Origin: a virus
Virus record (IMG/VR): IMGVR_UViG_3300031576_000016
Span: 1 to 64,000 of that record
DNA length: 64,000 bases
Reading direction: 5' to 3' (one strand)
Of this stretch, positions 1 through 64,000 are shown piece after piece (the stretch's first letter is position 1; each line of letters starts with the position of its first letter). The notes under the pieces are model-generated. The model did no database searches and had not been told where the DNA came from. It saw only the letters and a program-made list of their open reading frames with translations. The position numbers and the translations under genes were made by a program.

Positions 1-118
1 ACTTGATATGTACGAGTAACTCGCGGACATCGTTTTTGTGGCCCGGGTCGTTATCGCTTGGGATGTCCGTGAAGCGGATGGTCCGGTTGTGACCGGTGGT
101 TTGGTTTTCAGCTTTCAT
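1..118 (-). CDS. Hypothetical protein, partial at window edge
   Basis: The reading frame starts at ATG 118 and runs off the left edge, so only the first 39 codons are visible. A good Shine-Dalgarno (AGGAGGCGTGAC) precedes the ATG and lies inside the end of the upstream gene. The visible N-terminus is polar (begins MKAENQTTGHNRT) and has no recognisable motif. It continues the leftward operon. Confidence 0.75.
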   Translation of the reverse strand, partial: MKAENQTTGHNRTIRFTDIPSDNDPGHKNDVRELLVHIK

Positions 119-119
119 G

Positions 120-395
120 TCACGCCTCCTTCTTGAACAGGAACCATTCGGTCGGCCGGTCCTTCACACCATCGACGAACAGCTTGCGTTGTTTCGCACA
201 GCGTTCCATCCAGTCGGCCCAGGCACGATTGAAGGAGTCGGGGCCGTGGAAGTAGTTGCCGCACGAGATACTGCCATTGTCCTGGCGGATGTGCGTGCTG
301 TACTTCTTCCCGCCATCATACTCGATGAGCACGACGCTGTACGGGACGGTCATGGGCTCCTTGATGAGCGGGGACGATGCGATGATTTCGTTCAC
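120..395 (-). CDS. Hypothetical protein (91 aa)
   Basis: Starts at GTG 395, preceded by AAGGAGCGCAAGTC; the GTG overlaps the TGA of the upstream 55-residue gene, so translation is probably coupled. The protein is polar with several aromatic residues (WADWMER near residue 60). No family recognised. The stop lies one base before the ATG of the next leftward gene. Confidence 0.85.
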   Translation of the reverse strand: MNEIIASSPLIKEPMTVPYSVVLIEYDGGKKYSTHIRQDNGSISCGNYFHGPDSFNRAWADWMERCAKQRKLFVDGVKDRPTEWFLFKKEA

Positions 396-559
396 GACTT
401 GCGCTCCTTATTCCAAGCAGGGTCACTATTGAGGGCGGCAGCAGCAGCTACCGCCCTCTTTTTGTTGTGGAATGGGCCAGCTGCCAGACCACCAGGCGAG
501 AATCGCCTGGTGTCGTAGACAATCCAACCAGCCGGCTTACGTTGGACAATGAATCGCAT
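392..559 (-). CDS. Small hypothetical protein (55 aa)
   Basis: ATG 559 lies directly after the stop of the upstream gene, and the TGA overlaps the GTG of the next gene. The product begins MRFIVQRKPAGWIVYDTR and contains GPFHNKKRAVAAAAALN, a layout common in tiny phage proteins. Two perfect inverted repeats (ACCAGGCGA/TCGCCTGGT and GAGGGCGG/CCGCCCTC) fall inside this gene, so they are coding sequence rather than evidence of a terminator. Function unknown. Confidence 0.8.
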   Translation of the reverse strand: MRFIVQRKPAGWIVYDTRRFSPGGLAAGPFHNKKRAVAAAAALNSDPAWNKERKS

Positions 560-562
560 GTG

Positions 563-760
563 TCACACTTTCTTGACTTCCTTGGCGACGGCCAAGTTGA
601 GCATCGAGGCGGTAGTTTTCGCCAGTCGTGTCGCTTCGTCCACGTTGGTGATTTTGTAGTCGTTGATGGTTTGCTTCACGATGCCGTTTTTGACATGGAC
701 GACCCAAAAGCATTTGCGCACCTGGTCGTCCCAGATTTCAACAGCTTCGCTGTGTTTCAT
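563..760 (-). CDS. Hypothetical protein (65 aa)
   Basis: Small protein beginning MKHSEAVEIWDDQVRK. ATG 760 sits just after the TGA of the upstream gene, and GAGGAGGAAC in that gene's end supplies the ribosome binding site. It looks like a single alpha/beta domain with an Ala/Thr-rich C-terminal helix. Function unknown. Confidence 0.85.
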   Translation of the reverse strand: MKHSEAVEIWDDQVRKCFWVVHVKNGIVKQTINDYKITNVDEATRLAKTTASMLNLAVAKEVKKV

Positions 761-761
761 G

Positions 762-1055
762 TCAGTTCCTCCTCAGTGAGCGTTCAGCAACACGTTCCAG
801 CACCGCAAGCTGCGTATCATCCAACTCGACGATGTCGCCAATCGGCGTGCCGCCGTAAGTGGCCATGATGCTGGTCATGGCATTAGCAGTGTCGCCGAAC
901 TTCTTGGTCATCTCGCCCATGACTCGGTCGCATTCATTCTCGGGCAAGTTGGTGTCAGCAAGATAGTGACGAAGCTCTTTCGTCCTGGTCTTGTAGCCAT
1001 ACAGGTTTCGGTCCATGACGAAAAACATTATCGTCTCACTGCCTGGCTGGAACAT
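762..1055 (-). CDS. Hypothetical protein (97 aa)
   Basis: ATG 1055 is preceded by GAAAGGAGCTTCGTC, a strong ribosome binding site, so the full-length start is preferred over internal methionines. Its start overlaps the end of the upstream gene by 20 bases. No motif recognised. The C-terminus (VLERVAERSLRRN) is probably helical. Confidence 0.85.
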   Translation of the reverse strand: MFQPGSETIMFFVMDRNLYGYKTRTKELRHYLADTNLPENECDRVMGEMTKKFGDTANAMTSIMATYGGTPIGDIVELDDTQLAVLERVAERSLRRN

Positions 1056-1536
1056 GACGAAGCTCCTTTCGCACCGCCTTGAAATTCTCGAACTCGTGGT
1101 CGTACAGACTGCTCACTTCTGCGAGAACGAAGTGGTTGCCACGACGTTTGAACCAGTGAAAGAGTCCCGTTCGGGACTTCTCACCGTAGATGCTGTGATA
1201 GATGCCGACCAGGTCCGCACCTGCGGCCCGGTCGCCAATCTCATACTCACGCTTCCAGAAGAAGCGTGTTCTGTGGGCCTTGAGCAAAGACGGGATGTCC
1301 TTGGGCTCCAGCGTGATGATGAGGGGCTTGAGACCCCAAAATGCCCGGTGACGGTTTTTGTGGTTGATGGGGACATACTTCGTCCACACCAATCTGTCCC
1401 ATTCGGTGCCGATGCTCCCAAGGGACATTTTCTCAAGGTCGTAGCGAAGCGGATGGCTGTAGTTGCCGTCTTTGCCGATGCCGGCGTAATCGAGCACCGG
1501 CCAGGCGACTTCGCTGCCATAGCGACTGACGACCAT
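1036..1536 (-). CDS. Hypothetical protein (about 166 aa, start uncertain)
   Basis: The frame is open from ATG 1536, but it also stays open upstream to about 1581 (upstream residues LDTRQIQYAIHRDDG). The only good Shine-Dalgarno (AAAGGAG, about 1582-1588) is some 45 bases ahead of the ATG. A non-ATG start nearer that site, such as an in-frame ATT, is therefore possible. The protein is Trp/Tyr-rich and soluble. Function unknown. Confidence 0.75.
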   Translation of the reverse strand: MVVSRYGSEVAWPVLDYAGIGKDGNYSHPLRYDLEKMSLGSIGTEWDRLVWTKYVPINHKNRHRAFWGLKPLIITLEPKDIPSLLKAHRTRFFWKREYEIGDRAAGADLVGIYHSIYGEKSRTGLFHWFKRRGNHFVLAEVSSLYDHEFENFKAVRKELRHVPARQ

Positions 1537-1576
1537 GCCGTCATCGCGATGGATGGCATATTGAATCTGACGCGTG

Positions 1577-1903
1577 TCAAGCTCCTTTGCATACGACTTC
1601 GTGAAACCGGTCCAGTTGCTTACGCAAGAGGTAACCGGCGAAGCTCACCAGTTCCGGGTCTTCGTCCATTGATAGGACAACGATGTGGCTGGATTCATAT
1701 GGCCGTTTTGCGGACACGTGGTATACGGCCAGAACAAGCTCCAACCTATGCTTGCGAAGGTTATCCCACCACAGAGGAATGTTGGTTACCAGTTCCTTGC
1801 GGCTGCCCTTGAAGTGGATGGGGCAGTTTGCCCCGGTCAGCGAATAGGCAGTCTCCGTGAGTTTGCCAGACGGCTGCCATGCGCCCAGGATGGCGAACAT
1901 CAT
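1577..1903 (-). CDS. Hypothetical protein (108 aa)
   Basis: Starts with a double ATG that overlaps the TGA of the upstream gene. The C-terminal half is positively charged (RKQLDRFHEVVCKGA end). No family recognised. Part of the tightly overlapping leftward operon. Confidence 0.85.
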   Translation of the reverse strand: MMFAILGAWQPSGKLTETAYSLTGANCPIHFKGSRKELVTNIPLWWDNLRKHRLELVLAVYHVSAKRPYESSHIVVLSMDEDPELVSFAGYLLRKQLDRFHEVVCKGA

Positions 1904-2301
1904 TGAGCTTCGCTCCTCTCTTTCATGAACTTCTTCAACGCTTCAGCGGTCAGCGTTGTCAACTCGTTTTTCTTCAGTTTGCGTTCCAGGTGATGCTCGA
2001 CGAATTCCATTGGTGTTGCGAAGACTTCGTCGGTATCAGCAGGAAGGGAGAGCACTGGTTCGTCACAGTGCTTGACCACGTTGCTGCGATAGATGGCAGC
2101 CCCAGCGCACTGGACGGCCGAGTCATCCGGCAACTTCGTTGTGTGGCATTCGATGATGCCGTCGTGGTGGGCGAGCAGGCAGTATTCGGCCGGCGTCTTG
2201 TCCGCCAACCAGCCCGGAATCGCTGTGCGAGCGAACGGGCAATCTTTGCACGGATGGTGGATTTGCTTGAGCACAATCCGTGCCTGGTCATGCGTGGTCA
2301 T
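1900..2301 (-). CDS. Cys-rich phage protein, DUF6283-like
   Basis: ATG 2301 forms an ATGA overlap with the tiny gene upstream; the frame is open further upstream, but that part is shadow sequence. The 133-residue product has CKDCPFARTAIPGW, then CHTTKL and VQCAGAAIYRSNVVK. That order of Cys/His motifs matches a family of small phage proteins which I recall as DUF6283, probably metal-binding. The family name is from memory; the motifs are visible. Biochemical role unknown. Confidence 0.85.
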   Translation of the reverse strand: MTTHDQARIVLKQIHHPCKDCPFARTAIPGWLADKTPAEYCLLAHHDGIIECHTTKLPDDSAVQCAGAAIYRSNVVKHCDEPVLSLPADTDEVFATPMEFVEHHLERKLKKNELTTLTAEALKKFMKERSEAQ

Positions 2302-2399
2302 TTCGTTTCTTTTGCGAGCCACAGGCGCTTCCTCCGAATATGCCTGAGCCTTTGGGCTCGGCGGTTGAGCTTGCGACGTTCTTTGTTGCTGGTGTTCAC
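2298..2399 (-). CDS. 33-residue highly basic micropeptide
   Basis: GTG 2399 overlaps the TGA of the upstream gene (GTGA), and its own TGA overlaps the ATG of the downstream gene (ATGA). This double overlap is the normal pattern of translationally coupled genes in this operon and fills the only gap between its neighbours. The peptide starts MNTSNKERRKLNRR and has about 15 Arg/Lys and almost no acidic residues. It could bind nucleic acid. No homology assessed. Confidence 0.6.
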   Translation of the reverse strand: MNTSNKERRKLNRRAQRLRHIRRKRLWLAKETK

Positions 2400-2755
2400 G
2401 GTTCGTTATCCTCGTAGTCAGGGTTCTCAGCATAGAAGTCTTGCCAGGCTTCTTTGCTCATGTCCACAGGGTTGTTGGGGTCTGTGTCATCGACCTGGTC
2501 CACCGGCCTTCGCGTGCGTTCTTCGTCATAGGCCCGGCGGTCTTCGTCATCGTGGTCAATGTCCCCTTCCGGGAGAAAGTCCAGGTCTTCCATCTCTTCA
2601 AGTTCGCTCGCATCAATTTCGATGCGTGGCTCATGATTACGTGGTCGAGTGGCCCATAGGACGAGTACCCGCACAACTTCTTCGGGTCCTTCCTCAAGCC
2701 ACTCATTCACCTTCCGCTCGAAGTAGGCTTGCGCCTGCTCTTCCGTCATTGGCAT
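2396..2755 (-). CDS. Acidic hypothetical protein (119 aa)
   Basis: ATG 2755 begins MPMTEEQAQAYFERKVNEW. The N-terminal half is helical. The C-terminal half is extremely acidic and probably disordered (runs of D/E around residues 50-80 and the DYEDNEP end). Acidic small phage proteins sometimes mimic DNA or inhibit host enzymes, but nothing here proves that. It is immediately followed by the basic micropeptide. Confidence 0.85.
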   Translation of the reverse strand: MPMTEEQAQAYFERKVNEWLEEGPEEVVRVLVLWATRPRNHEPRIEIDASELEEMEDLDFLPEGDIDHDDEDRRAYDEERTRRPVDQVDDTDPNNPVDMSKEAWQDFYAENPDYEDNEP

Positions 2756-2757
2756 GG

Positions 2758-3027
2758 CTACCTCATTTTCATTGGGGTGTTTTTGGGGTACGAGAAGCCC
2801 ATTGCTTTTCGCACATTGATGACCATGCGAGTAGCCCGGTTCGCACTGGCCGCGTGGCCTTGGTCGCCACAGCCGGTGTTGTAGCGATGGGACAGGTAGC
2901 CATAGAGCATTGTGGCACGTTGAATCAACGCGGCAAGCTCCTGTTCCATCTCCTGCTTACCTTGCTGTTGTTCCAACAGCTTCGGCCAATCGACAAATGG
3001 CTGTTCGAGAAGTTCTTGCGTGGTCAC
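2758..3027 (-). CDS. Hypothetical protein (89 aa)
   Basis: ATG 3027 gives an ATGA overlap with the upstream gene (TGA 3024-3026). A Gln/Glu-rich helical N-terminus (LLEQQQGKQEMEQEL) is followed by a polar C-terminal half. No family recognised. Confidence 0.85.
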   Translation of the reverse strand: MTTQELLEQPFVDWPKLLEQQQGKQEMEQELAALIQRATMLYGYLSHRYNTGCGDQGHAASANRATRMVINVRKAMGFSYPKNTPMKMR

Positions 3028-3218
3028 GGTCGCCTTCCTTTCACTTCGGCCATGCCGACCTTGTTGCCGTTGGCATCGTGCAGTGACACATTGGTGCCAT
3101 TTGACAATTCAGCACAGCTTTCAAGTTCAAAGGCCAGTTCACGGAGGATGCGGGCCGCTTCGCTTCCCGCATCCTCAAAGGCCGCATTGTCCATGTTGAT
3201 TGTGATGACCAGTTTCAT
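3024..3218 (-). CDS. Small hypothetical phage protein (64 aa)
   Basis: ATG 3218 is chosen because it makes an ATGA overlap with the upstream stop; an upstream in-frame ATG would give an unlikely extension inside the neighbour. Starts MKLVITINMDNAAFEDAG and contains AARILRELA, a pattern I have seen in short conserved phage proteins. Function unknown. Confidence 0.85.
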   Translation of the reverse strand: MKLVITINMDNAAFEDAGSEAARILRELAFELESCAELSNGTNVSLHDANGNKVGMAEVKGRRP

Positions 3219-3727
3219 CGCACATTCTCCGTGAGTTTGCGAACCACTTCCACGCACGCCAGAGCGTGCTTGAGGGTGACACCACCGGGCAAGTAGACTA
3301 GGGGCACATCATGCAGGCTTTCTTCAAGGCCGGCGAGAGCCTCCTTGGTGTTGGCCAAGATGTCTGCGGCCTTGTCGAAATTGCCCTTCATCATCTCGTC
3401 AGCCGCCTTCATGCCGCACAGCACGCCGCCTGCCAGCGCCAGTTGCTTCATGATATAGCCATTGCCTTCGATGAACACCTTGATGTGCTCGCTGGGCTCG
3501 GGGAGTTCCACTGTGAAGAGCACGCGGCGTTTGTCGCCATCTTTCTTCTTGCGGTCGGCCGAGTTGAGCCCATCGCCCATCACTTCGGCCTTGACGGTCA
3601 TGCCGCTCTCACCGCCCTCATGGGCGGTGTTGAGCCAGGCCCATACCTTGTTCGAGCTACGTCGCCCACCAAGGGAGACTTCGCGGTTGTCATTGCCCGC
3701 CTTGATGAATGCGTTCACACGTCCCAT
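3215..3727 (-). CDS. Hypothetical protein (170 aa)
   Basis: ATG 3727 has GAAGGAGAATAGC directly upstream, so this start is preferred over the ATG eight codons earlier, which lies in the previous gene. The product is soluble, with an N-terminal segment rich in Arg/Lys/Ser and a helical C-terminal half. No motif recognised. ATGA-coupled to the next gene. Confidence 0.8.
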   Translation of the reverse strand: MGRVNAFIKAGNDNREVSLGGRRSSNKVWAWLNTAHEGGESGMTVKAEVMGDGLNSADRKKKDGDKRRVLFTVELPEPSEHIKVFIEGNGYIMKQLALAGGVLCGMKAADEMMKGNFDKAADILANTKEALAGLEESLHDVPLVYLPGGVTLKHALACVEVVRKLTENVR

Positions 3728-3728
3728 G

Positions 3729-4736
3729 CTATTCTCCTTCGTAGTCAGCACTCACTTGCACATTGCCGATGATGACATTGTGCTCCACGTACTTGATTGG
3801 CTCACGCCAGTTGCACACTTTCGGGATGATGGCCTTATTGATGTATCCCTTGGCTCGCCAGGTCGGGATGTGCGTCTTGCAGAAACAGGTGGGTAACGTC
3901 CTGTAGTAGACGTAGTTGCTGGCCAGTTCAGCAGGAATGCCAGGCACAGGCAAGGCGAACGAGAGACACACGAATCCCTTATCCCATTCAGGTTTCGTGC
4001 CCACCATGTTGAGCTTACGCCTGGTCATGGCACAGGCCAGGTAGATGGCCAGGCGATGTTGTCGCATGTCGTCGTTGTCATCGTGCAGCCGTTTGTAGGC
4101 GGCGTAGTGGTGGTTGCGTTGCTCCCACTCGATGATGCCTTTCCAGCCCTCATCGAGCAGGCGCTGGTATGTGGGCATGGTTGCGGCCCTGGCGACATTC
4201 AGAAAGCTGACGGGGTCGCTTTCACGCAGGTAATCATGAATCATGGCCGCGTACTTCCATGCCGCATCATTGAACAGGCCGGCCTTTTCCATCTGCGATT
4301 CACGCAGCAGCGTCACGCCAAATTCGCTGCACAGTTGCTGGAGGCTGTTGCAGTAGAGAGCGGTACTCTCTTGGATGTTGGCCTGGTCCGCGAACAGACA
4401 CAAGCCTGACGTGTCTTCTGCTCGCACCACCAGTTCGCATCCCGGCTTGTAGCAGGCGGCAACCCGGTCTTGAAGATGACGCAGTTGTCTGATGGTGAAC
4501 AATTCGGCAACATCAATCGGTTCGCCGAACTTGGCCTTGGTGGACCAGAAGGGCACCAGGATTGGGATGGGGCGATTGTCCTTGACGTAGCTGGAGATGA
4601 TTTCTCCAACGCGGTCGTCAGGAGCAGAGCCAAGGCGAATGCTGCGTGTCGCATACACAGCCTCGATGGGGCATTGCGCTGCCATCGGTGGCTCACGCAT
4701 TGCCTGTTGAAGAAACTCCACGACTTTCGTTTCCAT
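3729..4736 (-). CDS. Hypothetical protein (335 aa), possibly DIT1/PvcA-like
   Basis: Start ATG 4736 (METKVVEFLQQAM) follows AAGGGAACCGACT. It is the longest protein of the leftward block. The segment from about residue 50 to 110 (RPIPILVPFWSTK, later ELFTIRQLRHLQDRV and a YKPGCELVV strand) is loosely reminiscent of isocyanide synthase (DIT1/PvcA) proteins. I have no alignment, so this is only a hint. It ends in TAG, showing that TAG serves as a true stop in this genome. Confidence 0.75.
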   Translation of the reverse strand: METKVVEFLQQAMREPPMAAQCPIEAVYATRSIRLGSAPDDRVGEIISSYVKDNRPIPILVPFWSTKAKFGEPIDVAELFTIRQLRHLQDRVAACYKPGCELVVRAEDTSGLCLFADQANIQESTALYCNSLQQLCSEFGVTLLRESQMEKAGLFNDAAWKYAAMIHDYLRESDPVSFLNVARAATMPTYQRLLDEGWKGIIEWEQRNHHYAAYKRLHDDNDDMRQHRLAIYLACAMTRRKLNMVGTKPEWDKGFVCLSFALPVPGIPAELASNYVYYRTLPTCFCKTHIPTWRAKGYINKAIIPKVCNWREPIKYVEHNVIIGNVQVSADYEGE

Positions 4737-4932
4737 AGTCGGTTCCCTTGCGTTGTTCGGCAGCTTGACTGGCGATTTTGAAGGCGAGTGCGGCTGCCTG
4801 TTTCGCACTCTCTTCTGCTGCATCCGGGTCATCGGTCAACCCACTGTCGGCGTCGTTGTTGTAGTTGCTATTGGCGTAGTGGAGAAAATCAACTACCTTG
4901 TCAACTTCCTCCGGTGTCAGGTCGAGTATCAC
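4693..4932 (-). CDS. Hypothetical protein (79 aa)
   Basis: ATG 4932 begins MILDLTPEEVDKVVDFLHYA. The acidic, helical N-terminal half is followed by an Ala/Gln-rich helix and a polar tail. Its 3' end overlaps the next gene by 44 bases in a different frame, longer than the usual 4-base overlaps here. Function unknown. Confidence 0.8.
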   Translation of the reverse strand: MILDLTPEEVDKVVDFLHYANSNYNNDADSGLTDDPDAAEESAKQAAALAFKIASQAAEQRKGTDYGNESRGVSSTGNA

Positions 4933-5110
4933 GCTTTTGTTCCTTTTCCTTCATGACCATATTGATGAAAAAGAGCTTGTCCTGTTCGGCCTTGCTGGAG
5001 GCTCCACGCTCATTGCCACGCTCGATGATGCGTTCCATCTTGATGCCAAGGTTGGCAAGCTCGTCATATGACATCAAGCGGAATTTGTCGATGAGTGGGT
5101 TATTCCACAT
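4901..5110 (-). CDS. Hypothetical protein (69 aa)
   Basis: ATG 5110 (MWNNPLIDKFRLMSYDEL) overlaps the last codons of the upstream gene and follows GAGGACTCGAAAG. The product is highly charged and helical, with a Glu/Lys/Arg-rich C-terminus. No family recognised. Confidence 0.75.
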   Translation of the reverse strand: MWNNPLIDKFRLMSYDELANLGIKMERIIERGNERGASSKAEQDKLFFINMVMKEKEQKRDTRPDTGGS

Positions 5111-5510
5111 CTTTCGAGTCCTCAATGGTGAGCATCGTCATGTCATCGAGCCGGCCGTATGCGGCGAAGTAGATGCAGTCTTCGCAGATGACATATTCCT
5201 GAATCCGCTTCTCTTTACGATTGTATCCCGTTGCGTCCTCGCGGCTACCACCCAGGGGACGCCGACAGCAATCACACGCTCGCCAGGAGAAGAACGGCTC
5301 GCCGATAAGCGGCTCGCCGAAGGCGGGGCACTCAGCGTTGGCACAAGTCGGGTAATCGCCATCGCGATTGAGTTCGGTGCGACATCGCTCGCAGGTCACA
5401 CGCCCACCGGACAGATTCTCGATTTCCTCTTTCTCGAAGAACTCGGTGACACGTCGTCGATATTCTTCGTAGTCGGCCTTGGTTCGGACATCTTTCAGCG
5501 GAGTATCCAT
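5100..5510 (-). CDS. Zinc-ribbon-like protein (136 aa)
   Basis: ATG 5510 begins MDTPLKDVRTKADYEEYRRR. Four paired-Cys elements follow a helical N-terminus: CERC (residues about 40-43), CANAEC, CDCC and CEDC. Such spacing suggests one or two structural zinc sites. Zinc binding is inferred; no catalytic motif is visible. Flanked by tightly linked unknown genes. Confidence 0.85.
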   Translation of the reverse strand: MDTPLKDVRTKADYEEYRRRVTEFFEKEEIENLSGGRVTCERCRTELNRDGDYPTCANAECPAFGEPLIGEPFFSWRACDCCRRPLGGSREDATGYNRKEKRIQEYVICEDCIYFAAYGRLDDMTMLTIEDSKDVE

Positions 5511-5511
5511 G

Positions 5512-5883
5512 TCACACCTGGATGTATTCGAGCAGCCTTTTGAGTTTCGTGCGCGTGCTCAGGTCAAGGCCGCGTTTACCAAGCACATCAGCAATTTCGT
5601 AGTCGTATTGCAGGAACACAGACAGTTCTTGCGGTGGTTCAACGTCATCGGGACCGTAGCCCTGAAGACCAATGTAGTCCAGGCCGGTGTTTTCGCACAG
5701 GCAGTACACCCGGTCCCCTTCGTAGAAGAGCCAGATGGAATCGTTGCTGCCACATGGCAACACGTGACGACGTTTCTTGCCCTGGATGGTGGGCTTGATT
5801 ACCGAGGCGGGATTCTCCCGCCTCGCTGCACATTGAGAGTCAAGGCTTTCGCGGTACACTTTCGTGTCAAGTTCTCGCATCAT
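5512..5883 (-). CDS. Hypothetical protein (123 aa)
   Basis: The double ATG at 5883/5880 overlaps the upstream TGA, which fixes the start; an upstream ATG at 5910 lies in shadow sequence. Beta-rich middle (SIWLFYEGDRVYCLC) and a basic helical C-terminus (TRTKLKRLLEYIQV). No family recognised. Confidence 0.8.
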   Translation of the reverse strand: MMRELDTKVYRESLDSQCAARRENPASVIKPTIQGKKRRHVLPCGSNDSIWLFYEGDRVYCLCENTGLDYIGLQGYGPDDVEPPQELSVFLQYDYEIADVLGKRGLDLSTRTKLKRLLEYIQV

Positions 5884-6176
5884 CGGTAGAACCTCGCATT
5901 GGGAAGCCAATAACGCACACGCTTTTTGGCATCTTCACGAGAAGCTGCCCTGACGAACACTTCGATGTCGTAACCTGGCTCGTAGGCCCAATAGATGAAG
6001 GTGACAGGGCTGTCATTCACTGGCCCACCCCAATAGGCCCCGCCCTGGTCGTAGTCACCATCCACCCAACGAAGACGAATGAGGTTGAGCTTATAGGACA
6101 TCGCTCTGTCAGCAGGCAGACGATTGGGCCTGCCCATCTGAGCGCCGTACTTGCTTGACGCATTACTCAGCAGCAT
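5880..6176 (-). CDS. Conserved-type hypothetical phage protein (98 aa)
   Basis: ATG 6176 (MLLSNASSKYG) starts one base after the stop of the upstream gene, with GGGAGGGATG as ribosome binding site. The core (WVDGDYDQGGAYWGG ... FIYWAYE ... EVFVRAASREDAKKRVR ... LPNARFYR) is a pattern I associate with a recurring short phage protein of unknown function. An alternative start at the internal MSYKLNLIRLRW would leave just the conserved core. Confidence 0.85.
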   Translation of the reverse strand: MLLSNASSKYGAQMGRPNRLPADRAMSYKLNLIRLRWVDGDYDQGGAYWGGPVNDSPVTFIYWAYEPGYDIEVFVRAASREDAKKRVRYWLPNARFYR

Positions 6177-6177
6177 G

Positions 6178-6891
6178 TCATCCCTCCCTTGTGCCATTGA
6201 TGGTGAAGGTGTAGTCGTTGGCCTCAGCGAAGTCGCTAATGGCCTCCTCGCTTGTTTGGTCGTCGTGCCCCTCTTCGAGGGATTTGTAGATGGCTTGGCT
6301 CAGTTGCTCACGTAGCTTCTCCACGTCAGCTTCCCAATCATTGACCAGGCCATCGAGTTTCTCGGGGCCACACCACTCGACCTTGAAGTCGCAGGTGTTG
6401 TAATGCACATACCGAGAATCGGTACGCACCACCTTACCGGACAGGTCATTGGCGTAGCGGAGCAGTTTCTTGTACTGCACTTCCCACGGCTCACCGTTTG
6501 AGCCAATCTTGCGGTGAATGTAACCGCTGAAATCTTCGCCGCCTTCGGCGTTCCAGGCGTTCTTGCGTTTGGTGCCCATGATGCTGTCAGAGGGCGTGAC
6601 CTTGTGCGTCATGAACTGTAGCAGGCGGCGACAGTCCACATAGTCACAGGTGAAGCTGGCTCCATCTCCCTGTGACCAGAAGCCCGAGAAGCTGATTTTG
6701 GCCTCATCGAAACCAATCTGCGTGAGGGCCTTACCCCACATCTCATAGATGTAGTCCCACCAATCATGGTCAGTCTGACCTTCACGCAACCACTGTTGGA
6801 CCTTTTCGATGGCCCTGGTTTGGACTTTCCCCTACTTGTGGAGTTCGAGCAACTCCTTGTAGGTGTAGACGGTCTTAGTGACTGTCTTCAT
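6178..6891 (-). pseudogene. Conserved phage protein interrupted by in-frame amber codon
   Basis: Reading from ATG 6891 (strong GAGGAGGAACAAC upstream) gives MKTVTKTVYTYKELLELHK, then TAG at 6834-6832, then in the same frame GKVQTRAIEKVQQWLREG, DHDWWDYIYEMW and FSGFWSQGDGASF, open to 6178. The two halves together match the architecture of a widespread phage/bacterial family: an MKTxTKT start, WWDxxYED-like and FSGFWSQGDGASF motifs. No good start codon lies downstream of the TAG except TTG 6789, which lacks a ribosome binding site. It may be a recent nonsense mutation, programmed readthrough, or an amber variant in the sampled population. Confidence 0.75.
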
Positions 6892-7150
6892 GTTGTTCCT
6901 CCTCAATGTCCATGTTGATGAGCATTTCCCCACAGTGCCCACATCGAGTGCAGTTGTGGAAGCCGGACATGATTGCGCCGGTAGGGTCAACCAACCAGCC
7001 ATTCTCCAGGTAGGATTGGACAGTCCATACCACAGAACCAGCTGTGCTAAGGTCGATGTCGATGTCACCGTTGTTATTGGTGAGCAGAGAGGAACACTGT
7101 GGGCAATGGGTGAGTGGTTGCCCCTCGTGCATGTAGCGATAGCGTGGCAT
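6875..7150 (-). CDS. Small zinc-ribbon-like protein (91 aa)
   Basis: ATG 7150 overlaps the TGA of the upstream gene and is preceded by AAAGAGGAGAAGTG. Two Cys knuckles, CPQC near residue 16 and CTRCGHCGE near residue 67, probably clamp one zinc. Between them lies a WTVQSYLENGW segment. Acidic C-terminus. Role unknown. Confidence 0.85.
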   Translation of the reverse strand: MPRYRYMHEGQPLTHCPQCSSLLTNNNGDIDIDLSTAGSVVWTVQSYLENGWLVDPTGAIMSGFHNCTRCGHCGEMLINMDIEEEQHEDSH

Positions 7151-7341
7151 CACTTCTCCTCTTTGTAATCGTCAATCTCGAAGGTGTCAGTTTCGTACTG
7201 ACTACGATTGTTACCACCTTCGGGAATGTCGATGTCGTTGAACGCATCCTCACGGTCTTGCCCCGCTTCCACCACCACGGTAGCAACGAATTGGACAGTG
7301 TAACGGACCTTGAAGATGCGTGTGCGTTTGGATGCTGGCAT
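7150..7341 (-). CDS. Small hypothetical phage protein (63 aa)
   Basis: ATG 7341 forms a TAATG overlap with the upstream gene. Sequence layout is a basic N-terminus, then VRYTVQFVATVVVEAG, EDAFNDIDIPEG and a polar acidic tail. This resembles short conserved phage proteins. Function unknown. Confidence 0.85.
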   Translation of the reverse strand: MPASKRTRIFKVRYTVQFVATVVVEAGQDREDAFNDIDIPEGGNNRSQYETDTFEIDDYKEEK

Positions 7342-7961
7342 TACAGGGCACTCCTTTCAATCGTACCATCCAGCACATTGACCTTGAGGGCCTCCTTCAG
7401 TACCTCATCGCTCTCATGGTCATAGCACTGGATGTCCACGCTTTCGAGCAGGGCAATGACATCTTCCCTGCTCATTTCCTGAATCTGGAACTTGAGGTTC
7501 TCACGCTCCGTTTCTCGGTAGAGGTTGTCTGCACAATGTTCGGAGCAACATGGGTAGTCATCAGCATCCATGTCCAGTGGATGCCATTTCTCTTTGCCCA
7601 GCAAATCCCCACACTGCACACAACGGGGAAGCGTCTCATCGAACTGTTTCGCTTCAGCCAACATGCGGGCGAACACTTCCTCAGTGGCCGGCTCTTCAGA
7701 CAGGTGCAGGCCCATGCCGTGGGTGTTGCCCACAGCAATCTGAATATCATCGTTGGGAGCATCAGCCTGCCACGCTTTCGCAATGGCGATGGCCGCTTCG
7801 GTAGCAGGTGTCAGGCCCTGGTATTCCTCCATCTCGCCAGCGTAGCGTTTGCACAGGGCATCAGACCCAGAGTAGTCGATACCACCCTGGGTGATTTCGA
7901 CAATCTTCTCACCATCGGGCCAGCGGTGTTGACGGGTGACAGTGAATGTTGCTTCGCTCAT
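7341..7961 (-). CDS. Hypothetical protein with Cys motifs (206 aa)
   Basis: ATG 7961 overlaps the upstream stop (ATGA). The N-terminal 100 residues are mixed alpha/beta. A CVQCGDLLG knuckle and a later CCSEHC pair (about residues 112-142) suggest a zinc site. The helical C-terminus has the segment MSREDVIALLESVDIQ. Function unknown. Confidence 0.85.
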   Translation of the reverse strand: MSEATFTVTRQHRWPDGEKIVEITQGGIDYSGSDALCKRYAGEMEEYQGLTPATEAAIAIAKAWQADAPNDDIQIAVGNTHGMGLHLSEEPATEEVFARMLAEAKQFDETLPRCVQCGDLLGKEKWHPLDMDADDYPCCSEHCADNLYRETERENLKFQIQEMSREDVIALLESVDIQCYDHESDEVLKEALKVNVLDGTIERSAL

Positions 7962-8839
7962 AGGGTCTCCACGGTCATGGGAATCCGTAGGTACTGTTTA
8001 CGCTCGTACTCATCAATCCTGGTGCCATCGGGCACCTTCCACGGATTGAGCATGAAGTTCGCACCAAAGGGATGGTGTTCGTTCTTTGTCCCTGACCAGT
8101 AGCTACCGATGTACCACTCGTAGGGGCTATCGGTCCAAGCGAAACAGAACTTGCTGCGCTTGTGCATTTTCTCGGGCTGTGTACCCACCAGAATGATTCT
8201 GGTATCATCATCCCGATTCGTATCCGTGTACATCGCACCTTCGTATGCGAGGTTGTCGAGCAGCACCTTGACGGGCTTGACATCTTTGACATTGGTCAAT
8301 GACTGCAACCAGGTCACCACAGCCATTGCCGATTTGGATGGGCTGCACGTTTTCGTTGGCCCAGCCGTTCGCTTCACTGCCTGGGGCGGTTGTTCCACGA
8401 CGATGTTGAAGCGGGCTGCATCGTGGATGGTTTCCACCATGCCAAATTGCCAGTGCGGTTTGTTCTTGTCTCCTGGTGTGAATACCTGGCGACCACCAGA
8501 TTCCAGCGCCTCCGATTGCCATACCGTGATGCCGCGCCCCTCAGTGAGCCAACTCAGCATCTGGTCACGTTGTTCCGCTTTCCTCACGGTCACGTTGTAG
8601 ACGGCCTCCCATCCAAGGGGCGGGTCAATCATCTCCAAGGGCACAAGGCGCTGGTCACCTTCGACGGGCTTGTCCCCATTCAGCAGTTGGAGCAGAGCAT
8701 TCGTGCCCACGATTCCTTCCACACGTAGCCATGCCCACACAGTGGCATGAGTCGTGTGCGTGATGTGGTCGGCATACACTGTCAGGTAGTTGTCAAACGT
8801 CTTGAGCTTGACGCGAGCACCAATGGGTGGAACCCACAT
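7958..8839 (-). CDS. Hypothetical protein (293 aa)
   Basis: ATG 8839 (MWVPPIGARVKLKTFDNY) follows AAAGGATGATGCAGT. Predicted soluble, mixed alpha/beta, Trp-rich. The N-terminus (WVPPIGARVKL ... LRVEGIVG) looks like a small beta-barrel. No catalytic motif recognised. It is the second-largest product of the leftward block. Confidence 0.8.
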   Translation of the reverse strand: MWVPPIGARVKLKTFDNYLTVYADHITHTTHATVWAWLRVEGIVGTNALLQLLNGDKPVEGDQRLVPLEMIDPPLGWEAVYNVTVRKAEQRDQMLSWLTEGRGITVWQSEALESGGRQVFTPGDKNKPHWQFGMVETIHDAARFNIVVEQPPQAVKRTAGPTKTCSPSKSAMAVVTWLQSLTNVKDVKPVKVLLDNLAYEGAMYTDTNRDDDTRIILVGTQPEKMHKRSKFCFAWTDSPYEWYIGSYWSGTKNEHHPFGANFMLNPWKVPDGTRIDEYERKQYLRIPMTVETL

Positions 8840-8845
8840 ACTGCA

Positions 8846-9292
8846 TCATCCTTTCTTTTGCGGAGCGTTACGTTTGCGACACACACGGAACTTCACGGTT
8901 GCCGATGGCAGGGAAGAGAGCAGGGTTGCACGCCATTCACAGGGCATACAGTACAGCGGGCTACGCTCGCGGGCTTCGTCGATGGCATGGTTGGCCATGC
9001 GTTCGATGTATTCGTCAAGCTGACCTGAGCGGGCCGCTTGCCTCATGTTCTCTTCGTCGAGTTCTTCCAGGTCCCCAGGTAAGGAGACCTCGTAGTAGTC
9101 ATAGACATGGGGCCTTGGCTTGATGACTCGCACGATGCGGTATTCCAGCGTGGTTCCGAAGGTAGCGAGAAACACACGATGAAACGCATTCGCGGGTGTC
9201 TCATTCCCCTGTGTCTCCACAGGGACAGCGTGCTTGGCCTGACGGTATGACCCATCAGGCATCTTTGTCTCGTACCGGATTTTCGCTTTCAT
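8846..9292 (-). CDS. Hypothetical protein (148 aa)
   Basis: ATG 9292 (MKAKIRYETKMPDG) is preferred; the upstream extension is Arg/Trp-rich shadow sequence of the neighbouring gene. An AAGGGAG ribosome binding site lies upstream. Contains YCMPCEWR near the C-terminus and ends in a basic tail (CRKRNAPQKKG). Function unknown. Confidence 0.8.
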   Translation of the reverse strand: MKAKIRYETKMPDGSYRQAKHAVPVETQGNETPANAFHRVFLATFGTTLEYRIVRVIKPRPHVYDYYEVSLPGDLEELDEENMRQAARSGQLDEYIERMANHAIDEARERSPLYCMPCEWRATLLSSLPSATVKFRVCRKRNAPQKKG

Positions 9293-9308
9293 GTCATGAT
9301 GCTCCCTT

Positions 9309-9626
9309 CTACTCTGCAATAAGGTCCAGGTACGCCTGTGCCATCTTACGAATGGCCTCCAGGTTTTCAGGAGAGCGATGCTCTTTCTTGCGTGTGACCA
9401 GACGCACCTGTGGCATCCAGTCATGTGCTTCCACCAGCACAGCGATGTGATAGGGCGTACTCAGGTCAGCAATGGCCTTGTACGCTTCGATGACAGCCCC
9501 ACTGAGATACCATTCGCCACAGTGGGGTGGGCGAAGCTCGCCAGTCCATACGGCCTTGCGGCCGGCCAGCGTGTAACCATCGCCAGGACCCTTGGCTGGG
9601 TAGAGCACGTTGCGCTGTACGCTCAT
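9309..9626 (-). CDS. Hypothetical protein (105 aa)
   Basis: ATG 9626 (MSVQRNVLYPAKG) makes an ATGA overlap with the upstream gene, which decides the start. Helical C-terminal third. Ends in TAG. No family recognised. Confidence 0.8.
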   Translation of the reverse strand: MSVQRNVLYPAKGPGDGYTLAGRKAVWTGELRPPHCGEWYLSGAVIEAYKAIADLSTPYHIAVLVEAHDWMPQVRLVTRKKEHRSPENLEAIRKMAQAYLDLIAE

Positions 9627-9982
9627 CGTAGGTATTTCATCCTTTGTGCAAAGAAGCCGTGTGGGATGTCTTCCATGCACGAGCCATCGGCATCGAGTGA
9701 AATGAGCACGCCATGAATGGGTCCTGGCGCTTTGCACACACACCAGGACACGAACCGTGCTTGAATCCTTCCCTGCTTATGCAGCCACTGCGCCACGAGC
9801 AGCAGTAGCTCATCACTGGTGACCAGGTCAACGTCAGTGCCGCCCTTATGGAACGCCAGCAGGCGTTCCTCATAGCCAGGCCCACGTGCGTTGGGCACAA
9901 CGATTGAGGCGATGTGGTATTCCTCGCCAGTGAGCATGTCCGATGGGATAAGCCCACACTGACAGAAGTGAATCGTAATCAC
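9623..9982 (-). CDS. Hypothetical protein (119 aa)
   Basis: Starts at GTG 9982 (reads ITIHFCQCGLIPSD) with GAAAGGACGGCGAGCC upstream. Contains C-x-C near the N-terminus and a second WCVC pair near residue 80, which could ligate metal. Otherwise uncharacterised. Confidence 0.8.
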   Translation of the reverse strand: MITIHFCQCGLIPSDMLTGEEYHIASIVVPNARGPGYEERLLAFHKGGTDVDLVTSDELLLLVAQWLHKQGRIQARFVSWCVCKAPGPIHGVLISLDADGSCMEDIPHGFFAQRMKYLR

Positions 9983-10009
9983 GGCTCGCCGTCCTTTCAG
10001 GGCGTAGCC

Positions 10010-10216
10010 CTAGAACATGAGGTTGCGAAGGTTGTCAGCACACGTTTCCGCATCGCCTGGGTCGATGGTGTCAACCTTGTTCTTCCATGCCATTTCGGTC
10101 TTGGCCTTGGCGTGCTCATCAGCAATGTCCGCCAGGAGGTTGAGCACGGTACGCATACCGTAGTGCTTGATGAAGTCGGCCAACGCCTTCTTCAATGGTT
10201 CGTGTTTCTTGTCCAC
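10010..10216 (-). CDS. Small helical phage protein (68 aa)
   Basis: ATG 10216, preceded by AAGGAGAATACGTG. All-helical appearance: ALADFIKHYGMRTVLNLLAD then IADEHAKAKTEMAW. Similar short proteins recur in phage early regions. Function unknown. Confidence 0.85.
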   Translation of the reverse strand: MDKKHEPLKKALADFIKHYGMRTVLNLLADIADEHAKAKTEMAWKNKVDTIDPGDAETCADNLRNLMF

Positions 10217-10225
10217 GTATTCTCC

Positions 10226-10504
10226 TTAGACAGAGGCGAAGAAGTTGACTGCACGTTGCAACAGGCCCAGCGTGCCGGGCCTGATATGTACCACCTGCGG
10301 TGAGCCGGTGACCAGATACCACTGACGGAAACGCTTATTATAGCGAGCGATGACCGCCCGCTCCGCTTCGGTGAACTCGGCATGGTATGCCTTGCGAACA
10401 CGGCCGGTGAGCTTCTTGTCAAGGCCCATGACAACAATCGGATAGTCCACTTGTTCGTGGAAGTTGGTGATTGCGAGCATGATGGGTGCGATGCTAATCG
10501 TCAT
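10226..10504 (-). CDS. Hypothetical protein (92 aa)
   Basis: ATG 10504 (MTISIAPIMLAITNFHEQ) has GGAGG nine bases upstream and overlaps the upstream gene by 11 bases. A second ATG at 10480 is possible but has no ribosome binding site. Basic middle region (KAYHAEFTEAERAVIARYNK). Function unknown. Confidence 0.75.
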   Translation of the reverse strand: MTISIAPIMLAITNFHEQVDYPIVVMGLDKKLTGRVRKAYHAEFTEAERAVIARYNKRFRQWYLVTGSPQVVHIRPGTLGLLQRAVNFFASV

Positions 10505-10724
10505 CGACAGTGTCCTCCAGAATGCCATCATCGCTGATGTTGTACGCGATGGTTTCCACGTCTTGTTGGTCGCCCTCTTGTTCCACATAGGTGGACTGAA
10601 GAGCGTTGGCCTTATCAAGGGCCTGCTTGATGTCTTTGGCGAACACGTCGATATGATAGAGCTTCTTCACATCGACGGCCACGGTGAACCACTCGCCCTC
10701 TTCGTTGTTGATGGGTTCGGGCAT
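10494..10724 (-). CDS. Acidic hypothetical protein (76 aa)
   Basis: ATG 10724 (MPEPINNEEGEWFTVAVD) follows the upstream stop by two bases. Strongly acidic, ending DTVDDD. Ends in TAG. Function unknown. Confidence 0.8.
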   Translation of the reverse strand: MPEPINNEEGEWFTVAVDVKKLYHIDVFAKDIKQALDKANALQSTYVEQEGDQQDVETIAYNISDDGILEDTVDDD

Positions 10725-10726
10725 TG

Positions 10727-11431
10727 TTACTCCCTATGCGGGAGCGGGTACGGCTTGGCAATCCACTCGTCCACGAGACGCTTGGCCTCTGCCTCACTCC
10801 CCGCTTCCTTGATGACTGCGGCCCACAGTTCCTGGTCCTCAAACCCACGCAGCGTTGATGAGTGAATCGTGATGGCCAGCAATGGACCGCGTGAGATTTC
10901 TCGCAGGTACTTGTTCAGAGCGTGCTTGACGTTGGCCGGGTCGAGCAAGTCCTGATAGCGTCTGCGGATGTCTCGACCGCTGAACGTGATTGGGTAGTCG
11001 TCGAAGTTGGCCCAGCCGTGGTATTCGCCAAGCTCGCGATACCCTCTCGCTCGTTCGACCACATCATCCGAACAAAACATCTGCTCGAATGCTTCCGGCG
11101 TGATGTTGATGCCTTCAGCAATCGAACAGAAGTTGTGGTATTGGTCGTAGCCATGACGCTGTTTGTGCTCGGCGTCCTTGTGCCACCACCACACCGGATG
11201 ATTGAGATGGAATTTGTTGTCGGAGAGAATGCCATCGGTCAGATAGCACTTCTCCAACATCACACGATGCACGGTCCACTCGCGCTTCTTCTCCCACTCT
11301 TCGGGCGGGATGACGATTTCCATTTCAGGTTGGTACACACCAGTAGTGTCTTGATAGACCAGGACACCACCGTGTTCGATGAAGTCAACGTCGCCCAGGT
11401 TGGCGAGATACTCCCATTTCGGCTGGCTCAT
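10727..11431 (-). CDS. Hypothetical phage protein (234 aa)
   Basis: ATG 11431 (MSQPKWEYLANLGDV) makes an ATGA overlap with the upstream gene; the longer upstream extension is shadow. The N-terminal block, WEYLANLGDVDFIEHGG then VYQDTTGVYQPEMEIV, looks like a conserved domain I have seen in unannotated phage proteins. Aromatic and His-rich middle. Function unknown. Confidence 0.8.
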   Translation of the reverse strand: MSQPKWEYLANLGDVDFIEHGGVLVYQDTTGVYQPEMEIVIPPEEWEKKREWTVHRVMLEKCYLTDGILSDNKFHLNHPVWWWHKDAEHKQRHGYDQYHNFCSIAEGINITPEAFEQMFCSDDVVERARGYRELGEYHGWANFDDYPITFSGRDIRRRYQDLLDPANVKHALNKYLREISRGPLLAITIHSSTLRGFEDQELWAAVIKEAGSEAEAKRLVDEWIAKPYPLPHRE

Positions 11432-11661
11432 GCTAGAACTCCAACAGGTTGAGGCCGGATGGCCGGCTGATTCGTTTCGCACCACTTGAGAAACGACGCA
11501 TGTGTGACATCGAGACCAAAGGACACGCAGTCGTCGCTGTCCAGGCCGGTCTCGCTCATGGCGTGGGTCCACAGTTGCAGCTGTGCCCTCAGTGCCCGAG
11601 CCTCTTCCTGCTTACGGGCAATTTCCGCCAGCTTCTCGTTCGCTTCTTTGGGGAACTTCAC
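11428..11661 (-). CDS. Hypothetical protein (77 aa), GTG start
   Basis: GTG 11661 is the best start: it follows AAGGTGGACC and begins with a helical, charged segment (KFPKEANEKLAEIARKQEE). Upstream in the same frame the sequence turns into Ser/Arg/Thr-rich shadow of the next gene. Overlaps that gene by 50 bases. Function unknown. Confidence 0.7.
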   Translation of the reverse strand: MKFPKEANEKLAEIARKQEEARALRAQLQLWTHAMSETGLDSDDCVSFGLDVTHASFLKWCETNQPAIRPQPVGVLA

Positions 11662-12142
11662 GGTCCACCTTGATGTTAGTGATGAGTTTGCACGCGCCCA
11701 GACATTCCGGGCACGTATACTTTGGCTCTTTGTCGTTGTCCTCTTCGTAGACGACATCGACCTCCATCGGATAGAACGGGGAGTTGCACTCCTCGCAAAT
11801 CCAGATGCCGCACTCTGCGGTCCAATCCATATCCGGCCGCTTGGACTTCGATACGCAACGATGTGTGCCGAAGTGTTGATGGAAACGACCGAACGGAATT
11901 TGCTGGCCGCAGGCCGGGCACACCACAAAGATGCGATGTGCGCTGCTCTTGCGACCATTAGCAGGAGAGACAGTTGGGGTCACGATGACATCCGCAACCA
12001 CCACGACCGTGTCGTGCGGCTGTCGCCATCGTGCAAGGCATTGGACTTGCAAGAACTTGCCAGCGAAATCCGCAGGCATCTTGTCGCCGTTGATGCCCAG
12101 AGTCTCGTACAACAGGCCACGGTCAATGCTCAGTCGTAACAC
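11612..12142 (-). CDS. Multi-zinc-finger-like protein (176 aa)
   Basis: Starts at GTG 12142 with GGGAGG seven bases upstream. The N-terminal about 65 residues form an alpha/beta segment. Then come CPACGQQIPFGRFHQHFG with HRC, a CxxxxCEEC group and a CPEC knuckle. The Cys/His pattern predicts two zinc sites. Similar layouts occur in nucleic-acid-binding proteins, but no specific family is recognised. Confidence 0.8.
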   Translation of the reverse strand: MLRLSIDRGLLYETLGINGDKMPADFAGKFLQVQCLARWRQPHDTVVVVADVIVTPTVSPANGRKSSAHRIFVVCPACGQQIPFGRFHQHFGTHRCVSKSKRPDMDWTAECGIWICEECNSPFYPMEVDVVYEEDNDKEPKYTCPECLGACKLITNIKVDREVPQRSEREAGGNCP

Positions 12143-12645
12143 GCTTCAACCTCCCTTGTCCAACCATCGTAGCCGGGTGTGCCCGATGGGTACTCGGTTT
12201 CTTCGGGTGGTTCCTTGCCGCAGTAGTCGGCGTAATCGCCTGGTTCACCAACGGGAATCCAGTCGCCGTGTCCGAAGCTGCTGTAGTCGATGCGGCGCTG
12301 TTTGCCCAGCCTGACCTTGACGAACCGCGAGCCGGCATCGCCATCGTGGTGGATGTTGTCCAGCACGTCATTGACCATGTTATTGAACGCGACCCAATCG
12401 GCACCTTCCAGGCACGTGCTCTTGCGGTGACGACCGCCGGTGACACGACATGGGCCAGCATGATTCCCACAGTAGCCCTTGCTCCTGCGAAGGCGAATGG
12501 TCTCGATGTTCACACGCCAGGGACTTCGTCCATGCCTGATGACGCAAATGTTATCGACAACGAATCGCGATTCGGCAATGCGTTGCCGCAACAGGTCGCG
12601 GACCAACTCGGCGTGTGCCTGAGTCTTGCAGCGGACGTGATACAT
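12130..12645 (-). CDS. Hypothetical protein (171 aa)
   Basis: ATG 12645 follows GGAGGTAGCC; an ATG four codons earlier lies in the upstream gene. Arg/Cys-rich N-terminal half (CGNHAGPCR, GGRHRKSTC) followed by WVAFNNMVNDVLDNIHHDG. The C-terminal part is polar and aromatic. Possibly metal-binding. Function unknown. Confidence 0.8.
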   Translation of the reverse strand: MYHVRCKTQAHAELVRDLLRQRIAESRFVVDNICVIRHGRSPWRVNIETIRLRRSKGYCGNHAGPCRVTGGRHRKSTCLEGADWVAFNNMVNDVLDNIHHDGDAGSRFVKVRLGKQRRIDYSSFGHGDWIPVGEPGDYADYCGKEPPEETEYPSGTPGYDGWTREVEACYD

Positions 12646-12647
12646 GG

Positions 12648-12914
12648 CTACCTCCATCGCTTGTGTTCGGCGTCCGTTGCTTTTTCAAAGCCACACGCTT
12701 CGAGCACACGGTCGAGCAGACGGCCAAGGAAGTTGTTGATGACCGCTTGGCGAGGTTCGACACCGCTCTTGATGTCTTCTTCCACCTGGTCACACGCCTT
12801 GAGCATGATGCCAAGGGCGTAGATGTTGACGCGACGACCGGCCTTGCGGTCTCTGGCCTCTTGCAAGCGGTCGTGTTCGGTCACGGCCGAAACCATCTTG
12901 TCGTGCAGCGTCAT
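12648..12914 (-). CDS. Small helical phage protein (88 aa)
   Basis: ATG 12914 forms an ATGA overlap with the upstream gene. Sequence looks fully helical (MTLHDKMVSAVTEHDRLQEA; NIYALGIMLKACDQVEEDI). I recall similar short proteins in other phages. Function unknown. Confidence 0.85.
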   Translation of the reverse strand: MTLHDKMVSAVTEHDRLQEARDRKAGRRVNIYALGIMLKACDQVEEDIKSGVEPRQAVINNFLGRLLDRVLEACGFEKATDAEHKRWR

Positions 12915-13168
12915 GCGGTCACCAATCCTTCTGCGGCCTCATAAGCCTTCATCACGTTGTCGTGAGCGAAGCTCTGAATGCCGCACAGACTGGCACACTT
13001 GTCACACCACAGCACGTTGATGGGGTGATTGTTGATTTCATCGGTGCCGGCATTGGGCAGCAACAGCCGAAGCTGACTGATGCTCCTTGACCAGCCGTGG
13101 ACGACGCCCGATAGGTTGCAAGCGTTCTGCACATCGAGCGCTTCTTGAGCGAGTTCTTTGAGGTTCAT
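12911..13168 (-). CDS. Conserved-type small phage protein (85 aa)
   Basis: ATG 13168 overlaps the upstream stop (ATGA). Contains ALDVQNACNLSGVVHGW and INNHPINVLWCDKCASL, a combination I recognise from unnamed phage proteins. A CDKC pair is present. Function unknown. Confidence 0.85.
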   Translation of the reverse strand: MNLKELAQEALDVQNACNLSGVVHGWSRSISQLRLLLPNAGTDEINNHPINVLWCDKCASLCGIQSFAHDNVMKAYEAAEGLVTA

Positions 13169-13437
13169 GATACTCTCCCGACATGGTTGCAGGAGAACTC
13201 GAAACGCTCGAACACCGATGCGTCCGGGTCCTCTCGATACCTCTCGACGGCGTCGTCGCCGCCGTGCGCCTTCGCACCATCTTCGCTGTAAACCAGCACA
13301 TCGAGCGTGGCCCGACCGCTGGAGATGAGATTGTTGAAGACGGCCTGCGCCGCCTCTTTGGGGTCGTCGAAATACTTCGGGTTGGCTTCTTGTCCGCCTT
13401 CAACCTGGTACTCGACGCCATCATGCAGTTTTGGCAT
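13165..13437 (-). CDS. Hypothetical protein (90 aa)
   Basis: ATG 13437 (MPKLHDGVEYQVEGGQE). Soluble; a beta-like N-terminus followed by helix DDPKEAAQAVFNNLIS. ATGA-coupled to the next gene. Function unknown. Confidence 0.8.
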   Translation of the reverse strand: MPKLHDGVEYQVEGGQEANPKYFDDPKEAAQAVFNNLISSGRATLDVLVYSEDGAKAHGGDDAVERYREDPDASVFERFEFSCNHVGRVS

Positions 13438-13444
13438 ATCAGCC

Positions 13445-13651
13445 TCAATCAGGATGGTTGCTATCGGCCGGCTGTCCCATCAACCCGTCGTTGTGGGTCT
13501 CGGCCTCATCTGCACACGCTTCGCAGCAATACGTGCCTTGAGCGGTCTCGAAGGCATCGTCGCCATTGTGCAACAGGTCGTTGCATTGATGACACGAGCA
13601 CGCTCTTTCGAGCGGCGGAACCTTGATGACAATCCAATGGCCTACGGCCAT
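13445..13651 (-). CDS. Small zinc-finger-like protein (68 aa)
   Basis: ATG 13651 is the first gene after a gap carrying a hairpin and a TTGTCA box. C-S-C-H-Q-C near residue 20 and CCEAC near residue 43 predict one zinc site. Upstream gap and spacing suggest it may begin a transcript that continues through the overlapping genes to its left. Confidence 0.8.
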   Translation of the reverse strand: MAVGHWIVIKVPPLERACSCHQCNDLLHNGDDAFETAQGTYCCEACADEAETHNDGLMGQPADSNHPD

Positions 13652-13723
13652 TATGCACCCCTTTTGTACGTGACAACCCCGGGGGCCGCAAGACCCCCGA
13701 GGAAATGCGGACTGTACGTGAGT
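13652..13723 (-). promoter_or_regulatory. Intergenic hairpin and candidate promoter
   Basis: On the minus strand a CGGGGG/CCCCCG hairpin lies ahead of TTGTCA (about 13674-13669), followed 17 bases later by TAATGG. This could be a sigma-70-type promoter for the leftward genes from 13651. The -10 box is weak. The hairpin has no T-run on either strand, so it is not a clear terminator. Confidence 0.3.
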
Positions 13724-14356
13724 TTAGCTGGGGTTGCGGAGCTTTTTCAGACGGCCGTGGAGAACGCTGTAGGTCACACCGGCGATGCGGCTTGCTTCAC
13801 GAATCGAGTAGCCCTCTTGCTGAACCATCTCGATGGCGCGGGCCAGCTTCTCGGTCTTGGTGGGCACATAAGCAGGAGAGGGGACATCGTCGTCGGTCGC
13901 GGGGAAGTCGAAGGTGTCGTCTTCCAGGACTTCGGCGTGCGGGATGGCATCGACACTCGCTTCGGGCATGACCACGTTGGCGACACTCGGCGCGGGCGAC
14001 GGCTCATAATCCCACACCGGCAAACACTCCTCTTCCTGCACATCTGGCATGAAGCCGAGACTCAGCCCAGCGGTCGGACGGTAGATGATGCCAACCACGT
14101 ACCCATCGGGGCAGGGAATGGTTTGCGGCTCTTCCGCGACGGTCGTGGGGAAGTAGTTCTCACGCACCCACCGATAGCAGGCACAGGCGACGACGACGCA
14201 GAACAGGGCATAGCCGGCGACGAGGACGGTCCAGAAGGCCAGAGCCAGGGCGACCACGAGGACGGGCAACGTCATGGCCGCGAGGCACACCAGGCCCAGG
14301 TTGTAGAGGTTGATGGCCTTGAGCACGCTGACGCTGATGTTGAGGACGTTACGCAT
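13724..14356 (-). CDS. Membrane protein with C-terminal helix-turn-helix (210 aa)
   Basis: ATG 14356 follows ATGGAGTCTGTTCA. Residues about 15-62 hold one long or two adjacent hydrophobic segments (LGLVCLAAMTLPVLVVALAL and WTVLVAGYALFCVVVACACY), so the protein is probably in the inner membrane. A polar, acidic, Pro-rich linker (about 70-165) leads to AIEMVQQEGYSIREASRIAG and a following VTYSVLHGRLKKL, a helix-turn-helix of the psq/HTH_7 type. Membrane anchoring plus a DNA-binding fold suggests a membrane-tethered regulator or DNA-tethering protein (inference). Confidence 0.8.
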   Translation of the reverse strand: MRNVLNISVSVLKAINLYNLGLVCLAAMTLPVLVVALALAFWTVLVAGYALFCVVVACACYRWVRENYFPTTVAEEPQTIPCPDGYVVGIIYRPTAGLSLGFMPDVQEEECLPVWDYEPSPAPSVANVVMPEASVDAIPHAEVLEDDTFDFPATDDDVPSPAYVPTKTEKLARAIEMVQQEGYSIREASRIAGVTYSVLHGRLKKLRNPS

Positions 14357-14374
14357 TGAACAGACTCCATACGA

Positions 14375-14387
14375 TTAGCTGAGACAC
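14375..14387 (-). promoter_or_regulatory. Shared 13-base motif, copy 1
   Basis: Minus strand reads TGTCTCAGCTAAT, 19 bases upstream of the ATG at 14356. The same motif occurs at 15391-15403 (minus) and, with one change, at 17383-17395 (plus), each time pointing in the local direction of transcription. Promoter or regulator site is inferred. Confidence 0.4.
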
Positions 14388-14477
14388 GCGGCACAGCAAC
14401 ACACTGCACCGAATTCAAACCTCTCTCTGTCACGGACTTACGTTCTATGGCCGCATAGTGGGCCTGAATTTGACGCG

Positions 14478-14759
14478 CTATTGCTTCGCTTTCGCGGTCG
14501 TGGCGACCTTGGAAGCCAGCTTTGCGGCGATATTGGCACGCTGAGACTGGAATGTCTCGGCATAGCAGTAGGGGCCGTTCTCGTCTTCCGACCAGTAGTA
14601 GGGCGTCAGGCCCTGACGATAGAGTTCGGTGATGAACAGCCCACGCCAACGGTTCTCCGGATGTTGGGTGAGGACTTCGACCGGGATGCGAGCACACACG
14701 TGGTCGTTACCCAGGTCGGTCTTGAGAACCGGGATGCGAGTGATGTGACGTTGACGCAT
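14478..14759 (-). CDS. Hypothetical protein (93 aa)
   Basis: ATG 14759 is preceded by AGGAGTCTAAGTC. Basic N-terminus (MRQRHITRIPVLK), aromatic centre (LTPYYWSEDENGPYCYAETF) and Ala/Lys-rich C-terminus ending in TAG. Followed by a 121-base gap carrying motif copy 1. Function unknown. Confidence 0.8.
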   Translation of the reverse strand: MRQRHITRIPVLKTDLGNDHVCARIPVEVLTQHPENRWRGLFITELYRQGLTPYYWSEDENGPYCYAETFQSQRANIAAKLASKVATTAKAKQ

Positions 14760-14762
14760 GAC

Positions 14763-15098
14763 TTAGACTCCTGACTTGGGGCGAGCTTTCACCCGGCCGG
14801 TGCGTTCCACGCGGAGCGCTGCCGGGGATTGAGGCTGATTGGACCGGCGGAACATCCAGGTCACGACCGCACCATCGCGGCACACGGCCCACACCTGGTC
14901 ACCATTGGACGATTCGCGGCAGACATACGGCCTACGGCCGTTCGTGTCGCCGTACTCCTTGCGAAGCTGTATCACCAGCACAGCGATGGACTTGTGTTGC
15001 TGTGCGATGGACTCGACTTCCCGGACGGTTGCGTCCAGGTCAAGGCCGGTTTCGGCAATGCGGTTGTCGAGACGGGCCAGAGCGTGCAAGGATTGCAT
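14763..15098 (-). CDS. Hypothetical protein (111 aa)
   Basis: ATG 15098 with AGGAGTCTGCC upstream. Helical N-terminal half (LDATVREVESIAQQHKS), then a beta-rich part (DQVWAVCRDGAVVTWMF) and a basic tail (RTGRVKARPKSGV). Function unknown. Confidence 0.8.
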   Translation of the reverse strand: MQSLHALARLDNRIAETGLDLDATVREVESIAQQHKSIAVLVIQLRKEYGDTNGRRPYVCRESSNGDQVWAVCRDGAVVTWMFRRSNQPQSPAALRVERTGRVKARPKSGV

Positions 15099-15157
15099 GG
15101 CAGACTCCTACGGATGGACGAACAGACACGGCCGCTTACTGCGCTTCAGCGGCACAC

Positions 15158-15316
15158 TTACTCATCCCATGTGTCAACCCTATGGCCTTCCGGGTCATAC
15201 ATGGTGAAGCCAACAGCAATGAGGTCGTTCATGTGCTGCGTGGGGGACTGGCGAAGGGTATTGGCAGCGATGACGCCAAGGGTAAAGAACAGGATGGCGA
15301 TGGCGAAGCGGGACAT
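15158..15316 (-). CDS. Small membrane or secreted protein (52 aa)
   Basis: ATG 15316 follows GAGGAGAGTGTC, a clear ribosome binding site; an upstream ATG at 15388 in the same frame lacks one. The N-terminus MSRFAIAILFFTLGVIAANT is a single transmembrane helix or signal anchor. The rest is short and polar. Function unknown. Confidence 0.7.
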   Translation of the reverse strand: MSRFAIAILFFTLGVIAANTLRQSPTQHMNDLIAVGFTMYDPEGHRVDTWDE

Positions 15317-15390
15317 GACACTCTCCTCTGCTGATGGGGGAAGGATTTGTGACACTGAAGTTGCACCACCGGCACCGAAATGGGTCATGT

Positions 15391-15403
15391 ATTAGCTGAG
15401 ACA
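15391..15403 (-). promoter_or_regulatory. Shared 13-base motif, copy 2
   Basis: Minus strand reads TGTCTCAGCTAAT, covering the last codons of the upstream gene and lying 75 bases ahead of the ATG at 15316. Identical to copy 1 over 13 bases. Because it overlaps coding sequence, chance cannot be excluded for this copy alone. Confidence 0.35.
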
Positions 15404-15610
15404 ACCCCACTTTTCGGCGCACTCGTCGCACACGATGGGCCAGATAGCCCATAGGTCAGTGCTGACTATGTTCAGGTCGGTCAGAACCAGGTCGGTAGCC
15501 ATGGCAACGGCCGCGACTGCAATGGTTTTGACGACACTTTCCCCGGACGGACGCACCAACAGACACGTCCACCAGGGTAGACCGAAACAAATGGCACAGA
15601 GTTCCGACAT
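15392..15610 (-). CDS. Small hydrophobic Cys-containing protein (72 aa)
   Basis: ATG 15610 with AGAGGAGTCT directly upstream. CAIC near the N-terminus and CDEC near the C-terminus bracket a moderately hydrophobic middle (TIAVAAVAMATDLVL), so either a zinc site or a membrane-associated protein is possible. Function unknown. Confidence 0.75.
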   Translation of the reverse strand: MSELCAICFGLPWWTCLLVRPSGESVVKTIAVAAVAMATDLVLTDLNIVSTDLWAIWPIVCDECAEKWGCLS

Positions 15611-15641
15611 AGACTCCTCTGTTACATCGGCGTTACACGTT

Positions 15642-15680
15642 GCATAGACTTAGGGGCCGACTAAGAGCCTAAGTCTATGC
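15642..15680. repeat. Perfect 13-bp inverted repeat in intergenic gap
   Basis: GCATAGACTTAGG (15642-15654) and CCTAAGTCTATGC (15668-15680) are exact inverted copies around a 13-base loop. No T-run follows on either strand, which argues against a terminator. On the minus strand a TTGTCA box (15703-15698) lies 17-19 bases upstream of the CATAGA within the first arm, so the repeat could be an operator over a promoter for the gene at 15610. A short palindrome TCTAGCTAGA lies nearby at about 15722-15731. Confidence 0.7.
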
Positions 15681-15726
15681 GTAGTAAGGGTTTGCATATG
15701 ACAACCCATCTAGGTTACCAATCTAG

Positions 15727-15909
15727 CTAGACGGGGACCTTGTGCGGTTGGACGTAGTGGTCCTTCAGCGTCTTGGCCCGAGCTTCGGCGTTGGCCTTCT
15801 GAGTGTACGGGAAGCTCTCCACGAGCCGGCCGAATGGGTCCAGGACGTTCCACACGACCTTCATGGCACGGCCGGTGATGGGTTCGTAGACGCGGGGGAA
15901 GTCGAGCAT
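15727..15909 (-). CDS. Hypothetical protein (60 aa)
   Basis: ATG 15909 (MLDFPRVYEPITGRAMKVVW). Basic, single small domain, ends in TAG. The ribosome binding site is weak (GAGGTTTCAC). Function unknown. Confidence 0.75.
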   Translation of the reverse strand: MLDFPRVYEPITGRAMKVVWNVLDPFGRLVESFPYTQKANAEARAKTLKDHYVQPHKVPV

Positions 15910-15930
15910 GTGAAACCTCAGTGGTATGGG

Positions 15931-16470
15931 TTAGATGGAGGCGATGGCGACGACTTTCTTGCCGAGCATGGACTTCGTGTATGCCGCATCCTGGACAGCC
16001 AGCTTGCGGGACTCGTTTTCGGTAGCGCTGCCCTTGGCACCGCCCTGGCTGGGCTTGCTGGGGCTGTTGCGGACCTTTTCCGGTCCGCCGCCTTGAGCCT
16101 GATGACCGACGCGGGCCGACATGACCAGTTCCCAACTGACCACGCAACTGAAGGCGATGGCACTGTGTAGCTGTTCCACGCTGCCGGAGATGACCAGTGC
16201 GGTTCGGTATTCGCCGTGGGTAGGGTGTTCCTCTTGCACCTTGACGCCAGTGCGGTGCAGCATAGCCTTGACCAGCCCTCTGGCTTTGTGGTTGTTGGTA
16301 TCGACCCACACGATGACGCGGGGGACGACGGTGAGGCATGGACCCATTGCGTCCAGTTCTGCCGCCCATTGTTCAGCGGACACACCAATCGGCTTGCGGA
16401 CCGTGTGGCACGTGGGCTTGACGCGGTCAACCCCGTTGTGGGGCAGTCGTTTCGGACGCGAGCGTGGCAT
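15931..16470 (-). CDS. Hypothetical protein (179 aa)
   Basis: ATG 16470 with CAAGGAGAACGACC upstream. Basic N-terminus (MPRSRPKRLPHNGVDRVK), a central alpha/beta part with two hydrophobic strands (CLTVVPRVIVWVDTN) and a polar, Lys/Ser-rich C-terminus. It is preceded by a tRNA-like element 33 bases upstream. Function unknown. Confidence 0.8.
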   Translation of the reverse strand: MPRSRPKRLPHNGVDRVKPTCHTVRKPIGVSAEQWAAELDAMGPCLTVVPRVIVWVDTNNHKARGLVKAMLHRTGVKVQEEHPTHGEYRTALVISGSVEQLHSAIAFSCVVSWELVMSARVGHQAQGGGPEKVRNSPSKPSQGGAKGSATENESRKLAVQDAAYTKSMLGKKVVAIASI

Positions 16471-16502
16471 GGTCGTTCTCCTTGTGTGGTGGACCAGGTA
16501 AG

Positions 16503-16552
16503 GGGGTCGGGGGGGAGTCGAACCCCCCTGTGTTAGGCCGACCTACAACCCC
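16503..16552 (-). other. tRNA-like element 1 (no anticodon arm)
   Basis: The minus strand has a 7-bp acceptor-like pair (GGGGTTG / CGACCCC), a small TAGG-TCGG-CCTA hairpin, and a T-arm-like hairpin (GGGGGG TTCGACT CCCCCC) with the canonical TTCRA loop. Total length is 50 bases, too short for D and anticodon arms together. It sits between two leftward genes, 33 bases ahead of the ATG at 16470. It may be a tRNA relic or an RNA-processing punctuation signal. Confidence 0.5.
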
Positions 16553-16558
16553 TTGCGG

Positions 16559-16840
16559 CTACTTCTTGCCCTTGGGCGCTTCTTCCCCGCTGATGAACGT
16601 GGCGAGGTTGGACGGGGTGAGGACGTGAGTGTTGGTTTTCTTCGCCGTTTCGCCGTCCGGAAGCAACACCTGGACTTTCTCGGCAACCTTGATGTTGTCG
16701 GTTTGCTTCTTGGCGAGCGCGGTCATGGCGTCGGCGGTGTCGTCACACTGGCCGTCCATCTTGAAGCCGAATGCCCCGACCTTGACGGTGACGGTGCTGC
16801 TGACGGCGTTCTTGCGGGCAAAGCTCTTGCGGTCGAACAT
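16559..16840 (-). CDS. Hypothetical protein (93 aa)
   Basis: ATG 16840 with CAAGGAGAGTTTACC upstream. Basic N-terminus (MFDRKSFARKNAV), beta-strand pattern (SSTVTVKVGAFGFKMDG) and Lys-rich C-terminus. It is the first leftward gene next to the divergent control region and so a likely early, abundant product. Function unknown. Confidence 0.8.
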   Translation of the reverse strand: MFDRKSFARKNAVSSTVTVKVGAFGFKMDGQCDDTADAMTALAKKQTDNIKVAEKVQVLLPDGETAKKTNTHVLTPSNLATFISGEEAPKGKK

Positions 16841-16882
16841 GGTAAACTCTCCTTGGGCGATACATGATGGGTTTGGACACAG

Positions 16883-16939
16883 TGCTCCCAGGGGGACTCG
16901 AACCTCCTACGGCCCCATCGGGCCGGCAACCTACGGAGC
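16883..16939 (-). other. tRNA-like element 2 (no anticodon arm)
   Basis: The minus strand begins GCTCCGTAGG and ends TGGGAGC plus A, giving a five-bp acceptor-like pair. Inside are a GGCCC-GATG-GGGCC hairpin and a T-arm-like GGAGG-TTCGAGT-CCCCC with one mismatch. Length is 57 bases. It shares GTAGGT and the T-loop with element 1 and likewise sits just upstream (43 bases) of a leftward gene. Not a functional standard tRNA. Confidence 0.5.
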
Positions 16940-17269
16940 GGGCGATTGTACGTTGCGTCCTGGACTCTTGCTGACCTGGCATTGCACGCGGGCCTGTGGG
17001 CTACGTCGCGTTCCAGTGGGCGGACTGGACCTGACCAGGTTCGTGCGGTCGGCTACCATCCAGGGGCAGACTATTTACCGGTCTGCGAGCGGTTGGAGCT
17101 TTTGCGGCAAGCTCACGCCTTTGCATCTGCGAGCCGGAGTCCTCTCGGTTCCGGGGGGGAGATTGGCTGACCGGCTGACGGCCGTACCGTACTTCCTGCG
17201 GCTATGTGACCGGGGCGTGAAGCACAGCACCCGGCTGCCCCAACCGTCATGGTTGGGACATGGTAGAGA

Positions 17270-17346
17270 GGGGGGTGGTGCCGCGCGGCGGGGGGGTTTT
17301 TTTGTTTGGGAGGGGGGTAGCCGCCCCCCTGCATACCCCCGGGGGG
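17270..17346 (+). other. G-run tract with hairpins
   Basis: The plus strand carries G6, G7, G3 and G6 runs (17270-17317) interrupted by a T7 tract, then a 7-bp AGGGGGG/CCCCCCT hairpin and a CCCCCGGGGG palindrome. A G-quadruplex or strong RNA structure is possible. The G-runs are also a place where assembly errors can occur. Confidence 0.5.
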
Positions 17347-17382
17347 CCTACATAAGCAGCAAGCGGGTCCCTTTTCAAAAAA

Positions 17383-17395
17383 TGTCTCGGCTAAT
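17383..17395 (+). promoter_or_regulatory. Shared 13-base motif, copy 3
   Basis: TGTCTCGGCTAAT on the plus strand, one base different from copies 1 and 2, lying in an A-rich stretch 147 bases upstream of the first rightward gene. Orientation again matches transcription. Confidence 0.4.
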
Positions 17396-17472
17396 CTTCC
17401 AAAATGGCAAACGACGAAACCGAAAAAAATTTGGTCTTGCCTCAAAACTGCGTTTTCTGGTAGCCTCTTCTC

Positions 17473-17526
17473 ACGAGCAGGGGCCGGCCGGTGTTTTCAA
17501 GGCCCGCCGCAACCGGCCCCGCTCGT
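17473..17526 (+). promoter_or_regulatory. Long leader hairpin before the rightward block
   Basis: ACGAGC-A-GGGGCCGG (17473-17487) pairs with CCGGCCCC-GCTCGT (17513-17526): 14 base pairs with a single bulged A and a 25-base loop. It ends six bases before the ribosome binding site GGAGG and 16 before ATG 17543. It could control translation or transcript stability of the first rightward gene. No T-run follows. Confidence 0.6.
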
Positions 17527-17542
17527 ATCCTGGAGGCTTGTC

Positions 17543-18037
17543 ATGCTCGACAAATTGCTGACGTTGTGCCAGACGGAACTTGAAGGGCTGCTAACGCAGC
17601 CCGAGATTTGGTCCGGGCTGCTCATCAATCGACGGAAGCCCGAGACGGTGCGTCTGTGGACGCCCTACGAAGACGGGAGGCTTTGTCTCCATCGTTTTTC
17701 ACCATGCGATGACAGCGAAGCTCTCGCGCATCCGCACCCCTGGCCAGCCGCCTTCATGGTGCTCGCCGGGGCCTACAGGCTGCACCTGGGGATTGGTTCG
17801 GCGATGCCTCACCAACTGATTCTGGCTCGCGGCGGTGCTTATGAGATAATTACGCCTTCGGCGTGGCACTCGGTCGCGCCGCTGTGCGAAACCTGGACCG
17901 TGATGCTCAACGGGGCGGACTACGCCGCCCCGGATAAGGCAGTTCGCAGGACTGCCGGCAAGGGATTGGAAACTCTTACGGACGCGCGGAAGCGCATCGA
18001 ACTGGATGTGATTTGTGATATTATTGGCGGCGGATAG
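17543..18037 (+). CDS. Cupin-fold protein (164 aa)
   Basis: ATG 17543 with TGGAGGCTTGTC upstream. The segment LHRFSPCDDSEALAHPHPW, later VLAGAYRLHLG and PSAWHSVAPL, has the two-motif layout of a small cupin barrel. H63, H65 and H109 are candidate metal ligands. Cupins include dioxygenases, isomerases and binding proteins, so the reaction is not determined. First gene of the rightward block; ends in TAG. Confidence 0.7.
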   Translation: MLDKLLTLCQTELEGLLTQPEIWSGLLINRRKPETVRLWTPYEDGRLCLHRFSPCDDSEALAHPHPWPAAFMVLAGAYRLHLGIGSAMPHQLILARGGAYEIITPSAWHSVAPLCETWTVMLNGADYAAPDKAVRRTAGKGLETLTDARKRIELDVICDIIGGG

Positions 18038-18212
18038 GGCGGCTGTCGCGGCCGAGATGCACCGCATTCGTGGCCGGCTTCTTGAGGCCGGTTTTCTTCG
18101 CCTGTTTCAGACCGCTGGCGCGGTCCGGTTCGCGAACGTGGAGTTCGCCGACCAGGTGTGTGACGCTTTGCGGAGGATAAAAGATGTGGAAGTCAGTGGT
18201 AGAGCAGACTGA
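18015..18212 (+). CDS. Hypothetical protein (65 aa), GTG start
   Basis: GTG 18015 lies within the end of the cupin gene in another frame. The product is helical and Ala/Arg-rich (AADRAAVAAEMHRIRGRLLE) with FANVEFADQVCDALRRIKDV after it. No clear ribosome binding site, but the frame bridges two overlapping genes in the style of this genome. Could be a shadow. Confidence 0.5.
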   Translation: MILLAADRAAVAAEMHRIRGRLLEAGFLRLFQTAGAVRFANVEFADQVCDALRRIKDVEVSGRAD

Positions 18213-18438
18213 TGCCCGCGAAGTGGAGCAGCGGTCCATCTTGCTTGAACTAAATCGGCTGCGTCAACGCATGATTACGTGCGGCATGGTGCTGACGTTT
18301 CATGCAACCGGGGAGGCTCTGTCGGTCGCCGGCTATGAAGTCGCCGCGCTGCTTCAGGGGACGTGGCCGGATGAAGCCTTAGACACCATCGAGAAAGAAG
18401 CGTCCTGGCGGACGCTCCATCGCATCAAAGGAGGATGA
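18184..18438 (+). CDS. Hypothetical helical protein (84 aa)
   Basis: ATG 18184 with GCGGAGGATAAAAG upstream. Helical (REVEQRSILLELNRLRQRM) with a second half ending HRIKGG. Function unknown. The last codons supply the GGAGGA ribosome binding site of the next gene. Confidence 0.8.
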   Translation: MWKSVVEQTDAREVEQRSILLELNRLRQRMITCGMVLTFHATGEALSVAGYEVAALLQGTWPDEALDTIEKEASWRTLHRIKGG

Positions 18439-18439
18439 T

Positions 18440-18676
18440 ATGGTCGTGCTCATGACTTCGCACAGCGGACACCACTTTTCTCTGCTCATCCAGAGCGATG
18501 CTCTGTCTGAGTTGCTGCAAAGTTGGCATGGGATGGTGGGCGAAACCCACCTTCCCTGCCTGTATGCTATAGGTCTCCAAAGGACAGACTTGTCCTTCCT
18601 GATGCGGGAGGTAGTTCGCTTTGTTGCATTTCACGCGCCAGCTTCTCAGCAGCGAGTTCGGCTAGTTTGTACCTGA
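18440..18676 (+). CDS. Hypothetical protein (78 aa)
   Basis: ATG 18440 has a strong AAAGGAGGATGAT upstream. Sequence MVVLMTSHSGHHFSLLIQSD. The 3' end overlaps the convergent minus-strand HTH gene by 110 bases, so the C-terminal third is less certain. Confidence 0.65.
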   Translation: MVVLMTSHSGHHFSLLIQSDALSELLQSWHGMVGETHLPCLYAIGLQRTDLSFLMREVVRFVAFHAPASQQRVRLVCT

Positions 18677-18941
18677 CACGTCTCACCCACCAGACGCTGA
18701 CCGGGTCGCCGGTCACCCGTCTGAGGGCTTCAACAATTTGCCAGTCCGCCAAACGCTCCGTGTTATCGCGAACAAATTCCACTTCGGCAGGCCGCTTTTC
18801 TAAGTCCACTTCTTTGGTACTACGCACCCGCTTCAGGCCGGCAATGACCCCGGGCGTGACGCCAAATCGCTCCGCGAGCTTATTTCTCGACAACCCTTCG
18901 GGGTTGCGGCGTATGTACTCTTTGTCTTGTGGTGTGAGCAT
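18567..18941 (-). CDS. Helix-turn-helix protein, candidate regulator (124 aa)
   Basis: Start ATG 18941 (MLTPQDKEYIRRNPEG) with CGAGGACCGTACCC upstream. The N-terminal part has LSRNKLAERFGVTPGVIAGL, a textbook HTH. A second, similar segment (LADWQIVEALRRVTG then VSVWWVRRVRYKL) may be another HTH. The C-terminus is basic and polar. It is the only minus-strand gene inside the rightward block apart from an HNH gene, divergent from 19018. A repressor or anti-late role is plausible but inferred. Confidence 0.8.
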   Translation of the reverse strand: MLTPQDKEYIRRNPEGLSRNKLAERFGVTPGVIAGLKRVRSTKEVDLEKRPAEVEFVRDNTERLADWQIVEALRRVTGDPVSVWWVRRVRYKLAELAAEKLAREMQQSELPPASGRTSLSFGDL

Positions 18942-19017
18942 GGGTACGGTCCTCGTGGCGCAGCCACGTGTAGAATGGTCAGGGGCCGATGCCCCATGAA
19001 TCATACCGGAGAGGCAT
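18942..19017. promoter_or_regulatory. Divergent intergenic gap with two hairpins
   Basis: Contains CGTGGCGCAGCCACG and GGGGCCGATGCCCC inverted repeats and a TAGAAT box (18971-18976) on the plus strand. It lies between the HTH gene and the rightward gene at 19018, a natural place for autoregulation. No convincing -35 element. Confidence 0.35.
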
Positions 19018-19158
19018 ATGCCAGACACTATCGACAGCGAACTCAAGGTTCGTGAAACCGAAGCGGAGCGGGCCAAGGCAAAAGAAGAAACGCAGCAGCC
19101 GGACCCGGCCGATGCCGAAGCTATCCTGAAAAAGAACGAGGTCGCGCAGCGTGATTGA
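19018..19158 (+). CDS. Small charged protein (46 aa)
   Basis: ATG 19018 with CCGGAGAGGCAT upstream. Entirely charged/helical, starting MPDTIDSELKVRETEAERA and ending EVAQRD. Its stop overlaps the GTG start of the hydroxylase-like gene, so the two are translationally coupled. Function unknown. Confidence 0.75.
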   Translation: MPDTIDSELKVRETEAERAKAKEETQQPDPADAEAILKKNEVAQRD

Positions 19159-19684
19159 GTTCGCGGTCGCTCTATTGGCGAGCTTGCTCGCCATGTCGTT
19201 TGTTGAGTACGGCATCCATCGCTGGCTCATGCACCGGCGAACGCTTTCTTGGCTGCGTCAGGTCTACGAGCGGCACACTTTCTTGTATCATCGGAAGTAT
19301 TGCCGGGTGTTCAATCACGAGCCGGACCCGGCCGGCCGCACCATCAACATCAATCTCGAAGTCTGGTTCGGCCTTCTCATTGCCTCGCCTCTACTGGTCA
19401 CGCTCTGGTGGTTCGATTACACCTGGCTGGCCGCGCTCTTCGCGGTCATCATCGCCATTCATCACCGGACCTGGTCGTTGATTCACGACGAGATGCACAA
19501 TCAAAAATGGCGCTGGTTCCGGACGATGTGGCCCTACACGACCCTGCAACGTTACCATTTCATGCACCATCGCTACCCAGGCAAAAACTTCAACGTCGTG
19601 TTGCCGTTCTGGGACTTTGTGTTCGGGACGCATATGTGGCCTTCGCCAAAGGATGAGGCTACCATGAAGGAGATAGGGCTATGA
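19151..19684 (+). CDS. Fatty acid hydroxylase/sterol desaturase-like membrane protein
   Basis: GTG 19151 start, 177 residues. Histidine motifs typical of the di-iron fatty acid hydroxylase superfamily are present in order: HRWLMH (23-28), HTFLYH (42-47), HH (104-105), HDEMH (112-116) and HFMHH (136-140), followed by NFNVVLPFWDFVFGTHMW. Hydrophobic segments at about 5-20, 72-100 and 94-112 fit an integral membrane enzyme. Known family members hydroxylate lipids or carotenoids using iron and oxygen; the substrate here is unknown. It is short for the family but keeps the His sets. An unusual phage cargo gene. Confidence 0.8.
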   Translation: MIEFAVALLASLLAMSFVEYGIHRWLMHRRTLSWLRQVYERHTFLYHRKYCRVFNHEPDPAGRTININLEVWFGLLIASPLLVTLWWFDYTWLAALFAVIIAIHHRTWSLIHDEMHNQKWRWFRTMWPYTTLQRYHFMHHRYPGKNFNVVLPFWDFVFGTHMWPSPKDEATMKEIGL

Positions 19685-19956
19685 GTCATGACCTTTCAGG
19701 TCCATCGGCCGAGGCGTGCCCGGCCTGCAATGGACGCGGCTTCATCCTGGGAGGCTTAGAGCCTTCCGACCAGCGGGCTTTACTCGCGGCACTTTTGAAG
19801 AATGTGCGTTTTCGCATGGAGCCGCGCTGTCCCGGGCATATGTGCCAGACAGAACAATGGCTGCTCATCGAGATTGCCGGCGACCACCCACTCGTGTGGG
19901 ACAAGCTCGCCGAGTACAAGTTGTGCGAAGGAGACTTTCAGTATGACGGCGACTGA
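19681..19956 (+). CDS. Small protein with DnaJ-type CxxCxGxG motif (91 aa)
   Basis: ATG 19681 overlaps the previous stop (ATGA). CPACNGRGFILGG near the N-terminus is a DnaJ-like zinc knuckle half-site; CPGHMC further on could complete the site. The rest is helical. Function unknown. Confidence 0.75.
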   Translation: MSHDLSGPSAEACPACNGRGFILGGLEPSDQRALLAALLKNVRFRMEPRCPGHMCQTEQWLLIEIAGDHPLVWDKLAEYKLCEGDFQYDGD

Positions 19957-20401
19957 AAAGAAGGCCCGGCAACTGCTGATGGATTGGCGGAACAAGCAAG
20001 GCCACGACCGCTGCTGGTACTATCCGGAAATCTTCAGGTCGCTTTGCGACCTTTTTGAAGTGCCGACTTGTCCGGACCCGGGCCTGCCGCCGCGCGACGA
20101 GTTCCGGGAGGGCTGCTGCCGCTACGAAGACGAGCAGTATGGACCCTTGCCATCCTCTCTGCTTATCCGTGCCGAAGTGCGACACGCTTCCCACTTCTTA
20201 CGAAACAATGCCCTATGGGGCAAGTCGGTCGTCGCTCTGTATCTGGACGGCGCGACCGAGGCGTTTACGACTCATGAGTTTGAATGTAAGCTCGCCGAGT
20301 TCGGGACGCCGAATGCCAATGGAGACGTGTTTTTAGGACAACAGGCGGAAGAAGTCCAGAAGGAACAGAAACTTGAGCGAGAACAATTCTTACTTGTCTG
20401 A
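19943..20401 (+). CDS. Hypothetical protein (152 aa)
   Basis: ATG 19943 (MTATEKKARQLLMDWRN) with GAAGGAGACTTTCAGT upstream; the in-frame extension before it is shadow. Contains WYYPEIFRSLCDLFEV and LPPRDEFREGCCRYEDEQY. Soluble alpha/beta. Function unknown. Confidence 0.8.
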   Translation: MTATEKKARQLLMDWRNKQGHDRCWYYPEIFRSLCDLFEVPTCPDPGLPPRDEFREGCCRYEDEQYGPLPSSLLIRAEVRHASHFLRNNALWGKSVVALYLDGATEAFTTHEFECKLAEFGTPNANGDVFLGQQAEEVQKEQKLEREQFLLV

Positions 20402-20705
20402 GGGGCTCGCATCTGAGCACTTCGAGATTCTGAAAAACGCAACTTCGTTGCGTTTTGTGAATGGGCGCGTTGAAGTCACGTCTTCGACAGCGCCGAAAAT
20501 CAAAATTCGCGGCAAGACCGGCCGAGGCCGGGTCTCGATTCGTGGTCAGACTGTCCGAAACCTGGTTTCGGCCAAGGTGACCAAAGAAGGCACCAGGACC
20601 AAGGTGGTTTTGGAATTCGAGGGAGGTTGCCCGAGCGAGGGTATCATCGACAATGAGCGCGGAATTTATGTACCGCTATCTGACGAGGAAGCTGCACGAG
20701 CTTGA
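20373..20705 (+). CDS. Hypothetical protein (110 aa), TTG start
   Basis: The best start is TTG 20373 after AAGGAACAGAAAC, within the end of the previous gene. The centre is basic and glycine-rich (KIKIRGKTGRGRVSIRG) followed by beta strands, suggesting a small nucleic-acid-binding barrel (inference). Acidic C-terminus. Confidence 0.7.
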   Translation: MSENNSYLSEGLASEHFEILKNATSLRFVNGRVEVTSSTAPKIKIRGKTGRGRVSIRGQTVRNLVSAKVTKEGTRTKVVLEFEGGCPSEGIIDNERGIYVPLSDEEAARA

Positions 20706-20844
20706 TGCCTGCGGCCTCGATGATTCGGCCGAGGCTGAAGAGCTTCGCTCAGACAGCGATGCTTTGTGGCCTCGGCTCGATGACGCTGCCCGGCGTCGGC
20801 TCGGCGAGTATTCCGAGCGACTTTACCAGTCAAGAGGACAGTAA
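20653..20844 (+). CDS. Small helical protein (63 aa)
   Basis: ATG 20653 lies in the end of the previous gene. Helical: MSAEFMYRYLTRKLHEL, acidic centre, and ARRRLGEYSERLYQS end. Function unknown. Confidence 0.75.
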   Translation: MSAEFMYRYLTRKLHELDACGLDDSAEAEELRSDSDALWPRLDDAARRRLGEYSERLYQSRGQ

Positions 20845-20902
20845 ACGGAGGGTCTTGATTGTCTGATTCAGGAGACTGGCGTCAGCCAGCGAAAGCTATG
20901 AA

Positions 20903-21496
20903 ATGAATCTCCCGCCCGGCTATACCGAGCAGCGGGTCCTCGAAGCGATTGAAAAAGCAGTCACCATCCTGGCCCCCAGCTTCGTATTCGGCTACTACGA
21001 CCTCGACGACATCAAACAGGAAGCCCGGACCTTCGGGCTTCAGTGCCTGGACAAATACGATGTAAGTCGCCCACTCGAAAACTTCGTTTACACCCACATT
21101 CGCAACCGGCTCATCAACCTGCGCCGGGACAAGCTCAGGCGCAACGACGCCCCTTGCGAGAAGTGTCACAACGGCACCACTTGCAACGAAGGCCACTACT
21201 GCGAAAAGTATCAGGTTTGGCTCGACCGGAACTTGGCGAAGGCCAATATCATGAGGCCGCTCGACCTCAACTACATCTCCGACGAAGGCGAGCACAAGAC
21301 CAAGCTCGACTCGACGGTGTGTGAAGATGTCGAGATACAGGAACTCTGTCGTCTCGTCGATGAAAAGCTTCCTGTGGACTTACGCGCAGCGTTTTTGCAA
21401 ATGCGTGCCGGCGTGAGTCTGCCCAAGGCAAAACGACAGGAAGTCGAACTGGCAGTAAAGGAAATCCTCGGATGCCCGCCAAACCCGGACGAATAA
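20903..21496 (+). CDS. Sigma-70-like RNA polymerase sigma factor (197 aa)
   Basis: ATG 20903. Residues about 25-80 fit sigma region 2: FVFGYYDLDDIKQEARTFG then LENFVYTHIRNRLINLRRD. A Cys cluster follows (C85, C88, C94, C100), an unusual zinc-site-like insertion. A C-terminal helical part (DLRAAFLQMRAGVSLPKAKR) could be a reduced region 4. It probably redirects host RNA polymerase to phage late promoters, as phage sigma factors such as T4 gp55 do. It sits just ahead of the packaging and head genes. Confidence 0.75.
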   Translation: MNLPPGYTEQRVLEAIEKAVTILAPSFVFGYYDLDDIKQEARTFGLQCLDKYDVSRPLENFVYTHIRNRLINLRRDKLRRNDAPCEKCHNGTTCNEGHYCEKYQVWLDRNLAKANIMRPLDLNYISDEGEHKTKLDSTVCEDVEIQELCRLVDEKLPVDLRAAFLQMRAGVSLPKAKRQEVELAVKEILGCPPNPDE

Positions 21497-22296
21497 GCAA
21501 GACCGACCAGAAGTGGATTCTCGAAAACGCCGGCACGTTGTCTGTTGATGACATGGCGACCAAGCTCGGCAAGCGTCCCGAACTTATCCACAAGTTCATC
21601 CGCGAAAACGGCGGCACCGTTCCGGCTCCCGAGGACCGCATCAGCATCCGCGAGGAGCTTCGCCAGTCCGAAGAGTGGAAGCGCTTGAAGTCGGAGTTCT
21701 CCGGCGAGGAACTGAAGCTGTTCGAGGAGAAGTACATCAGCCTGATGTCGCAATTCAAGGGCAACGTGTTGCCCTCGGAAGAGACCAGCGTCATGCAGGC
21801 CATCAAGTACATCATCCTCATGAGTCGTAACCTCATCGCCCGCTCAAACGCGCTGCGTGACGTGGGCCGGCTCGAAACCATGATGGACGACCTTCTCGCG
21901 CGGCACAACTACGACCCAAAGCAGTTCGACAACAACGCCAAGGCCCTGGCCCTGAATCTGGAGACCCAGCTTCAGGCTGCCCGCGCAAGCGAACAGGCTC
22001 ACACGAATGAGTACGTGAAGTTTCAAGAGCGATACGACAACATCATGAAGTCGTTGAAAGCTCAGCGCGACCAACGCATCAAAGACGTGGAGTCCTCGAA
22101 GACCAACATCCTCGCGCTGGTGAAAATGCTCCAGCAAAAGGACATCCAGGACCGCGAGGGTCGCTCGGCCGAGCTTATGCGGAAAGCCGCAGACAAAGAA
22201 TACAAGCGACTTGGCGCGCTGCACACCTATGAGGATGGCGGGCTCGACCGGCCCATCCTCTCCCCCGACACGCTCGACATAGGAGACGAAGAATGA
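21472..22296 (+). CDS. HTH coiled-coil protein, candidate small terminase (274 aa)
   Basis: ATG 21472 overlaps the sigma gene. An N-terminal helix-turn-helix (SKTDQKWILENAG, LSVDDMATKLGKRPELIHKF) is followed by a long charged coiled-coil (about residues 60-240). HTH plus oligomerisation helix and position upstream of the large terminase suggest the DNA-recognising small terminase subunit. It is longer than most small terminases, so a structural or regulatory role remains possible. Confidence 0.55.
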   Translation: MPAKPGRISKTDQKWILENAGTLSVDDMATKLGKRPELIHKFIRENGGTVPAPEDRISIREELRQSEEWKRLKSEFSGEELKLFEEKYISLMSQFKGNVLPSEETSVMQAIKYIILMSRNLIARSNALRDVGRLETMMDDLLARHNYDPKQFDNNAKALALNLETQLQAARASEQAHTNEYVKFQERYDNIMKSLKAQRDQRIKDVESSKTNILALVKMLQQKDIQDREGRSAELMRKAADKEYKRLGALHTYEDGGLDRPILSPDTLDIGDEE

Positions 22297-22517
22297 ACTG
22301 GATTTTGCTCGTCAGCATTTTCATCGGCATCGGCCGATTCACTATCCCCGGCCACGAAATTTCCTACAATGGAAGCTACGAGGCGTTTGCCCATATCTGG
22401 GTGGGCGCGCTGCTCGTGCTGGCTTTCCAGAAGCGGAAGGCCGCTATCTTGGCCCTGGTGTTGCTGACGATTCTCGAAGTCATTGCCTTCGCGGTTTTCA
22501 AAGGATGGATGCCATGA
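22293..22517 (+). CDS. Small membrane protein (74 aa)
   Basis: ATG 22293 overlaps the previous stop (ATGA). Two hydrophobic helices: WILLVSIFIGIG near the start and AILALVLLTILEVIAFAVF at the end, separated by a segment with YEAFAHIWVGALLVLAF. Likely inner membrane. Could be holin-like or a small lipid-linked protein; no lysis gene is seen next to it. Confidence 0.75.
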   Translation: MNWILLVSIFIGIGRFTIPGHEISYNGSYEAFAHIWVGALLVLAFQKRKAAILALVLLTILEVIAFAVFKGWMP

Positions 22518-22738
22518 TTGTGCTGACCCGGGCCAACAACAAAGAGCTTCTCGAAAAGGTTCTCGCGTACCTCAAATCGAGGTATCCCGAAGAGAACACC
22601 CAGGACCTGAAGGTTTTGCAGGAAGGGAAGATTTGCTGGTGTCTGTTTTTCGACGGACCCAGGGAACGGCTGCTGCCCGTCATTAGTGTCGCGGCAGAGC
22701 TTGCAAAAGGAGCGATGGAATGGATAAGCGAGCCCTGA
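22514..22738 (+). CDS. Hypothetical protein (74 aa)
   Basis: ATG 22514 overlaps the previous TGA. Sequence MIVLTRANNKELLEKVLAYL then a beta-rich CWCLFFDGPRERLLP. Overlaps the start of the GDP-mannose dehydratase gene. Function unknown. Confidence 0.75.
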   Translation: MIVLTRANNKELLEKVLAYLKSRYPEENTQDLKVLQEGKICWCLFFDGPRERLLPVISVAAELAKGAMEWISEP

Positions 22739-23859
22739 TTTTCGGCGTCACCGGACAAGACGGGTCTTACCTCGCGGAGTTTCTCCTTTCTAAGGGATAT
22801 TCCGTATGCGGTGTGTGTCGCCGCGTGAGCGTGCCCAACACGCAGCGGATTCATCACCTTCTGAACGAGCCGAGGTTCCGGCTTGAGTTCGGGGATGTGA
22901 CGGACATGAGCAGTGTCAGCCGCATCTACAACGAGAACCTGGACGGCCACTACGACGAAGTCTACAATCTGGCCGCTCAGTCTCACGTCGGCCTCTCTTT
23001 TGACGAGCCGGCCCACACGACCCAGGTGACCTACCTCGGGTGCCTCAACATTCTGGAAACCATCCGTCAACGGCACTACAGCCGGTGGATGTCAGAGCCC
23101 TGCCCCAACACGAAGGTTCGGTTCTACCAGGCCAGCAGCAGCGAGATGTTCGGCCGGGGCCGGAGCATGGACTTCTCCAAGATGTTGACTGGCGGCAACG
23201 TGACGGAGTCTGTGATGTACCACGGCTCGCCGAATATCTGGAAGGAGCCGGACCCGAACCACAACCAGGATACCGGCTGGGTCCAGCACGAACTGACCCC
23301 CATGCTTCCCTGCTCACCCTATGCCGTCGCCAAGCTTGCGGCCCACAACCTCGTGCGCATCTACCGCGAGTCCTACGGGCTCTTTGCGTGCAGCGGCATC
23401 CTGTTCAATCACGAGTCCGAGCGACGGGGCGAGAACTTCGTCACCCGCAAAATCACCAAGTACGTGGCCAGCCTAAAGGCCGGCCACGTCAAGACCAAGC
23501 TGATGCTCGGAAACCTCACGGCCAAGCGCGATTGGGGCCATGCTGAGGACTATGTGCGCGGCATGTGGCTGATGCTCCAGCAAGACAAGGCCGATGACTA
23601 CGTGCTCGCGACTGGTGAGACGCACACAGTCGAAGACTTCCTGCGTGAAGCGTTCGCCGTCATTGGCATCGACGACCACAAGCCCTATGTGGCCCAGAGC
23701 GCGGACTACATGAGACCCAACGAAGTCCCCTTCCTGCTTGGGGATGCGACCAAGGCCAAGAACTGCCTGGGCTGGGTTCCGCAGGTGAATTTCGCGGACC
23801 TGGTCCGTCGAATGGTGTTATCTGATGTAGCTGAGACAAACAATGCCAAAGCGAGTTGA
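22720..23859 (+). CDS. gmd: GDP-mannose 4,6-dehydratase
   Basis: ATG 22720 with AAAAGGAGCGATGGA upstream; 379 residues. Extended SDR fold: nucleotide-binding GVTGQDG (9-15), NLAAQSHVGLSF (83-94), catalytic SSSEMF (139-144) and YxxxK in SPYAVAK (Y201, K205), then FNHESERRGENFVTRKI. It converts GDP-D-mannose to GDP-4-keto-6-deoxy-D-mannose, the precursor of GDP-fucose, rhamnose and perosamine. An insertion of roughly 35 residues lies between SSEMF and the YxxxK motif. No partner reductase or glycosyltransferase is visible in the window. Confidence 0.93.
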   Translation: MDKRALIFGVTGQDGSYLAEFLLSKGYSVCGVCRRVSVPNTQRIHHLLNEPRFRLEFGDVTDMSSVSRIYNENLDGHYDEVYNLAAQSHVGLSFDEPAHTTQVTYLGCLNILETIRQRHYSRWMSEPCPNTKVRFYQASSSEMFGRGRSMDFSKMLTGGNVTESVMYHGSPNIWKEPDPNHNQDTGWVQHELTPMLPCSPYAVAKLAAHNLVRIYRESYGLFACSGILFNHESERRGENFVTRKITKYVASLKAGHVKTKLMLGNLTAKRDWGHAEDYVRGMWLMLQQDKADDYVLATGETHTVEDFLREAFAVIGIDDHKPYVAQSADYMRPNEVPFLLGDATKAKNCLGWVPQVNFADLVRRMVLSDVAETNNAKAS

Positions 23860-24169
23860 AAGTCTGAGCGGTCCATATAAGGCGTGGCGCATGGAAGTCT
23901 TCAAGCGAGACGGCTTCAAGTGCCAGATGCCAAACTGCGGCAAAAAAGGCAAAATCGCCCCTCACCACATCAAGCGCTGGGCCGACGTTCCAGCGCTGCG
24001 GTACGCGGTCACCAATGGCATTACGTTGTGTCATGGGTGCCACGAAAAAGTCAAGGGGAATGAGGCTCAGTACGAGTCTCAGTTCATCAGTATCGTGGCA
24101 TCCAAGTCGGAAGGGGCCATAGATGTTTTGGTCATGAAGTATGCCCTCCGAAAAAAGCAAGAGTCCTAA
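23843..24169 (+). CDS. HNH endonuclease (108 aa)
   Basis: ATG 23843 overlaps the dehydratase end. HNH features: C27 and C32, H41-H42 in APHHIKRWADV, N58, then C63HGC66H67. HNH proteins beside terminases often take part in cos cleavage or packaging in long-tailed phages, so this is likely a packaging-linked nuclease rather than a homing enzyme (inference from position). Confidence 0.85.
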   Translation: MPKRVESLSGPYKAWRMEVFKRDGFKCQMPNCGKKGKIAPHHIKRWADVPALRYAVTNGITLCHGCHEKVKGNEAQYESQFISIVASKSEGAIDVLVMKYALRKKQES

Positions 24170-24641
24170 GTACCAGTACCGCGTCCTGCGTGATACACGA
24201 GAAAAAGACGAATACGGCTGGGTCTTCCCCGCGAACGACCGGTGCCTTGGCACGGTTGAGACGACGCTTCATACCGGGGACTACACACTCGAAGGCTACG
24301 AGAAGCTGTTCATCATCGAACGCAAAGGCGGCATCGCTGAGTTCGCCAAGAACCTGGTTCAAAAGCGATTCGAGATGGAGCTTTGCCGGCTCGATGAATG
24401 GCTTCATCCATATCTTATTCTTGAGTTTGACTTAGCTCACATTGTCAACTTCCCACTAGGGTCCGGCATCCCAGAGAGTAAGCTTCGCTACCTGAAGCTC
24501 ACTCCTCAGTTCTTGATGCAACGTGTCTGCGAACTACAACTCCGTCATAAGACCAGGCTGATTTTTGCCGGCAAGTACGGCAAGCACATCGCGTCGAGCC
24601 TGTTCAAGAGAATTTGTGAAAATGTCACGCTCCCCGCATGA
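24141..24641 (+). CDS. ERCC4-type nuclease (166 aa)
   Basis: ATG 24141 overlaps the HNH gene. RDTREKDEYGW, TGDYTLEGYEKLFIIERKGG and RFEMELCRL match the ERCC4/XPF nuclease core. The usual ERKxxxD motif reads ERKGGIAE (60-67), with the final acidic residue as Glu shifted by one. Probably a structure-specific nuclease for DNA processing or packaging. Sits between HNH and large terminase. Confidence 0.8.
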   Translation: MPSEKSKSPKYQYRVLRDTREKDEYGWVFPANDRCLGTVETTLHTGDYTLEGYEKLFIIERKGGIAEFAKNLVQKRFEMELCRLDEWLHPYLILEFDLAHIVNFPLGSGIPESKLRYLKLTPQFLMQRVCELQLRHKTRLIFAGKYGKHIASSLFKRICENVTLPA

Positions 24642-26709
24642 ACGAGCCATCGAAATCGCCAATGAAGAGTGGTTGAACCTTGGCGACACTACCAAGCTCG
24701 AAATCGTCAACCCGTTCGCTATGCGAACCGAAGAAGACATCGAGAAGCCAATCGACCATCTGCTGGCGCTGATGCGTCGGCCAGAATACTTCGGCTTCAC
24801 GTGCAAATGGCTGTTCAACAAGACTCTCGTGCCCTATCAGGGTGCCTGGCTTTATGAGCTTTGGAACCGGCCGTTTCCAATGCTGGTTGGTAGTCGTGGA
24901 GCGGGCAAGTCTTTCATGCTCGGGCTTTACTGCGTGCTACGCGCGTTGTTCACACAGGGCACCAAAATCGTCATCGTTGGCGCAGCCTTCAGGCAAGCCA
25001 AATATGTGTTCGAGTACGCCGAGAACATATGGCACAACGCTCCGATGTTGCAAGACATCTGCGGCGACAGCCGGCGAAATGGGCCCAAGCGCGACGTAGA
25101 CCGGTGCGTCTTCCGCATTGGCGAGAGCGAAATTGTGGCGTTGCCCATTGGCGACGGCTCGAAGATTCGTGGTCAACGTGCCAGCATCATCATCTCTGAC
25201 GAATTCTCGTCGGTGCCACTGCCTATTTACGAAACTGTCATCGAGCCGTTTGCCAGCGTGTCTATGGACCCGGTGGCGAAGCTTCAAGAGGCAGCACGCA
25301 TCCGGGCCTTCAAACGAATGGGTCTATGGAGCGATGAGCAGGAAGCGGAGACGGGCATCGGGTTCTTGTCGAACCAATCCATCATCTCCGGCTCCGCATA
25401 CTATGGCTTCAACCACTTTGCGGCTTACTGGCGGCGCTGGAAGGCCATCATCGAGTCGCGCGGCGAGCCCAAGAAGCTTCAGGAGATTTTCGGCGGCGAC
25501 GTGCCGCCCAAGTTCAACTGGCGTGACTATTGCGTCATCCGGATGCCCGTCGAGTTGTTGCCCGAAGGCTTCATGGATGAGAAGAATGTCGCCAAGGCCC
25601 GGGCCACGGTCCATCTCACACAGTACCAGATGGAATATGGTGCGTGTTTCGCCAATGACAGCAACGGCTTTTTCAAGGCTTCCCTCATCCAGAGTTGCGT
25701 GGTCGGCAACCCGGTCACGCCCATCGAGCACCGCAGCTGCGGCGAAGTCTGCTTCAACGCGGTCCTGAAGGGCCTTCCCACTCGTCGATACGTCATGGGC
25801 ATTGACCCGGCGTCCGAGCACGACAACTTCTCGATTGTTGTCCTGGAGCTATGGGGGGACCACAGGCGCATTGTCTACTGCTGGACCACCACGCGCAAGC
25901 GGCACAAAGCGAAGTTGAAGAAGGGGCTGACTCAGGAGCATGACTTCTACAGCTATGCGGCCAGGAAGATTCGCGAGCTTATGTACCTCTTCCCTTGCGA
26001 GCGACTCTGTGTTGACTCTCAGGGTGGTGGTGTTTCCATCATCGAAGCTTTGCAAGACCCTAAGCGTCTCGCAGCAGGCGAGCGACCCATCTATCCAGTC
26101 ATCGACTTTGATGACCCGAAGGACACCGACGCCCTCGTGGGCGACCACATACTTGAAGTTGTCAACTTCGCGAAATCGGAATGGGTGGTGCAGGCGAACC
26201 ACGGCATGAAGAAAGACTTCGAGGACAAGGTCCTCCTCTTCCCGCAGTTCGACACTGCAGTGCTCGGCCTTGCTATCGAAGAGGACAAGGAGCGCGGCCG
26301 CGTCATTGCCGATGACGAATGGACCGAGAAGCTCTACGACACGCTCGAAGATGCCATCATGGAGATTGAAGACCTCAAGGACGAGTTGGCGACCATCGTT
26401 CACACCCAGACCGGGACGACGATGCGCGACCGCTGGGACACGCCCGAGGTCAAGCTACCTGGCGGCAAGAAGGGCCGGCTTCGCAAAGACCGTTACTCGT
26501 CGCTCCTCATGGCGAACATGGCTGCCCGCATCCTCGCGCTGACGCCCATCCAGGCCGACGTGGAGGTCTATGGCGGCTTCGCCAGGGAGATTGTGGGTCG
26601 CAGCAAGGGGCGCGCGGCGCGCGCGACCAATCATCAGAACCCATCCTGGTACACGGAGAAGGTGCAAACTGGCCGAGCATTCGGCGCGGTTGTGCAGCGT
26701 CGGCGATAA
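24622..26709 (+). CDS. terL: Terminase large subunit
   Basis: ATG 24622 (MSRSPHERAIEIANEEW) overlaps the upstream gene; an earlier ATG would add 19 Ser/Arg-rich residues of shadow sequence. 695 residues. Walker A GSRGAGKS (90-97), Walker B SIIISDEF (about 188-195), and RNase H-like nuclease acidic residues in VMGIDPASEHDN (D395) and LCVDSQGGG (D465). It is the ATP-driven motor and headful or cos nuclease that packages DNA through the portal. Confidence 0.95.
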   Translation: MSRSPHERAIEIANEEWLNLGDTTKLEIVNPFAMRTEEDIEKPIDHLLALMRRPEYFGFTCKWLFNKTLVPYQGAWLYELWNRPFPMLVGSRGAGKSFMLGLYCVLRALFTQGTKIVIVGAAFRQAKYVFEYAENIWHNAPMLQDICGDSRRNGPKRDVDRCVFRIGESEIVALPIGDGSKIRGQRASIIISDEFSSVPLPIYETVIEPFASVSMDPVAKLQEAARIRAFKRMGLWSDEQEAETGIGFLSNQSIISGSAYYGFNHFAAYWRRWKAIIESRGEPKKLQEIFGGDVPPKFNWRDYCVIRMPVELLPEGFMDEKNVAKARATVHLTQYQMEYGACFANDSNGFFKASLIQSCVVGNPVTPIEHRSCGEVCFNAVLKGLPTRRYVMGIDPASEHDNFSIVVLELWGDHRRIVYCWTTTRKRHKAKLKKGLTQEHDFYSYAARKIRELMYLFPCERLCVDSQGGGVSIIEALQDPKRLAAGERPIYPVIDFDDPKDTDALVGDHILEVVNFAKSEWVVQANHGMKKDFEDKVLLFPQFDTAVLGLAIEEDKERGRVIADDEWTEKLYDTLEDAIMEIEDLKDELATIVHTQTGTTMRDRWDTPEVKLPGGKKGRLRKDRYSSLLMANMAARILALTPIQADVEVYGGFAREIVGRSKGRAARATNHQNPSWYTEKVQTGRAFGAVVQRRR

Positions 26710-26817
26710 ACTGGTGTATCTCCATTTGTAGCAATTGAATTGGTCAACTCGATATACTCTTGCAACTCCTGTCGTGTCTTCAACTTACATGATTAGGATT
26801 GCCAATGTGAATACACT
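26710..26817 (+). promoter_or_regulatory. AT-rich gap with a possible promoter
   Basis: The only sizeable gap between terminase and portal. TATACT at 26753-26758 is a good -10 box, but no convincing -35 lies 16-18 bases upstream. Could drive the portal-capsid genes with a phage-specific sigma factor. Confidence 0.35.
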
Positions 26818-29133
26818 GTGAGCAAGCCCATAAAGCCCCCCGAGCCCTCGTCTTACCTGTCCTGGGAAGCCGGCGATGAACGCGGCCGAGCCCTGGCATT
26901 CAGCCAGACCGCTGCCGCGCTGAAGAAGGTCGAGCCCATCATGCGGACCCAGGGCTCCAGCATCTTCCTCAACGTCGCTCCCGGCGGCGTGTCTGTGCGC
27001 GACGGCTTTGACCGTGGCGACTATGAGAGCTTTCGCGGCGGCGAGGCGTTGCCGGGCACTCCCAAAGAATCCATCGCGGCCTGTGAGAACGCCTACCTCA
27101 ACGTCGGTGTTGTTCGCAACATCATCGACCTCATGGCGGACTTTGCCATTCAGGGCATCGACCTGGTCCACCCCAATGAACGTATCGAGCGCTTCTACAA
27201 AGAGTGGTTTCGTCGTGTCGGCGGGCCGGAACGGTCTGAACGATTCGTAAACTATCTCTATCGAGCCGGCAATGTTGTCGTAAAACGACAGACGGCGAAG
27301 CTGACGGCCCGCGATGAAGAACGCATCAAAAAGTCCATCGCAGAGCCAGAGGTAGAAGTCGAGGAGCCGGTCAAGCTCCTGAAGCGCGAGATACCCTGGC
27401 GGTACACTTTCCTCAACCCCTTATCAGTTGAGTTGTTAGCAGAAGAGCTTGCCCCATTTCTCGGCCGCGAAAACTTCGCTTTCGCGATAAAGATTTCGCA
27501 AAACCTTTCGCTAAAGATACGCTCTCCGAAGGGTCCGATTGAACGGGACCTCGTCGCCAAATTGCCAGCAGACATCCTCTCTCTGCTCAAGTCGGGCAAG
27601 CGCCTCATTCCGCTCGACCCGGAGAAGGTACGCGCTTTCTACTACAAGCGCGATGACTGGAAGCCGTGGGCCTTTCCAATGGTCCACTCCATCCTCAGCG
27701 ACCTGAACTGTCTGACGAAGATGAAGCTGGCGGACCTCGCGGCGCTCGACGGGGCCATTAGTTGCATCCGTGTCTGGCGGCTCGGCAACATCGAAGCTCG
27801 CATCATTCCGAATGAAGCCTTGATTCAGCGTCTGGCTGAGATGCTGACGAACAACGTCGGCGGCGGCGTCATGGACCTCATCTGGGGGCCAGACATCGAC
27901 CTGCTCGAAACAAACACCGACGTTCACCACTTTCTCGGCCAGACGAAGTATGAGCCGGTTCTGACAGCCATCTATGCCGGCCTCGGCGTGCCTCCAACGC
28001 TCACAGGCGCGGCCACGCAATCCGGGTTCACCAACAACTTCATCTCGCTTCAGACCATGACGGAGCGGCTCGAATACGGCCGCAGCATCCTTCGCGAGTT
28101 CTGGGAGTATGAGATTCGCCTGGTGCAACGCGCGATGGGTTTCCGGTTCCCGGCGACCCTGGTGTTCGACCGCATGACCCTCTCTGACGAAGCGAGCGAG
28201 AAACAGCTTCTCATCAACCTGGCAGACCGAGACATCATTTCCTGGGAGAGTGTCGTCGAGCGGTTCGGTGAGACTCCAGAGATTGAAGCGGTCCGGCTCC
28301 GTCGCGAAATGCGCAAGCGTGAAGATGGCATGTTGCCCGAGAAGGCCAGCCCGTTCCACGACCCAGAACACGAATTCGGACTCCAGAAGATTTTCTCTCA
28401 GGGCGGCACCGTCACCCCGAGCGAAGTCGGTCTCGAACTCGAAGAGCGAGCGTCTGGCGAGAAGACCGTCATGGAGCAGCAGCAGAAACACGAAAAGGAT
28501 GTGCTTGGCAAGACTCAGGAGCACAACCATGAGGTCCTTGACAAAACCCACAAGCACGAGAAGCAATCGCAAAAGGTGGACCAGGAAACAAGTAAGCAGG
28601 AGATGGACCACGACTTCAAGACGCAGCAGTTGCAATTGAAGCACGGCGTCCACCCAGGCCAGATTGAAAAACACGCTATCAAGCATGGCGTCCCGGGCCA
28701 GGGCCGGCCGAAGAACTCGAACGACAAGACGAAGCGGAAATCGAAGACGGTCAAGCCGCGCACGTCGGCTCAGTTCGTTCAAGAGTTGGCCCACGCGGAG
28801 AACCTGCTGGCTTCGCTCAATGAGATGGTCGCGCCGGTCTACCTTCGCTCGCTTGGCAAGCAGAATCTTCGTCAGTTGACGGACACCGAGGGGAAGGACT
28901 TCGAGGAGTTCAAGTTCGCCCTCCTGTGTCAGTTCCAGCTGGGAGAAGAGATTACGCAGGAGAAGGTGAAGGCAGCTGTGTCAAGCGACCTCTTCCTTCC
29001 TGCTCACGTACAGCAACTCTATCGTACAACGCTTTCGACGTATGTCCAGAAGAACGACCGCGACCCGCCTGTGGAGGTTTTGCGTCGGTTCCAGGCTTCC
29101 GTCTTCGCCCTTTACCGTGGTGAGTACGAGTAG
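26818..29133 (+). CDS. Portal protein (771 aa)
   Basis: No in-frame ATG exists before GTG 26818, which is taken as start. Portal-like features: central YRAGNVVVKRQTAKL, WRYTFLNPLSVELL, GVPPTLTGAATQSGFTNNF and LEYGRSILREFWEYEIRLV. Position after terminase supports it. Portals form the dodecameric DNA channel. The C-terminal about 200 residues are unusual: His/Gln/Lys-rich heptad-like segment (MEQQQKHEKDVLGKTQEHNH onward), then a basic linker and a helical end. Ends in TAG. Confidence 0.85.
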   Translation: MSKPIKPPEPSSYLSWEAGDERGRALAFSQTAAALKKVEPIMRTQGSSIFLNVAPGGVSVRDGFDRGDYESFRGGEALPGTPKESIAACENAYLNVGVVRNIIDLMADFAIQGIDLVHPNERIERFYKEWFRRVGGPERSERFVNYLYRAGNVVVKRQTAKLTARDEERIKKSIAEPEVEVEEPVKLLKREIPWRYTFLNPLSVELLAEELAPFLGRENFAFAIKISQNLSLKIRSPKGPIERDLVAKLPADILSLLKSGKRLIPLDPEKVRAFYYKRDDWKPWAFPMVHSILSDLNCLTKMKLADLAALDGAISCIRVWRLGNIEARIIPNEALIQRLAEMLTNNVGGGVMDLIWGPDIDLLETNTDVHHFLGQTKYEPVLTAIYAGLGVPPTLTGAATQSGFTNNFISLQTMTERLEYGRSILREFWEYEIRLVQRAMGFRFPATLVFDRMTLSDEASEKQLLINLADRDIISWESVVERFGETPEIEAVRLRREMRKREDGMLPEKASPFHDPEHEFGLQKIFSQGGTVTPSEVGLELEERASGEKTVMEQQQKHEKDVLGKTQEHNHEVLDKTHKHEKQSQKVDQETSKQEMDHDFKTQQLQLKHGVHPGQIEKHAIKHGVPGQGRPKNSNDKTKRKSKTVKPRTSAQFVQELAHAENLLASLNEMVAPVYLRSLGKQNLRQLTDTEGKDFEEFKFALLCQFQLGEEITQEKVKAAVSSDLFLPAHVQQLYRTTLSTYVQKNDRDPPVEVLRRFQASVFALYRGEYE

Positions 29134-29135
29134 GG

Positions 29136-29327
29136 GTGTATGTAACGAATGGCGATGGACCTTATGGCAGCAAGGGTTCCGCTCTCTTTGAGAGGTCAGT
29201 ACCTTCTACTCCTGGTCCGGTAGTAACGGTGCGTGTCGAAACTCCGCGAGGAGAAGGCCAAAACCAGGCATCGCCTTCATTCAAAGTAGGAAACACCAAT
29301 GTACCAGATTCCAATTTTCAAAGCTGA
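29136..29327 (+). CDS. Possible small protein between portal and protease (63 aa)
   Basis: GTG 29136 opens a frame giving MYVTNGDGPYGSKGSA with no obvious structure. No strong ribosome binding site, and it overlaps the protease start by 29 bases. It fills a 165-base gap in an otherwise compact region, so it may be real, but confidence is low. Confidence 0.3.
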   Translation: MYVTNGDGPYGSKGSALFERSVPSTPGPVVTVRVETPRGEGQNQASPSFKVGNTNVPDSNFQS

Positions 29328-30912
29328 GCGGGACGCCGGCCTGGTTGAAAAGATTCGGGCGTCCGCCAGCGTTGCGTTTGCCTCGGCGTTGACCCTGAGC
29401 GACAAGGTCCTCATGGGCAAGAACTACGAGGACAAACTGCGCAAGTTTGCTCTCGGCTTCGCCGGCTCGAAGTCCAAGGCGTCCATCGAAGACTTTGACC
29501 TCCACTACCTGAAGACCATTCTGGTTTCGACAGGCTGGAACAAGAATGACGATGTGTTCGAGAGGTTCGAGACCTGGGCAGCGCGGCGCACACCGGAAGA
29601 CAAACCGGTCAACTACGAACACAACTGTTCCGACATCATCGGCCACATGATTGGCTGCTATGTCATTGGTGAAAATTCTGAGTTGGTCACGGACGAGTCC
29701 GTGGTTGATGACCTGCCATCGAAGTTCCACATTGTCGTTGGCGCGGTCCTCTACAAGTATTGGGACAAGCCGGACCTTCAAGAACGTATGGACAACGTCC
29801 TGCGCGAAATCGCTCAGGGCGGCTGGTTCGTGTCGATGGAAGCTCTATTCAAGGGCTTCGACTATGCGGTTGTTGCCAATGACGGCACAGCGCGCATCAT
29901 CGCTCGCAATGAGGAGACAGCCTTCCTCACAAAACATCTGCGGGCATATGGCGGCACTGGTGCTTATGAGGACATGAAGGTGGGGCGCTTGCTCCGCAAC
30001 ATCGTGTTTTCTGGCAAGGGATTGGTTCGCAAGCCTGCCAACCCAGACAGTGTCATCCTTACTCAGGCCAACGATTTTCGAGGAACCTTGGGCAAACTGT
30101 CTGAATTTTTGCGCGCAAAGCTAGAATCGGGGTATTCAGAAGTAGCCTCACTGTCCTCGGATGTGACTCCAAAGGAGCGAAGAGATAACATGGCAACCGA
30201 AAACGAAACACTGCAAAAGCAGCTTGCGGCTCTTCAAGCCGATAACGAAAAGCTTCAGAAGCAACTGGCTGATACCAACAGCAAGCAGTTGGAAGCTCAG
30301 GTCAAGGCTGCTGAAGACGCGAAGGCGAAGTCCGACGAAGCTCTCAAGACAGCGAATGAAAAGATTGTCGCTCTTGAGAAGAATGCCGCGACCATCGCCG
30401 ACGAAGTCAAGGCTCTCAAGGCAACCATCGAGAAGAGTGAAACGGCGCACAAGGCTGTGTCCGACGAACTCAACACCATCAAGGAAAAGGTCAAGACGGC
30501 TGCTCGCATTGCAGCGGTCAAGACTGCGCTGAAGGTCAATGAGAGTGACGCCGAAGCGGTCAAGGCCGCTGAAGAACTGGCGACCACGCTCACGAATCTC
30601 AGTGACGAGGGCTTCGCTGCCCACTTGAAGGCCATCTCGAAGTTCACGCCCGCGCAGCTGCCTCCGAAGGGCACGCCGGCCAAGGACCCGCCGAAGGCGA
30701 CCAACAAGCCGGCTCCGATGAGCGGCAAGGGGTCTGAAACTGAAGACCCGGCTGAAGGCGCTGCCGACTCGAAGACTCTCGACGACGCGGAGCCAGACGC
30801 AGAGGCTGCTCTGGCAACTTCTGAAGCCGCCGGAGCCCAAGTCCAAGCGGTGCGTAAAAGCATCGCGAGCTACTTCGGCTGCGAACCGGACGAAGAGAAC
30901 GCCGAAGAGTAA
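29299..30912 (+). CDS. Prohead protease-scaffold fusion (537 aa)
   Basis: ATG 29299. The N-terminal about 250 residues resemble a prohead serine protease: NYEHNCSDIIGHM with H108 and GGWFVSMEALFKGF with S179 as likely catalytic pair, spaced as in S78/U35-type proteases. From about residue 298 a long charged coiled-coil (LQKQLAALQADNEKLQKQLA onward) looks like scaffold, followed by a Pro/Lys and acidic tail. Protease and scaffold in one chain with an internal start is also the arrangement of lambda C/Nu3. Confidence 0.8.
   Translation: MYQIPIFKAERDAGLVEKIRASASVAFASALTLSDKVLMGKNYEDKLRKFALGFAGSKSKASIEDFDLHYLKTILVSTGWNKNDDVFERFETWAARRTPEDKPVNYEHNCSDIIGHMIGCYVIGENSELVTDESVVDDLPSKFHIVVGAVLYKYWDKPDLQERMDNVLREIAQGGWFVSMEALFKGFDYAVVANDGTARIIARNEETAFLTKHLRAYGGTGAYEDMKVGRLLRNIVFSGKGLVRKPANPDSVILTQANDFRGTLGKLSEFLRAKLESGYSEVASLSSDVTPKERRDNMATENETLQKQLAALQADNEKLQKQLADTNSKQLEAQVKAAEDAKAKSDEALKTANEKIVALEKNAATIADEVKALKATIEKSETAHKAVSDELNTIKEKVKTAARIAAVKTALKVNESDAEAVKAAEELATTLTNLSDEGFAAHLKAISKFTPAQLPPKGTPAKDPPKATNKPAPMSGKGSETEDPAEGAADSKTLDDAEPDAEAALATSEAAGAQVQAVRKSIASYFGCEPDEENAEE
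30190..30912 (+). CDS. Internal-start scaffold protein (240 aa), nested
   Basis: In-frame ATG 30190 (MATENETLQKQLAAL) is preceded by AAAGGAG (30171-30177), 12 bases upstream, placed exactly where the scaffold coiled-coil begins. This would make free scaffold in excess of the fusion. Inferred from position and the Shine-Dalgarno only. Confidence 0.6.
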   Translation: MATENETLQKQLAALQADNEKLQKQLADTNSKQLEAQVKAAEDAKAKSDEALKTANEKIVALEKNAATIADEVKALKATIEKSETAHKAVSDELNTIKEKVKTAARIAAVKTALKVNESDAEAVKAAEELATTLTNLSDEGFAAHLKAISKFTPAQLPPKGTPAKDPPKATNKPAPMSGKGSETEDPAEGAADSKTLDDAEPDAEAALATSEAAGAQVQAVRKSIASYFGCEPDEENAEE

Positions 30913-30948
30913 TCCCAAGACAGAAACCTACAAAGGAGACTTCGTCCC

Positions 30949-31416
30949 ATGCTGAAACCTGACCGAGTAATTCTCGAAACTGACATCACTCTGACCTGTG
31001 AATCCGTCGCAGAGCGCGGCGTCGTCCTATGCCACAAGACCAGCGGTTCTGGTGCGGCGATGGGCGACCATGCAGGCCAGTCCGACTTGTATGCGAACCC
31101 TTCTGGAAAGAAGGTCGCGGGTCTGCTGATGTGCGACGTGGTCAACGTTGACCTCACGCGCTATCACCTGAACTTCCACAAGGACGAAGTCCCTGTTGGA
31201 AACCGCGTGTGGTTGCTCCGCAAGGGCACTGTCGTGACCGACAAGGTCACCGGCTCGCCGACTGCTGGCGCGACTGCGTACTTGACTGCCAACGGCGTTC
31301 TGACTCCGACTGTGTCCGCGACTGGCGGCGTTGTTGCAACACCAAAGGTCGGCGAGTTTGCCGGCGGTCTGGATGAGAACGGCTTCGTTCGAGTTCACAT
31401 CAACCTACCGGCCTAA
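30949..31416 (+). CDS. Head decoration protein (155 aa)
   Basis: ATG 30949 with AAAGGAGACTTCGTCCC upstream. Beta-rich, with GKKVAGLLMCDVVNVDLTRY, NFHKDEVPVGNRVWLLRKG and a terminal VRVHINLPA strand. Position between scaffold and major capsid protein is typical of decoration or stabilisation proteins on the capsid surface. Confidence 0.75.
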   Translation: MLKPDRVILETDITLTCESVAERGVVLCHKTSGSGAAMGDHAGQSDLYANPSGKKVAGLLMCDVVNVDLTRYHLNFHKDEVPVGNRVWLLRKGTVVTDKVTGSPTAGATAYLTANGVLTPTVSATGGVVATPKVGEFAGGLDENGFVRVHINLPA

Positions 31417-31449
31417 CCCACGGACAGAAACCATAGGAGTATGACACAA

Positions 31450-32475
31450 ATGGCAACCAAGCGCCTCAAAAAGCCGACCCCTGAAATGAACGCACTTCTG
31501 GTGCGTGCAGGGTCCAATGACTACGAAGTCGCTCGCGCGGCTCAACGTGAGCTTGCGAAGGCACTCTCGCTTCCCCTGAAGCAAGGTGTCATGAAGGGCG
31601 ACATCATCGCGGGCATCTTCGAGCCCATCCGATTTCAACCGGGTGCCGCAACGGAATTCCCTCTCGACTTCCTCAGCCCAGGAACTGAGAAGGACTTCGT
31701 GGCCTACACGATTCCGAGTGTTGGCCGCATTCCCGAACGTCACATCGAAGGCGATTACGTCATGGTTCCGACCTATGACGTTGGCTCCTCGATTGACTGG
31801 CACCTGAAGTACGCGCGTGACGCACGCTGGGACATCATCGGCCGAGCCATGCTCGTCCTTGAGTCCGGCTTCGTCCGCAAGGCCAACAACGACGGCTGGC
31901 ACACGCTGCTTGCAGCGGGCGTCGGTCGCAACTTGGTCTCCTACGACGACAAGTCCACTGCTGGCCTCTTCACGAAGCGCCTCGTCGCCATCATGAAGAC
32001 CGTCATGCGGCGCAATGCGGGCGGCAACAGTACCTCCCTCAACCAGGGCAAGCTGACCGACCTGTACATCAGCCCGGAAGGTCTCGAAGACATCCGGTCC
32101 TGGGACTTGAGCCAGATTGACGAGTTCACTCGTCGCGAAATCTTCCTCGCTGGCGGAAGCGGTCCTGACGGCGTGGCCGCGCTGTCCAAGATTTTCGGCG
32201 TCGTGCTTCACGACATCGACGAGCTTGGCGTGGGCCAGGAATACCAGGGCTACTACGAAGACACCCTCGGCGGCACGTTCCCGGACGACAAAGTGGAACT
32301 CGTCGTTGGTCTCGACATGCAGAATCGCGACTCCTTCGTGATGCCGATTCGCGCTGAAGTCGAAATCTTCGAGGACCCGACCTTCCACCGTCAACGTCGG
32401 GCTGGCGTCTATGGCTTCGGCGAGCACGGCTTTGCCGTTCTCGACAGCCGACGCATCCTCCTGGGCGCATTCTAA
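31450..32475 (+). CDS. Major capsid protein (341 aa)
   Basis: ATG 31450 (MATKRLKKPTPEMNALL) is favoured over ATG 31441 because AGGAG lies at a normal distance only from the later start. HK97-fold-like size and order (helical N-arm, GYGEHG-type C-terminal strand region). Follows protease-scaffold and decoration genes and is itself followed by a strong terminator, as expected for a highly expressed structural gene. Confidence 0.85.
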   Translation: MATKRLKKPTPEMNALLVRAGSNDYEVARAAQRELAKALSLPLKQGVMKGDIIAGIFEPIRFQPGAATEFPLDFLSPGTEKDFVAYTIPSVGRIPERHIEGDYVMVPTYDVGSSIDWHLKYARDARWDIIGRAMLVLESGFVRKANNDGWHTLLAAGVGRNLVSYDDKSTAGLFTKRLVAIMKTVMRRNAGGNSTSLNQGKLTDLYISPEGLEDIRSWDLSQIDEFTRREIFLAGGSGPDGVAALSKIFGVVLHDIDELGVGQEYQGYYEDTLGGTFPDDKVELVVGLDMQNRDSFVMPIRAEVEIFEDPTFHRQRRAGVYGFGEHGFAVLDSRRILLGAF

Positions 32476-32514
32476 GCGTTCCCATCTACCTCCTGTGATG
32501 GGTGCAGGGTTCGA

Positions 32515-32547
32515 GGGGCGGTCCTGATGGACCGCCCCTTTTCTTTT
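32515..32547 (+). terminator. Rho-independent terminator after capsid gene
   Basis: GGGGCGGTCC-TGAT-GGACCGCCCC forms a perfect 10-bp stem followed by TTTTCTTTT. It lies 40 bases after the capsid stop and would reduce transcription into the connector genes. Confidence 0.95.
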
Positions 32548-32576
32548 CGTGTATCTTCCTTGGGAGGACACTCTGC

Positions 32577-33095
32577 ATGGCACTACCAACTGAACTCACC
32601 GACATACTTCGCGTCTTGGTCAATGACGCTGATTCGACTTCTTACACGGACGCAATTCTGGAAAAGACGCTCGCTGTAGCGGCTCGCCAGGTCACCGTCG
32701 AGATGGACTTCACTCAAGACTTCAAGATTACCATCGGCACGACGCCGGCTATCGCGCCGGACCCAACAGACGATGCTGGTGGAACACGCGACGACTCATT
32801 CATCAACCTCGCGACTCTCAAGGCGGCTTGCATCATGGACCAGGGGGCCGCGCTCCTGGCTGCGAAGCAAGCCATCGCGGTCGGCGACGGCTCATCGAAG
32901 ATTGACTTGCGCGAACGCGCAGCGTGGTTGCTCAAGCTGCTGGAAAAAGGCTGGTGTGCAGCCTTCGAGAACGCCAAGCTCGAATATAAGTCCGGGCAGG
33001 TACAGGTTGCTGGAGCGGCCGTCATGACCCCGTTCCGCCTTTACGCGGCTGGCATGTTCGGCGGACGCGATGTCCGCAGCGTCATGAACTACTAA
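32577..33095 (+). CDS. Head-tail connector (adaptor) protein (172 aa)
   Basis: ATG 32577 follows TGGGAGGACACTCTGC; the open frame before it runs through the terminator and is not coding. Helical protein (LTDILRVLVNDADSTSYTD; YTDAILEKTLAVAARQV) like gp6-type adaptors that bind below the portal. Assigned mainly by position and size. Confidence 0.7.
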   Translation: MALPTELTDILRVLVNDADSTSYTDAILEKTLAVAARQVTVEMDFTQDFKITIGTTPAIAPDPTDDAGGTRDDSFINLATLKAACIMDQGAALLAAKQAIAVGDGSSKIDLRERAAWLLKLLEKGWCAAFENAKLEYKSGQVQVAGAAVMTPFRLYAAGMFGGRDVRSVMNY

Positions 33096-33104
33096 GGAGA
33101 AACT

Positions 33105-33299
33105 ATGGCAGTCCTAATCCGCCTTCGCACTGATGAAGACGTGGTCAACGGTCTGGTGACCGTGCGGCCGCGCGACAACGGAGCCCGCGACGAATATACG
33201 CCGGCTGGGGCTCAAAGCATTCCCTCGGGTGAAGACCCGGGGCACTGGTCCGTCCTGGACGGCCGCTACATCACTGACCCAACAGGATGGAATGGCTAA
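33105..33299 (+). CDS. Small hypothetical protein (64 aa)
   Basis: ATG 33105 with AAGGAGAAACT upstream. Short beta-rich protein (VLIRLRTDEDVVNGLVTVR). TAATG overlap with the next gene. Possibly a small head-tail component. Confidence 0.75.
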   Translation: MAVLIRLRTDEDVVNGLVTVRPRDNGARDEYTPAGAQSIPSGEDPGHWSVLDGRYITDPTGWNG

Positions 33300-33823
33300 T
33301 GGGAAAAATCTTCACGCTCGATGCCGATGTCAAGAACATCATTCGCGATGCCATCGACGACCTCATTCTCGAACTCGGCAAGGATTGTCTTTTGGTCTAT
33401 CCGCCGAAGATGACTTTGTGCGTCAACTGCGTGAGCGACCCCATCGGACACAAGCCATCCAATCGTTGGAAAAATGGTGGGCCCATGCGCTTTCCTCTGG
33501 GCTCGCTCTGTCCACTTTGCAATGGCGAAGGCAGACGGGCCGAAGAAGTGACCGAGACACTGCGCTTTCTCTGCGAATGGGACCCAAAGAAGTTTCTCAA
33601 GCCGGTTCAAGGCGTGGACCTACGGGTGCCCTACGGCATGTGTCAGACCAAGGGCTACCTTACGGACTTGCCGAAGGTGCTTCGCTGCGACCACATGATT
33701 CTTCAGAACAACATCAGCGGCGTCCTGCGACTGAAGTACAAATTGGCTGGCGAGCCTGGCGACTACTCGAACATCATCCAGGGTCGCTATTTTGTGGCCA
33801 CGTGGGAACGCACCAACCAATGA
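33299..33823 (+). CDS. Head-tail region protein with Cys pairs (174 aa)
   Basis: ATG 33299 overlaps the previous stop. Contains CVNC (about residues 41-44) and CPLCNGEG (about 72-79), probably one zinc site, and a helical N-terminus. Located between adaptor and tail genes, so likely head completion or connector. Exact role unknown. Confidence 0.7.
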   Translation: MGKIFTLDADVKNIIRDAIDDLILELGKDCLLVYPPKMTLCVNCVSDPIGHKPSNRWKNGGPMRFPLGSLCPLCNGEGRRAEEVTETLRFLCEWDPKKFLKPVQGVDLRVPYGMCQTKGYLTDLPKVLRCDHMILQNNISGVLRLKYKLAGEPGDYSNIIQGRYFVATWERTNQ

Positions 33824-34518
33824 TAGACATCACGCTGGACATCGACCCTGTTCTCGTTGAGCAGGAGATAGCACAGGCCCTGGTCAGGAAGTTCTCTGGC
33901 ATTCTCAGTTCGATGATTGGGCCGGTTCGGGCTCGTGTGGCGGAAGCAATCGAGACGCTCATCAAGCAGTCGCCGGAGTATGTCTCTTTGACTGAGTCGC
34001 GCGGCCAACTGCGTGGTGAACTTGGTCTCATTGGCGGCGGTCCCAGGCCGACAATTGACCCAGAGTCGTTCATCAACCTGCTCATCAACACAATTCAAAA
34101 CAATGTCGAAGTTGAACTGGAGCCATTTATCCGGACCGGTTCCACTTTCGTTGGTGGGCTCGTGGTCCGCGTGCTACGCTCGCAATTCGACGACCTGGTC
34201 GCGTTGAGCGGCGCTGTCTACGTCTCTCCCGAGCGCGGCTACAGCATCCCTTGGCTGAATTGGCTTTTGCTTGGAGGTCCCGGGGACCTCATCACAACCC
34301 ATTGGTACATGCACACCGGAGAAACCGAACATAGGTCTCGTACCGGCATGGGCGTCATGGTTCCGGTAGGCGGCGGGCATTCCGGCTGGGGACTTGGGCC
34401 CAACGGCGGCACCCCTGACAACAACTGGTTGACTCGCTCGCTCGCGCCGCTCGTCAATGGGCAGCCGAAAGGCGTCATCCATGTGATTCTCGAAGAAGAG
34501 CTACTCAGGAGGACATAA
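33820..34518 (+). CDS. Head-tail joining/tail completion candidate (232 aa)
   Basis: ATG 33820 forms an ATGA overlap with the previous gene. Starts MIDITLDIDPVLVEQEIAQ; helical N-terminal part and beta-rich Gly-rich middle (MVPVGGGHSGWGLGPNGG). Position suggests a stopper or tail-terminator component; no family recognised. Confidence 0.65.
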   Translation: MIDITLDIDPVLVEQEIAQALVRKFSGILSSMIGPVRARVAEAIETLIKQSPEYVSLTESRGQLRGELGLIGGGPRPTIDPESFINLLINTIQNNVEVELEPFIRTGSTFVGGLVVRVLRSQFDDLVALSGAVYVSPERGYSIPWLNWLLLGGPGDLITTHWYMHTGETEHRSRTGMGVMVPVGGGHSGWGLGPNGGTPDNNWLTRSLAPLVNGQPKGVIHVILEEELLRRT

Positions 34519-35483
34519 TGTCTGACTATACGAAACTGAAGGGCATCCAGCACATCGGCGATGTCCTTTTGAGCAAGACCCTCGAAACCAACATCATCAC
34601 CTATTTCAATTGGGGCCTCCTGGAAGTCGGCGGCTTTTTCAATGTGTCCATTCCGTCGCCCGGCGTCTATGGCGGCGACCAGCACAAGCTTCGCCTGGTG
34701 AGTGAGGACCCATACTACAGCACTGGTCAGGTTTGGGAGGGGTTCCGAAGTGATTGGGTGTGGGAGACCGGCGTCGAATACGACTACCAACCAATCCGCG
34801 TCAGCGGCGTGAATGTCGATGGCACGTTCTACCCGACAGCGACCACGACGGGCACCTATGCTCACAAAATCAACTACCCACTTGGGCGTGTGACATTTGA
34901 CAATGCCATTCCGCCCACCAGTGTTGTGACATGCGAACATAGCTACCGCTATGTCCATTTCACCCACGGCGGTGTGCCTTGGTGGAGGCAGATACAGACC
35001 AACTCCATGCGTGGGGACGACGTTCATTTCCTTCAGCAGGGAAGCGGAGCATGGTCCATCCTAGCTCAAAATCGTATTCAGCTGCCGGCTGTCATTGTGG
35101 AAGCCACGCCACGGACATCGCGCCGGCCATATGAAATCGGCAGCACGCGAGCCTGGGTTCGTCAGGATGTGCTGTTCCATGTCTTGGCTGACAATCCGGA
35201 CGACGTGAAGTTTCTGCACGACGCCATCACCTACCAGTGGCAAAAGCAGTTCTTTCTATTCGACCTGAATCGCATGTTCCAAGACGAGAAATTCCCATTG
35301 GACGCAGGCGGGTCGCCAGTGACCGGCGCAATGATGTATCCGCAATTGGTCGCCCCTACAGGCGAAGGCGGCTACCGCTGGAACATTGTCAGCACGGCCA
35401 ACATGCAGTCTACAGACGCGAGTATGCCCGGGTCCATATGGGCGACCACAATTCGTGGCACATTTGAACTGGATTTACCGTAA
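34518..35483 (+). CDS. Neck/tail completion protein candidate (321 aa)
   Basis: ATG 34518 in a TAATG overlap. Beta-rich, Trp/Tyr-rich protein with no transmembrane segments. It sits directly before the tail tube gene. Could be tail terminator or neck protein. No specific motif seen. Confidence 0.65.
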   Translation: MSDYTKLKGIQHIGDVLLSKTLETNIITYFNWGLLEVGGFFNVSIPSPGVYGGDQHKLRLVSEDPYYSTGQVWEGFRSDWVWETGVEYDYQPIRVSGVNVDGTFYPTATTTGTYAHKINYPLGRVTFDNAIPPTSVVTCEHSYRYVHFTHGGVPWWRQIQTNSMRGDDVHFLQQGSGAWSILAQNRIQLPAVIVEATPRTSRRPYEIGSTRAWVRQDVLFHVLADNPDDVKFLHDAITYQWQKQFFLFDLNRMFQDEKFPLDAGGSPVTGAMMYPQLVAPTGEGGYRWNIVSTANMQSTDASMPGSIWATTIRGTFELDLP

Positions 35484-35547
35484 GCGGTGTAAATCTTAGT
35501 GGGCAACGAACGGATAGTCTAACAACCCCACAGGGAGCACAACGAAC

Positions 35548-36573
35548 ATGGCAAATAAGCGCATCTTCTATGCCGTGCAGCAAGCCGCCTTTACCAAGTG
35601 CGGCATCGAGGCGTATTCTTCGCCCGACGACAAGGCTGTTCACGGCCTTCAGAGCCTCGGCATCAACACCAAGTTCAACCTTGAACAGGTGTTCGAGATT
35701 GGTCAGATTTCCATCTACCAAAACATCGAGAACATTCCGGACGTGGAAATCACGATGGAAAAGGTTCTCGACGGCTACCCGCTGATTTACCACCTTGCCA
35801 CGCACGGTGCGACGGTCCCGAGTCTCTCGGGTCGCGCAAACGTCAAGGCAACGGTTGGTCTGTCGATTTTCAACGACACGCAGGACTCCGCGTCCGGCAC
35901 CACGATTGCTCAATGCCAGATGTCTGGTGTGTACGTGAGTTCGCTCGCCTACAACATCCAGGTCCAGGGCAACGCGACTGAGCAAGTCACCATCGTGGGC
36001 AACAACAAGGTGTGGAACAACGCCTTCACCACGACTTCCTTCGACAACGATGACGCGCCGCTCGCGACCGAAGGCGTCAACCGTCGTCAGCACATCAAGT
36101 TCGGTGCGTCTGACCCGGCCGGCCCGGTCAACAGTCACTTGCCGCAGGACATCCCGGGCATCACAAGCTCCGGCACGAACGAACTGACCAACGGCGAGTT
36201 CGGTGCTCACGTTCAGAGCATCAAGGTTTCCGCAAACCTTGGCCGCGAACAACTGTTCGAGCTTGGCCGCAAGGGTCCGTTCCACCGCTACGTCAACTTC
36301 CCGGTCGAAGTTCGTTGCGACATCGAAGTCCTCAGCACGGCCGGCGACCAGGTCAGCGCTCTCGAAGAAGCGAGCAACCTGACTGACCGCAAGATTTTCA
36401 TCTGGATGACCGAAGGCACGAAGCTCGACCTCGGCACCAAGTCCAAGTTGGCCTCGGTCAACTACGGTGGTGCGAATGCTGGTCAGAACGGCGGCAACGC
36501 CACTGTGACCTACAGCTATGTGACCTTCAACGACCTTACTGTCACGCATCCCGAAGACCCGAGCGCGTTGTAA
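35548..36573 (+). CDS. Major tail tube protein (341 aa)
   Basis: ATG 35548 with AGGGAGCACAACGAAC upstream. Beta-rich: LEQVFEIGQISIYQNIENIP, DVEITMEKVLDGYPLIYHLA, later VRCDIEVLSTAGDQVS. Size, terminator downstream and place before the tape measure fit the tube protein of a long-tailed phage. No tail sheath gene follows, so a non-contractile tail is likely. Confidence 0.8.
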   Translation: MANKRIFYAVQQAAFTKCGIEAYSSPDDKAVHGLQSLGINTKFNLEQVFEIGQISIYQNIENIPDVEITMEKVLDGYPLIYHLATHGATVPSLSGRANVKATVGLSIFNDTQDSASGTTIAQCQMSGVYVSSLAYNIQVQGNATEQVTIVGNNKVWNNAFTTTSFDNDDAPLATEGVNRRQHIKFGASDPAGPVNSHLPQDIPGITSSGTNELTNGEFGAHVQSIKVSANLGREQLFELGRKGPFHRYVNFPVEVRCDIEVLSTAGDQVSALEEASNLTDRKIFIWMTEGTKLDLGTKSKLASVNYGGANAGQNGGNATVTYSYVTFNDLTVTHPEDPSAL

Positions 36574-36584
36574 CCAAACGCTCC

Positions 36585-37055
36585 TCACGGAGCATCCAAG
36601 GCCGAGACATTTGTCTCGGCCTTTTCTTTTTGATGTGGGCAGTAGCCGTAGAAGCCGATGGAGCAGTTGCAGTTCATACATAGAACGCGATACCCTGGCG
36701 GGAAGCCTTCGCGCTTGAGCCAGAGATAGAACTTTCTACCAGTCATGCCAGATTTGCGGTGTTGATTGCCGCCTCCGTCGATGTGGTCGAGAGTCAGAAA
36801 CTCAAGACGCCATTCTCCGCAACACGCACACTTCATGGTTCCCTTGCTGTAGGCTGAAAGAATCTCATGTCGCCAGCGTTGGTAGTCTTTCTTTTGAGCT
36901 ACTCGCTCTACAGCACGAACCTGCGGCTGCTTTCGCCTGGCTCTAGCATAGACATTGTGACATGCTTTGCATATCTCTTGTCGCCTAGCTTTCGACATCT
37001 CTGACATTGGTTTTGTGTGACCGCACTTTTTACACCTGACTTCTGTGGTCTTCAT
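36585..37055 (-). CDS. HNH homing-type endonuclease (156 aa)
   Basis: ATG 37055 with GGAAGGGTTACA upstream. Zinc knuckles C8-x2-C11 and C29-x2-C32, a CACC pair, then LTLDHIDGGGNQHR and CMNCN, the HNH catalytic core. It is on the minus strand, inserted between tail genes transcribed rightward, a classic place for a selfish homing endonuclease. Its last codons run through the tail tube terminator hairpin. Confidence 0.9.
   Translation of the reverse strand: MKTTEVRCKKCGHTKPMSEMSKARRQEICKACHNVYARARRKQPQVRAVERVAQKKDYQRWRHEILSAYSKGTMKCACCGEWRLEFLTLDHIDGGGNQHRKSGMTGRKFYLWLKREGFPPGYRVLCMNCNCSIGFYGYCPHQKEKAETNVSALDAP
36600..36631 (+). terminator. Rho-independent terminator after tail tube gene
   Basis: GGCCGAGACA-TT-TGTCTCGGCC has a 10-bp perfect stem followed by TTTTCTTTTT on the plus strand. 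It ends the capsid-tail transcript and lies inside the 3' end of the minus-strand HNH gene. Confidence 0.95.
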
Positions 37056-37247
37056 TGTAACCCTTCCTTGGATAACCGTGACTCATCCAAAGGATGATAC
37101 ATTCGCCACGTCGAAGCCGACCACTCGTGTAATATCAGGCGGGAGAGTTTCACTCTAGGCGGTGAAACTCAGGATGGTGAAAGATGAAACTTGTTGTTCA
37201 CTACGGAGTGAACCAGCCATCATTAGTAAACGGAAGGAACGCAAAGC
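37056..37247 (+). promoter_or_regulatory. Leader region with three hairpins
   Basis: Between the HNH gene and the next rightward genes are TCATCC-AAA-GGATGA (about 37083-37097), GAGTTTCAC/GTGAAACTC (37145-37153 and 37162-37170) and GTTCACT-ACGG-AGTGAAC (37196-37213). A TAATAT box lies at 37130-37135, without a clear -35. A promoter must lie near here or transcripts must read through the preceding terminator. Confidence 0.45.
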
Positions 37248-37436
37248 GTGGAACCACTTCAGTACGAAGCAATCTGCAAATACGTCGGCAAGCTCTTTCT
37301 CGAAAGCAACTCACAACTCGAATCACAGTCGGCATTCTTCCACGCGAAGATGCAGGAACTCCGCGAGCAAGTCAAGAAGCTTGAGCAGGAGAGGGATGAG
37401 GCTCTGCGACTCATCGCCACGACGAAGCGGGAGTAA
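37248..37436 (+). CDS. Small coiled-coil protein (62 aa)
   Basis: GTG 37248 after GGAAGGAACGCAAAGC. The second half is a charged coiled-coil (MQELREQVKKLEQERDEALR). Position ahead of the tail assembly genes. Function unknown. Confidence 0.75.
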   Translation: MEPLQYEAICKYVGKLFLESNSQLESQSAFFHAKMQELREQVKKLEQERDEALRLIATTKRE

Positions 37437-37438
37437 TA

Positions 37439-38521
37439 GTGCAGCCTCACGAACGCGAACTTATCGTTGCCCGCATCTGCTCGGGCACCGTTCGTTGCCC
37501 GGTCCATTTCGACGGCCGCAACACCACCATCATCATGCGTCAGCCGACGCGCGAGCAACTCTACATCGCCGCCGAACTGTTCACTGATGTGTTTCGGGAG
37601 TCCGAGCTTGAGGGCCTCTTCAGCGAAGATGAGCTTTATGCGTTCTTGATGGACAACGACCTCTGGACTCTGGAAAAAGATAAGCAATACGTCGGGCTCC
37701 CCAAGGACATTGAGGAGTTCAAGCTGAAGCTGTTCAAGCTCACGTTCAAGTCGAATGAGCGGCAAGTCGCACGCAAGGCCCTGGCCCTGGCCAAGAGCGT
37801 CTATGCCGGGCTCGCCGCCGAGCGAGCGATGTATGCACACCTTTCCTGCCAAGGCGCAGCCAATCTTGCACGGAACAGGTATTTGTTGGGCTGCTCGATG
37901 TATTATCCAAACGGAAGCCCCGTCTTCGTTGGCGAGACCTTCTGGGAGGAGCCAAGTGACCTCCTGGACCTGGTCATGCAGTCTCAGAGCCATCTGCGTC
38001 TTGGCGAGGAAGCCATTCGCGAGATAGCCCGGACCGACCCCTGGCGAAGTATTTGGATATGCAGGAAGGGAGAGGGGCACGTCTTTGGCGTGTCGCCCGT
38101 CGATTACACGGAGGAACAACGGTCGCTTGTGGGTTGGTCGAATCTCTACGACAACATCTACGAGCATCCGGACTGCCCATCTGATGACATCATCGAAGAC
38201 GACGACATGCTGGATGGCTGGCTCATCGACCAGCGGAGACAGCGTGAAGCGCGCCAACTCAAGAAGTCCGCCGAAGACATCGTGTCCAACGAAAAGATTC
38301 GTGGCAGCAGCGAAATCTTCGTCCCGGCCGGCACAAGCAAGGATGCCGCGAAAATCAATGAGCTAAACGACGAGATGACTCGGGGCTTGTTGAAGCAGCG
38401 GTTCGACTACCTCAAGAAACACGGCAAGGTTGCTGAACAGGATATGCCGGACACGAAACGTAGGCTGCAAATGGCGGCGGCTGACTTGGGCGCGAAAGCC
38501 ATAACAGGAAAGACACAGTAA
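37439..38521 (+). CDS. Candidate tail assembly protein (360 aa)
   Basis: GTG 37439 start, two bases after the previous stop. Soluble, helical (LYIAAELFTDVFRESELEGL; VARKALALAKSVYAGLAAER) with an acidic centre and a basic C-terminus. In phages the genes between tail tube and tape measure usually encode assembly chaperones for the tape measure; this and the two following genes are candidates by position only. Confidence 0.6.
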   Translation: MQPHERELIVARICSGTVRCPVHFDGRNTTIIMRQPTREQLYIAAELFTDVFRESELEGLFSEDELYAFLMDNDLWTLEKDKQYVGLPKDIEEFKLKLFKLTFKSNERQVARKALALAKSVYAGLAAERAMYAHLSCQGAANLARNRYLLGCSMYYPNGSPVFVGETFWEEPSDLLDLVMQSQSHLRLGEEAIREIARTDPWRSIWICRKGEGHVFGVSPVDYTEEQRSLVGWSNLYDNIYEHPDCPSDDIIEDDDMLDGWLIDQRRQREARQLKKSAEDIVSNEKIRGSSEIFVPAGTSKDAAKINELNDEMTRGLLKQRFDYLKKHGKVAEQDMPDTKRRLQMAAADLGAKAITGKTQ

Positions 38522-38901
38522 TGGACCAAATGGACCGGCTACGCAACGTGGCCAACACTCGTAAGGAAGTTGAAGAGCACGCGACCCAGCGAAGCTTCCA
38601 GGAAGCCTCCAGGCGGCGTCTGCTCAAGATACTCGAAAAGAAGCTCCACACGGCGTTCATCGGAGCCCTGTCGCACGTTGAGACCCACTTCGGTAGGCTC
38701 TGGGGGCATGGCAAGGACGAGATGGATTGCACTGAACAAGAACTGGCCTGGCGTGAGATTTGGAATCTGTGTCGCACGGATATTCTCACCAACGGCAACA
38801 ATCAGCTTCGCGCGGTGCAGGCTGAGATGCAGTTGTACAAGATTGAGTGGAATCGGTATTCCACTCAGCTAGTAGTGAAACGGAATGGCCAGGACGTGTA
38901 G
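38521..38901 (+). CDS. Candidate tail assembly protein (126 aa)
   Basis: ATG 38521 in a TAATG overlap. Helical: LLKILEKKLHTAFIGALSHV and ILTNGNNQLRAVQAEMQL. Ends in TAG; the same frame continues open into the next gene. Position suggests tape measure chaperone or tail assembly role. Confidence 0.65.
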   Translation: MDQMDRLRNVANTRKEVEEHATQRSFQEASRRRLLKILEKKLHTAFIGALSHVETHFGRLWGHGKDEMDCTEQELAWREIWNLCRTDILTNGNNQLRAVQAEMQLYKIEWNRYSTQLVVKRNGQDV

Positions 38902-38925
38902 TATCTGGCACAAAGGAGGAGGCAC

Positions 38926-39816
38926 ATGGCCGACCAAAAGAAAATCGAGAACAAGAAAAACTTCAAGGTCACCGTCGATGACAAGGAACTCAACCTTGCC
39001 GTGCGCCGGCCGGACAACAAAGCCCGCCAAGGCGGACAACAGGTCTACAATCGAGCGTTCCGCCAGGCAATCGAGTCCGGCGCAATCGTTCGAGCCCGCA
39101 TCGAAGCGGTGATGCGCGACCAGAACCTATGGGACGACGCCCGCCAGAAGCGGTTCGAGGAACTCAACAAGCGATTGCTCGATTACGAACTGTCGCTGAA
39201 AAAGGGTGGTCGCAAGCTCAAGGACGCCCGCGAGATGGCCATCCAGATGCGCCGGGACCGCTGGGAACTCCGTAATCTGAACTACGACCGCAACCAACTC
39301 GACCTTCACACGGCCGAGGCTCAGGCCGAGAACGAGCGCTTCAACTACCTCGTCGCGACCTGCACGGTGTATGGTGATACGGGGAAGCCATACTTCAAGG
39401 ACGTGGAAGATTATCTCACGAGGGATAACGACCCCGTCGCTCCTCAAGCGGCCACAACGCTTGGGAAGATGATTTATGGCCTGGACGACGACTTCGAGCA
39501 CCAGTTGCCCGAAAACAAGTTTCTCAGGAAGTACAAGTTCGTCAACGACACACTGCATCTCGTTGACACGACCGGCCGTCTCATCGACGTGAATGGTCGC
39601 CTGGTGGACTCCGAAGGACGCCTCATCAACGAGAAGGGCGAACTGGTGGACACCGATGGCAACCTCCTCACCGAGGATGGCGAGTACAAAGTCGATTTCG
39701 CGCCGTTCTTGGACGACGACGACGAACCGATTTCTGAGGACACCGACAAGAGCACCCAGGACAACGCTGCTCCTGTCGAAGACGAAGAACCCGAACCGCA
39801 AGAAGTCTCGGTCTAA
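38926..39816 (+). CDS. Tail-region protein with octad repeats (296 aa)
   Basis: ATG 38926 with AAAGGAGGAGGCAC upstream, a strong ribosome binding site. N-terminal two-thirds is helical and charged. Residues about 210-260 hold six tandem eight-residue repeats of the form D-x-x-G-R-L-V/I (GRLI, GRLV, GRLI, GELV, GNLL, GEYK), then an acidic tail. The repeats probably make a beta-solenoid or beta-hairpin stack. Role near the tape measure unknown. Confidence 0.75.
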   Translation: MADQKKIENKKNFKVTVDDKELNLAVRRPDNKARQGGQQVYNRAFRQAIESGAIVRARIEAVMRDQNLWDDARQKRFEELNKRLLDYELSLKKGGRKLKDAREMAIQMRRDRWELRNLNYDRNQLDLHTAEAQAENERFNYLVATCTVYGDTGKPYFKDVEDYLTRDNDPVAPQAATTLGKMIYGLDDDFEHQLPENKFLRKYKFVNDTLHLVDTTGRLIDVNGRLVDSEGRLINEKGELVDTDGNLLTEDGEYKVDFAPFLDDDDEPISEDTDKSTQDNAAPVEDEEPEPQEVSV

Positions 39817-39851
39817 TCTCCCCGCCGGATAGTCACGCTCACAAGCAATGG

Positions 39852-39898
39852 AAAGGGCAGCTTCGCCTCAGACAAGGTGCGCAGCTGCCCTTTTTTTT
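39852..39898 (+). terminator. Terminator just upstream of the tape measure
   Basis: AAAGGGCAGCT (39852-39862) and AGCTGCCCTTT (39883-39893) make an 11-bp stem with a 20-base loop, followed by a T8 run (39891-39898). It ends 12 bases before the tape measure ATG. It would attenuate tape measure transcription. Confidence 0.92.
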
Positions 39899-39910
39899 AT
39901 TGGGTAACCA

Positions 39911-42900
39911 ATGGCTGATTTCAACATTGTTGCGAGACTTCAGATTCAGCTTCAAGCTGGGTCTGCGGCGGCTGCGGTGCAGCAGCTTCAACAGCAGCTG
40001 CGCAACGCGAACCTGTCGCTCGCCTTCGGCCTCCAGCCGCAAGCTCTTGGTGGTCTCAACAACCTCAACCAGGGGCTTCGCGCGACTCAGGCTGCGGCCT
40101 CAGCAACCTCCTCCTCTCTGCGCAGTACCACCCAGGTCATCAATGATGGCTCCACGGCCATCGAACGCTTTGGGGCTCAAGCCGGGCTCGCCGCTCGCCG
40201 CTTCATTGCCTTCACCGTAGGCGCGTCTACCATTGTGAAAGTCGCGCAAGCCTTTCGAGAAGGTATTGCGGCCGGTATTGATTTCAACCGCACGATGGTG
40301 AAGATTGCCCAGGTTGGCGGCGACACCAAGGGGCAGTTGGCTGAGCTTGCGTCAGAAGTGACCAGGCTCTCGACTACCTGGGGCATCTCGTCCAAAGAGC
40401 TTGCTAACGCGGCACTCGTTTTCAAGCAGGCCGGCTTGTCGGCTCAAGAAGTCAAGGGCCATCTTGAGACCCTTGCCCTCACGGACCTCGCGCCAAACTT
40501 CGAGTCGATGGCTCAGACGGCCGAAGGTCAAATCGCCATCTGGCGTCAATTCGGCACCAACGTAGACCAAACGCGCGAAGCCCTTGGTGCAGCCAACGCG
40601 GTTGCCGGCGGCTTTGCCGTTGAGTCGCGCGACCTTATCGAAGCCGTCCGCAAATCCGGCGGTGCGTTCAAGGCAGCTGGCGGCAGCTTCAACGAGTTCA
40701 TTTCTCTGTTCACAGCCGTGCGTAGCACGACACGAGAATCGGCCGCTGAAATCGCGACCGGTATGCGGACAATCTTCACCCGCATTCAGCGTCCTCAGAC
40801 TGTTGAGTCGCTCCGCGAACTCGGCGTGAATTTGCGGTACACAGCGGATGAAGCCAAGAATCTTGGTCGTGCCGACCTCGAAAATCAGTTCGTTGGTCCA
40901 TATGAAGCCGTGAGCCGCTTGAACGAGGCACTGCGGGACATTCCGACCACGGACCCGCGCTTCTTGCAGGTCATCGAGCAGCTTGGCGGCTATCGTCAGG
41001 TCAGCCGTGTTCTGCCGATGATTCTCCAGTTCAGTGAGGCTCAGAAGGCCCTGAACGTCGCTCAAACCGGCAGCCTGTCCCTGACAGCGGCAGCCGAGAA
41101 GTCTCAGGAATCGCTTGGCCGTCGCTTGAGCCAGGTCAACGAAGAGTTCCTTGGCTTCATGCGAAGCATCGTGGAGAGCAAGGGTTTCCAGAGCTTTGTG
41201 CGGTTCTCCCTGGACCTTGCCAGCGCACTCATCAAGGTCCTGGATGTGGCTCGGCCACTTATCCCGGTCATCACCACGCTCGCCGCAGTCCGTATCGCAC
41301 AGAATTTCGGCCAGACGGCCGGCGGCTTCCTCTCGCACTTCATCGGCACGGCCCCGGGCAGCTTCACTCCGAAAAAGGTTGAACCTGGCGTTCGCTTCGC
41401 CAAGGGCGGTTATGTTCCCGGCTCGGGAGCTACCGACTCGGTCGCGGCTCACGTCATGCCGGGCGAACACGTCACCAAGAAAGATTCGACGCAGTCGGTT
41501 GACCGCCGGTATCCTGGCTTCTTGACAGCCATGAACCAGGGGGGCGACATTGGCGTCGAGAACTATTTCCGACATCGTTTTGCCGATGGCGGCGAAGCCC
41601 GCCAAGGGTTCGGCTTTGGTGACACGGTCAAGTCACTTCTCGCGAATAGCGTTCTCGGCCTTGGACTGCTAACAGGCGTTGATTCCGGTGACGCCTACGA
41701 AGTCGCAAAACAGCGAAGTGGCGAACAAGTCGAGCACGTCCAGAAAAGCCTTCAGGAAGACGAGAAGAAGAAGCGCCAAATCAAGCAAGCTTTCGGCGGC
41801 GAGACGCCGCGTCAGCGCTTCGGCTTTGGTGACAGCGTCAAGAAGTGGCTCTCGACCGGAATCTTGGCAGCCGGCTCGCTCGTTGGTGGTCACGGCCTGG
41901 ACGACCAGGTTTCTGTTGGCCAACAGGAAAAGCGCGACCGCATCGAGAATGTGAAGGAGTCGCTTGAAGAAGAGCTTCGTCGCAAGAACAAGAAGAAGCC
42001 TCAGAAGCTCGGCAAGGGCGGTACGCCCGACCTGGTTGCCGCCGATGGCTCGATGGTTCTGCCTCTCATCGAGAAGCACTTCGACGATGTCAAGCAAGAC
42101 GACCGTGGTCGCTATGTTACAAAACAAAACAATCGCGATGTGTTCTTCGAGTACATGCCAAAAATCAACGCCCTGAAGATTGACTTCTTGCAGGACGGCA
42201 TCGGCGACTTCAAGCACACGAACAAGTCTCTCCAGAAGGGCACACTGTCCTTCCTGCGCAATCTCCAGGGCGTTGCCAAATCTGCTGGCCAAAAGGTATT
42301 CGGCATTGTTGCGGCGGGCTCGGAACAAAAGCGCTCGAAGATTTACAAAGAGGGTCTTGAAAAGCTCGGCTTTGTCGCAGACGACACGTGGTCGGAATAC
42401 TACAAGAAAGCCGCCTTCGGCGGCGAGATGCGGCTGGCCAAGGGCGGCGATGACATCTTCAGCAAGTTGCCGAAGTATCCAAAAGAGGATGAGTCTGAGC
42501 TTCCGCCACAATACGGCAACCCAATCAATGAGTTCATACAGAAGAAAACTGGCCTAAGTAAGAAAGAGATAACTGCCGCTGCTCTTGCCGGGAGCGTTGC
42601 CGCTAATGGACTCCTAGCTGCCACTAGCATGTGGATTCCAGGTTCGCAGCCGGTTGCTACCGGCATTACTGCTCTTGGAATCGCTGGTGTCAAGAAGTTA
42701 CTGAAAAAGCGCCGTGGCTTTGCTGGCGGTCTGGATGTCATGCCAGATGGTCAGCATGAGTCGCTTCGTAATCTGTACGACCAGGTCAAGGAATACGCAG
42801 AGACGCGATTCAGTGCTCACGCTGGCAGCCCGGAAAGCGACCAGAAGAAGAGCAAGGCAACCATCGCTCACATTCGCCGCCTGGCGGCTGCTACACTCAG

Positions 42901-45900
42901 CAGGAAGGAAGTGTTGCAGCGTATCCCGGCCGGCTCCTCGATTGCTGGCATCGGTGCCTTCGGTGTGGCTATCAAGACGCCCGATGGCGACGTGATTCGC
43001 GCTCAGGCCGACAAAGCACCGGACCTCGCAAACAAATACGCCGCTGAGATTGGACGCAAGCCGTTCAAGCCTTGGCAGTACGCAACCGCTCGCCCGCCTA
43101 TTGATGAAGTGTTGCAGCCGACAGCCACGATGACTGTCAAGAAGGGTGAACGCTCAACGTTCATGGAGCGTCTGCCTTATGTGACGCCGCTCACCGAGCT
43201 TCCTCACCATCAGCAGGAAGAAGCTCATGAGAAGGCCCAGGCAGAACTGTTGCCGTCGATGGCCAAAAAGGGCTGGATGCTTACTGACAAGCACAAGGGC
43301 AACCTAGCGGTTGACAAGGCCGGCCGGTTCATCGCGCTTGACCCGGCGACTGCCAAAAAGATGAATGAGGACCAGCAGTCGCGGCTTCTCAGGATTCTCG
43401 CTTCAGACAAAGCGGTTGCTACTGGCCTGCCAGGGGCTCAGGTCGATGAGTCTACGATTCACGACCCGCGTCTGAGTGTTAGCCCGCCAAGTCCAACAGT
43501 GCAGACGCGCGGTCGTAAAAAGTTCGACATCGGCGGCGAAGCCGCTTTGCCGGAAGCAATGAAGTTGTTGCAACAACGCTTCCAGACTTTCGACGTGTCG
43601 CGTATTGCTGAGAACGTGACGTTTCACGACAAGATTCCATCGAAGACTTTCCCAGAGCGTGGCGCGATTGGTAAGTTTTATCCGGAGACGGATGAAATTG
43701 CCCTTTCTCGCCAGTTGAAGTCTCCGCGCCTTCTTGCAAAGACGCTGCTTCATGAATTCGTTCATAGGATTGATTACGACGAGGGCACGCAAAAGCGGCA
43801 TGGCTCTCGCGACAAAAAGTCTGTTCCCGGCAAGTTGGCTGCGCAGCTTCAGCCTGCATGGTCTGAAATGGCGATGCAGAGATATTTCAAGGGTAAGACC
43901 AAGGAACAGTTGACTCCGAAGGAACAAGAGTCGCTGGCATATCTGACGGCTCCACATGAAGTTCTTGCCTACATGGTCTCGGACGTGGCCACTCGGGACA
44001 AGGACCAGGTTCCTGAAGAACATGAAAAGGCTGTGCAGACACTGCTCAGGCGTCACCTACCGGCTCGGCAACCGCAGAAGTACGAACGTGGCGGATGGGT
44101 TGTCCCTGGCGAAGGCAACACTGACTCCTTTCCTGCTGACCTTGCTCAGGGTTCGTATGTCATCCGGAAGTCCTCGGTTCAAAAGCTCGGCGCGTCCAAC
44201 ATCCTGAAGATGGCAACCGGCGGCACTGTCCCGGCATTGCTCATGCCTGGCGAGGTTGTTATTCCGCCAGGTAAGGCTCGTCAAATCGGTCGTCACGCTC
44301 TGACCGAGATGAACCTTCACGGCCGTATGCCGTTCGCTCAGGGCGGCTTTGTGCGGATGGCAACTGGCGACCAGGTGCCGAAACAGGAGACTGTCAAGGT
44401 CGGCGCGCTACCTGAACGTTTTCAGGATGACGTTGAAAGGATGTTTCGTGGACTTGGTGCCAAGGTTCAGAAGCCACTGCATGAACTTGAAGTGGTCATT
44501 GAGCGGTTCGGCAAGAACATTGTCCGCGTTGTGAAGATTGTCGATGTGGCTGTCACTTCTACCGCGTTGCCAAAATCGGCAGCTTCTGCTGCTACGACTC
44601 CAGCAACCAAGCCACAAACAGTGCCTGCGCTGCAAATAGTCCGGGACCTGAAAGCTCACTTGATTGCTCAGGCTGAGGCGGGTGGTAAGTCTGGCAAGCT
44701 TTCTTCCGAGCAGGTTGAGAAGCGCAAGGCTCGCTATGACAAAATGCTCAGTGAGGAAAATCCAGAACGGTCGCTAGAAAAGTATGCCAAGTTTCAAACG
44801 AAGGCCCCGTCCTTCAGTGGTTACTTGGACAAGCGAGACCGCAAGCAAGCTGCCGAGGACCTGAAGAGCACCATCTATACGTCGTACCTGGAGACTGGCA
44901 CGACTAGCAAATACAAGAGCGCCAAAACTCCCGAAGAACGTGGTCGCGTGTTAGCTACGGCTGTGCCAAAGTACATTCGTCAAAATCTTGCCGATTTTGA
45001 GGGTGGTACTGAGACTGGTCGCAGCTATGAGACTGCGAAGAAGACTCGTGGCCTAGAGAGTCAATATCAAAAGGCGCTGAGGACACAGTCGCCAGAAGAA
45101 GCTTTGAAGTCGGTTGTTTATCAGGCAACAGCAAAGCGCATCCAGTATGAAGAAAGCTCTCGTCAAAATAAGGGTAAAGCGCCACGAACCCAAAAAGAGC
45201 TTCAAGCTGCAATTGAGGAACGATACCAGACGCGCATGGGCAAGTATGATGCCCACGACTTTGAGGGGCCGGCTGCGGATGTGGCTCGCGCAAAACTGTT
45301 CGGGCACAAAGACCATATCAAACGCGGTGCCGAGGAAGCTTCTGCACGTACCGGCAAAAGCGTTGACGAAACCAGGGTCGATAGTCTTGAAGCACTCCAT
45401 AGTAGCCTTGGCGATAGTTCTCAGGCTGCGGCCATTTATCGTCAGCAACAAACCACCGGTCTCCAAAGCCAACTAAAGCGCGGTAAAATCAGCCAGGCTA
45501 CTTTTGAAAAGCGAGTGGCCAAGCTCGATTCTCTAAGCGACGATAAGGCATCGAAACTATTACTGTATACCAGGGATGGTACGCTGCGCGAGAAGGTTGG
45601 CAAGCAGCTTGCTGCCGCCGGCATTACCGCCGGTAAGACTCCTCAAGAGACTCGGGAGAACATTGGTAAACGCCTCCAGGAAATGAAGGGAGAGTTGGAG
45701 GCTGCTAAGCCGACAACGGTTCCCGAAGTTGCCGGTCGCGGCCTCACGCCGGAAGAGAAGCGTAAGCGACTCGTTGACCAAGAAGTTCGCGGTGCGACCC
45801 TAGAGTCCGACTTGACTCCAAGCAAAGCCGACTTGAAGGAGTTGCGCAAGGACCCGGCCTTTGTAAAACAAGAGAAGCAAGACGCTGCACCATCAGCCCC

Positions 45901-48900
45901 GGAGAAAGCCTGGACTCAGCCAGCAGCCGCCGCCCAGACTGTTGCCCTTCCTACTAAGGTGGACGCGGTCAAAAAGTCTGTGCCTCGACCGACCGATAGG
46001 CAGCAACTTGAACGTCGCCTGAACGAACTCGAAGGCGTGGATGTTCCTTCTGCGCACGAGATGAAGGAAATTGCCGACATCCATCGGCAGTTGAAGAATC
46101 AGAAGACACCGGTTCCGCCACAACAACAGACCGGACGTGGCCGCGTTCGCGATACGCTTGCTCCGAGTGACCTACGTGACATCCAGGAACAGACAAAGGA
46201 CCTGGTTGTGCCCGAGGCCGCGATTTCGTCTGCCTCCGATAAGCTCAAGGCAGGGCCTACCGCTCAGGTCGCACGACAAGAACGCGAAGCTCGCGATAAG
46301 AAGCCGTCGCCAATCATTTTGCCTGGTGACCAACCGGCTGGTCCGCCGCGTCCGCTCTTCATTCCTGGTCAGACACAGGCGCAGCCTGATGCAAAGGTTT
46401 TCACAAGCGAAGCTGACTTCCGCCGCAGTCAGCAACCTTCTGCCAAAATTGTTACTGGCGATGAGACTCCGGTTCCATCGCTGGTTCAACCGACTCGGGA
46501 AGAAGTCAAAAAGTATGGTCGTTCTGCTGCTGGCCCGACTGCGGTTGCAGCAGCAGCTAAACAGCCTCGTGACATTCGTCGCATTATGGACAAGTTGGCC
46601 ACTTCCGGTTTGGTTGAAGACTTGGAAGTGCCTGGTAAGGGTGCTGACCCACGAGCCAAGAAGGGGCTTCTTCGTTATCTGAAGCAGTATGGCGAAGAGA
46701 TTGAGAAGGCTGGCAAAGGCACTTTGTCGCGTCGTCTTCAGAAGCTTGCTCGCAAGGCACCAGATTGGCAACCAAGCTTGCGTGGTATTCTGCCAGCCCC
46801 AGAAGAGGACACTACCACGTTTTCGTTCGCTGAGGAAGCGGCTGCCGCCACAAAGTCCAAGCCTCGCCCAAGCAAGAAGACCAAGGAACTGGACTTGGCG
46901 GTTGGCTACAAAGAGCCAAAGGTTGAATTTACGTTCCCTGAAGAAAAAGCGCCGCTGCCGCTTGAAAGCGACGTGAACCAAAAGTCGCGGCTGCGCCGTG
47001 AGCAGGAAGAGGAAGCCAAGAAGCGGCACAAGAACGCCGTGGATTTGGCATCGCAGCCAAGTCACAAATTGCAGGGGGACGCGGCAACTGTCCCGGTCAG
47101 TCTGACAAAAGAAGAAATCATCAGTAAGACCGTTAGCGATTTTGCTCCTACGGGCGAACCGAAGGAGCCGGATGTGCCGGCAAGTCTATTTGATAAGGAC
47201 AAGAAAAAGAAACAGACTTCTCGCCAAGAACATCTCAAAAAAGAGCGCCAGAGGTTCATCAAAGAAGAGGGCGTAACTGAAGAAGCGATTGCGTTTCGTG
47301 AGCGGATGCTTGACAGCACGAAGTCGCTGGATGAAGCTCGCAAGCTCATAGCCAGTCCCGAGTTTGATGGCCACGAGAAAATCAATCCTTATTTCGATGT
47401 CTACGCTCAAGAGCGTCATGGACAGAAGAAGAAAAGGAAGCCAAAGACTTGCGGCCTTGCTCCGGAACAAAGCTTCTTTGATAAGCCGACGCCGCAGCCG
47501 CGTCCGACCAGTTCGTTGCCGCCTCCTCCTTCGGGCAAGGTGCCTGAGACCTATAGTTTCGCTGGGGACCCGCCGGAGTCGAAACGGTATCACGTCGAAG
47601 GTGACCCTCTGCATCCAGCCCAACAACAGGGCGGTGAGCACCGCTCGCGCGACTTCTACCGCACGTTGTACAACAGCACAACGGCTGGCGATACGCTTGG
47701 CTATACCAAGAAGACGCGCCGCGAACTCGCAAAAGCCAAGGATGCTCTTGACCAGGCTCGTCTCGATGCTGCCGCTGACCCTACCGACGACAATCGGTTG
47801 CGTTTCAAAGAAGCTGGGCGGGCTTATGACAAGCTTGAGAAACAAAAGGTAGTCGTCGGCCGACGCGAAGCCGACCCGTACTACGCTCGTCGATTGCTCG
47901 ACCAGGCGAAGTCGGAATTGTTGCCGCACGAATACAAGGCGTTCGAGGCAGAGACACGTCGCGTTCACCCGAACCTTGCTTCGCAGGGCGGCGACCCAAC
48001 CATCTTGCGTCAGTACAAGGAAGGCAAGAGCGACGACGAAATTCGCGATAACCATTATGGACAAACTGGCAGACGAGTTGGTCTATTTGGTGGAGCCGCT
48101 ATCGGTGGGGCTGTTGGCTCATTGTTTGGTCCACTCGGCACCGTTCTTGGCGGCACCATTGGCGCTGCTGTTGGTCAAAAAATCGCAAAAGCCCTGCCTG
48201 GGTCTGCGGCGTTTGAGGAATCATTAGCAGAGAAGGGGACGGGCAACGTCAGTGTCGGTCATATTGCTGAGTACAAAACCGACAAGGAGACTGGCCAAAA
48301 GCGGCTTATTGGCGGTGACCTTCGCGAAAAAGGCCAAGCTGAACTAACCAAGTATCTGGCTGGTCGCGGTCCTGTCAGCGATGCAACAAAGCACGCCTTT
48401 GAAACTGAGGCCATCGGGCGGGCGGAAGCCCGCGTCAAACGCGAACTGATTTCCGCGCAGGAACGTTGGCTGAAAGCTGTTCATCCAAATATCTCTGCGA
48501 CCGAAAAACACAAGTTGGCTCTTGAGCAAGTTGATGCTGCTCTTGCTGGGCAGGCAAAGGTTGTCAAGAGTTCAACAGGTCGCTATTTGGGCGTTGAAAC
48601 AGAGCACACGAAGGCGAGCGACCTGGATAAGGCCACAGGCGCTGGTGGTGTTGGTTTCCAATTTCGCTCAGCTAAAGGTGCTATTGGCGACTGGATGGCC
48701 GATAAGTATCGTAGCTTGAAGGCTGGCTACGAAAAGTTCGAGTCGTCTAAAGCTGGTCAAGTGCTGAGTGGCGCGGGCAGCTTTTTGTCCAGTCAACCGG
48801 TTACGTTCTTGGCTCCGCTACTTGGAGGACAAATTGAACAATCGGCCGGCACCGCTGAAAATGCAGTCAAGGCTGGTGCTAGTGGTGAAGGCACATATAC

Positions 48901-51900
48901 AACTCGTCGTGGAATTGGTGGCGCTGCAACGGGCGCGATTCTTGGCGCAACTGTCGGTTCTATTGCTGGTCCGATTGGTGCCGCAGTTGGTGGTGCAGCT
49001 GGCGCTCTGGTTGGATTCACAAGTGCTATCAAGGATGCTGCAAACGAAATTCGTGAAGTAAAAATTGGCAATGCGTTGACCATTATTTCGGACCGTTTGA
49101 CCACGATTGCCAATGTGCCAGTACGAACTTTGCCAGGTGGACAGGCTACTGCTGATGACCCATTGGTTCGTTCTTCGATGGCTGACGTTCTGCGTGAACT
49201 CACTACTTCTCGCAATGAAACACTCGACAAAAACATTAGTGAATCTAGCGGCTTCTGGCGTAGTGCCGGAGCCGTGTTCGGCATCTCGAATCCGGTTGAT
49301 GTTCAAGGTCTCGCCGCGCGTCAGGAATCTGCTGACCGCCAGCAGGTTTCTCAAATCCTGCCGCAGAGCACGCAAATCATCAACCGTCAGGCCGAAGTGT
49401 TACTACGCAACAATCCGAACATTGGCGCTCGCGACGTTGCTCGACGCCTCAGCACTGAGGGTCTCACTGGCCAACTGATTCCTCGCATTGCTCAGGCTCG
49501 CCGCGTACCACTAGAACAATACTTGGATGAGCTTGCTTTGCAGGTTGCCCAAGTCAATACTCGATTGCGTGCTGAGTTGGCGCAGCACCAGGCTCGCGAA
49601 GGCCAGGAGAAGGTTATTCATACCTTTGGCCGGCTCGTGCTGGCGGTCCAATCGGCCTCCGACAGCCTGGTCACTCTGCGGGCGCAGGCTCAGTCTATGT
49701 CGGATGTGTTCTATGGCAACGTCACGGCTACGCCGGTCACCGCTCATTCCGAAGCTCTAACTCAGCTGGGACGCCAGGACCGTGGAGCCATTCGCCCGCT
49801 TGAAACCATCTCTCACGTCGTTGGCGATGAGCGCGGCAACCGTCTGCTTGAGCACGGCCGGGCAACTGACGATGTGGCTCGCGTTCTACCGGCTATCCTG
49901 GCTCGCGTTGGTTCGACCAACCCGCTTGAGCCGTCTGACTTCTCCCGCCAGGTGCGCGAACAACTTGTCAGCGCTTTCGGCGGTACGCCAACAGGCGGAC
50001 AAAACGCCGCCATCAACACCGTTCTGTCTGAGATTCAACGTGTCGGGGCGACGGGCGGCACCGCGCAGATTTTGCGTGAGATGCAGATTGACGCGACCGA
50101 GTTCACGCAGAAGCTCATCAACCCGCTGGCTGACCCGTTGAAGAAATTTGGTCAACAAGTTGCCCAGGACCTGGAGAAGGCCGGCAAGGAGTTTACCGAG
50201 AACGTCAACGAGTTTGTTCGTCGCACTCGCGTGGCCGGCGAAAGCATGGACCGCCTGGCTGCACTCCGCGTCACCACGGCCCGGGTACGAGCCGAGGTTA
50301 CGGCCCAGCAAAGCGGACGCCCGAATGATGTGCTCAGCCAACTCTCTCTGCAAACTCTTCAGAGCGGTTTGCAGTCTCGTCAAGAACGATTGACTGGCGT
50401 CGTCGGTCCGGCAGCGAGCAACCCAGACTTCATCGGTCGCCAGCTTCAGACTGTTCGCGCTCGTATCAACGAAGCGACCCATCGCCAGCAGGAAACCTTT
50501 GAACTGACCGGCGGACGCGGGCCTGCTTATGAAGCAGCAGCGCTTCAGTTGGCTCGGTTGAAGGACCAAGCAGCCAATTTGCAAAATGCTCTCAAGCACC
50601 TGGCTGACGTGTCCGAGAGGAACGCAGCTGCGCAGGAAAAGTTGGGGGCACTCAAACAAGAAGCTGATGCTCGCATTGGCCTCGGCGAACGCTACCTGCG
50701 TGCTGACGGCGAAGAGATGATGCGGCTCAATCGCGGCAGCCTCCTGGTCAACCAGGCATACAGCCGGCCGCAAGGTCAGCGCGGCCTGGACAACCTATCG
50801 GTTGAAGACCGTCGTCTCGCCCTGGATTGGGTCGGGGCTGCACGTGGCACACGTCTACAAGGCTTCCAAGGAAGCCCGCTGGCTGATGACGTTCATCGCA
50901 CGCTCATTCAAGAGAGTGCTGGCGGTGCGTTCAACTTGACCGCTGGTCAACAGAACGAGATGCAAGAGTTGCAGCGTGTCCTATTGGCAAATGCAGCTAC
51001 TGCGGAGCAGGCTCAGAACCAACTCATCACATTCCAGCGTGAGTCGGCTGGTGAGTTTTTCCAGAACCTAACTCAGCAACACGAGCAGTTTTTCAGTCGT
51101 CTTGAACAGACGCTCGCACGCGACCGTCTCTTTGAACAACAAAATCGTTTGAATGAAGTGGCAACTCAGCAGGCTTCGCTTCAGGGTTTGAATACGAATC
51201 GCGAAACTCTGCAACGAGCCGGCGTCACCAACGATGACCAAGTTCGCAATTTGCGCAGCAATCGCGGCCTTGTTAGCGAATACATGGGTCGCGTAAGCGA
51301 AGTACAAGCTTTGCGCCAAAGGTCAAGTAATCCGAGTGGCGCTGCCGATATTTTCGAGCGCACTTATGGCGACCGTCTTGGTTCGCAATTCTCTGATGCT
51401 GGCGGATGGGGAATCAACATTGGGCAAATGGGCCTTAGTTCTGGTTCCATAGGTCGCCTAACCGAGAATGTGCGAAACACCACAGGGTTCACGCCTGAGC
51501 AAACTCAAAGGGTTATCTCTAGGTTCTTGCAGCGTTCTGAAAACATAACTGGCCAAACTGGTAGTGCCAACACCAGAAGTGCTGTTACTGCAAACATCGA
51601 GGAGGCTATTCGTCGCGAACAGGCTTTGCAGTCGCAGGAAGCGCAGCAACGCTTGGCACCACTAGAGAATAACCTTCGCGGACGCCAAATCAACGTTGGT
51701 GGTCTGTCGCAGGCTGCGGCAAGTGGCAACTCAAACGCTCTGCTCCAGGCTATCGACTCATTTGATGGCGTTTCCAACTCCTTCACAACGCTGGATACGC
51801 GCATCCAGAATACCGCAGCGTCGTTCATCAATCTATCGAATAGTGTTCGCACGCTTCAGACGCGCGTTGACAATAACAACCCTAACGCTGGCGGCAATCC

Positions 51901-54900
51901 TTTCCGTTTTGCAACCGGCGGCACGGTTCCAAATGAACCAAGTCGCGTCTATCGGTCCTATGGCACTGACTCTGTGCCAGCCATGCTCACCCCTGGCGAG
52001 TTCGTGGTTCGGGCCGAAGCTGCGAGTGCCAACCGTGGACTTCTCGAAGCCATCAACCGCTCGAAGGGCGGTAGCGTCCAATACCACCAACGTGGTGGAG
52101 TCGCTTATCTGGCTGATGGTGGTTACGCAGATGATGAGCCGTGGGAAGTCAACGCTTACAACTCGCTGTACCGTCGCCGAAGCATGATTGGAGCCGGCGT
52201 TCTGGCTACCGGTGCTGCTTATCGTTATCGTAGTCAACTTGGCTCTGCTTGGCGAAACACCCTTGGTCGCGTTCCGGGTTTGAGATGGACAGCCGGGGGA
52301 ACTCCAGCAGCGGCAGCGGCTCCTACTACTACCGCTTCGCCGCCAACTCCGGTAGTGGAGCCTATGCCAGCATCCGTTCCGGCCACGCAGCCTCGTCAGG
52401 GGCTCCTTGGTCGCGTTCGCGGGTGGTTCGGCGGGACAGCCCCAGCACCTGTTCCTTCTCCTGCTAATACCGGAGCCGGCTATTTCACGGCACCGGCCGA
52501 CAATGTCGCGGCTGAGCTTGTTCCATCGCCTGCCCCTGCCGCTCCAGTAGACCCGGCTACCGCTCATACTGAACGTCTTAGTCGTCTGACTCCAGAAGCT
52601 CGTGCTCGCTACCAACGCATTATGGCGACCGAGCCAATCTCGCGTGCTGACGCTTTGGCAAGAGCAGAAGCGTACAACCAACGCATTTTGGGTGCTCAGA
52701 CACGAGGCGCAGAACGTGCTGCTGCTTACGGCCAACAGCAATCGAACTACGGCGCTGCACAACCACGCAATGCTCCGACGCAACCTGTGGCCAATGAGCC
52801 GCCAGGCTCAAATACGTGGTCGCGTCCAAATCGCGTTATTCCTCGTCCTTCCCCGACCGCCGCTACCACTTCGTCCCCAGCGGCAGCACCAGGCGCAACC
52901 CCAGCGCCTGTTGTTGAGGCTCCTGCTCCGGCTGCGGCTCCCCGCGCAACCGGAGCAGCCTCTACTCGCGTCACGCCAACAACCGCAACCGAGCCAGACA
53001 TCTATCGCTTGGCTCTCCAGGAGACGGCTGGCACACCACGTACTGGCCCAACCATTCGTCAGCTTCAAGCGACGAACGGAGCGGCTCAGGCTCCTCGTCC
53101 GCCTGTTCCGCAGGCAGCAGCGGCAACGCCAACACCAGTTGCACCCGTTCGCACACAGGTGACCGCTGGCCAAGGCATGGTAATCACGCTTGGCGCGAGC
53201 TTGGCCTGGAACCACCTGGCTCAGCAAGCCGGCTTCAATCAGAATGTCACCGACGCCGGCAACCTTGGCATTCTTGGCGGCGGCGTGGCATTGTCTACTC
53301 CGACCGTTGCTGGTGCTGGTCTGTCAGCAACCGTGGCTGCACCTGCGGCCATCATCGCTGCACCAGTGGCTGGTGTCATGGCCGGCAACATCATCGGTCG
53401 CAACGAAGACGCGACATCGCTGTTGACGACTGTCGTTCGTAATACGCCGACACCGCTGGCTGTCGCATACCGTGCGGCCGGCATCGACGAGGATGTGGCT
53501 CGCCGAGGCAGTCGCGAATATCAACGCATCTCTTCCAATGTTCACCAGGCACTGACAGTTCCTGGTGGTGATTGGGGACAACGCACTGCTGACGCAACTG
53601 CAAGCTGGGGTGAAAATGTGCCGGTAGCCGGACACATTGCTTCAGGTGTTGCGACATTTGGTGCTAACACAGGACGTGTGGTCACCGATGTTGTCACTGG
53701 CGTTGGTGCTGAATTGGCAACGCCGGTTGTCAACACGCTGGATGCTGGTGGTTCCTACATTCGTGCCAGCCAACAAGCGGCCTACACTGATGCTCGCGCA
53801 GCGTTCCAGCCATACTTCAGCAAGTATCTGGATGCCATCGAAGCTCGCCAAGATGAGCAGTTGAATGCGGCTGGCGCTTTGATTCCTTCGCTGAAGAGCG
53901 AAGTTGACGCCGCCATCGCTCAGACAGAATACCGCTCAGCGGTGCCGGAAGCTTCTCGCTCGTCGTTCTCCGCGCGTCTTGGTCGCATCTCGATTGGTAA
54001 GCCAACAGAGACCAGCCCAAACATCCTGAGCTTCATCGAAGACACATATGGTCAGGGTCACCTATGGAAGACAAATAATGGTGTTCACCTACAAGATGTG
54101 ATGCGGCAGCATGGCAGTCGCGTCGGCATGGGCGATGATGAAGGCGTTCGTATCGACTTCCAGAACCGCGCGAGTGAGAATCCGCGAGTCGGACGCGAAG
54201 CGATTTTCGCCAAGCTCCGTCAGCGCATCACTCAGCCTCTGGATGGAGCCGAAGGCCCGCGTCCTCGATTCGCTGTCATGGACCGTTTGCGTGACGCTTA
54301 CACTCCGGGCGACAACAACATCCGCACAATGATTGACCGGCTCCGTGGCGAAAGTGCTACCGAGCAAACAGTCCAGACGGACCGTCACACGACATTGCTG
54401 ACACAGGCGACTCAGTTGGACAATGACGAGCAACGCGCGGCATTGTTTGAACAGCCGACTCGGTTGCAGCAGCTACGCGAAAGTCTCCGGGCTCGTCGCG
54501 AAGTAGTGGCGGCTTTGGCAAACATGCCCGCCGACTACCGCAACTTGATGACATGGTACACCACTGGTTCGCCGCCGTGGATGCAACGCATTCGTCAGTA
54601 CCAGCAGGCAGCAGTTCTGGCTGGTCTCGACATCGAACGCGACCAAATGCTGACGCCTATCGGCTACGCAGCAGACCGGTTCTCGAACGAACAGCGCGAA
54701 CTCATCACCAATGTTCGCCGTGGTCAGATTGCTGAAATTCGCCGTCGTCAGAATGTGGATGCTCGGCTCGCCAATGGCGACACGCTCACGGCCATCTTGA
54801 ATGAGGTGCCGGCTGGGTGGAAGTCCATCTACGAACAGTCGATTCGCGAAACAGGCGGCAGCAATGCCGCAGAGACTGCTCACCTGACCGAGACAATGGG

Positions 54901-57900
54901 CGGCGTGGCCGGCGTCTATACTCGCGTTATTGGCGGCAACTTCGAGGGCAACAACTCGGCAGGCCAGCTTGCTTCGGCCGCGCGTTTGATTCCGGATGAT
55001 TTCCTACGTGCTCAGCTTTTGCCTGGTGGTCTTGAAGCCGACAACGCATTGTTCTCCTACCGGTCGAGTGACCTTCAGGATGCGATTGGGGCCGTTCGTC
55101 AACGACAGCTTCGCTTGCTACAAGAGGCCGGCGAAATCAATGCGGTTGGCGATGTGCCTCGTCAGCTTCGCAACGAAGGTGTCATCCCAGGCTTCGCTCC
55201 GCTCTCGTCCATTGCTCGTCAGTATCTGACTCCGCAGGCCCTGCCGCTTGATGCGTTCTTGGCCCAGGCCGGCAATTCGGAAGTGTCGCGTCGGTTCCGT
55301 CTGCGTGACGCTAACAACATCAAGCGTGAGAATCGCTCGTTCATGGCGATGCGACTCGACACGGCAGAAATCGCTGCTGCTCTGAATCCGCAGGCCGCGC
55401 CAGCCCCAGCCCCGAATGCAAACGTTCAACTCGCACGCGGCGGCATGGTCTATCTCGCCCAGGGCGGTATGCCTTCGCCGCTGTTCCAGCCGAGGGGCAC
55501 GGACACCATCCCGGCAATGTTGTCGAAGGGCGAATTCGTCGTCAACGCAGAAGCAACCAAGCAGCACCTGCCGCTTTTGGTGCAAATCAACGAGGGTCGT
55601 CGCCCATCCTACCGCGAAGACGGCGGGGCTGTTGGTGGAGCTATGTCGGCTGTCGCTGCGACTGCTTCTACGGCCCCATCCTCCCCTTCTCTGCTCAGTT
55701 CCGGAAACGAAGGCGACACCTATAACTTGGCCTCGATGCCGAGCAATGAACGCTTCTTGCTGACACAGACATTGTCTACTCTTGGCAAGCACCAGGTCGG
55801 CTCGATTCAAGACGCTGACGCTCGTCTGACGGGTCTCGAACAACGTTCGTCGAGCACCGCAGCCACTCAAGACAACCTGGCCGACGACCGCATCATTTTC
55901 GCGAAACTCGTGGCCGACAACATCGACGCCGGTCACCGCAATGCCGACGTGTTGGTCCGGTCGCAAACTAACCTTCAGAAACGGTTCTTCCTCCACTTGG
56001 GCGGCTCCCAGGACAAGTTCCTTGACAAGTTCGGCATGTCGCTCACTCTGGCTCCGAAGCTCGCGGCCAATGCCGCTCGCGCGGGTGACACGAACAATGT
56101 CTCGATGAAGCTCTTCCGCACCGGCGGCGTCGTTCAGTATTACGCAACCGGTGGTGAAACCAGCATGTTCCAGCCGCGCGGTTCGGACACAGTTCCGGCC
56201 ATGTTGAGCCATGGCGAGTTCATCGTCAATGCGGCCTCGACTCGGCACAACCTGGGTCTGTTGCGAAAAATCAACAACACCAAGGGTCCGGTCTATTATG
56301 CACGCGGGGGCCTGGTGGGTCCGGCCTACTTCTCTGAGGGTGGTCAGGCAGAACAACCGCAACCGCCGCCGATGCCGGCCACGCCGTCCGAGCCGATTTA
56401 CATCGACGAGGCAGGCCCGACTGTGGCTCAGCAGAATGCCGCAGCCGGCATTCAGGAATCTGGCGGCGAAGTTCCACAAGCCAGCAATGCTGCGGCTACG
56501 GCTCCAACTCCTGAGCTTCCGAGTCAGACGCCGTTTGGCGAAGACCCAGACCGCCCAGCAGCGGCCATGTTCCGGTTCGCGGCCGGAGGGTTCGTCCGTC
56601 CACGTTACTTGGCCCAGGGCGGACTTGTCAGCTACTTCGATGGCGGTGGACCTGTGCCGGCTCCGGCCCCAGCGGAAAGCCCTGAGCAACAACAGACCTT
56701 CCAACGATGGCGAGATTACCTGGCTGAGCCGGCGAATCAAACGCCGCCTCAAATCCAGATGTTGGAAGGGTGGTTCAATCGCGGCTTCGGTGCCAATGGT
56801 TGGGACCGCGCGGCATTGCGTGCTCGCCTGGCCCGAGACGGCAATCGTCTATCTCCACGTTGGCGAGGTTTCTTCCAGGCATGGTCTGGATGGGTCGGTC
56901 GTCAAAACACCGAGCGCGATGCAGCCGCACAAGCTCGTCTGGAAACATTCCGTCGTACCTTGGTGCCGACTGTCGGCGGCGCGCCAGCCGCGCCTCTGCC
57001 GCCCGAACAGGCAGAAGCTCGTTACCAGGCCGAGTATCGTCGTCTCCGCGACATCTGGACTCGTGGCGGCAATCCACTTCAGGGCAATCTCGAAGGCGAC
57101 GACGTTGAGGCGTCGGTCAATCAGGAAACAACTGCGGCCATCGCTGCCGGTCGTGCGAATTTCCAGTTCCTCAGTCCGGAACAGCGTGCTCGCTATCGCA
57201 TCCTTCGTGAAATGCAAGGTGCCCAGGTTCGCCAGCGCACGGCTCGCGGACAGGCCCTGACGTTCACCGGCGGTCCAACAGCTGACAACGCGCAAGGACG
57301 CGCTCTTGGCGAAGGCATTACAGGTCAGCAGGCATTCGCAGCGGCTCCTGGCGCTGTGGCCGAAGAGAACCTGTCTCCGACCGAGCAGGCTGTCCTTGAG
57401 GAAGAATATCGCTTCGCGGCTCAGGACCGTTTCAATCGTGAGACCCAAGGTCTGACGACTCTCGAACAGTTGACGCAATACTGGCAGCCGCGCGAAGGAC
57501 AGTCGAGCCCAGCATTCCGCCAGGCGTTCCGCGCGAACTCCAGTCGATACACGCCTCAGCAACGGGCAGAGATTCAGGCTCAATGGGACTTCTACGACGC
57601 CTACCTCGCACGCCGGCCGGCTCTCGAAGCGGCTCAACAGCAAGCGCGCGAACAGCAACGTCAGCAGGAAGCACAGCGTCAGCGTGAGGCTCAGGAACGC
57701 GAGACCGCCAACCAGCGCGTGCAAACGTTCCGCGACCAGCAGGCCGCGCTCGACCAGGAAATTCAGTTCCAGGCTGCCGTCAATCCGAATGGCGGCTCGG
57801 CGAACTTCCTACGTGAACGTCAAGCCGGCGAGCAGTTCAACCAGAACATGCAGCGTTTCAACGCTCGTTGGGGCGAACTCGAAAATCGTGACCGCAACGG

Positions 57901-58786
57901 CCGCGAAGAACGCGAATGGAATCGGATGCAGGCCCAATGGCGTCAAGTCGAACGCCAGGGTGGTGAAGATGGGGCACGTCGCTTGTTCGTGGCCCAGAAC
58001 GCGGCTCAGGCCCATCAGGGCGCGGCCATCCAGAACTTGCAGCGCCGGCAGTTCATTGCCAACGCTCAGCAGCCGTTCCAGGCATTCGGCTTCTCCCGGC
58101 CTGGCATCGAAGGTCAGCGTCAGGCGGATGTCGCCGTGCTCGCCCAGCGTCAAAACTGGAACCAGCAGGTGCTCCTCCAGGACTTCAACGCTCGCCGGTT
58201 GCTTGGACAGCAGCCCGGCTTCCCGGTGCCGGCACGTGCCTTCGCTGAGGGCGGCGTCGTTCCTGGCAGCGGCGTCCACGACACTGTGCCTTCCCTGCTC
58301 ACTCCAGGTGAGTACGTCCTGAATCGCCACGCTGTCCAGCGGATTGGTGTTGGCAACCTCCACAGCATGAACCATTTCGCAAATGGCGGCTTGGTGGGCG
58401 GCGTGAACTACCTGGCCGGCGGCGGACAGGCCACAGGGTCTGGTGTGGGCATCAATCCGGAAGTCGCTCAGGCGTTCAGTCGCTTCGGTGACACCGTGGT
58501 TCAGATGGGCGGCGGCTTCAACGTCTTCAACGCAAGTGTGCAGCAGTTGACCAGTGCGTTTAGTATCTTCGGGGAACGTTCGTCCAAACTCACCGACGCC
58601 CTGAACAACTTCCCGGGCACGCTCAATATCCAAGGACATCAAACGGTGGAACTCATTCTCAACGGAGCCGAAGTTCTCGCAAGTATGCAAGGGGACTTGC
58701 AGGCTCTGGTCCAGGACGCAGTCAAGACGGTCGTTCGCGAACGCCTTGGCGGTATCCTCTCTGATGCCGGCGTGCAACTGGAGTAA
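39911..58786 (+). CDS. Giant tape measure protein (6,291 aa)
   Basis: ATG 39911, no strong Shine-Dalgarno. Residues about 90-450 carry the TP901-type tape measure domain (FIAFTVGASTIVKVAQAFRE; later GISSKELANAALVFKQAG). The rest mixes helical and Pro/Ala/Gln-rich stretches. Embedded elements: four glycine-zipper or hydrophobic segments (about 889-930, 2722-2762, 3000-3036, 4452-4496), a duplicated FGFGD unit (564 and 634), a kinase-like segment (about 950-1180), a HEFVH zincin motif (1281-1285) and seven PGE-type repeats. The protein sets tail length, probably near 1 micrometre. It is 29 percent of the window. Confidence 0.95.
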   Translation: MADFNIVARLQIQLQAGSAAAAVQQLQQQLRNANLSLAFGLQPQALGGLNNLNQGLRATQAAASATSSSLRSTTQVINDGSTAIERFGAQAGLAARRFIAFTVGASTIVKVAQAFREGIAAGIDFNRTMVKIAQVGGDTKGQLAELASEVTRLSTTWGISSKELANAALVFKQAGLSAQEVKGHLETLALTDLAPNFESMAQTAEGQIAIWRQFGTNVDQTREALGAANAVAGGFAVESRDLIEAVRKSGGAFKAAGGSFNEFISLFTAVRSTTRESAAEIATGMRTIFTRIQRPQTVESLRELGVNLRYTADEAKNLGRADLENQFVGPYEAVSRLNEALRDIPTTDPRFLQVIEQLGGYRQVSRVLPMILQFSEAQKALNVAQTGSLSLTAAAEKSQESLGRRLSQVNEEFLGFMRSIVESKGFQSFVRFSLDLASALIKVLDVARPLIPVITTLAAVRIAQNFGQTAGGFLSHFIGTAPGSFTPKKVEPGVRFAKGGYVPGSGATDSVAAHVMPGEHVTKKDSTQSVDRRYPGFLTAMNQGGDIGVENYFRHRFADGGEARQGFGFGDTVKSLLANSVLGLGLLTGVDSGDAYEVAKQRSGEQVEHVQKSLQEDEKKKRQIKQAFGGETPRQRFGFGDSVKKWLSTGILAAGSLVGGHGLDDQVSVGQQEKRDRIENVKESLEEELRRKNKKKPQKLGKGGTPDLVAADGSMVLPLIEKHFDDVKQDDRGRYVTKQNNRDVFFEYMPKINALKIDFLQDGIGDFKHTNKSLQKGTLSFLRNLQGVAKSAGQKVFGIVAAGSEQKRSKIYKEGLEKLGFVADDTWSEYYKKAAFGGEMRLAKGGDDIFSKLPKYPKEDESELPPQYGNPINEFIQKKTGLSKKEITAAALAGSVAANGLLAATSMWIPGSQPVATGITALGIAGVKKLLKKRRGFAGGLDVMPDGQHESLRNLYDQVKEYAETRFSAHAGSPESDQKKSKATIAHIRRLAAATLSRKEVLQRIPAGSSIAGIGAFGVAIKTPDGDVIRAQADKAPDLANKYAAEIGRKPFKPWQYATARPPIDEVLQPTATMTVKKGERSTFMERLPYVTPLTELPHHQQEEAHEKAQAELLPSMAKKGWMLTDKHKGNLAVDKAGRFIALDPATAKKMNEDQQSRLLRILASDKAVATGLPGAQVDESTIHDPRLSVSPPSPTVQTRGRKKFDIGGEAALPEAMKLLQQRFQTFDVSRIAENVTFHDKIPSKTFPERGAIGKFYPETDEIALSRQLKSPRLLAKTLLHEFVHRIDYDEGTQKRHGSRDKKSVPGKLAAQLQPAWSEMAMQRYFKGKTKEQLTPKEQESLAYLTAPHEVLAYMVSDVATRDKDQVPEEHEKAVQTLLRRHLPARQPQKYERGGWVVPGEGNTDSFPADLAQGSYVIRKSSVQKLGASNILKMATGGTVPALLMPGEVVIPPGKARQIGRHALTEMNLHGRMPFAQGGFVRMATGDQVPKQETVKVGALPERFQDDVERMFRGLGAKVQKPLHELEVVIERFGKNIVRVVKIVDVAVTSTALPKSAASAATTPATKPQTVPALQIVRDLKAHLIAQAEAGGKSGKLSSEQVEKRKARYDKMLSEENPERSLEKYAKFQTKAPSFSGYLDKRDRKQAAEDLKSTIYTSYLETGTTSKYKSAKTPEERGRVLATAVPKYIRQNLADFEGGTETGRSYETAKKTRGLESQYQKALRTQSPEEALKSVVYQATAKRIQYEESSRQNKGKAPRTQKELQAAIEERYQTRMGKYDAHDFEGPAADVARAKLFGHKDHIKRGAEEASARTGKSVDETRVDSLEALHSSLGDSSQAAAIYRQQQTTGLQSQLKRGKISQATFEKRVAKLDSLSDDKASKLLLYTRDGTLREKVGKQLAAAGITAGKTPQETRENIGKRLQEMKGELEAAKPTTVPEVAGRGLTPEEKRKRLVDQEVRGATLESDLTPSKADLKELRKDPAFVKQEKQDAAPSAPEKAWTQPAAAAQTVALPTKVDAVKKSVPRPTDRQQLERRLNELEGVDVPSAHEMKEIADIHRQLKNQKTPVPPQQQTGRGRVRDTLAPSDLRDIQEQTKDLVVPEAAISSASDKLKAGPTAQVARQEREARDKKPSPIILPGDQPAGPPRPLFIPGQTQAQPDAKVFTSEADFRRSQQPSAKIVTGDETPVPSLVQPTREEVKKYGRSAAGPTAVAAAAKQPRDIRRIMDKLATSGLVEDLEVPGKGADPRAKKGLLRYLKQYGEEIEKAGKGTLSRRLQKLARKAPDWQPSLRGILPAPEEDTTTFSFAEEAAAATKSKPRPSKKTKELDLAVGYKEPKVEFTFPEEKAPLPLESDVNQKSRLRREQEEEAKKRHKNAVDLASQPSHKLQGDAATVPVSLTKEEIISKTVSDFAPTGEPKEPDVPASLFDKDKKKKQTSRQEHLKKERQRFIKEEGVTEEAIAFRERMLDSTKSLDEARKLIASPEFDGHEKINPYFDVYAQERHGQKKKRKPKTCGLAPEQSFFDKPTPQPRPTSSLPPPPSGKVPETYSFAGDPPESKRYHVEGDPLHPAQQQGGEHRSRDFYRTLYNSTTAGDTLGYTKKTRRELAKAKDALDQARLDAAADPTDDNRLRFKEAGRAYDKLEKQKVVVGRREADPYYARRLLDQAKSELLPHEYKAFEAETRRVHPNLASQGGDPTILRQYKEGKSDDEIRDNHYGQTGRRVGLFGGAAIGGAVGSLFGPLGTVLGGTIGAAVGQKIAKALPGSAAFEESLAEKGTGNVSVGHIAEYKTDKETGQKRLIGGDLREKGQAELTKYLAGRGPVSDATKHAFETEAIGRAEARVKRELISAQERWLKAVHPNISATEKHKLALEQVDAALAGQAKVVKSSTGRYLGVETEHTKASDLDKATGAGGVGFQFRSAKGAIGDWMADKYRSLKAGYEKFESSKAGQVLSGAGSFLSSQPVTFLAPLLGGQIEQSAGTAENAVKAGASGEGTYTTRRGIGGAATGAILGATVGSIAGPIGAAVGGAAGALVGFTSAIKDAANEIREVKIGNALTIISDRLTTIANVPVRTLPGGQATADDPLVRSSMADVLRELTTSRNETLDKNISESSGFWRSAGAVFGISNPVDVQGLAARQESADRQQVSQILPQSTQIINRQAEVLLRNNPNIGARDVARRLSTEGLTGQLIPRIAQARRVPLEQYLDELALQVAQVNTRLRAELAQHQAREGQEKVIHTFGRLVLAVQSASDSLVTLRAQAQSMSDVFYGNVTATPVTAHSEALTQLGRQDRGAIRPLETISHVVGDERGNRLLEHGRATDDVARVLPAILARVGSTNPLEPSDFSRQVREQLVSAFGGTPTGGQNAAINTVLSEIQRVGATGGTAQILREMQIDATEFTQKLINPLADPLKKFGQQVAQDLEKAGKEFTENVNEFVRRTRVAGESMDRLAALRVTTARVRAEVTAQQSGRPNDVLSQLSLQTLQSGLQSRQERLTGVVGPAASNPDFIGRQLQTVRARINEATHRQQETFELTGGRGPAYEAAALQLARLKDQAANLQNALKHLADVSERNAAAQEKLGALKQEADARIGLGERYLRADGEEMMRLNRGSLLVNQAYSRPQGQRGLDNLSVEDRRLALDWVGAARGTRLQGFQGSPLADDVHRTLIQESAGGAFNLTAGQQNEMQELQRVLLANAATAEQAQNQLITFQRESAGEFFQNLTQQHEQFFSRLEQTLARDRLFEQQNRLNEVATQQASLQGLNTNRETLQRAGVTNDDQVRNLRSNRGLVSEYMGRVSEVQALRQRSSNPSGAADIFERTYGDRLGSQFSDAGGWGINIGQMGLSSGSIGRLTENVRNTTGFTPEQTQRVISRFLQRSENITGQTGSANTRSAVTANIEEAIRREQALQSQEAQQRLAPLENNLRGRQINVGGLSQAAASGNSNALLQAIDSFDGVSNSFTTLDTRIQNTAASFINLSNSVRTLQTRVDNNNPNAGGNPFRFATGGTVPNEPSRVYRSYGTDSVPAMLTPGEFVVRAEAASANRGLLEAINRSKGGSVQYHQRGGVAYLADGGYADDEPWEVNAYNSLYRRRSMIGAGVLATGAAYRYRSQLGSAWRNTLGRVPGLRWTAGGTPAAAAAPTTTASPPTPVVEPMPASVPATQPRQGLLGRVRGWFGGTAPAPVPSPANTGAGYFTAPADNVAAELVPSPAPAAPVDPATAHTERLSRLTPEARARYQRIMATEPISRADALARAEAYNQRILGAQTRGAERAAAYGQQQSNYGAAQPRNAPTQPVANEPPGSNTWSRPNRVIPRPSPTAATTSSPAAAPGATPAPVVEAPAPAAAPRATGAASTRVTPTTATEPDIYRLALQETAGTPRTGPTIRQLQATNGAAQAPRPPVPQAAAATPTPVAPVRTQVTAGQGMVITLGASLAWNHLAQQAGFNQNVTDAGNLGILGGGVALSTPTVAGAGLSATVAAPAAIIAAPVAGVMAGNIIGRNEDATSLLTTVVRNTPTPLAVAYRAAGIDEDVARRGSREYQRISSNVHQALTVPGGDWGQRTADATASWGENVPVAGHIASGVATFGANTGRVVTDVVTGVGAELATPVVNTLDAGGSYIRASQQAAYTDARAAFQPYFSKYLDAIEARQDEQLNAAGALIPSLKSEVDAAIAQTEYRSAVPEASRSSFSARLGRISIGKPTETSPNILSFIEDTYGQGHLWKTNNGVHLQDVMRQHGSRVGMGDDEGVRIDFQNRASENPRVGREAIFAKLRQRITQPLDGAEGPRPRFAVMDRLRDAYTPGDNNIRTMIDRLRGESATEQTVQTDRHTTLLTQATQLDNDEQRAALFEQPTRLQQLRESLRARREVVAALANMPADYRNLMTWYTTGSPPWMQRIRQYQQAAVLAGLDIERDQMLTPIGYAADRFSNEQRELITNVRRGQIAEIRRRQNVDARLANGDTLTAILNEVPAGWKSIYEQSIRETGGSNAAETAHLTETMGGVAGVYTRVIGGNFEGNNSAGQLASAARLIPDDFLRAQLLPGGLEADNALFSYRSSDLQDAIGAVRQRQLRLLQEAGEINAVGDVPRQLRNEGVIPGFAPLSSIARQYLTPQALPLDAFLAQAGNSEVSRRFRLRDANNIKRENRSFMAMRLDTAEIAAALNPQAAPAPAPNANVQLARGGMVYLAQGGMPSPLFQPRGTDTIPAMLSKGEFVVNAEATKQHLPLLVQINEGRRPSYREDGGAVGGAMSAVAATASTAPSSPSLLSSGNEGDTYNLASMPSNERFLLTQTLSTLGKHQVGSIQDADARLTGLEQRSSSTAATQDNLADDRIIFAKLVADNIDAGHRNADVLVRSQTNLQKRFFLHLGGSQDKFLDKFGMSLTLAPKLAANAARAGDTNNVSMKLFRTGGVVQYYATGGETSMFQPRGSDTVPAMLSHGEFIVNAASTRHNLGLLRKINNTKGPVYYARGGLVGPAYFSEGGQAEQPQPPPMPATPSEPIYIDEAGPTVAQQNAAAGIQESGGEVPQASNAAATAPTPELPSQTPFGEDPDRPAAAMFRFAAGGFVRPRYLAQGGLVSYFDGGGPVPAPAPAESPEQQQTFQRWRDYLAEPANQTPPQIQMLEGWFNRGFGANGWDRAALRARLARDGNRLSPRWRGFFQAWSGWVGRQNTERDAAAQARLETFRRTLVPTVGGAPAAPLPPEQAEARYQAEYRRLRDIWTRGGNPLQGNLEGDDVEASVNQETTAAIAAGRANFQFLSPEQRARYRILREMQGAQVRQRTARGQALTFTGGPTADNAQGRALGEGITGQQAFAAAPGAVAEENLSPTEQAVLEEEYRFAAQDRFNRETQGLTTLEQLTQYWQPREGQSSPAFRQAFRANSSRYTPQQRAEIQAQWDFYDAYLARRPALEAAQQQAREQQRQQEAQRQREAQERETANQRVQTFRDQQAALDQEIQFQAAVNPNGGSANFLRERQAGEQFNQNMQRFNARWGELENRDRNGREEREWNRMQAQWRQVERQGGEDGARRLFVAQNAAQAHQGAAIQNLQRRQFIANAQQPFQAFGFSRPGIEGQRQADVAVLAQRQNWNQQVLLQDFNARRLLGQQPGFPVPARAFAEGGVVPGSGVHDTVPSLLTPGEYVLNRHAVQRIGVGNLHSMNHFANGGLVGGVNYLAGGGQATGSGVGINPEVAQAFSRFGDTVVQMGGGFNVFNASVQQLTSAFSIFGERSSKLTDALNNFPGTLNIQGHQTVELILNGAEVLASMQGDLQALVQDAVKTVVRERLGGILSDAGVQLE
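41405..58320 (+). repeat. Seven dispersed PGE-type repeats in the tape measure
   Basis: Copies start at 41405, 44090, 44219, 51917, 55463, 56150 and 58250 (residues about 499, 1394, 1437, 4003, 5185, 5414, 6114). Core pattern is GG-x-VPG-x-G-x-x-D-S/T-V-PAML-x-PGEFV followed by a polar helix. Five of them share the TD-x-VPAML-x-x-GEFVV form closely. Repeats of this type are known in tape measure proteins; seven in one chain is many. Confidence 0.85.
41600..41995 (+). repeat. Tandem duplication of a 60-70 residue unit in tape measure
   Basis: Residues 564-623 and 634-695 both start RQ-x-FGFGD-T/S-VK, have a short hydrophobic stretch, and end in a V-Q/K-x-SL-x-E-x-E basic helix. This looks like an internal duplication. 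Confidence 0.6.
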
Positions 58787-58789
58787 CCG

Positions 58790-60259
58790 ATGCCATTCGT
58801 TTTTTGGGCTGATATTGGATTGCCGCCGAGCGGCGGGCGAAGCCCGTATCGGGTCATCCCATCGCCGTTCGTGCAAATCTCGAAAGGCTTCAATGTCACC
58901 GACGACGGTCGCATTGTCGGCACGACATTCCAAATCACCGTCAAGGGAAAGCTCACGGCTGACAAAGGGTCGCCCAACTCGACCGGTCAATTTTGGGACA
59001 CGACGGGCTATCCGCCTGATGAGAGCATTGCCAGCGACTCCCGGCTCGCGTCCATCTTCCGAAAGCAAGAGGCACTGCGGACGTTGTTCTCCGCGCAGAA
59101 CCAGGGCGGCAAGTTGGAGTTCACTCCCTGGGATGGCACCGGTTCGATGCACTGCAATCCGCGCATCACGCGGCCGGTGGAGTTTGCTGAAGGCAACTGG
59201 TTCAATACCTGTGATTACACAGTTCAACTTGAAGCTGATTTGCTGTATCTCAACGGCTCGGTTCCAGGAAGCGGCGAGGACTATGGTGATGCCGCCAGCT
59301 ACAAGGTCTCGAAGGCGACTGAGGAGTGGAACATCGAGGCTGGCGATGAACGAGCCCGGACCTGGCGAATGACACATAGCGTGTCCGCGCAGGGCAAGCT
59401 TTTTTACAGCCCATCCGGAACGCTCGACAAAACGCCGTGGGAAAATGCCCGCGACTATGTCATTGGCAAGATTGGCCTGGGAGCAAACCTGGCTCGGGCG
59501 ACCGCAACCGGCGTCCTCAATGCTGGCGGGCTCAAGGCTTACAACCACATGCGCAGCCAGCACGTCAACGAGCTTGGCGGCGGCTTCTCGGTGACCGAGA
59601 CCTGGTTGTGTTATGACCCAGGCAGCGGCATCCCGGCGATGGAGGACTTCACGGTCAACATCCGCACGGCGGACAATGGCATTACCCATGTGTCGTGTGA
59701 GGGAAGCGTGGTTGGCTTCGAGGAGCGCAGCACGGATTGGTTCACGCTGAATACGGCTCGCTACACGAATGCGACCGGGCAGTGGGCGGCAGTCAAGCCG
59801 ATAGTGTTCAGTCGTTGTCAGACGATTTCTGGCCTCACGCTGAACCCGCTTCCGTTGTCGCTGACAGAGGCTCATAACCAATACAACGGCACGGTCAACT
59901 ACACGCAGGAATATGACAACCGCGCTGTGCCGACAATTGTAGGTGCCATCAGCGAAGTTGTCACACTACAGGACCATCACGCCGCCGACGTGTTCGCTTC
60001 GATTCCAGTGTTGGGTCGAGCCCTGGGTCCAGTCTTGCAAAACATCGGCACCAAGACCGCGCGGAAGCGCGTTGTGCAGCTTGAGATTGTTATGCCGGCA
60101 GCGCGGATTGGATATTCGCCGAGCGTGCCGAATACCAACGCATTGGTGTTGTCGCTGATGCCCGTTGGCTACTCGGTCATCTTCATGGACAGCGACGACG
60201 AAACATGGGTCGCTCGCACTGGACGGTACACGAGGAGCACCAGCTTCACCTGGGAATAA
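58790..60259 (+). CDS. Distal tail/baseplate protein (489 aa)
   Basis: ATG 58790 (MPFVFWADIGLPPSGGRSPY) three bases after the tape measure stop. Beta-rich, with repeated strands (TTFQITVKGKLTA; VSCEGSVVGFEERS) and no membrane segment. The position directly after the tape measure is that of the distal tail hub (Dit) in siphoviruses. No specific family motif seen. Confidence 0.7.
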   Translation: MPFVFWADIGLPPSGGRSPYRVIPSPFVQISKGFNVTDDGRIVGTTFQITVKGKLTADKGSPNSTGQFWDTTGYPPDESIASDSRLASIFRKQEALRTLFSAQNQGGKLEFTPWDGTGSMHCNPRITRPVEFAEGNWFNTCDYTVQLEADLLYLNGSVPGSGEDYGDAASYKVSKATEEWNIEAGDERARTWRMTHSVSAQGKLFYSPSGTLDKTPWENARDYVIGKIGLGANLARATATGVLNAGGLKAYNHMRSQHVNELGGGFSVTETWLCYDPGSGIPAMEDFTVNIRTADNGITHVSCEGSVVGFEERSTDWFTLNTARYTNATGQWAAVKPIVFSRCQTISGLTLNPLPLSLTEAHNQYNGTVNYTQEYDNRAVPTIVGAISEVVTLQDHHAADVFASIPVLGRALGPVLQNIGTKTARKRVVQLEIVMPAARIGYSPSVPNTNALVLSLMPVGYSVIFMDSDDETWVARTGRYTRSTSFTWE

Positions 60260-60262
60260 CGG

Positions 60263-63200
60263 ATGCCTTTTACTCGTACAACATTTCTTGGGGCCAGCAT
60301 TCGTGGATTCAATACCGCGATTGGTTGGAACGGCCAACAAAGCACACTGACGGTGCAGTTGGTTGTTGACCCGCTGAACGGCGACGTGTTCAATCCGCCG
60401 CCGGTGGGTACGCCCATTTATTTCCAGGTTGGTTACTTCTACTTTTTCGGTCTCCTACAAAAATGGGAGAAGAAGAACGACAAAGACGGACTCCCTACAT
60501 ATGAAGCCGTCTGTGTGGACCCGAAGGAAATTCTCGATGGTGCCCAGGTCATCCTCGGCGGCTACAGCGGCACGACTACTGGCATCCCAAATCTCTACAA
60601 CGCTTTTGGGTTTTGGGAATCGACCGGCTTCGGCAACTCGTATACGAACGAAAGTGGTATGCCGTGGTTCCGAGCTATGTCGGCTCTCACCACGATGGCC
60701 AACACTTTTGGCGGCACGCCGTTTGGCGGGCCACTCAATTTTCGCGGCTACACCTACAGTCTCGACCTGAGCCGACTGCCAGTTCCGCCGAGCTACTATC
60801 GCGTCGGCAATGTGTCAGCCAGCGTGCTCGAACTCATCCAGCAGATATGTGAGGACGCTCAGTGCGACTTCACAGTGGAGTTGTTCGGCTACCAGATTCG
60901 TATTCGTACTGTCAGCCGTTTCGCCCAGCCGCCGCTCGGCACCATCAACGCCATCACGAGCACCAATTGGGGCGGTACGGTCGTTCGTTCCAACAGTGGC
61001 CTCGAATGCCGCAACGAACTGACAACGGCCTTCCTGGTCGGCGGCGATGTCAACACCCTGTATGAGACACAGGGCATTGTGCAATTCTGGGGCTATGACC
61101 TTGCCGGTTCCCCGCTCACTGGCACGGATACCTATTTCTGGTATCCGCGCATGGTTCTCAATCCGCCGGCTCCGGCCTATGCGGTTGATGCCAAGAAGCG
61201 TTTCCCTGTGCCGGTCATCTCTGCCACTCGTCCAGCAGATTGGGACGCCTACCGTTGGCCTGACCCTGCTCCAACAGGGCCTGGTACTCAGAACGGCTAC
61301 ATCTGGGCTCGCAAGTCGCTGCGGATTACCGCAGCCACGAACGCTACCCCCATTGTTGTGACAACGGCAGAGCCGCACTTATTCACAACCGGAACAAAGG
61401 TCACAGTTGCTGGTTGCCTTGGCAACACAGCCGCTAATGGTGCCGCCTGGGTCATCACCTATCGCACAGCGACTTCTTTTTCTCTGGACACATCGGCTGG
61501 CAACGGCAACTACACAGGCAGTGGAACTGTCATTTGGGACACGGTCGGTGCTGGCATTCCGGCCGGCGTTGTCAACATTGGTCGCTTCACCTGGAGCAAT
61601 CAACGTCAAGGCGGCGAGCTTCTCCAGGGCGAGAGCATGACTCTGAACGCGACCGCCGTCGCGGGCATTCTTGGCAGCACGACCTACGACTGTAGCACGT
61701 TCGAGATGCGGTGTGCTCAGGCGAACATGGAGTCCTGGTCGAGCTACATGCACGCAGTCCGACCGGATATGGCTCAACGGATTGGCCTGACGAGCCGCGT
61801 GCGAAACATGCACCCGGTTGAAGGCGTGGTGCTGCCGCGCGATGCTTTCAACGATGATGCAGCGGCTGTTCAACGTCGGCAACTGATGGCTGTGCAGGGT
61901 GACCTCGCACAAAAAGAAGTGGCGATGTGGCAATTCGTCAAGAGCCGCGCTGACGAGTTCATGGGCAAGAAGTTCCTGGTTGGCTTGCCATTCATTTTGC
62001 AGGCTCAGGACCCGGAGACGCTGCATCTGAAGTCGAGCTACAAGGTCACCGATGCCGGCTATCTGCCTGAAGGTGCCACACCGCTCGGACTCACGTCGCT
62101 CAACGAAGACACGTTCAAGACGCAAGATGGGCGGTTCAAAGCGTTCGTCAAGTTCGACAACCTGGTTGGTGCTGACTTCGAGAAGATTTCCGCCCAGGGC
62201 ACGGTGGTCGAGAACAACGTCCTCTTCATGGATGTGCAGGTCCAGCCGAATATCGTGTTCGCGCCGGCCCCGTCTGCCGTTGTGACATTGAGCGGCCCAT
62301 TGCTCGACAAGGTCGATAGCGGCGTCACTGGCGACATGAGCATCATAGCGGCGATTCTTCAGATGAATCCGCCGCAAGCTCAGCAGGTATTGCAAGCCGG
62401 TCAGCAGGGAACGGTGGGTGTGCGGTGCTCGCCGCGAACACGCAACCCCGCTGCCATTGCTGTTCCTCTGCAAAGCAACATCATGACCTATGGGCCGTGG
62501 TGGGCCGTAGGCGCGCCTGGCAAGGTGAAGTTCGAGCACGACCAGGGTCTGACGCCGTGGAACTACGGCAGCTACACGAACATGGCCAATGCCGGCCTCG
62601 CGCGTGTCGGCACCATCATCAGCACCATGCAGGTCTCGGAAGCTGGCACGATTGAACTCGCCGGCGCTCCAATGCGGCCAATGGGCGGCATGTTCAGCCT
62701 GGGCGACGTGCTCAGTGCCAACGGGCCGAACATGACGAACATGGACGTGAACTACAACACCAATGGTGTCACGACCTCGTTCCACTTCAAGACATACACT
62801 CCGCGTTTCGGCGTGTTCACCAAGGGCTACACAGAGCGGCTGAAGAAGCTCGGTCAGACGGCCCAGGAACTGCGTCGGGCAATGCGACTGTCGTTCAAGG
62901 AACAACAGGAAGTCCAGACTGCCCAGGGCGAGGCTGCTCGAACAAACAGGCGCTTCTTGGAAGGCGCGCCGCCGGCCGTTCTTCGCGAGTCGCCGAGTGA
63001 GCTATTCGTGGCTCGTCTATTTCACGACCCCAATGGCGGGGCAACCCGCGTGGGCGTAGCCGTCACAACGACCAAGGAAGGCTTGGAGTTCGTCAACGCT
63101 GCCACAGATGGCATCCGTGATGCGAAGGCTGATGAAGCATACCAGTCCACGGCTGCAATGGACCTGGCCGGCTTGTTCCGGCCGTTTTCGACGCGGCACA

Positions 63201-64000
63201 ACGCGAAGTTCATGTCGCATTACCAGGACCCTACCCTTCACTGCTCAGTTGACCGTTACTCATTGGACCCCTGGAAGGACTACAATGATATCGAAGCATT
63301 CCTATGGGGTGAGGAATATGAGGGGCTTCACGCATATCGACGTGGTGTTCGTAGAGATGCTCGTGCTGTCGGGCTCCGTGCGCCATTGGTCATGAGCGGC
63401 TGGGGTTACGATACCGATGGTAGGCCAACTCCACGTCTCGAAGGCGTTATTGTTGGCATTAGTGGTGGCTGTCCATATGTCGTTTATAGTCCAGGGCACG
63501 GTCTCGCTAGTGGCTATAAGCTTTTCATTTCCGAATCGAGCAACACCACAATCAACGACCGCGAGTGGCCGGTCACAGTTATTGATGCTGACTACTTTGA
63601 GCTTACTGGCTCTTGTGTCAGTCCGGATGATAGCAGTAGTAGTTATAGCGGGTCGGAATCGTGGTCTTCTAATAGCTCATCGAGTTCTGTTTCAGCTTCT
63701 TCTGATTCGTCGCTGAGTTCTTCTTCGACTTACTCTTCGAGTTCTACTTCAAGTTCGAGTAGCTCTGCTTCGAGTGACAGTGACTCTTCCGCTTCGAGTA
63801 TGTCCGATGCGTCCTCGGGCTCTACTGGTAGCAGCGAGTCGTCCTCCAGTGTACTCAATACGTCCGAGTCCAGCTATACACAGAGCAGTAGTTCGTCCTG
63901 GAGCACTTCGAGCGATTCGTCGTCTACGTCGCTTTCGTCTTCGTCCGACTCCAGCTTCAGTTCGGTGAGCAATGCGTCTTCTGATAGCACCGAGTCACAA
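60263..64000 (+). CDS. Tail tip/hub protein with serine-rich tail, partial
   Basis: ATG 60263 (MPFTRTTFLGASIRGFNT); open to the window end, 1,246 codons seen. Beta-rich hub-like N-terminal part, then an Ig-like segment (TAATNATPIVVTTAEPHLF), a long central alpha/beta region and a coiled segment (LRRAMRLSFKEQQEVQTAQG). From about 63629 the chain becomes extremely Ser-rich with scattered D, E, T, W and Y. Probably the tail tip or central fibre. The C-terminus is outside the window. Confidence 0.75.
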   Translation, partial: MPFTRTTFLGASIRGFNTAIGWNGQQSTLTVQLVVDPLNGDVFNPPPVGTPIYFQVGYFYFFGLLQKWEKKNDKDGLPTYEAVCVDPKEILDGAQVILGGYSGTTTGIPNLYNAFGFWESTGFGNSYTNESGMPWFRAMSALTTMANTFGGTPFGGPLNFRGYTYSLDLSRLPVPPSYYRVGNVSASVLELIQQICEDAQCDFTVELFGYQIRIRTVSRFAQPPLGTINAITSTNWGGTVVRSNSGLECRNELTTAFLVGGDVNTLYETQGIVQFWGYDLAGSPLTGTDTYFWYPRMVLNPPAPAYAVDAKKRFPVPVISATRPADWDAYRWPDPAPTGPGTQNGYIWARKSLRITAATNATPIVVTTAEPHLFTTGTKVTVAGCLGNTAANGAAWVITYRTATSFSLDTSAGNGNYTGSGTVIWDTVGAGIPAGVVNIGRFTWSNQRQGGELLQGESMTLNATAVAGILGSTTYDCSTFEMRCAQANMESWSSYMHAVRPDMAQRIGLTSRVRNMHPVEGVVLPRDAFNDDAAAVQRRQLMAVQGDLAQKEVAMWQFVKSRADEFMGKKFLVGLPFILQAQDPETLHLKSSYKVTDAGYLPEGATPLGLTSLNEDTFKTQDGRFKAFVKFDNLVGADFEKISAQGTVVENNVLFMDVQVQPNIVFAPAPSAVVTLSGPLLDKVDSGVTGDMSIIAAILQMNPPQAQQVLQAGQQGTVGVRCSPRTRNPAAIAVPLQSNIMTYGPWWAVGAPGKVKFEHDQGLTPWNYGSYTNMANAGLARVGTIISTMQVSEAGTIELAGAPMRPMGGMFSLGDVLSANGPNMTNMDVNYNTNGVTTSFHFKTYTPRFGVFTKGYTERLKKLGQTAQELRRAMRLSFKEQQEVQTAQGEAARTNRRFLEGAPPAVLRESPSELFVARLFHDPNGGATRVGVAVTTTKEGLEFVNAATDGIRDAKADEAYQSTAAMDLAGLFRPFSTRHNAKFMSHYQDPTLHCSVDRYSLDPWKDYNDIEAFLWGEEYEGLHAYRRGVRRDARAVGLRAPLVMSGWGYDTDGRPTPRLEGVIVGISGGCPYVVYSPGHGLASGYKLFISESSNTTINDREWPVTVIDADYFELTGSCVSPDDSSSSYSGSESWSSNSSSSSVSASSDSSLSSSSTYSSSSTSSSSSSASSDSDSSASSMSDASSGSTGSSESSSSVLNTSESSYTQSSSSSWSTSSDSSSTSLSSSSDSSFSSVSNASSDSTESQ

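Follow-up and report, generated by a model that had tools for sequence, protein, structure and literature searches.

A 6,291-codon tape measure gene with motif-bounded modules predicts a phage tail near 1 micrometer

The DNA analyzed here (the window, 64,000 nucleotides) was part of a linear, 93,578-base virus record in IMG/VR. It contained an open reading frame that began with ATG and ran for 6,291 codons without a stop codon or an N, exactly as the initial annotation had claimed. The features of this gene and of its neighbors are listed in Table 1.

Table 1. Features of the tape measure locus (positions in the window; residue numbers refer to the 6,291-aa protein)
Feature	Position	Strand	Basis or remarks
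Terminase large subunit	24565..26709	+	PHROG 2, PF03237
Tail tube protein, 341 aa	35548..36573	+	44-sequence alignment; model pLDDT 83.9; matches siphophage tubes including P74-26 8ed0
Probable tail assembly chaperone	37439..38521	+	Position; conserved in relatives; predicted function
Small conserved gene, 126 aa, between two chaperone-like genes	38521..38901	+	82 relatives; predicted function
Charged protein with acidic DxxGR repeats, probable chaperone	38926..39816	+	Composition and position; predicted function
Intrinsic-terminator-like hairpin, U8 tract	39852..39898	+	Fold -28.3 kcal/mol, z -3.5; ends 12 nt 5' of start codon
Tape measure protein gene, 6,291 aa	39911..58786	+	Open frame; PF10145 and PHROG tape measure matches
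PF10145 PhageMin_Tail domain (150-360)	40358..40990	+	Pfam match; inside N-terminal block 77-561, conserved in all relatives
Junction motif copy 1 (496-545)	41396..41545	+	Profile search
Module A (546-1390)	41546..44080	+	Weak ABC1-kinase-like match 1111-1164; zincin-like HEFVH at 1281
Tandem motif copies 2 and 3 (1391-1438, 1435-1471)	44081..44323	+	Profile search; doublet in most large relatives
Charged segment (1472-2700)	44324..48010	+	1480-2667 without relative in viral_contigs
Two glycine-zipper stretches (~2723-2761, ~3000-3044)	48077..49042	+	Weak Pfam matches, E 3e-5 and 1e-3, below cut-offs
Conserved central stretch (3036-4071)	49016..52123	+	25% identity over ~1,070 aa to G007, G008, G009; part to G001
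Junction motif copy 4 (4000-4052)	51908..52066	+	Profile search
Module C (4053-5174), proline-rich	52067..55432	+	Composition (7.6% P)
Junction motif copy 5 (5175-5230)	55433..55600	+	Profile search
Module D (5231-5410)	55601..56140	+	Motif positions, composition
Junction motif copy 6 (5411-5458)	56141..56284	+	Profile search
Module E (5459-6110)	56285..58240	+	Motif positions, composition
Motif copy 7 (6111-6158) and C-terminal domain	58241..58783	+	Homologous to C-terminus of shorter relatives
Conserved 489-aa gene right after tape measure, tail-tip candidate	58790..60259	+	Orthologues in G001, G002, G003

The N-terminal region of the predicted protein matched PF10145 with an E value of 6.6e-24 (85.3 bits versus a curated cut-off of 33.2) and also matched nine PHROG tape measure families, which confirmed the earlier claim of a TP901-type tape measure domain at the start of the frame. 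The N-terminal block was 43 to 50% identical to its counterparts in 13 relatives across about 400 to 500 aa.

No sequence library named the putative tube gene, the exception being a weak match to PHROG 985 in two of its relatives, and its profile did not find a solved relative by sequence. However, an AlphaFold2 model based on 44 relatives, which replaced a useless three-sequence model (pLDDT of 29.8), had a mean pLDDT of 83.9, and its best matches in the PDB were siphophage tail tubes and tail-tip proteins (SH-Ab15497, T5, DT57C, and P74-26 8ed0, the last with an E value of 1.5e-8). The charged gene immediately upstream of the tape measure gene was also considered as a tube candidate, and its charged, repeat-rich sequence ruled this out. 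This gene was similar to the first gene after the tube gene, and the two formed a paralogous, chaperone-like pair that was conserved in relatives. Position and charged composition suggested that the genes between the tube and tape measure genes may code for assembly chaperones. On the other side of the tape measure gene, the 489-aa product was 28 to 34% identical to its counterparts in three relatives and had no Pfam or PHROG matches. Thus, the earlier placement of the frame between tail tube and distal tail genes held in part: a tube gene did lie upstream, but three genes intervened and the downstream gene matched no family.

A sheath gene (PF04984) was not found in the window's record or in 11 relatives (12 records), whereas the control genomes were positive. 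A tube without a detectable sheath is what would be expected of a siphovirus-type phage; because the record is linear and possibly incomplete, the absence is not proof. Taken together, the PF10145 domain, the synteny, a tube fold like those of P74-26 and T5, and the failure to detect a sheath provided good support for a tape measure protein and a non-contractile tail. Farther downstream of the tail genes, we observed a cytidylyltransferase gene (PF02348, E value of 3.5e-30; L002:8438-9112, positions 66437-67111 of the record), a weak sialyltransferase-like match (L002:9085-10113), and several glycosyltransferase genes (L003:11113-18023), and a role of these genes in glycan modification is possible.

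Three relatives that were recognized by their terminases (G001, G002, and G003; 48 to 49% identity) contained syntenic tape measure genes, which coded for 2,711 aa in G001, 2,527 aa in G003, and 1,736 plus 355 aa in G002, where a frame change split the gene. In the split gene (G002 58889-65129; L018), the 355-aa piece held the C-terminal domain, and either an error or a real break could account for the split. In the same relative, a 3,646-aa open reading frame (65131-76071; L018/L019) lay between the tape measure gene and the homologue of the 489-aa gene, and it had no similarity to the window's tape measure at 1e-3. The window gene was 2.3 to 3 times longer than the same gene in these sister phages, and the matches were colinear: the N-termini were 43 to 47% identical, window residues 3189 to 3785 aligned with the center of the G001 protein (residues 1263 to 1839, 24% identity), and the C-terminus matched the C-termini of the G001 and G003 proteins.

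These matches bear on the possibility that two or more separate genes were joined into this frame during assembly. The frame was found in one metagenomic record, and no second, independent assembly was recovered in a search that may have covered few near-identical records. In addition, third-position GC dipped in the middle of the gene, and residues 1480 to 2667 had no relatives in viral_contigs. However, both ends of the protein matched the respective ends of single tape measures of 2.1 to 2.7 kaa in sister phages, which makes a fusion at either end unlikely. Moreover, the junctions at the recurring motif described below were in frame, and no direct DNA repeats able to cause a mis-join were found, the sole repeat being 33 nt long with 82% identity. 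Codon usage (RSCU) in every section of the gene correlated with that of other tail genes at 0.80 to 0.91, a result that was supporting rather than decisive because the +1 shifted frame scored only slightly lower in several sections. Equally large frames also recurred at identical lengths in pairs of records, namely, 7,795 (G085/G086), 7,737 (G037/G039), 6,457 (G104/G106), and 5,799 residues, which, if the samples are independent, argues that the giant frames are not random assembly errors. We considered a fusion very improbable; an internal join could conceivably lie within residues 1472 to 2700, a segment that was mostly free of relatives.

Frame lengths were also surveyed in IMG/VR. When viral_contigs was searched with the N-terminal domain as a single protein, there were no matches, and an alignment was needed; a profile built from the N-terminal block then showed that the same domain is encoded by at least 540 stretches in IMG/VR. 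In 100 records from two scans, frames with the domain ranged from 1,333 to 7,795 aa, the lower end being unreliable because some short frames were cut at contig ends. Of 85 distinct lengths, 26 were above 5,002 aa, the size in Thermus phage P23-45, and 6 were above 6,291 aa, proportions that describe this set rather than the group, since records were picked by similarity and not at random. The idea that this is one of the longest tape measures therefore stood insofar as the protein is longer than that of P23-45, but it was not a single outlier. Rather, it belongs to an uncultured phage group with many giant tape measures, several of which are longer still. A literature search, mostly outside subscription papers, did not find a report of longer tape measures. 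A search for hosts in GTDB genomes returned only nine contigs, which were in metagenome-assembled genomes of mixed phyla.

The protein and its relatives shared a junction motif of about 47 aa, GG..VPG.G..D.VPA.L.PGE.V (consensus FASGGIVPGPGGTDTVPAMLTPGEFVVNKKATKKIGLGLLKKINSGK). A profile that was built iteratively, starting from five copies in the window, detected seven copies in the window protein and two to nine in each of 13 relatives. Copies were often 50 to 65% identical across phages, whereas most of the intervening segments were not recognizably alike. In all 14 proteins, the N-terminal block was followed by a copy; most of the large proteins also had a tandem pair ahead of the central stretch, and the last copy was usually 115 to 220 residues from the C-terminus (farther in G027, G032, and G003). 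In relatives, the segment after the tandem pair, or its counterpart, spanned about 1.05 to 1.7 kaa, versus about 2.5 kaa in the window protein. This layout is consistent with rulers in the window's phage group having grown by insertion of modules set apart by the motif. The motif is not a new one, and it also occurs outside tape measures: it was found in 516 cultured-phage records, mostly in annotated tape measures among those listed, and also in a 659-aa hypothetical protein near baseplate genes in the T4-like cyanophage Synechococcus phage SynMITS9220M01 (L131:6590-8569).

In the window protein and 10 relatives, the segments between motifs yielded scattered weak Pfam matches (best E values of 2e-7 to 2e-4), including EF-hand, cytidyltransferase-associated, ADP-ribosyltransferase exoenzyme, DnaJ, and ABC1 matches, mostly in one member each. 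HExxH in a hydrophobic context was present in 5 of 14 proteins at differing positions. The segments had no PHROG matches at 1e-5, and searches by sequence did not find a solved relative of the zincin-like or kinase-like segment. These weak domain matches and HExxH motifs suggested that the modules may be exchangeable cargo. Some modules resemble enzymes, so the delivery of enzymes together with the DNA is a probable second role of the ruler; a similar role has been proposed for the tape measure of P23-45, which is fused to an RNA polymerase.

The zincin-like HExxH in the window protein and in four other members of the 14 compared is also what might be expected if the protein were a protease-cut precursor, with a shorter mature ruler and the other pieces as separate virion proteins. 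Processing of tape measures occurs in lambda and T5, which provides a precedent. However, no cleavage site was identified in the protein, and the P23-45 tape measure also has a metallopeptidase domain, yet it is described as one 5,002-residue protein. We considered such a precursor to be improbable.

A terminator-like hairpin occupied the corresponding position upstream of the tape measure gene in many relatives (L069, L063, L085, L138, and others); it was detected in 52 of 85 deduplicated records, with differing stem sequences, and 1 of 40 shuffled controls scored. It was present in 24 of the 26 records with the longest frames (more than 5,002 aa). Median frame lengths were 4,860 with the hairpin versus 2,795 without it (Mann-Whitney p of 6e-5, a value that ignores kinship and to which cut frames add noise). 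Other strong terminator-like stems, of 11 to 12 pairs, were located at 32513-32540, just after 32475, and at 36598-36623, just after the tube gene; the total count in the scan that gave these two stems fell below its shuffle mean, so only the strong stems in it carry weight. The simplest reading of the hairpin is probably that of a read-through terminator, which would lower the copy number of the tape measure relative to the tube.

In the assembly pathway that we propose, chaperones would coat the nascent tape measure protein, and P74-26/T5-like tube subunits would then polymerize around the ruler and stop at its end. Since growth would stop there, tail length should scale with residue number. 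At 0.145 to 0.161 nm per residue, 6,291 residues predict a tail of 0.91 to 1.01 micrometers, and the earlier estimate of about 0.94 micrometer agrees with the published ruler of 0.15 nm per residue. The value for TP901-1 is 0.145 nm per aa (PMC5099701), and the motif-bearing, 2,432-aa tape measure of Brevundimonas phage Bambus, which has a 392-nm tail (PMC10070969), gives 0.16 nm per aa. The P23-45 tape measure is 5,002 aa long (PMC10770324) and its tail exceeds 800 nm (PMC9022992).

The main alternative is that only helical parts span the tube and that folded, inserted modules sit at the tip or the neck, in which case the tail would be about 300 to 600 nm long. The segment from the motif doublet to the next motif stays at about 1.05 to 1.7 kaa in most relatives while the rest is variable, and enzyme-like modules and proline-rich segments do exist. 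Among the 14 family members compared, the window protein had the highest proline content (5.4%) and the lowest fraction of residues in Pro/Gly-poor runs (0.50), so much of it may not be straight helix; the corresponding fraction in P23-45 was 70% versus 50% here, by a crude measure of composition only. However, deleting a 114-aa segment with a hydrolase motif shortens the tail of TM4 by about 20 nm (PMC1796659), and thus embedded hydrolase residues count toward tail length in that phage. Similarly, the P23-45 tail exceeds 800 nm even though its tape measure includes a roughly 1,100-aa RNA polymerase. We considered the helical-span alternative unlikely, although folded modules or proteolysis could shorten the tail below the ruler prediction. 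In our judgment, a tail longer than 0.7 micrometer is reasonably likely.

We favor as probable the reading in which this uncultivated phage has a long, non-contractile tail of about 0.9 to 1.0 micrometer and in which the frame codes for its tape measure, a ruler that grew by modules. The gene is real and of the right family, its predicted tail length is plausible, and it belongs to a broader group in which even longer rulers occur. More tentatively, and with somewhat more doubt than confidence, we suggest that this large uncultured group has rulers of up to about 8,000 residues that arose by modular insertion at the motif, carries phage-specific, enzyme-like cargo, and makes tails of up to about 1.2 micrometers, and that the rulers would act as multi-enzyme injection carriers, with their expression held down by a position-conserved hairpin.

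To our knowledge, the longest virus tails belong to one group of Thermus phages. A tail of about 1.2 micrometers would exceed that of any known virus, and if a whole group of environmental phages has rulers predicted to be longer, extreme tails would no longer be the exception but common. Within the group, ruler length varies naturally while the ends and the tube are conserved, which would allow a test of whether tail length really follows residue number and of where folded modules are placed. The modules themselves are candidate virion-delivered enzymes.

One of the closest known systems was that of P23-45/P74-26: its tape measure (gp96, 5,002 aa) is likewise giant and contains extra modules and a metallopeptidase-like motif, a two-domain tube protein of about 345 aa is encoded a few genes upstream, and the tail is non-contractile. 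In contrast, no BLAST match was found at 1e-3, and the junction motif was not detected in gp96. The window protein is also 1,289 aa longer, and the DxDxD signature of RNA polymerase was sought in it and not found; the protein did not appear to be a P23-45-type tape measure with a fused RNA polymerase. The TP901-1-type tape measures (PF10145) have the same N-terminal domain family and proposed ruler mechanism, but about 810 residues are counted for the TP901-1 tail, and comparable modular growth is not reported there. The closest cultured-phage match to the N-terminal 500 aa was a distant one, yomI of SPbeta (23 to 24% identity across only about 75% of the query), which is also annotated as a transglycosylase, that is, an enzyme within a ruler. 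Finally, annotated tape measures of Gordonia, Mycobacterium, Nodularia, and Brevundimonas phages carry the same GG..PGE motif, and the two cultured tape measures that we examined, those of Bambus (2,432 aa) and Nodularia phage kac65v162 (3,312 aa), were much shorter than the window protein and contained only one or two clear copies.
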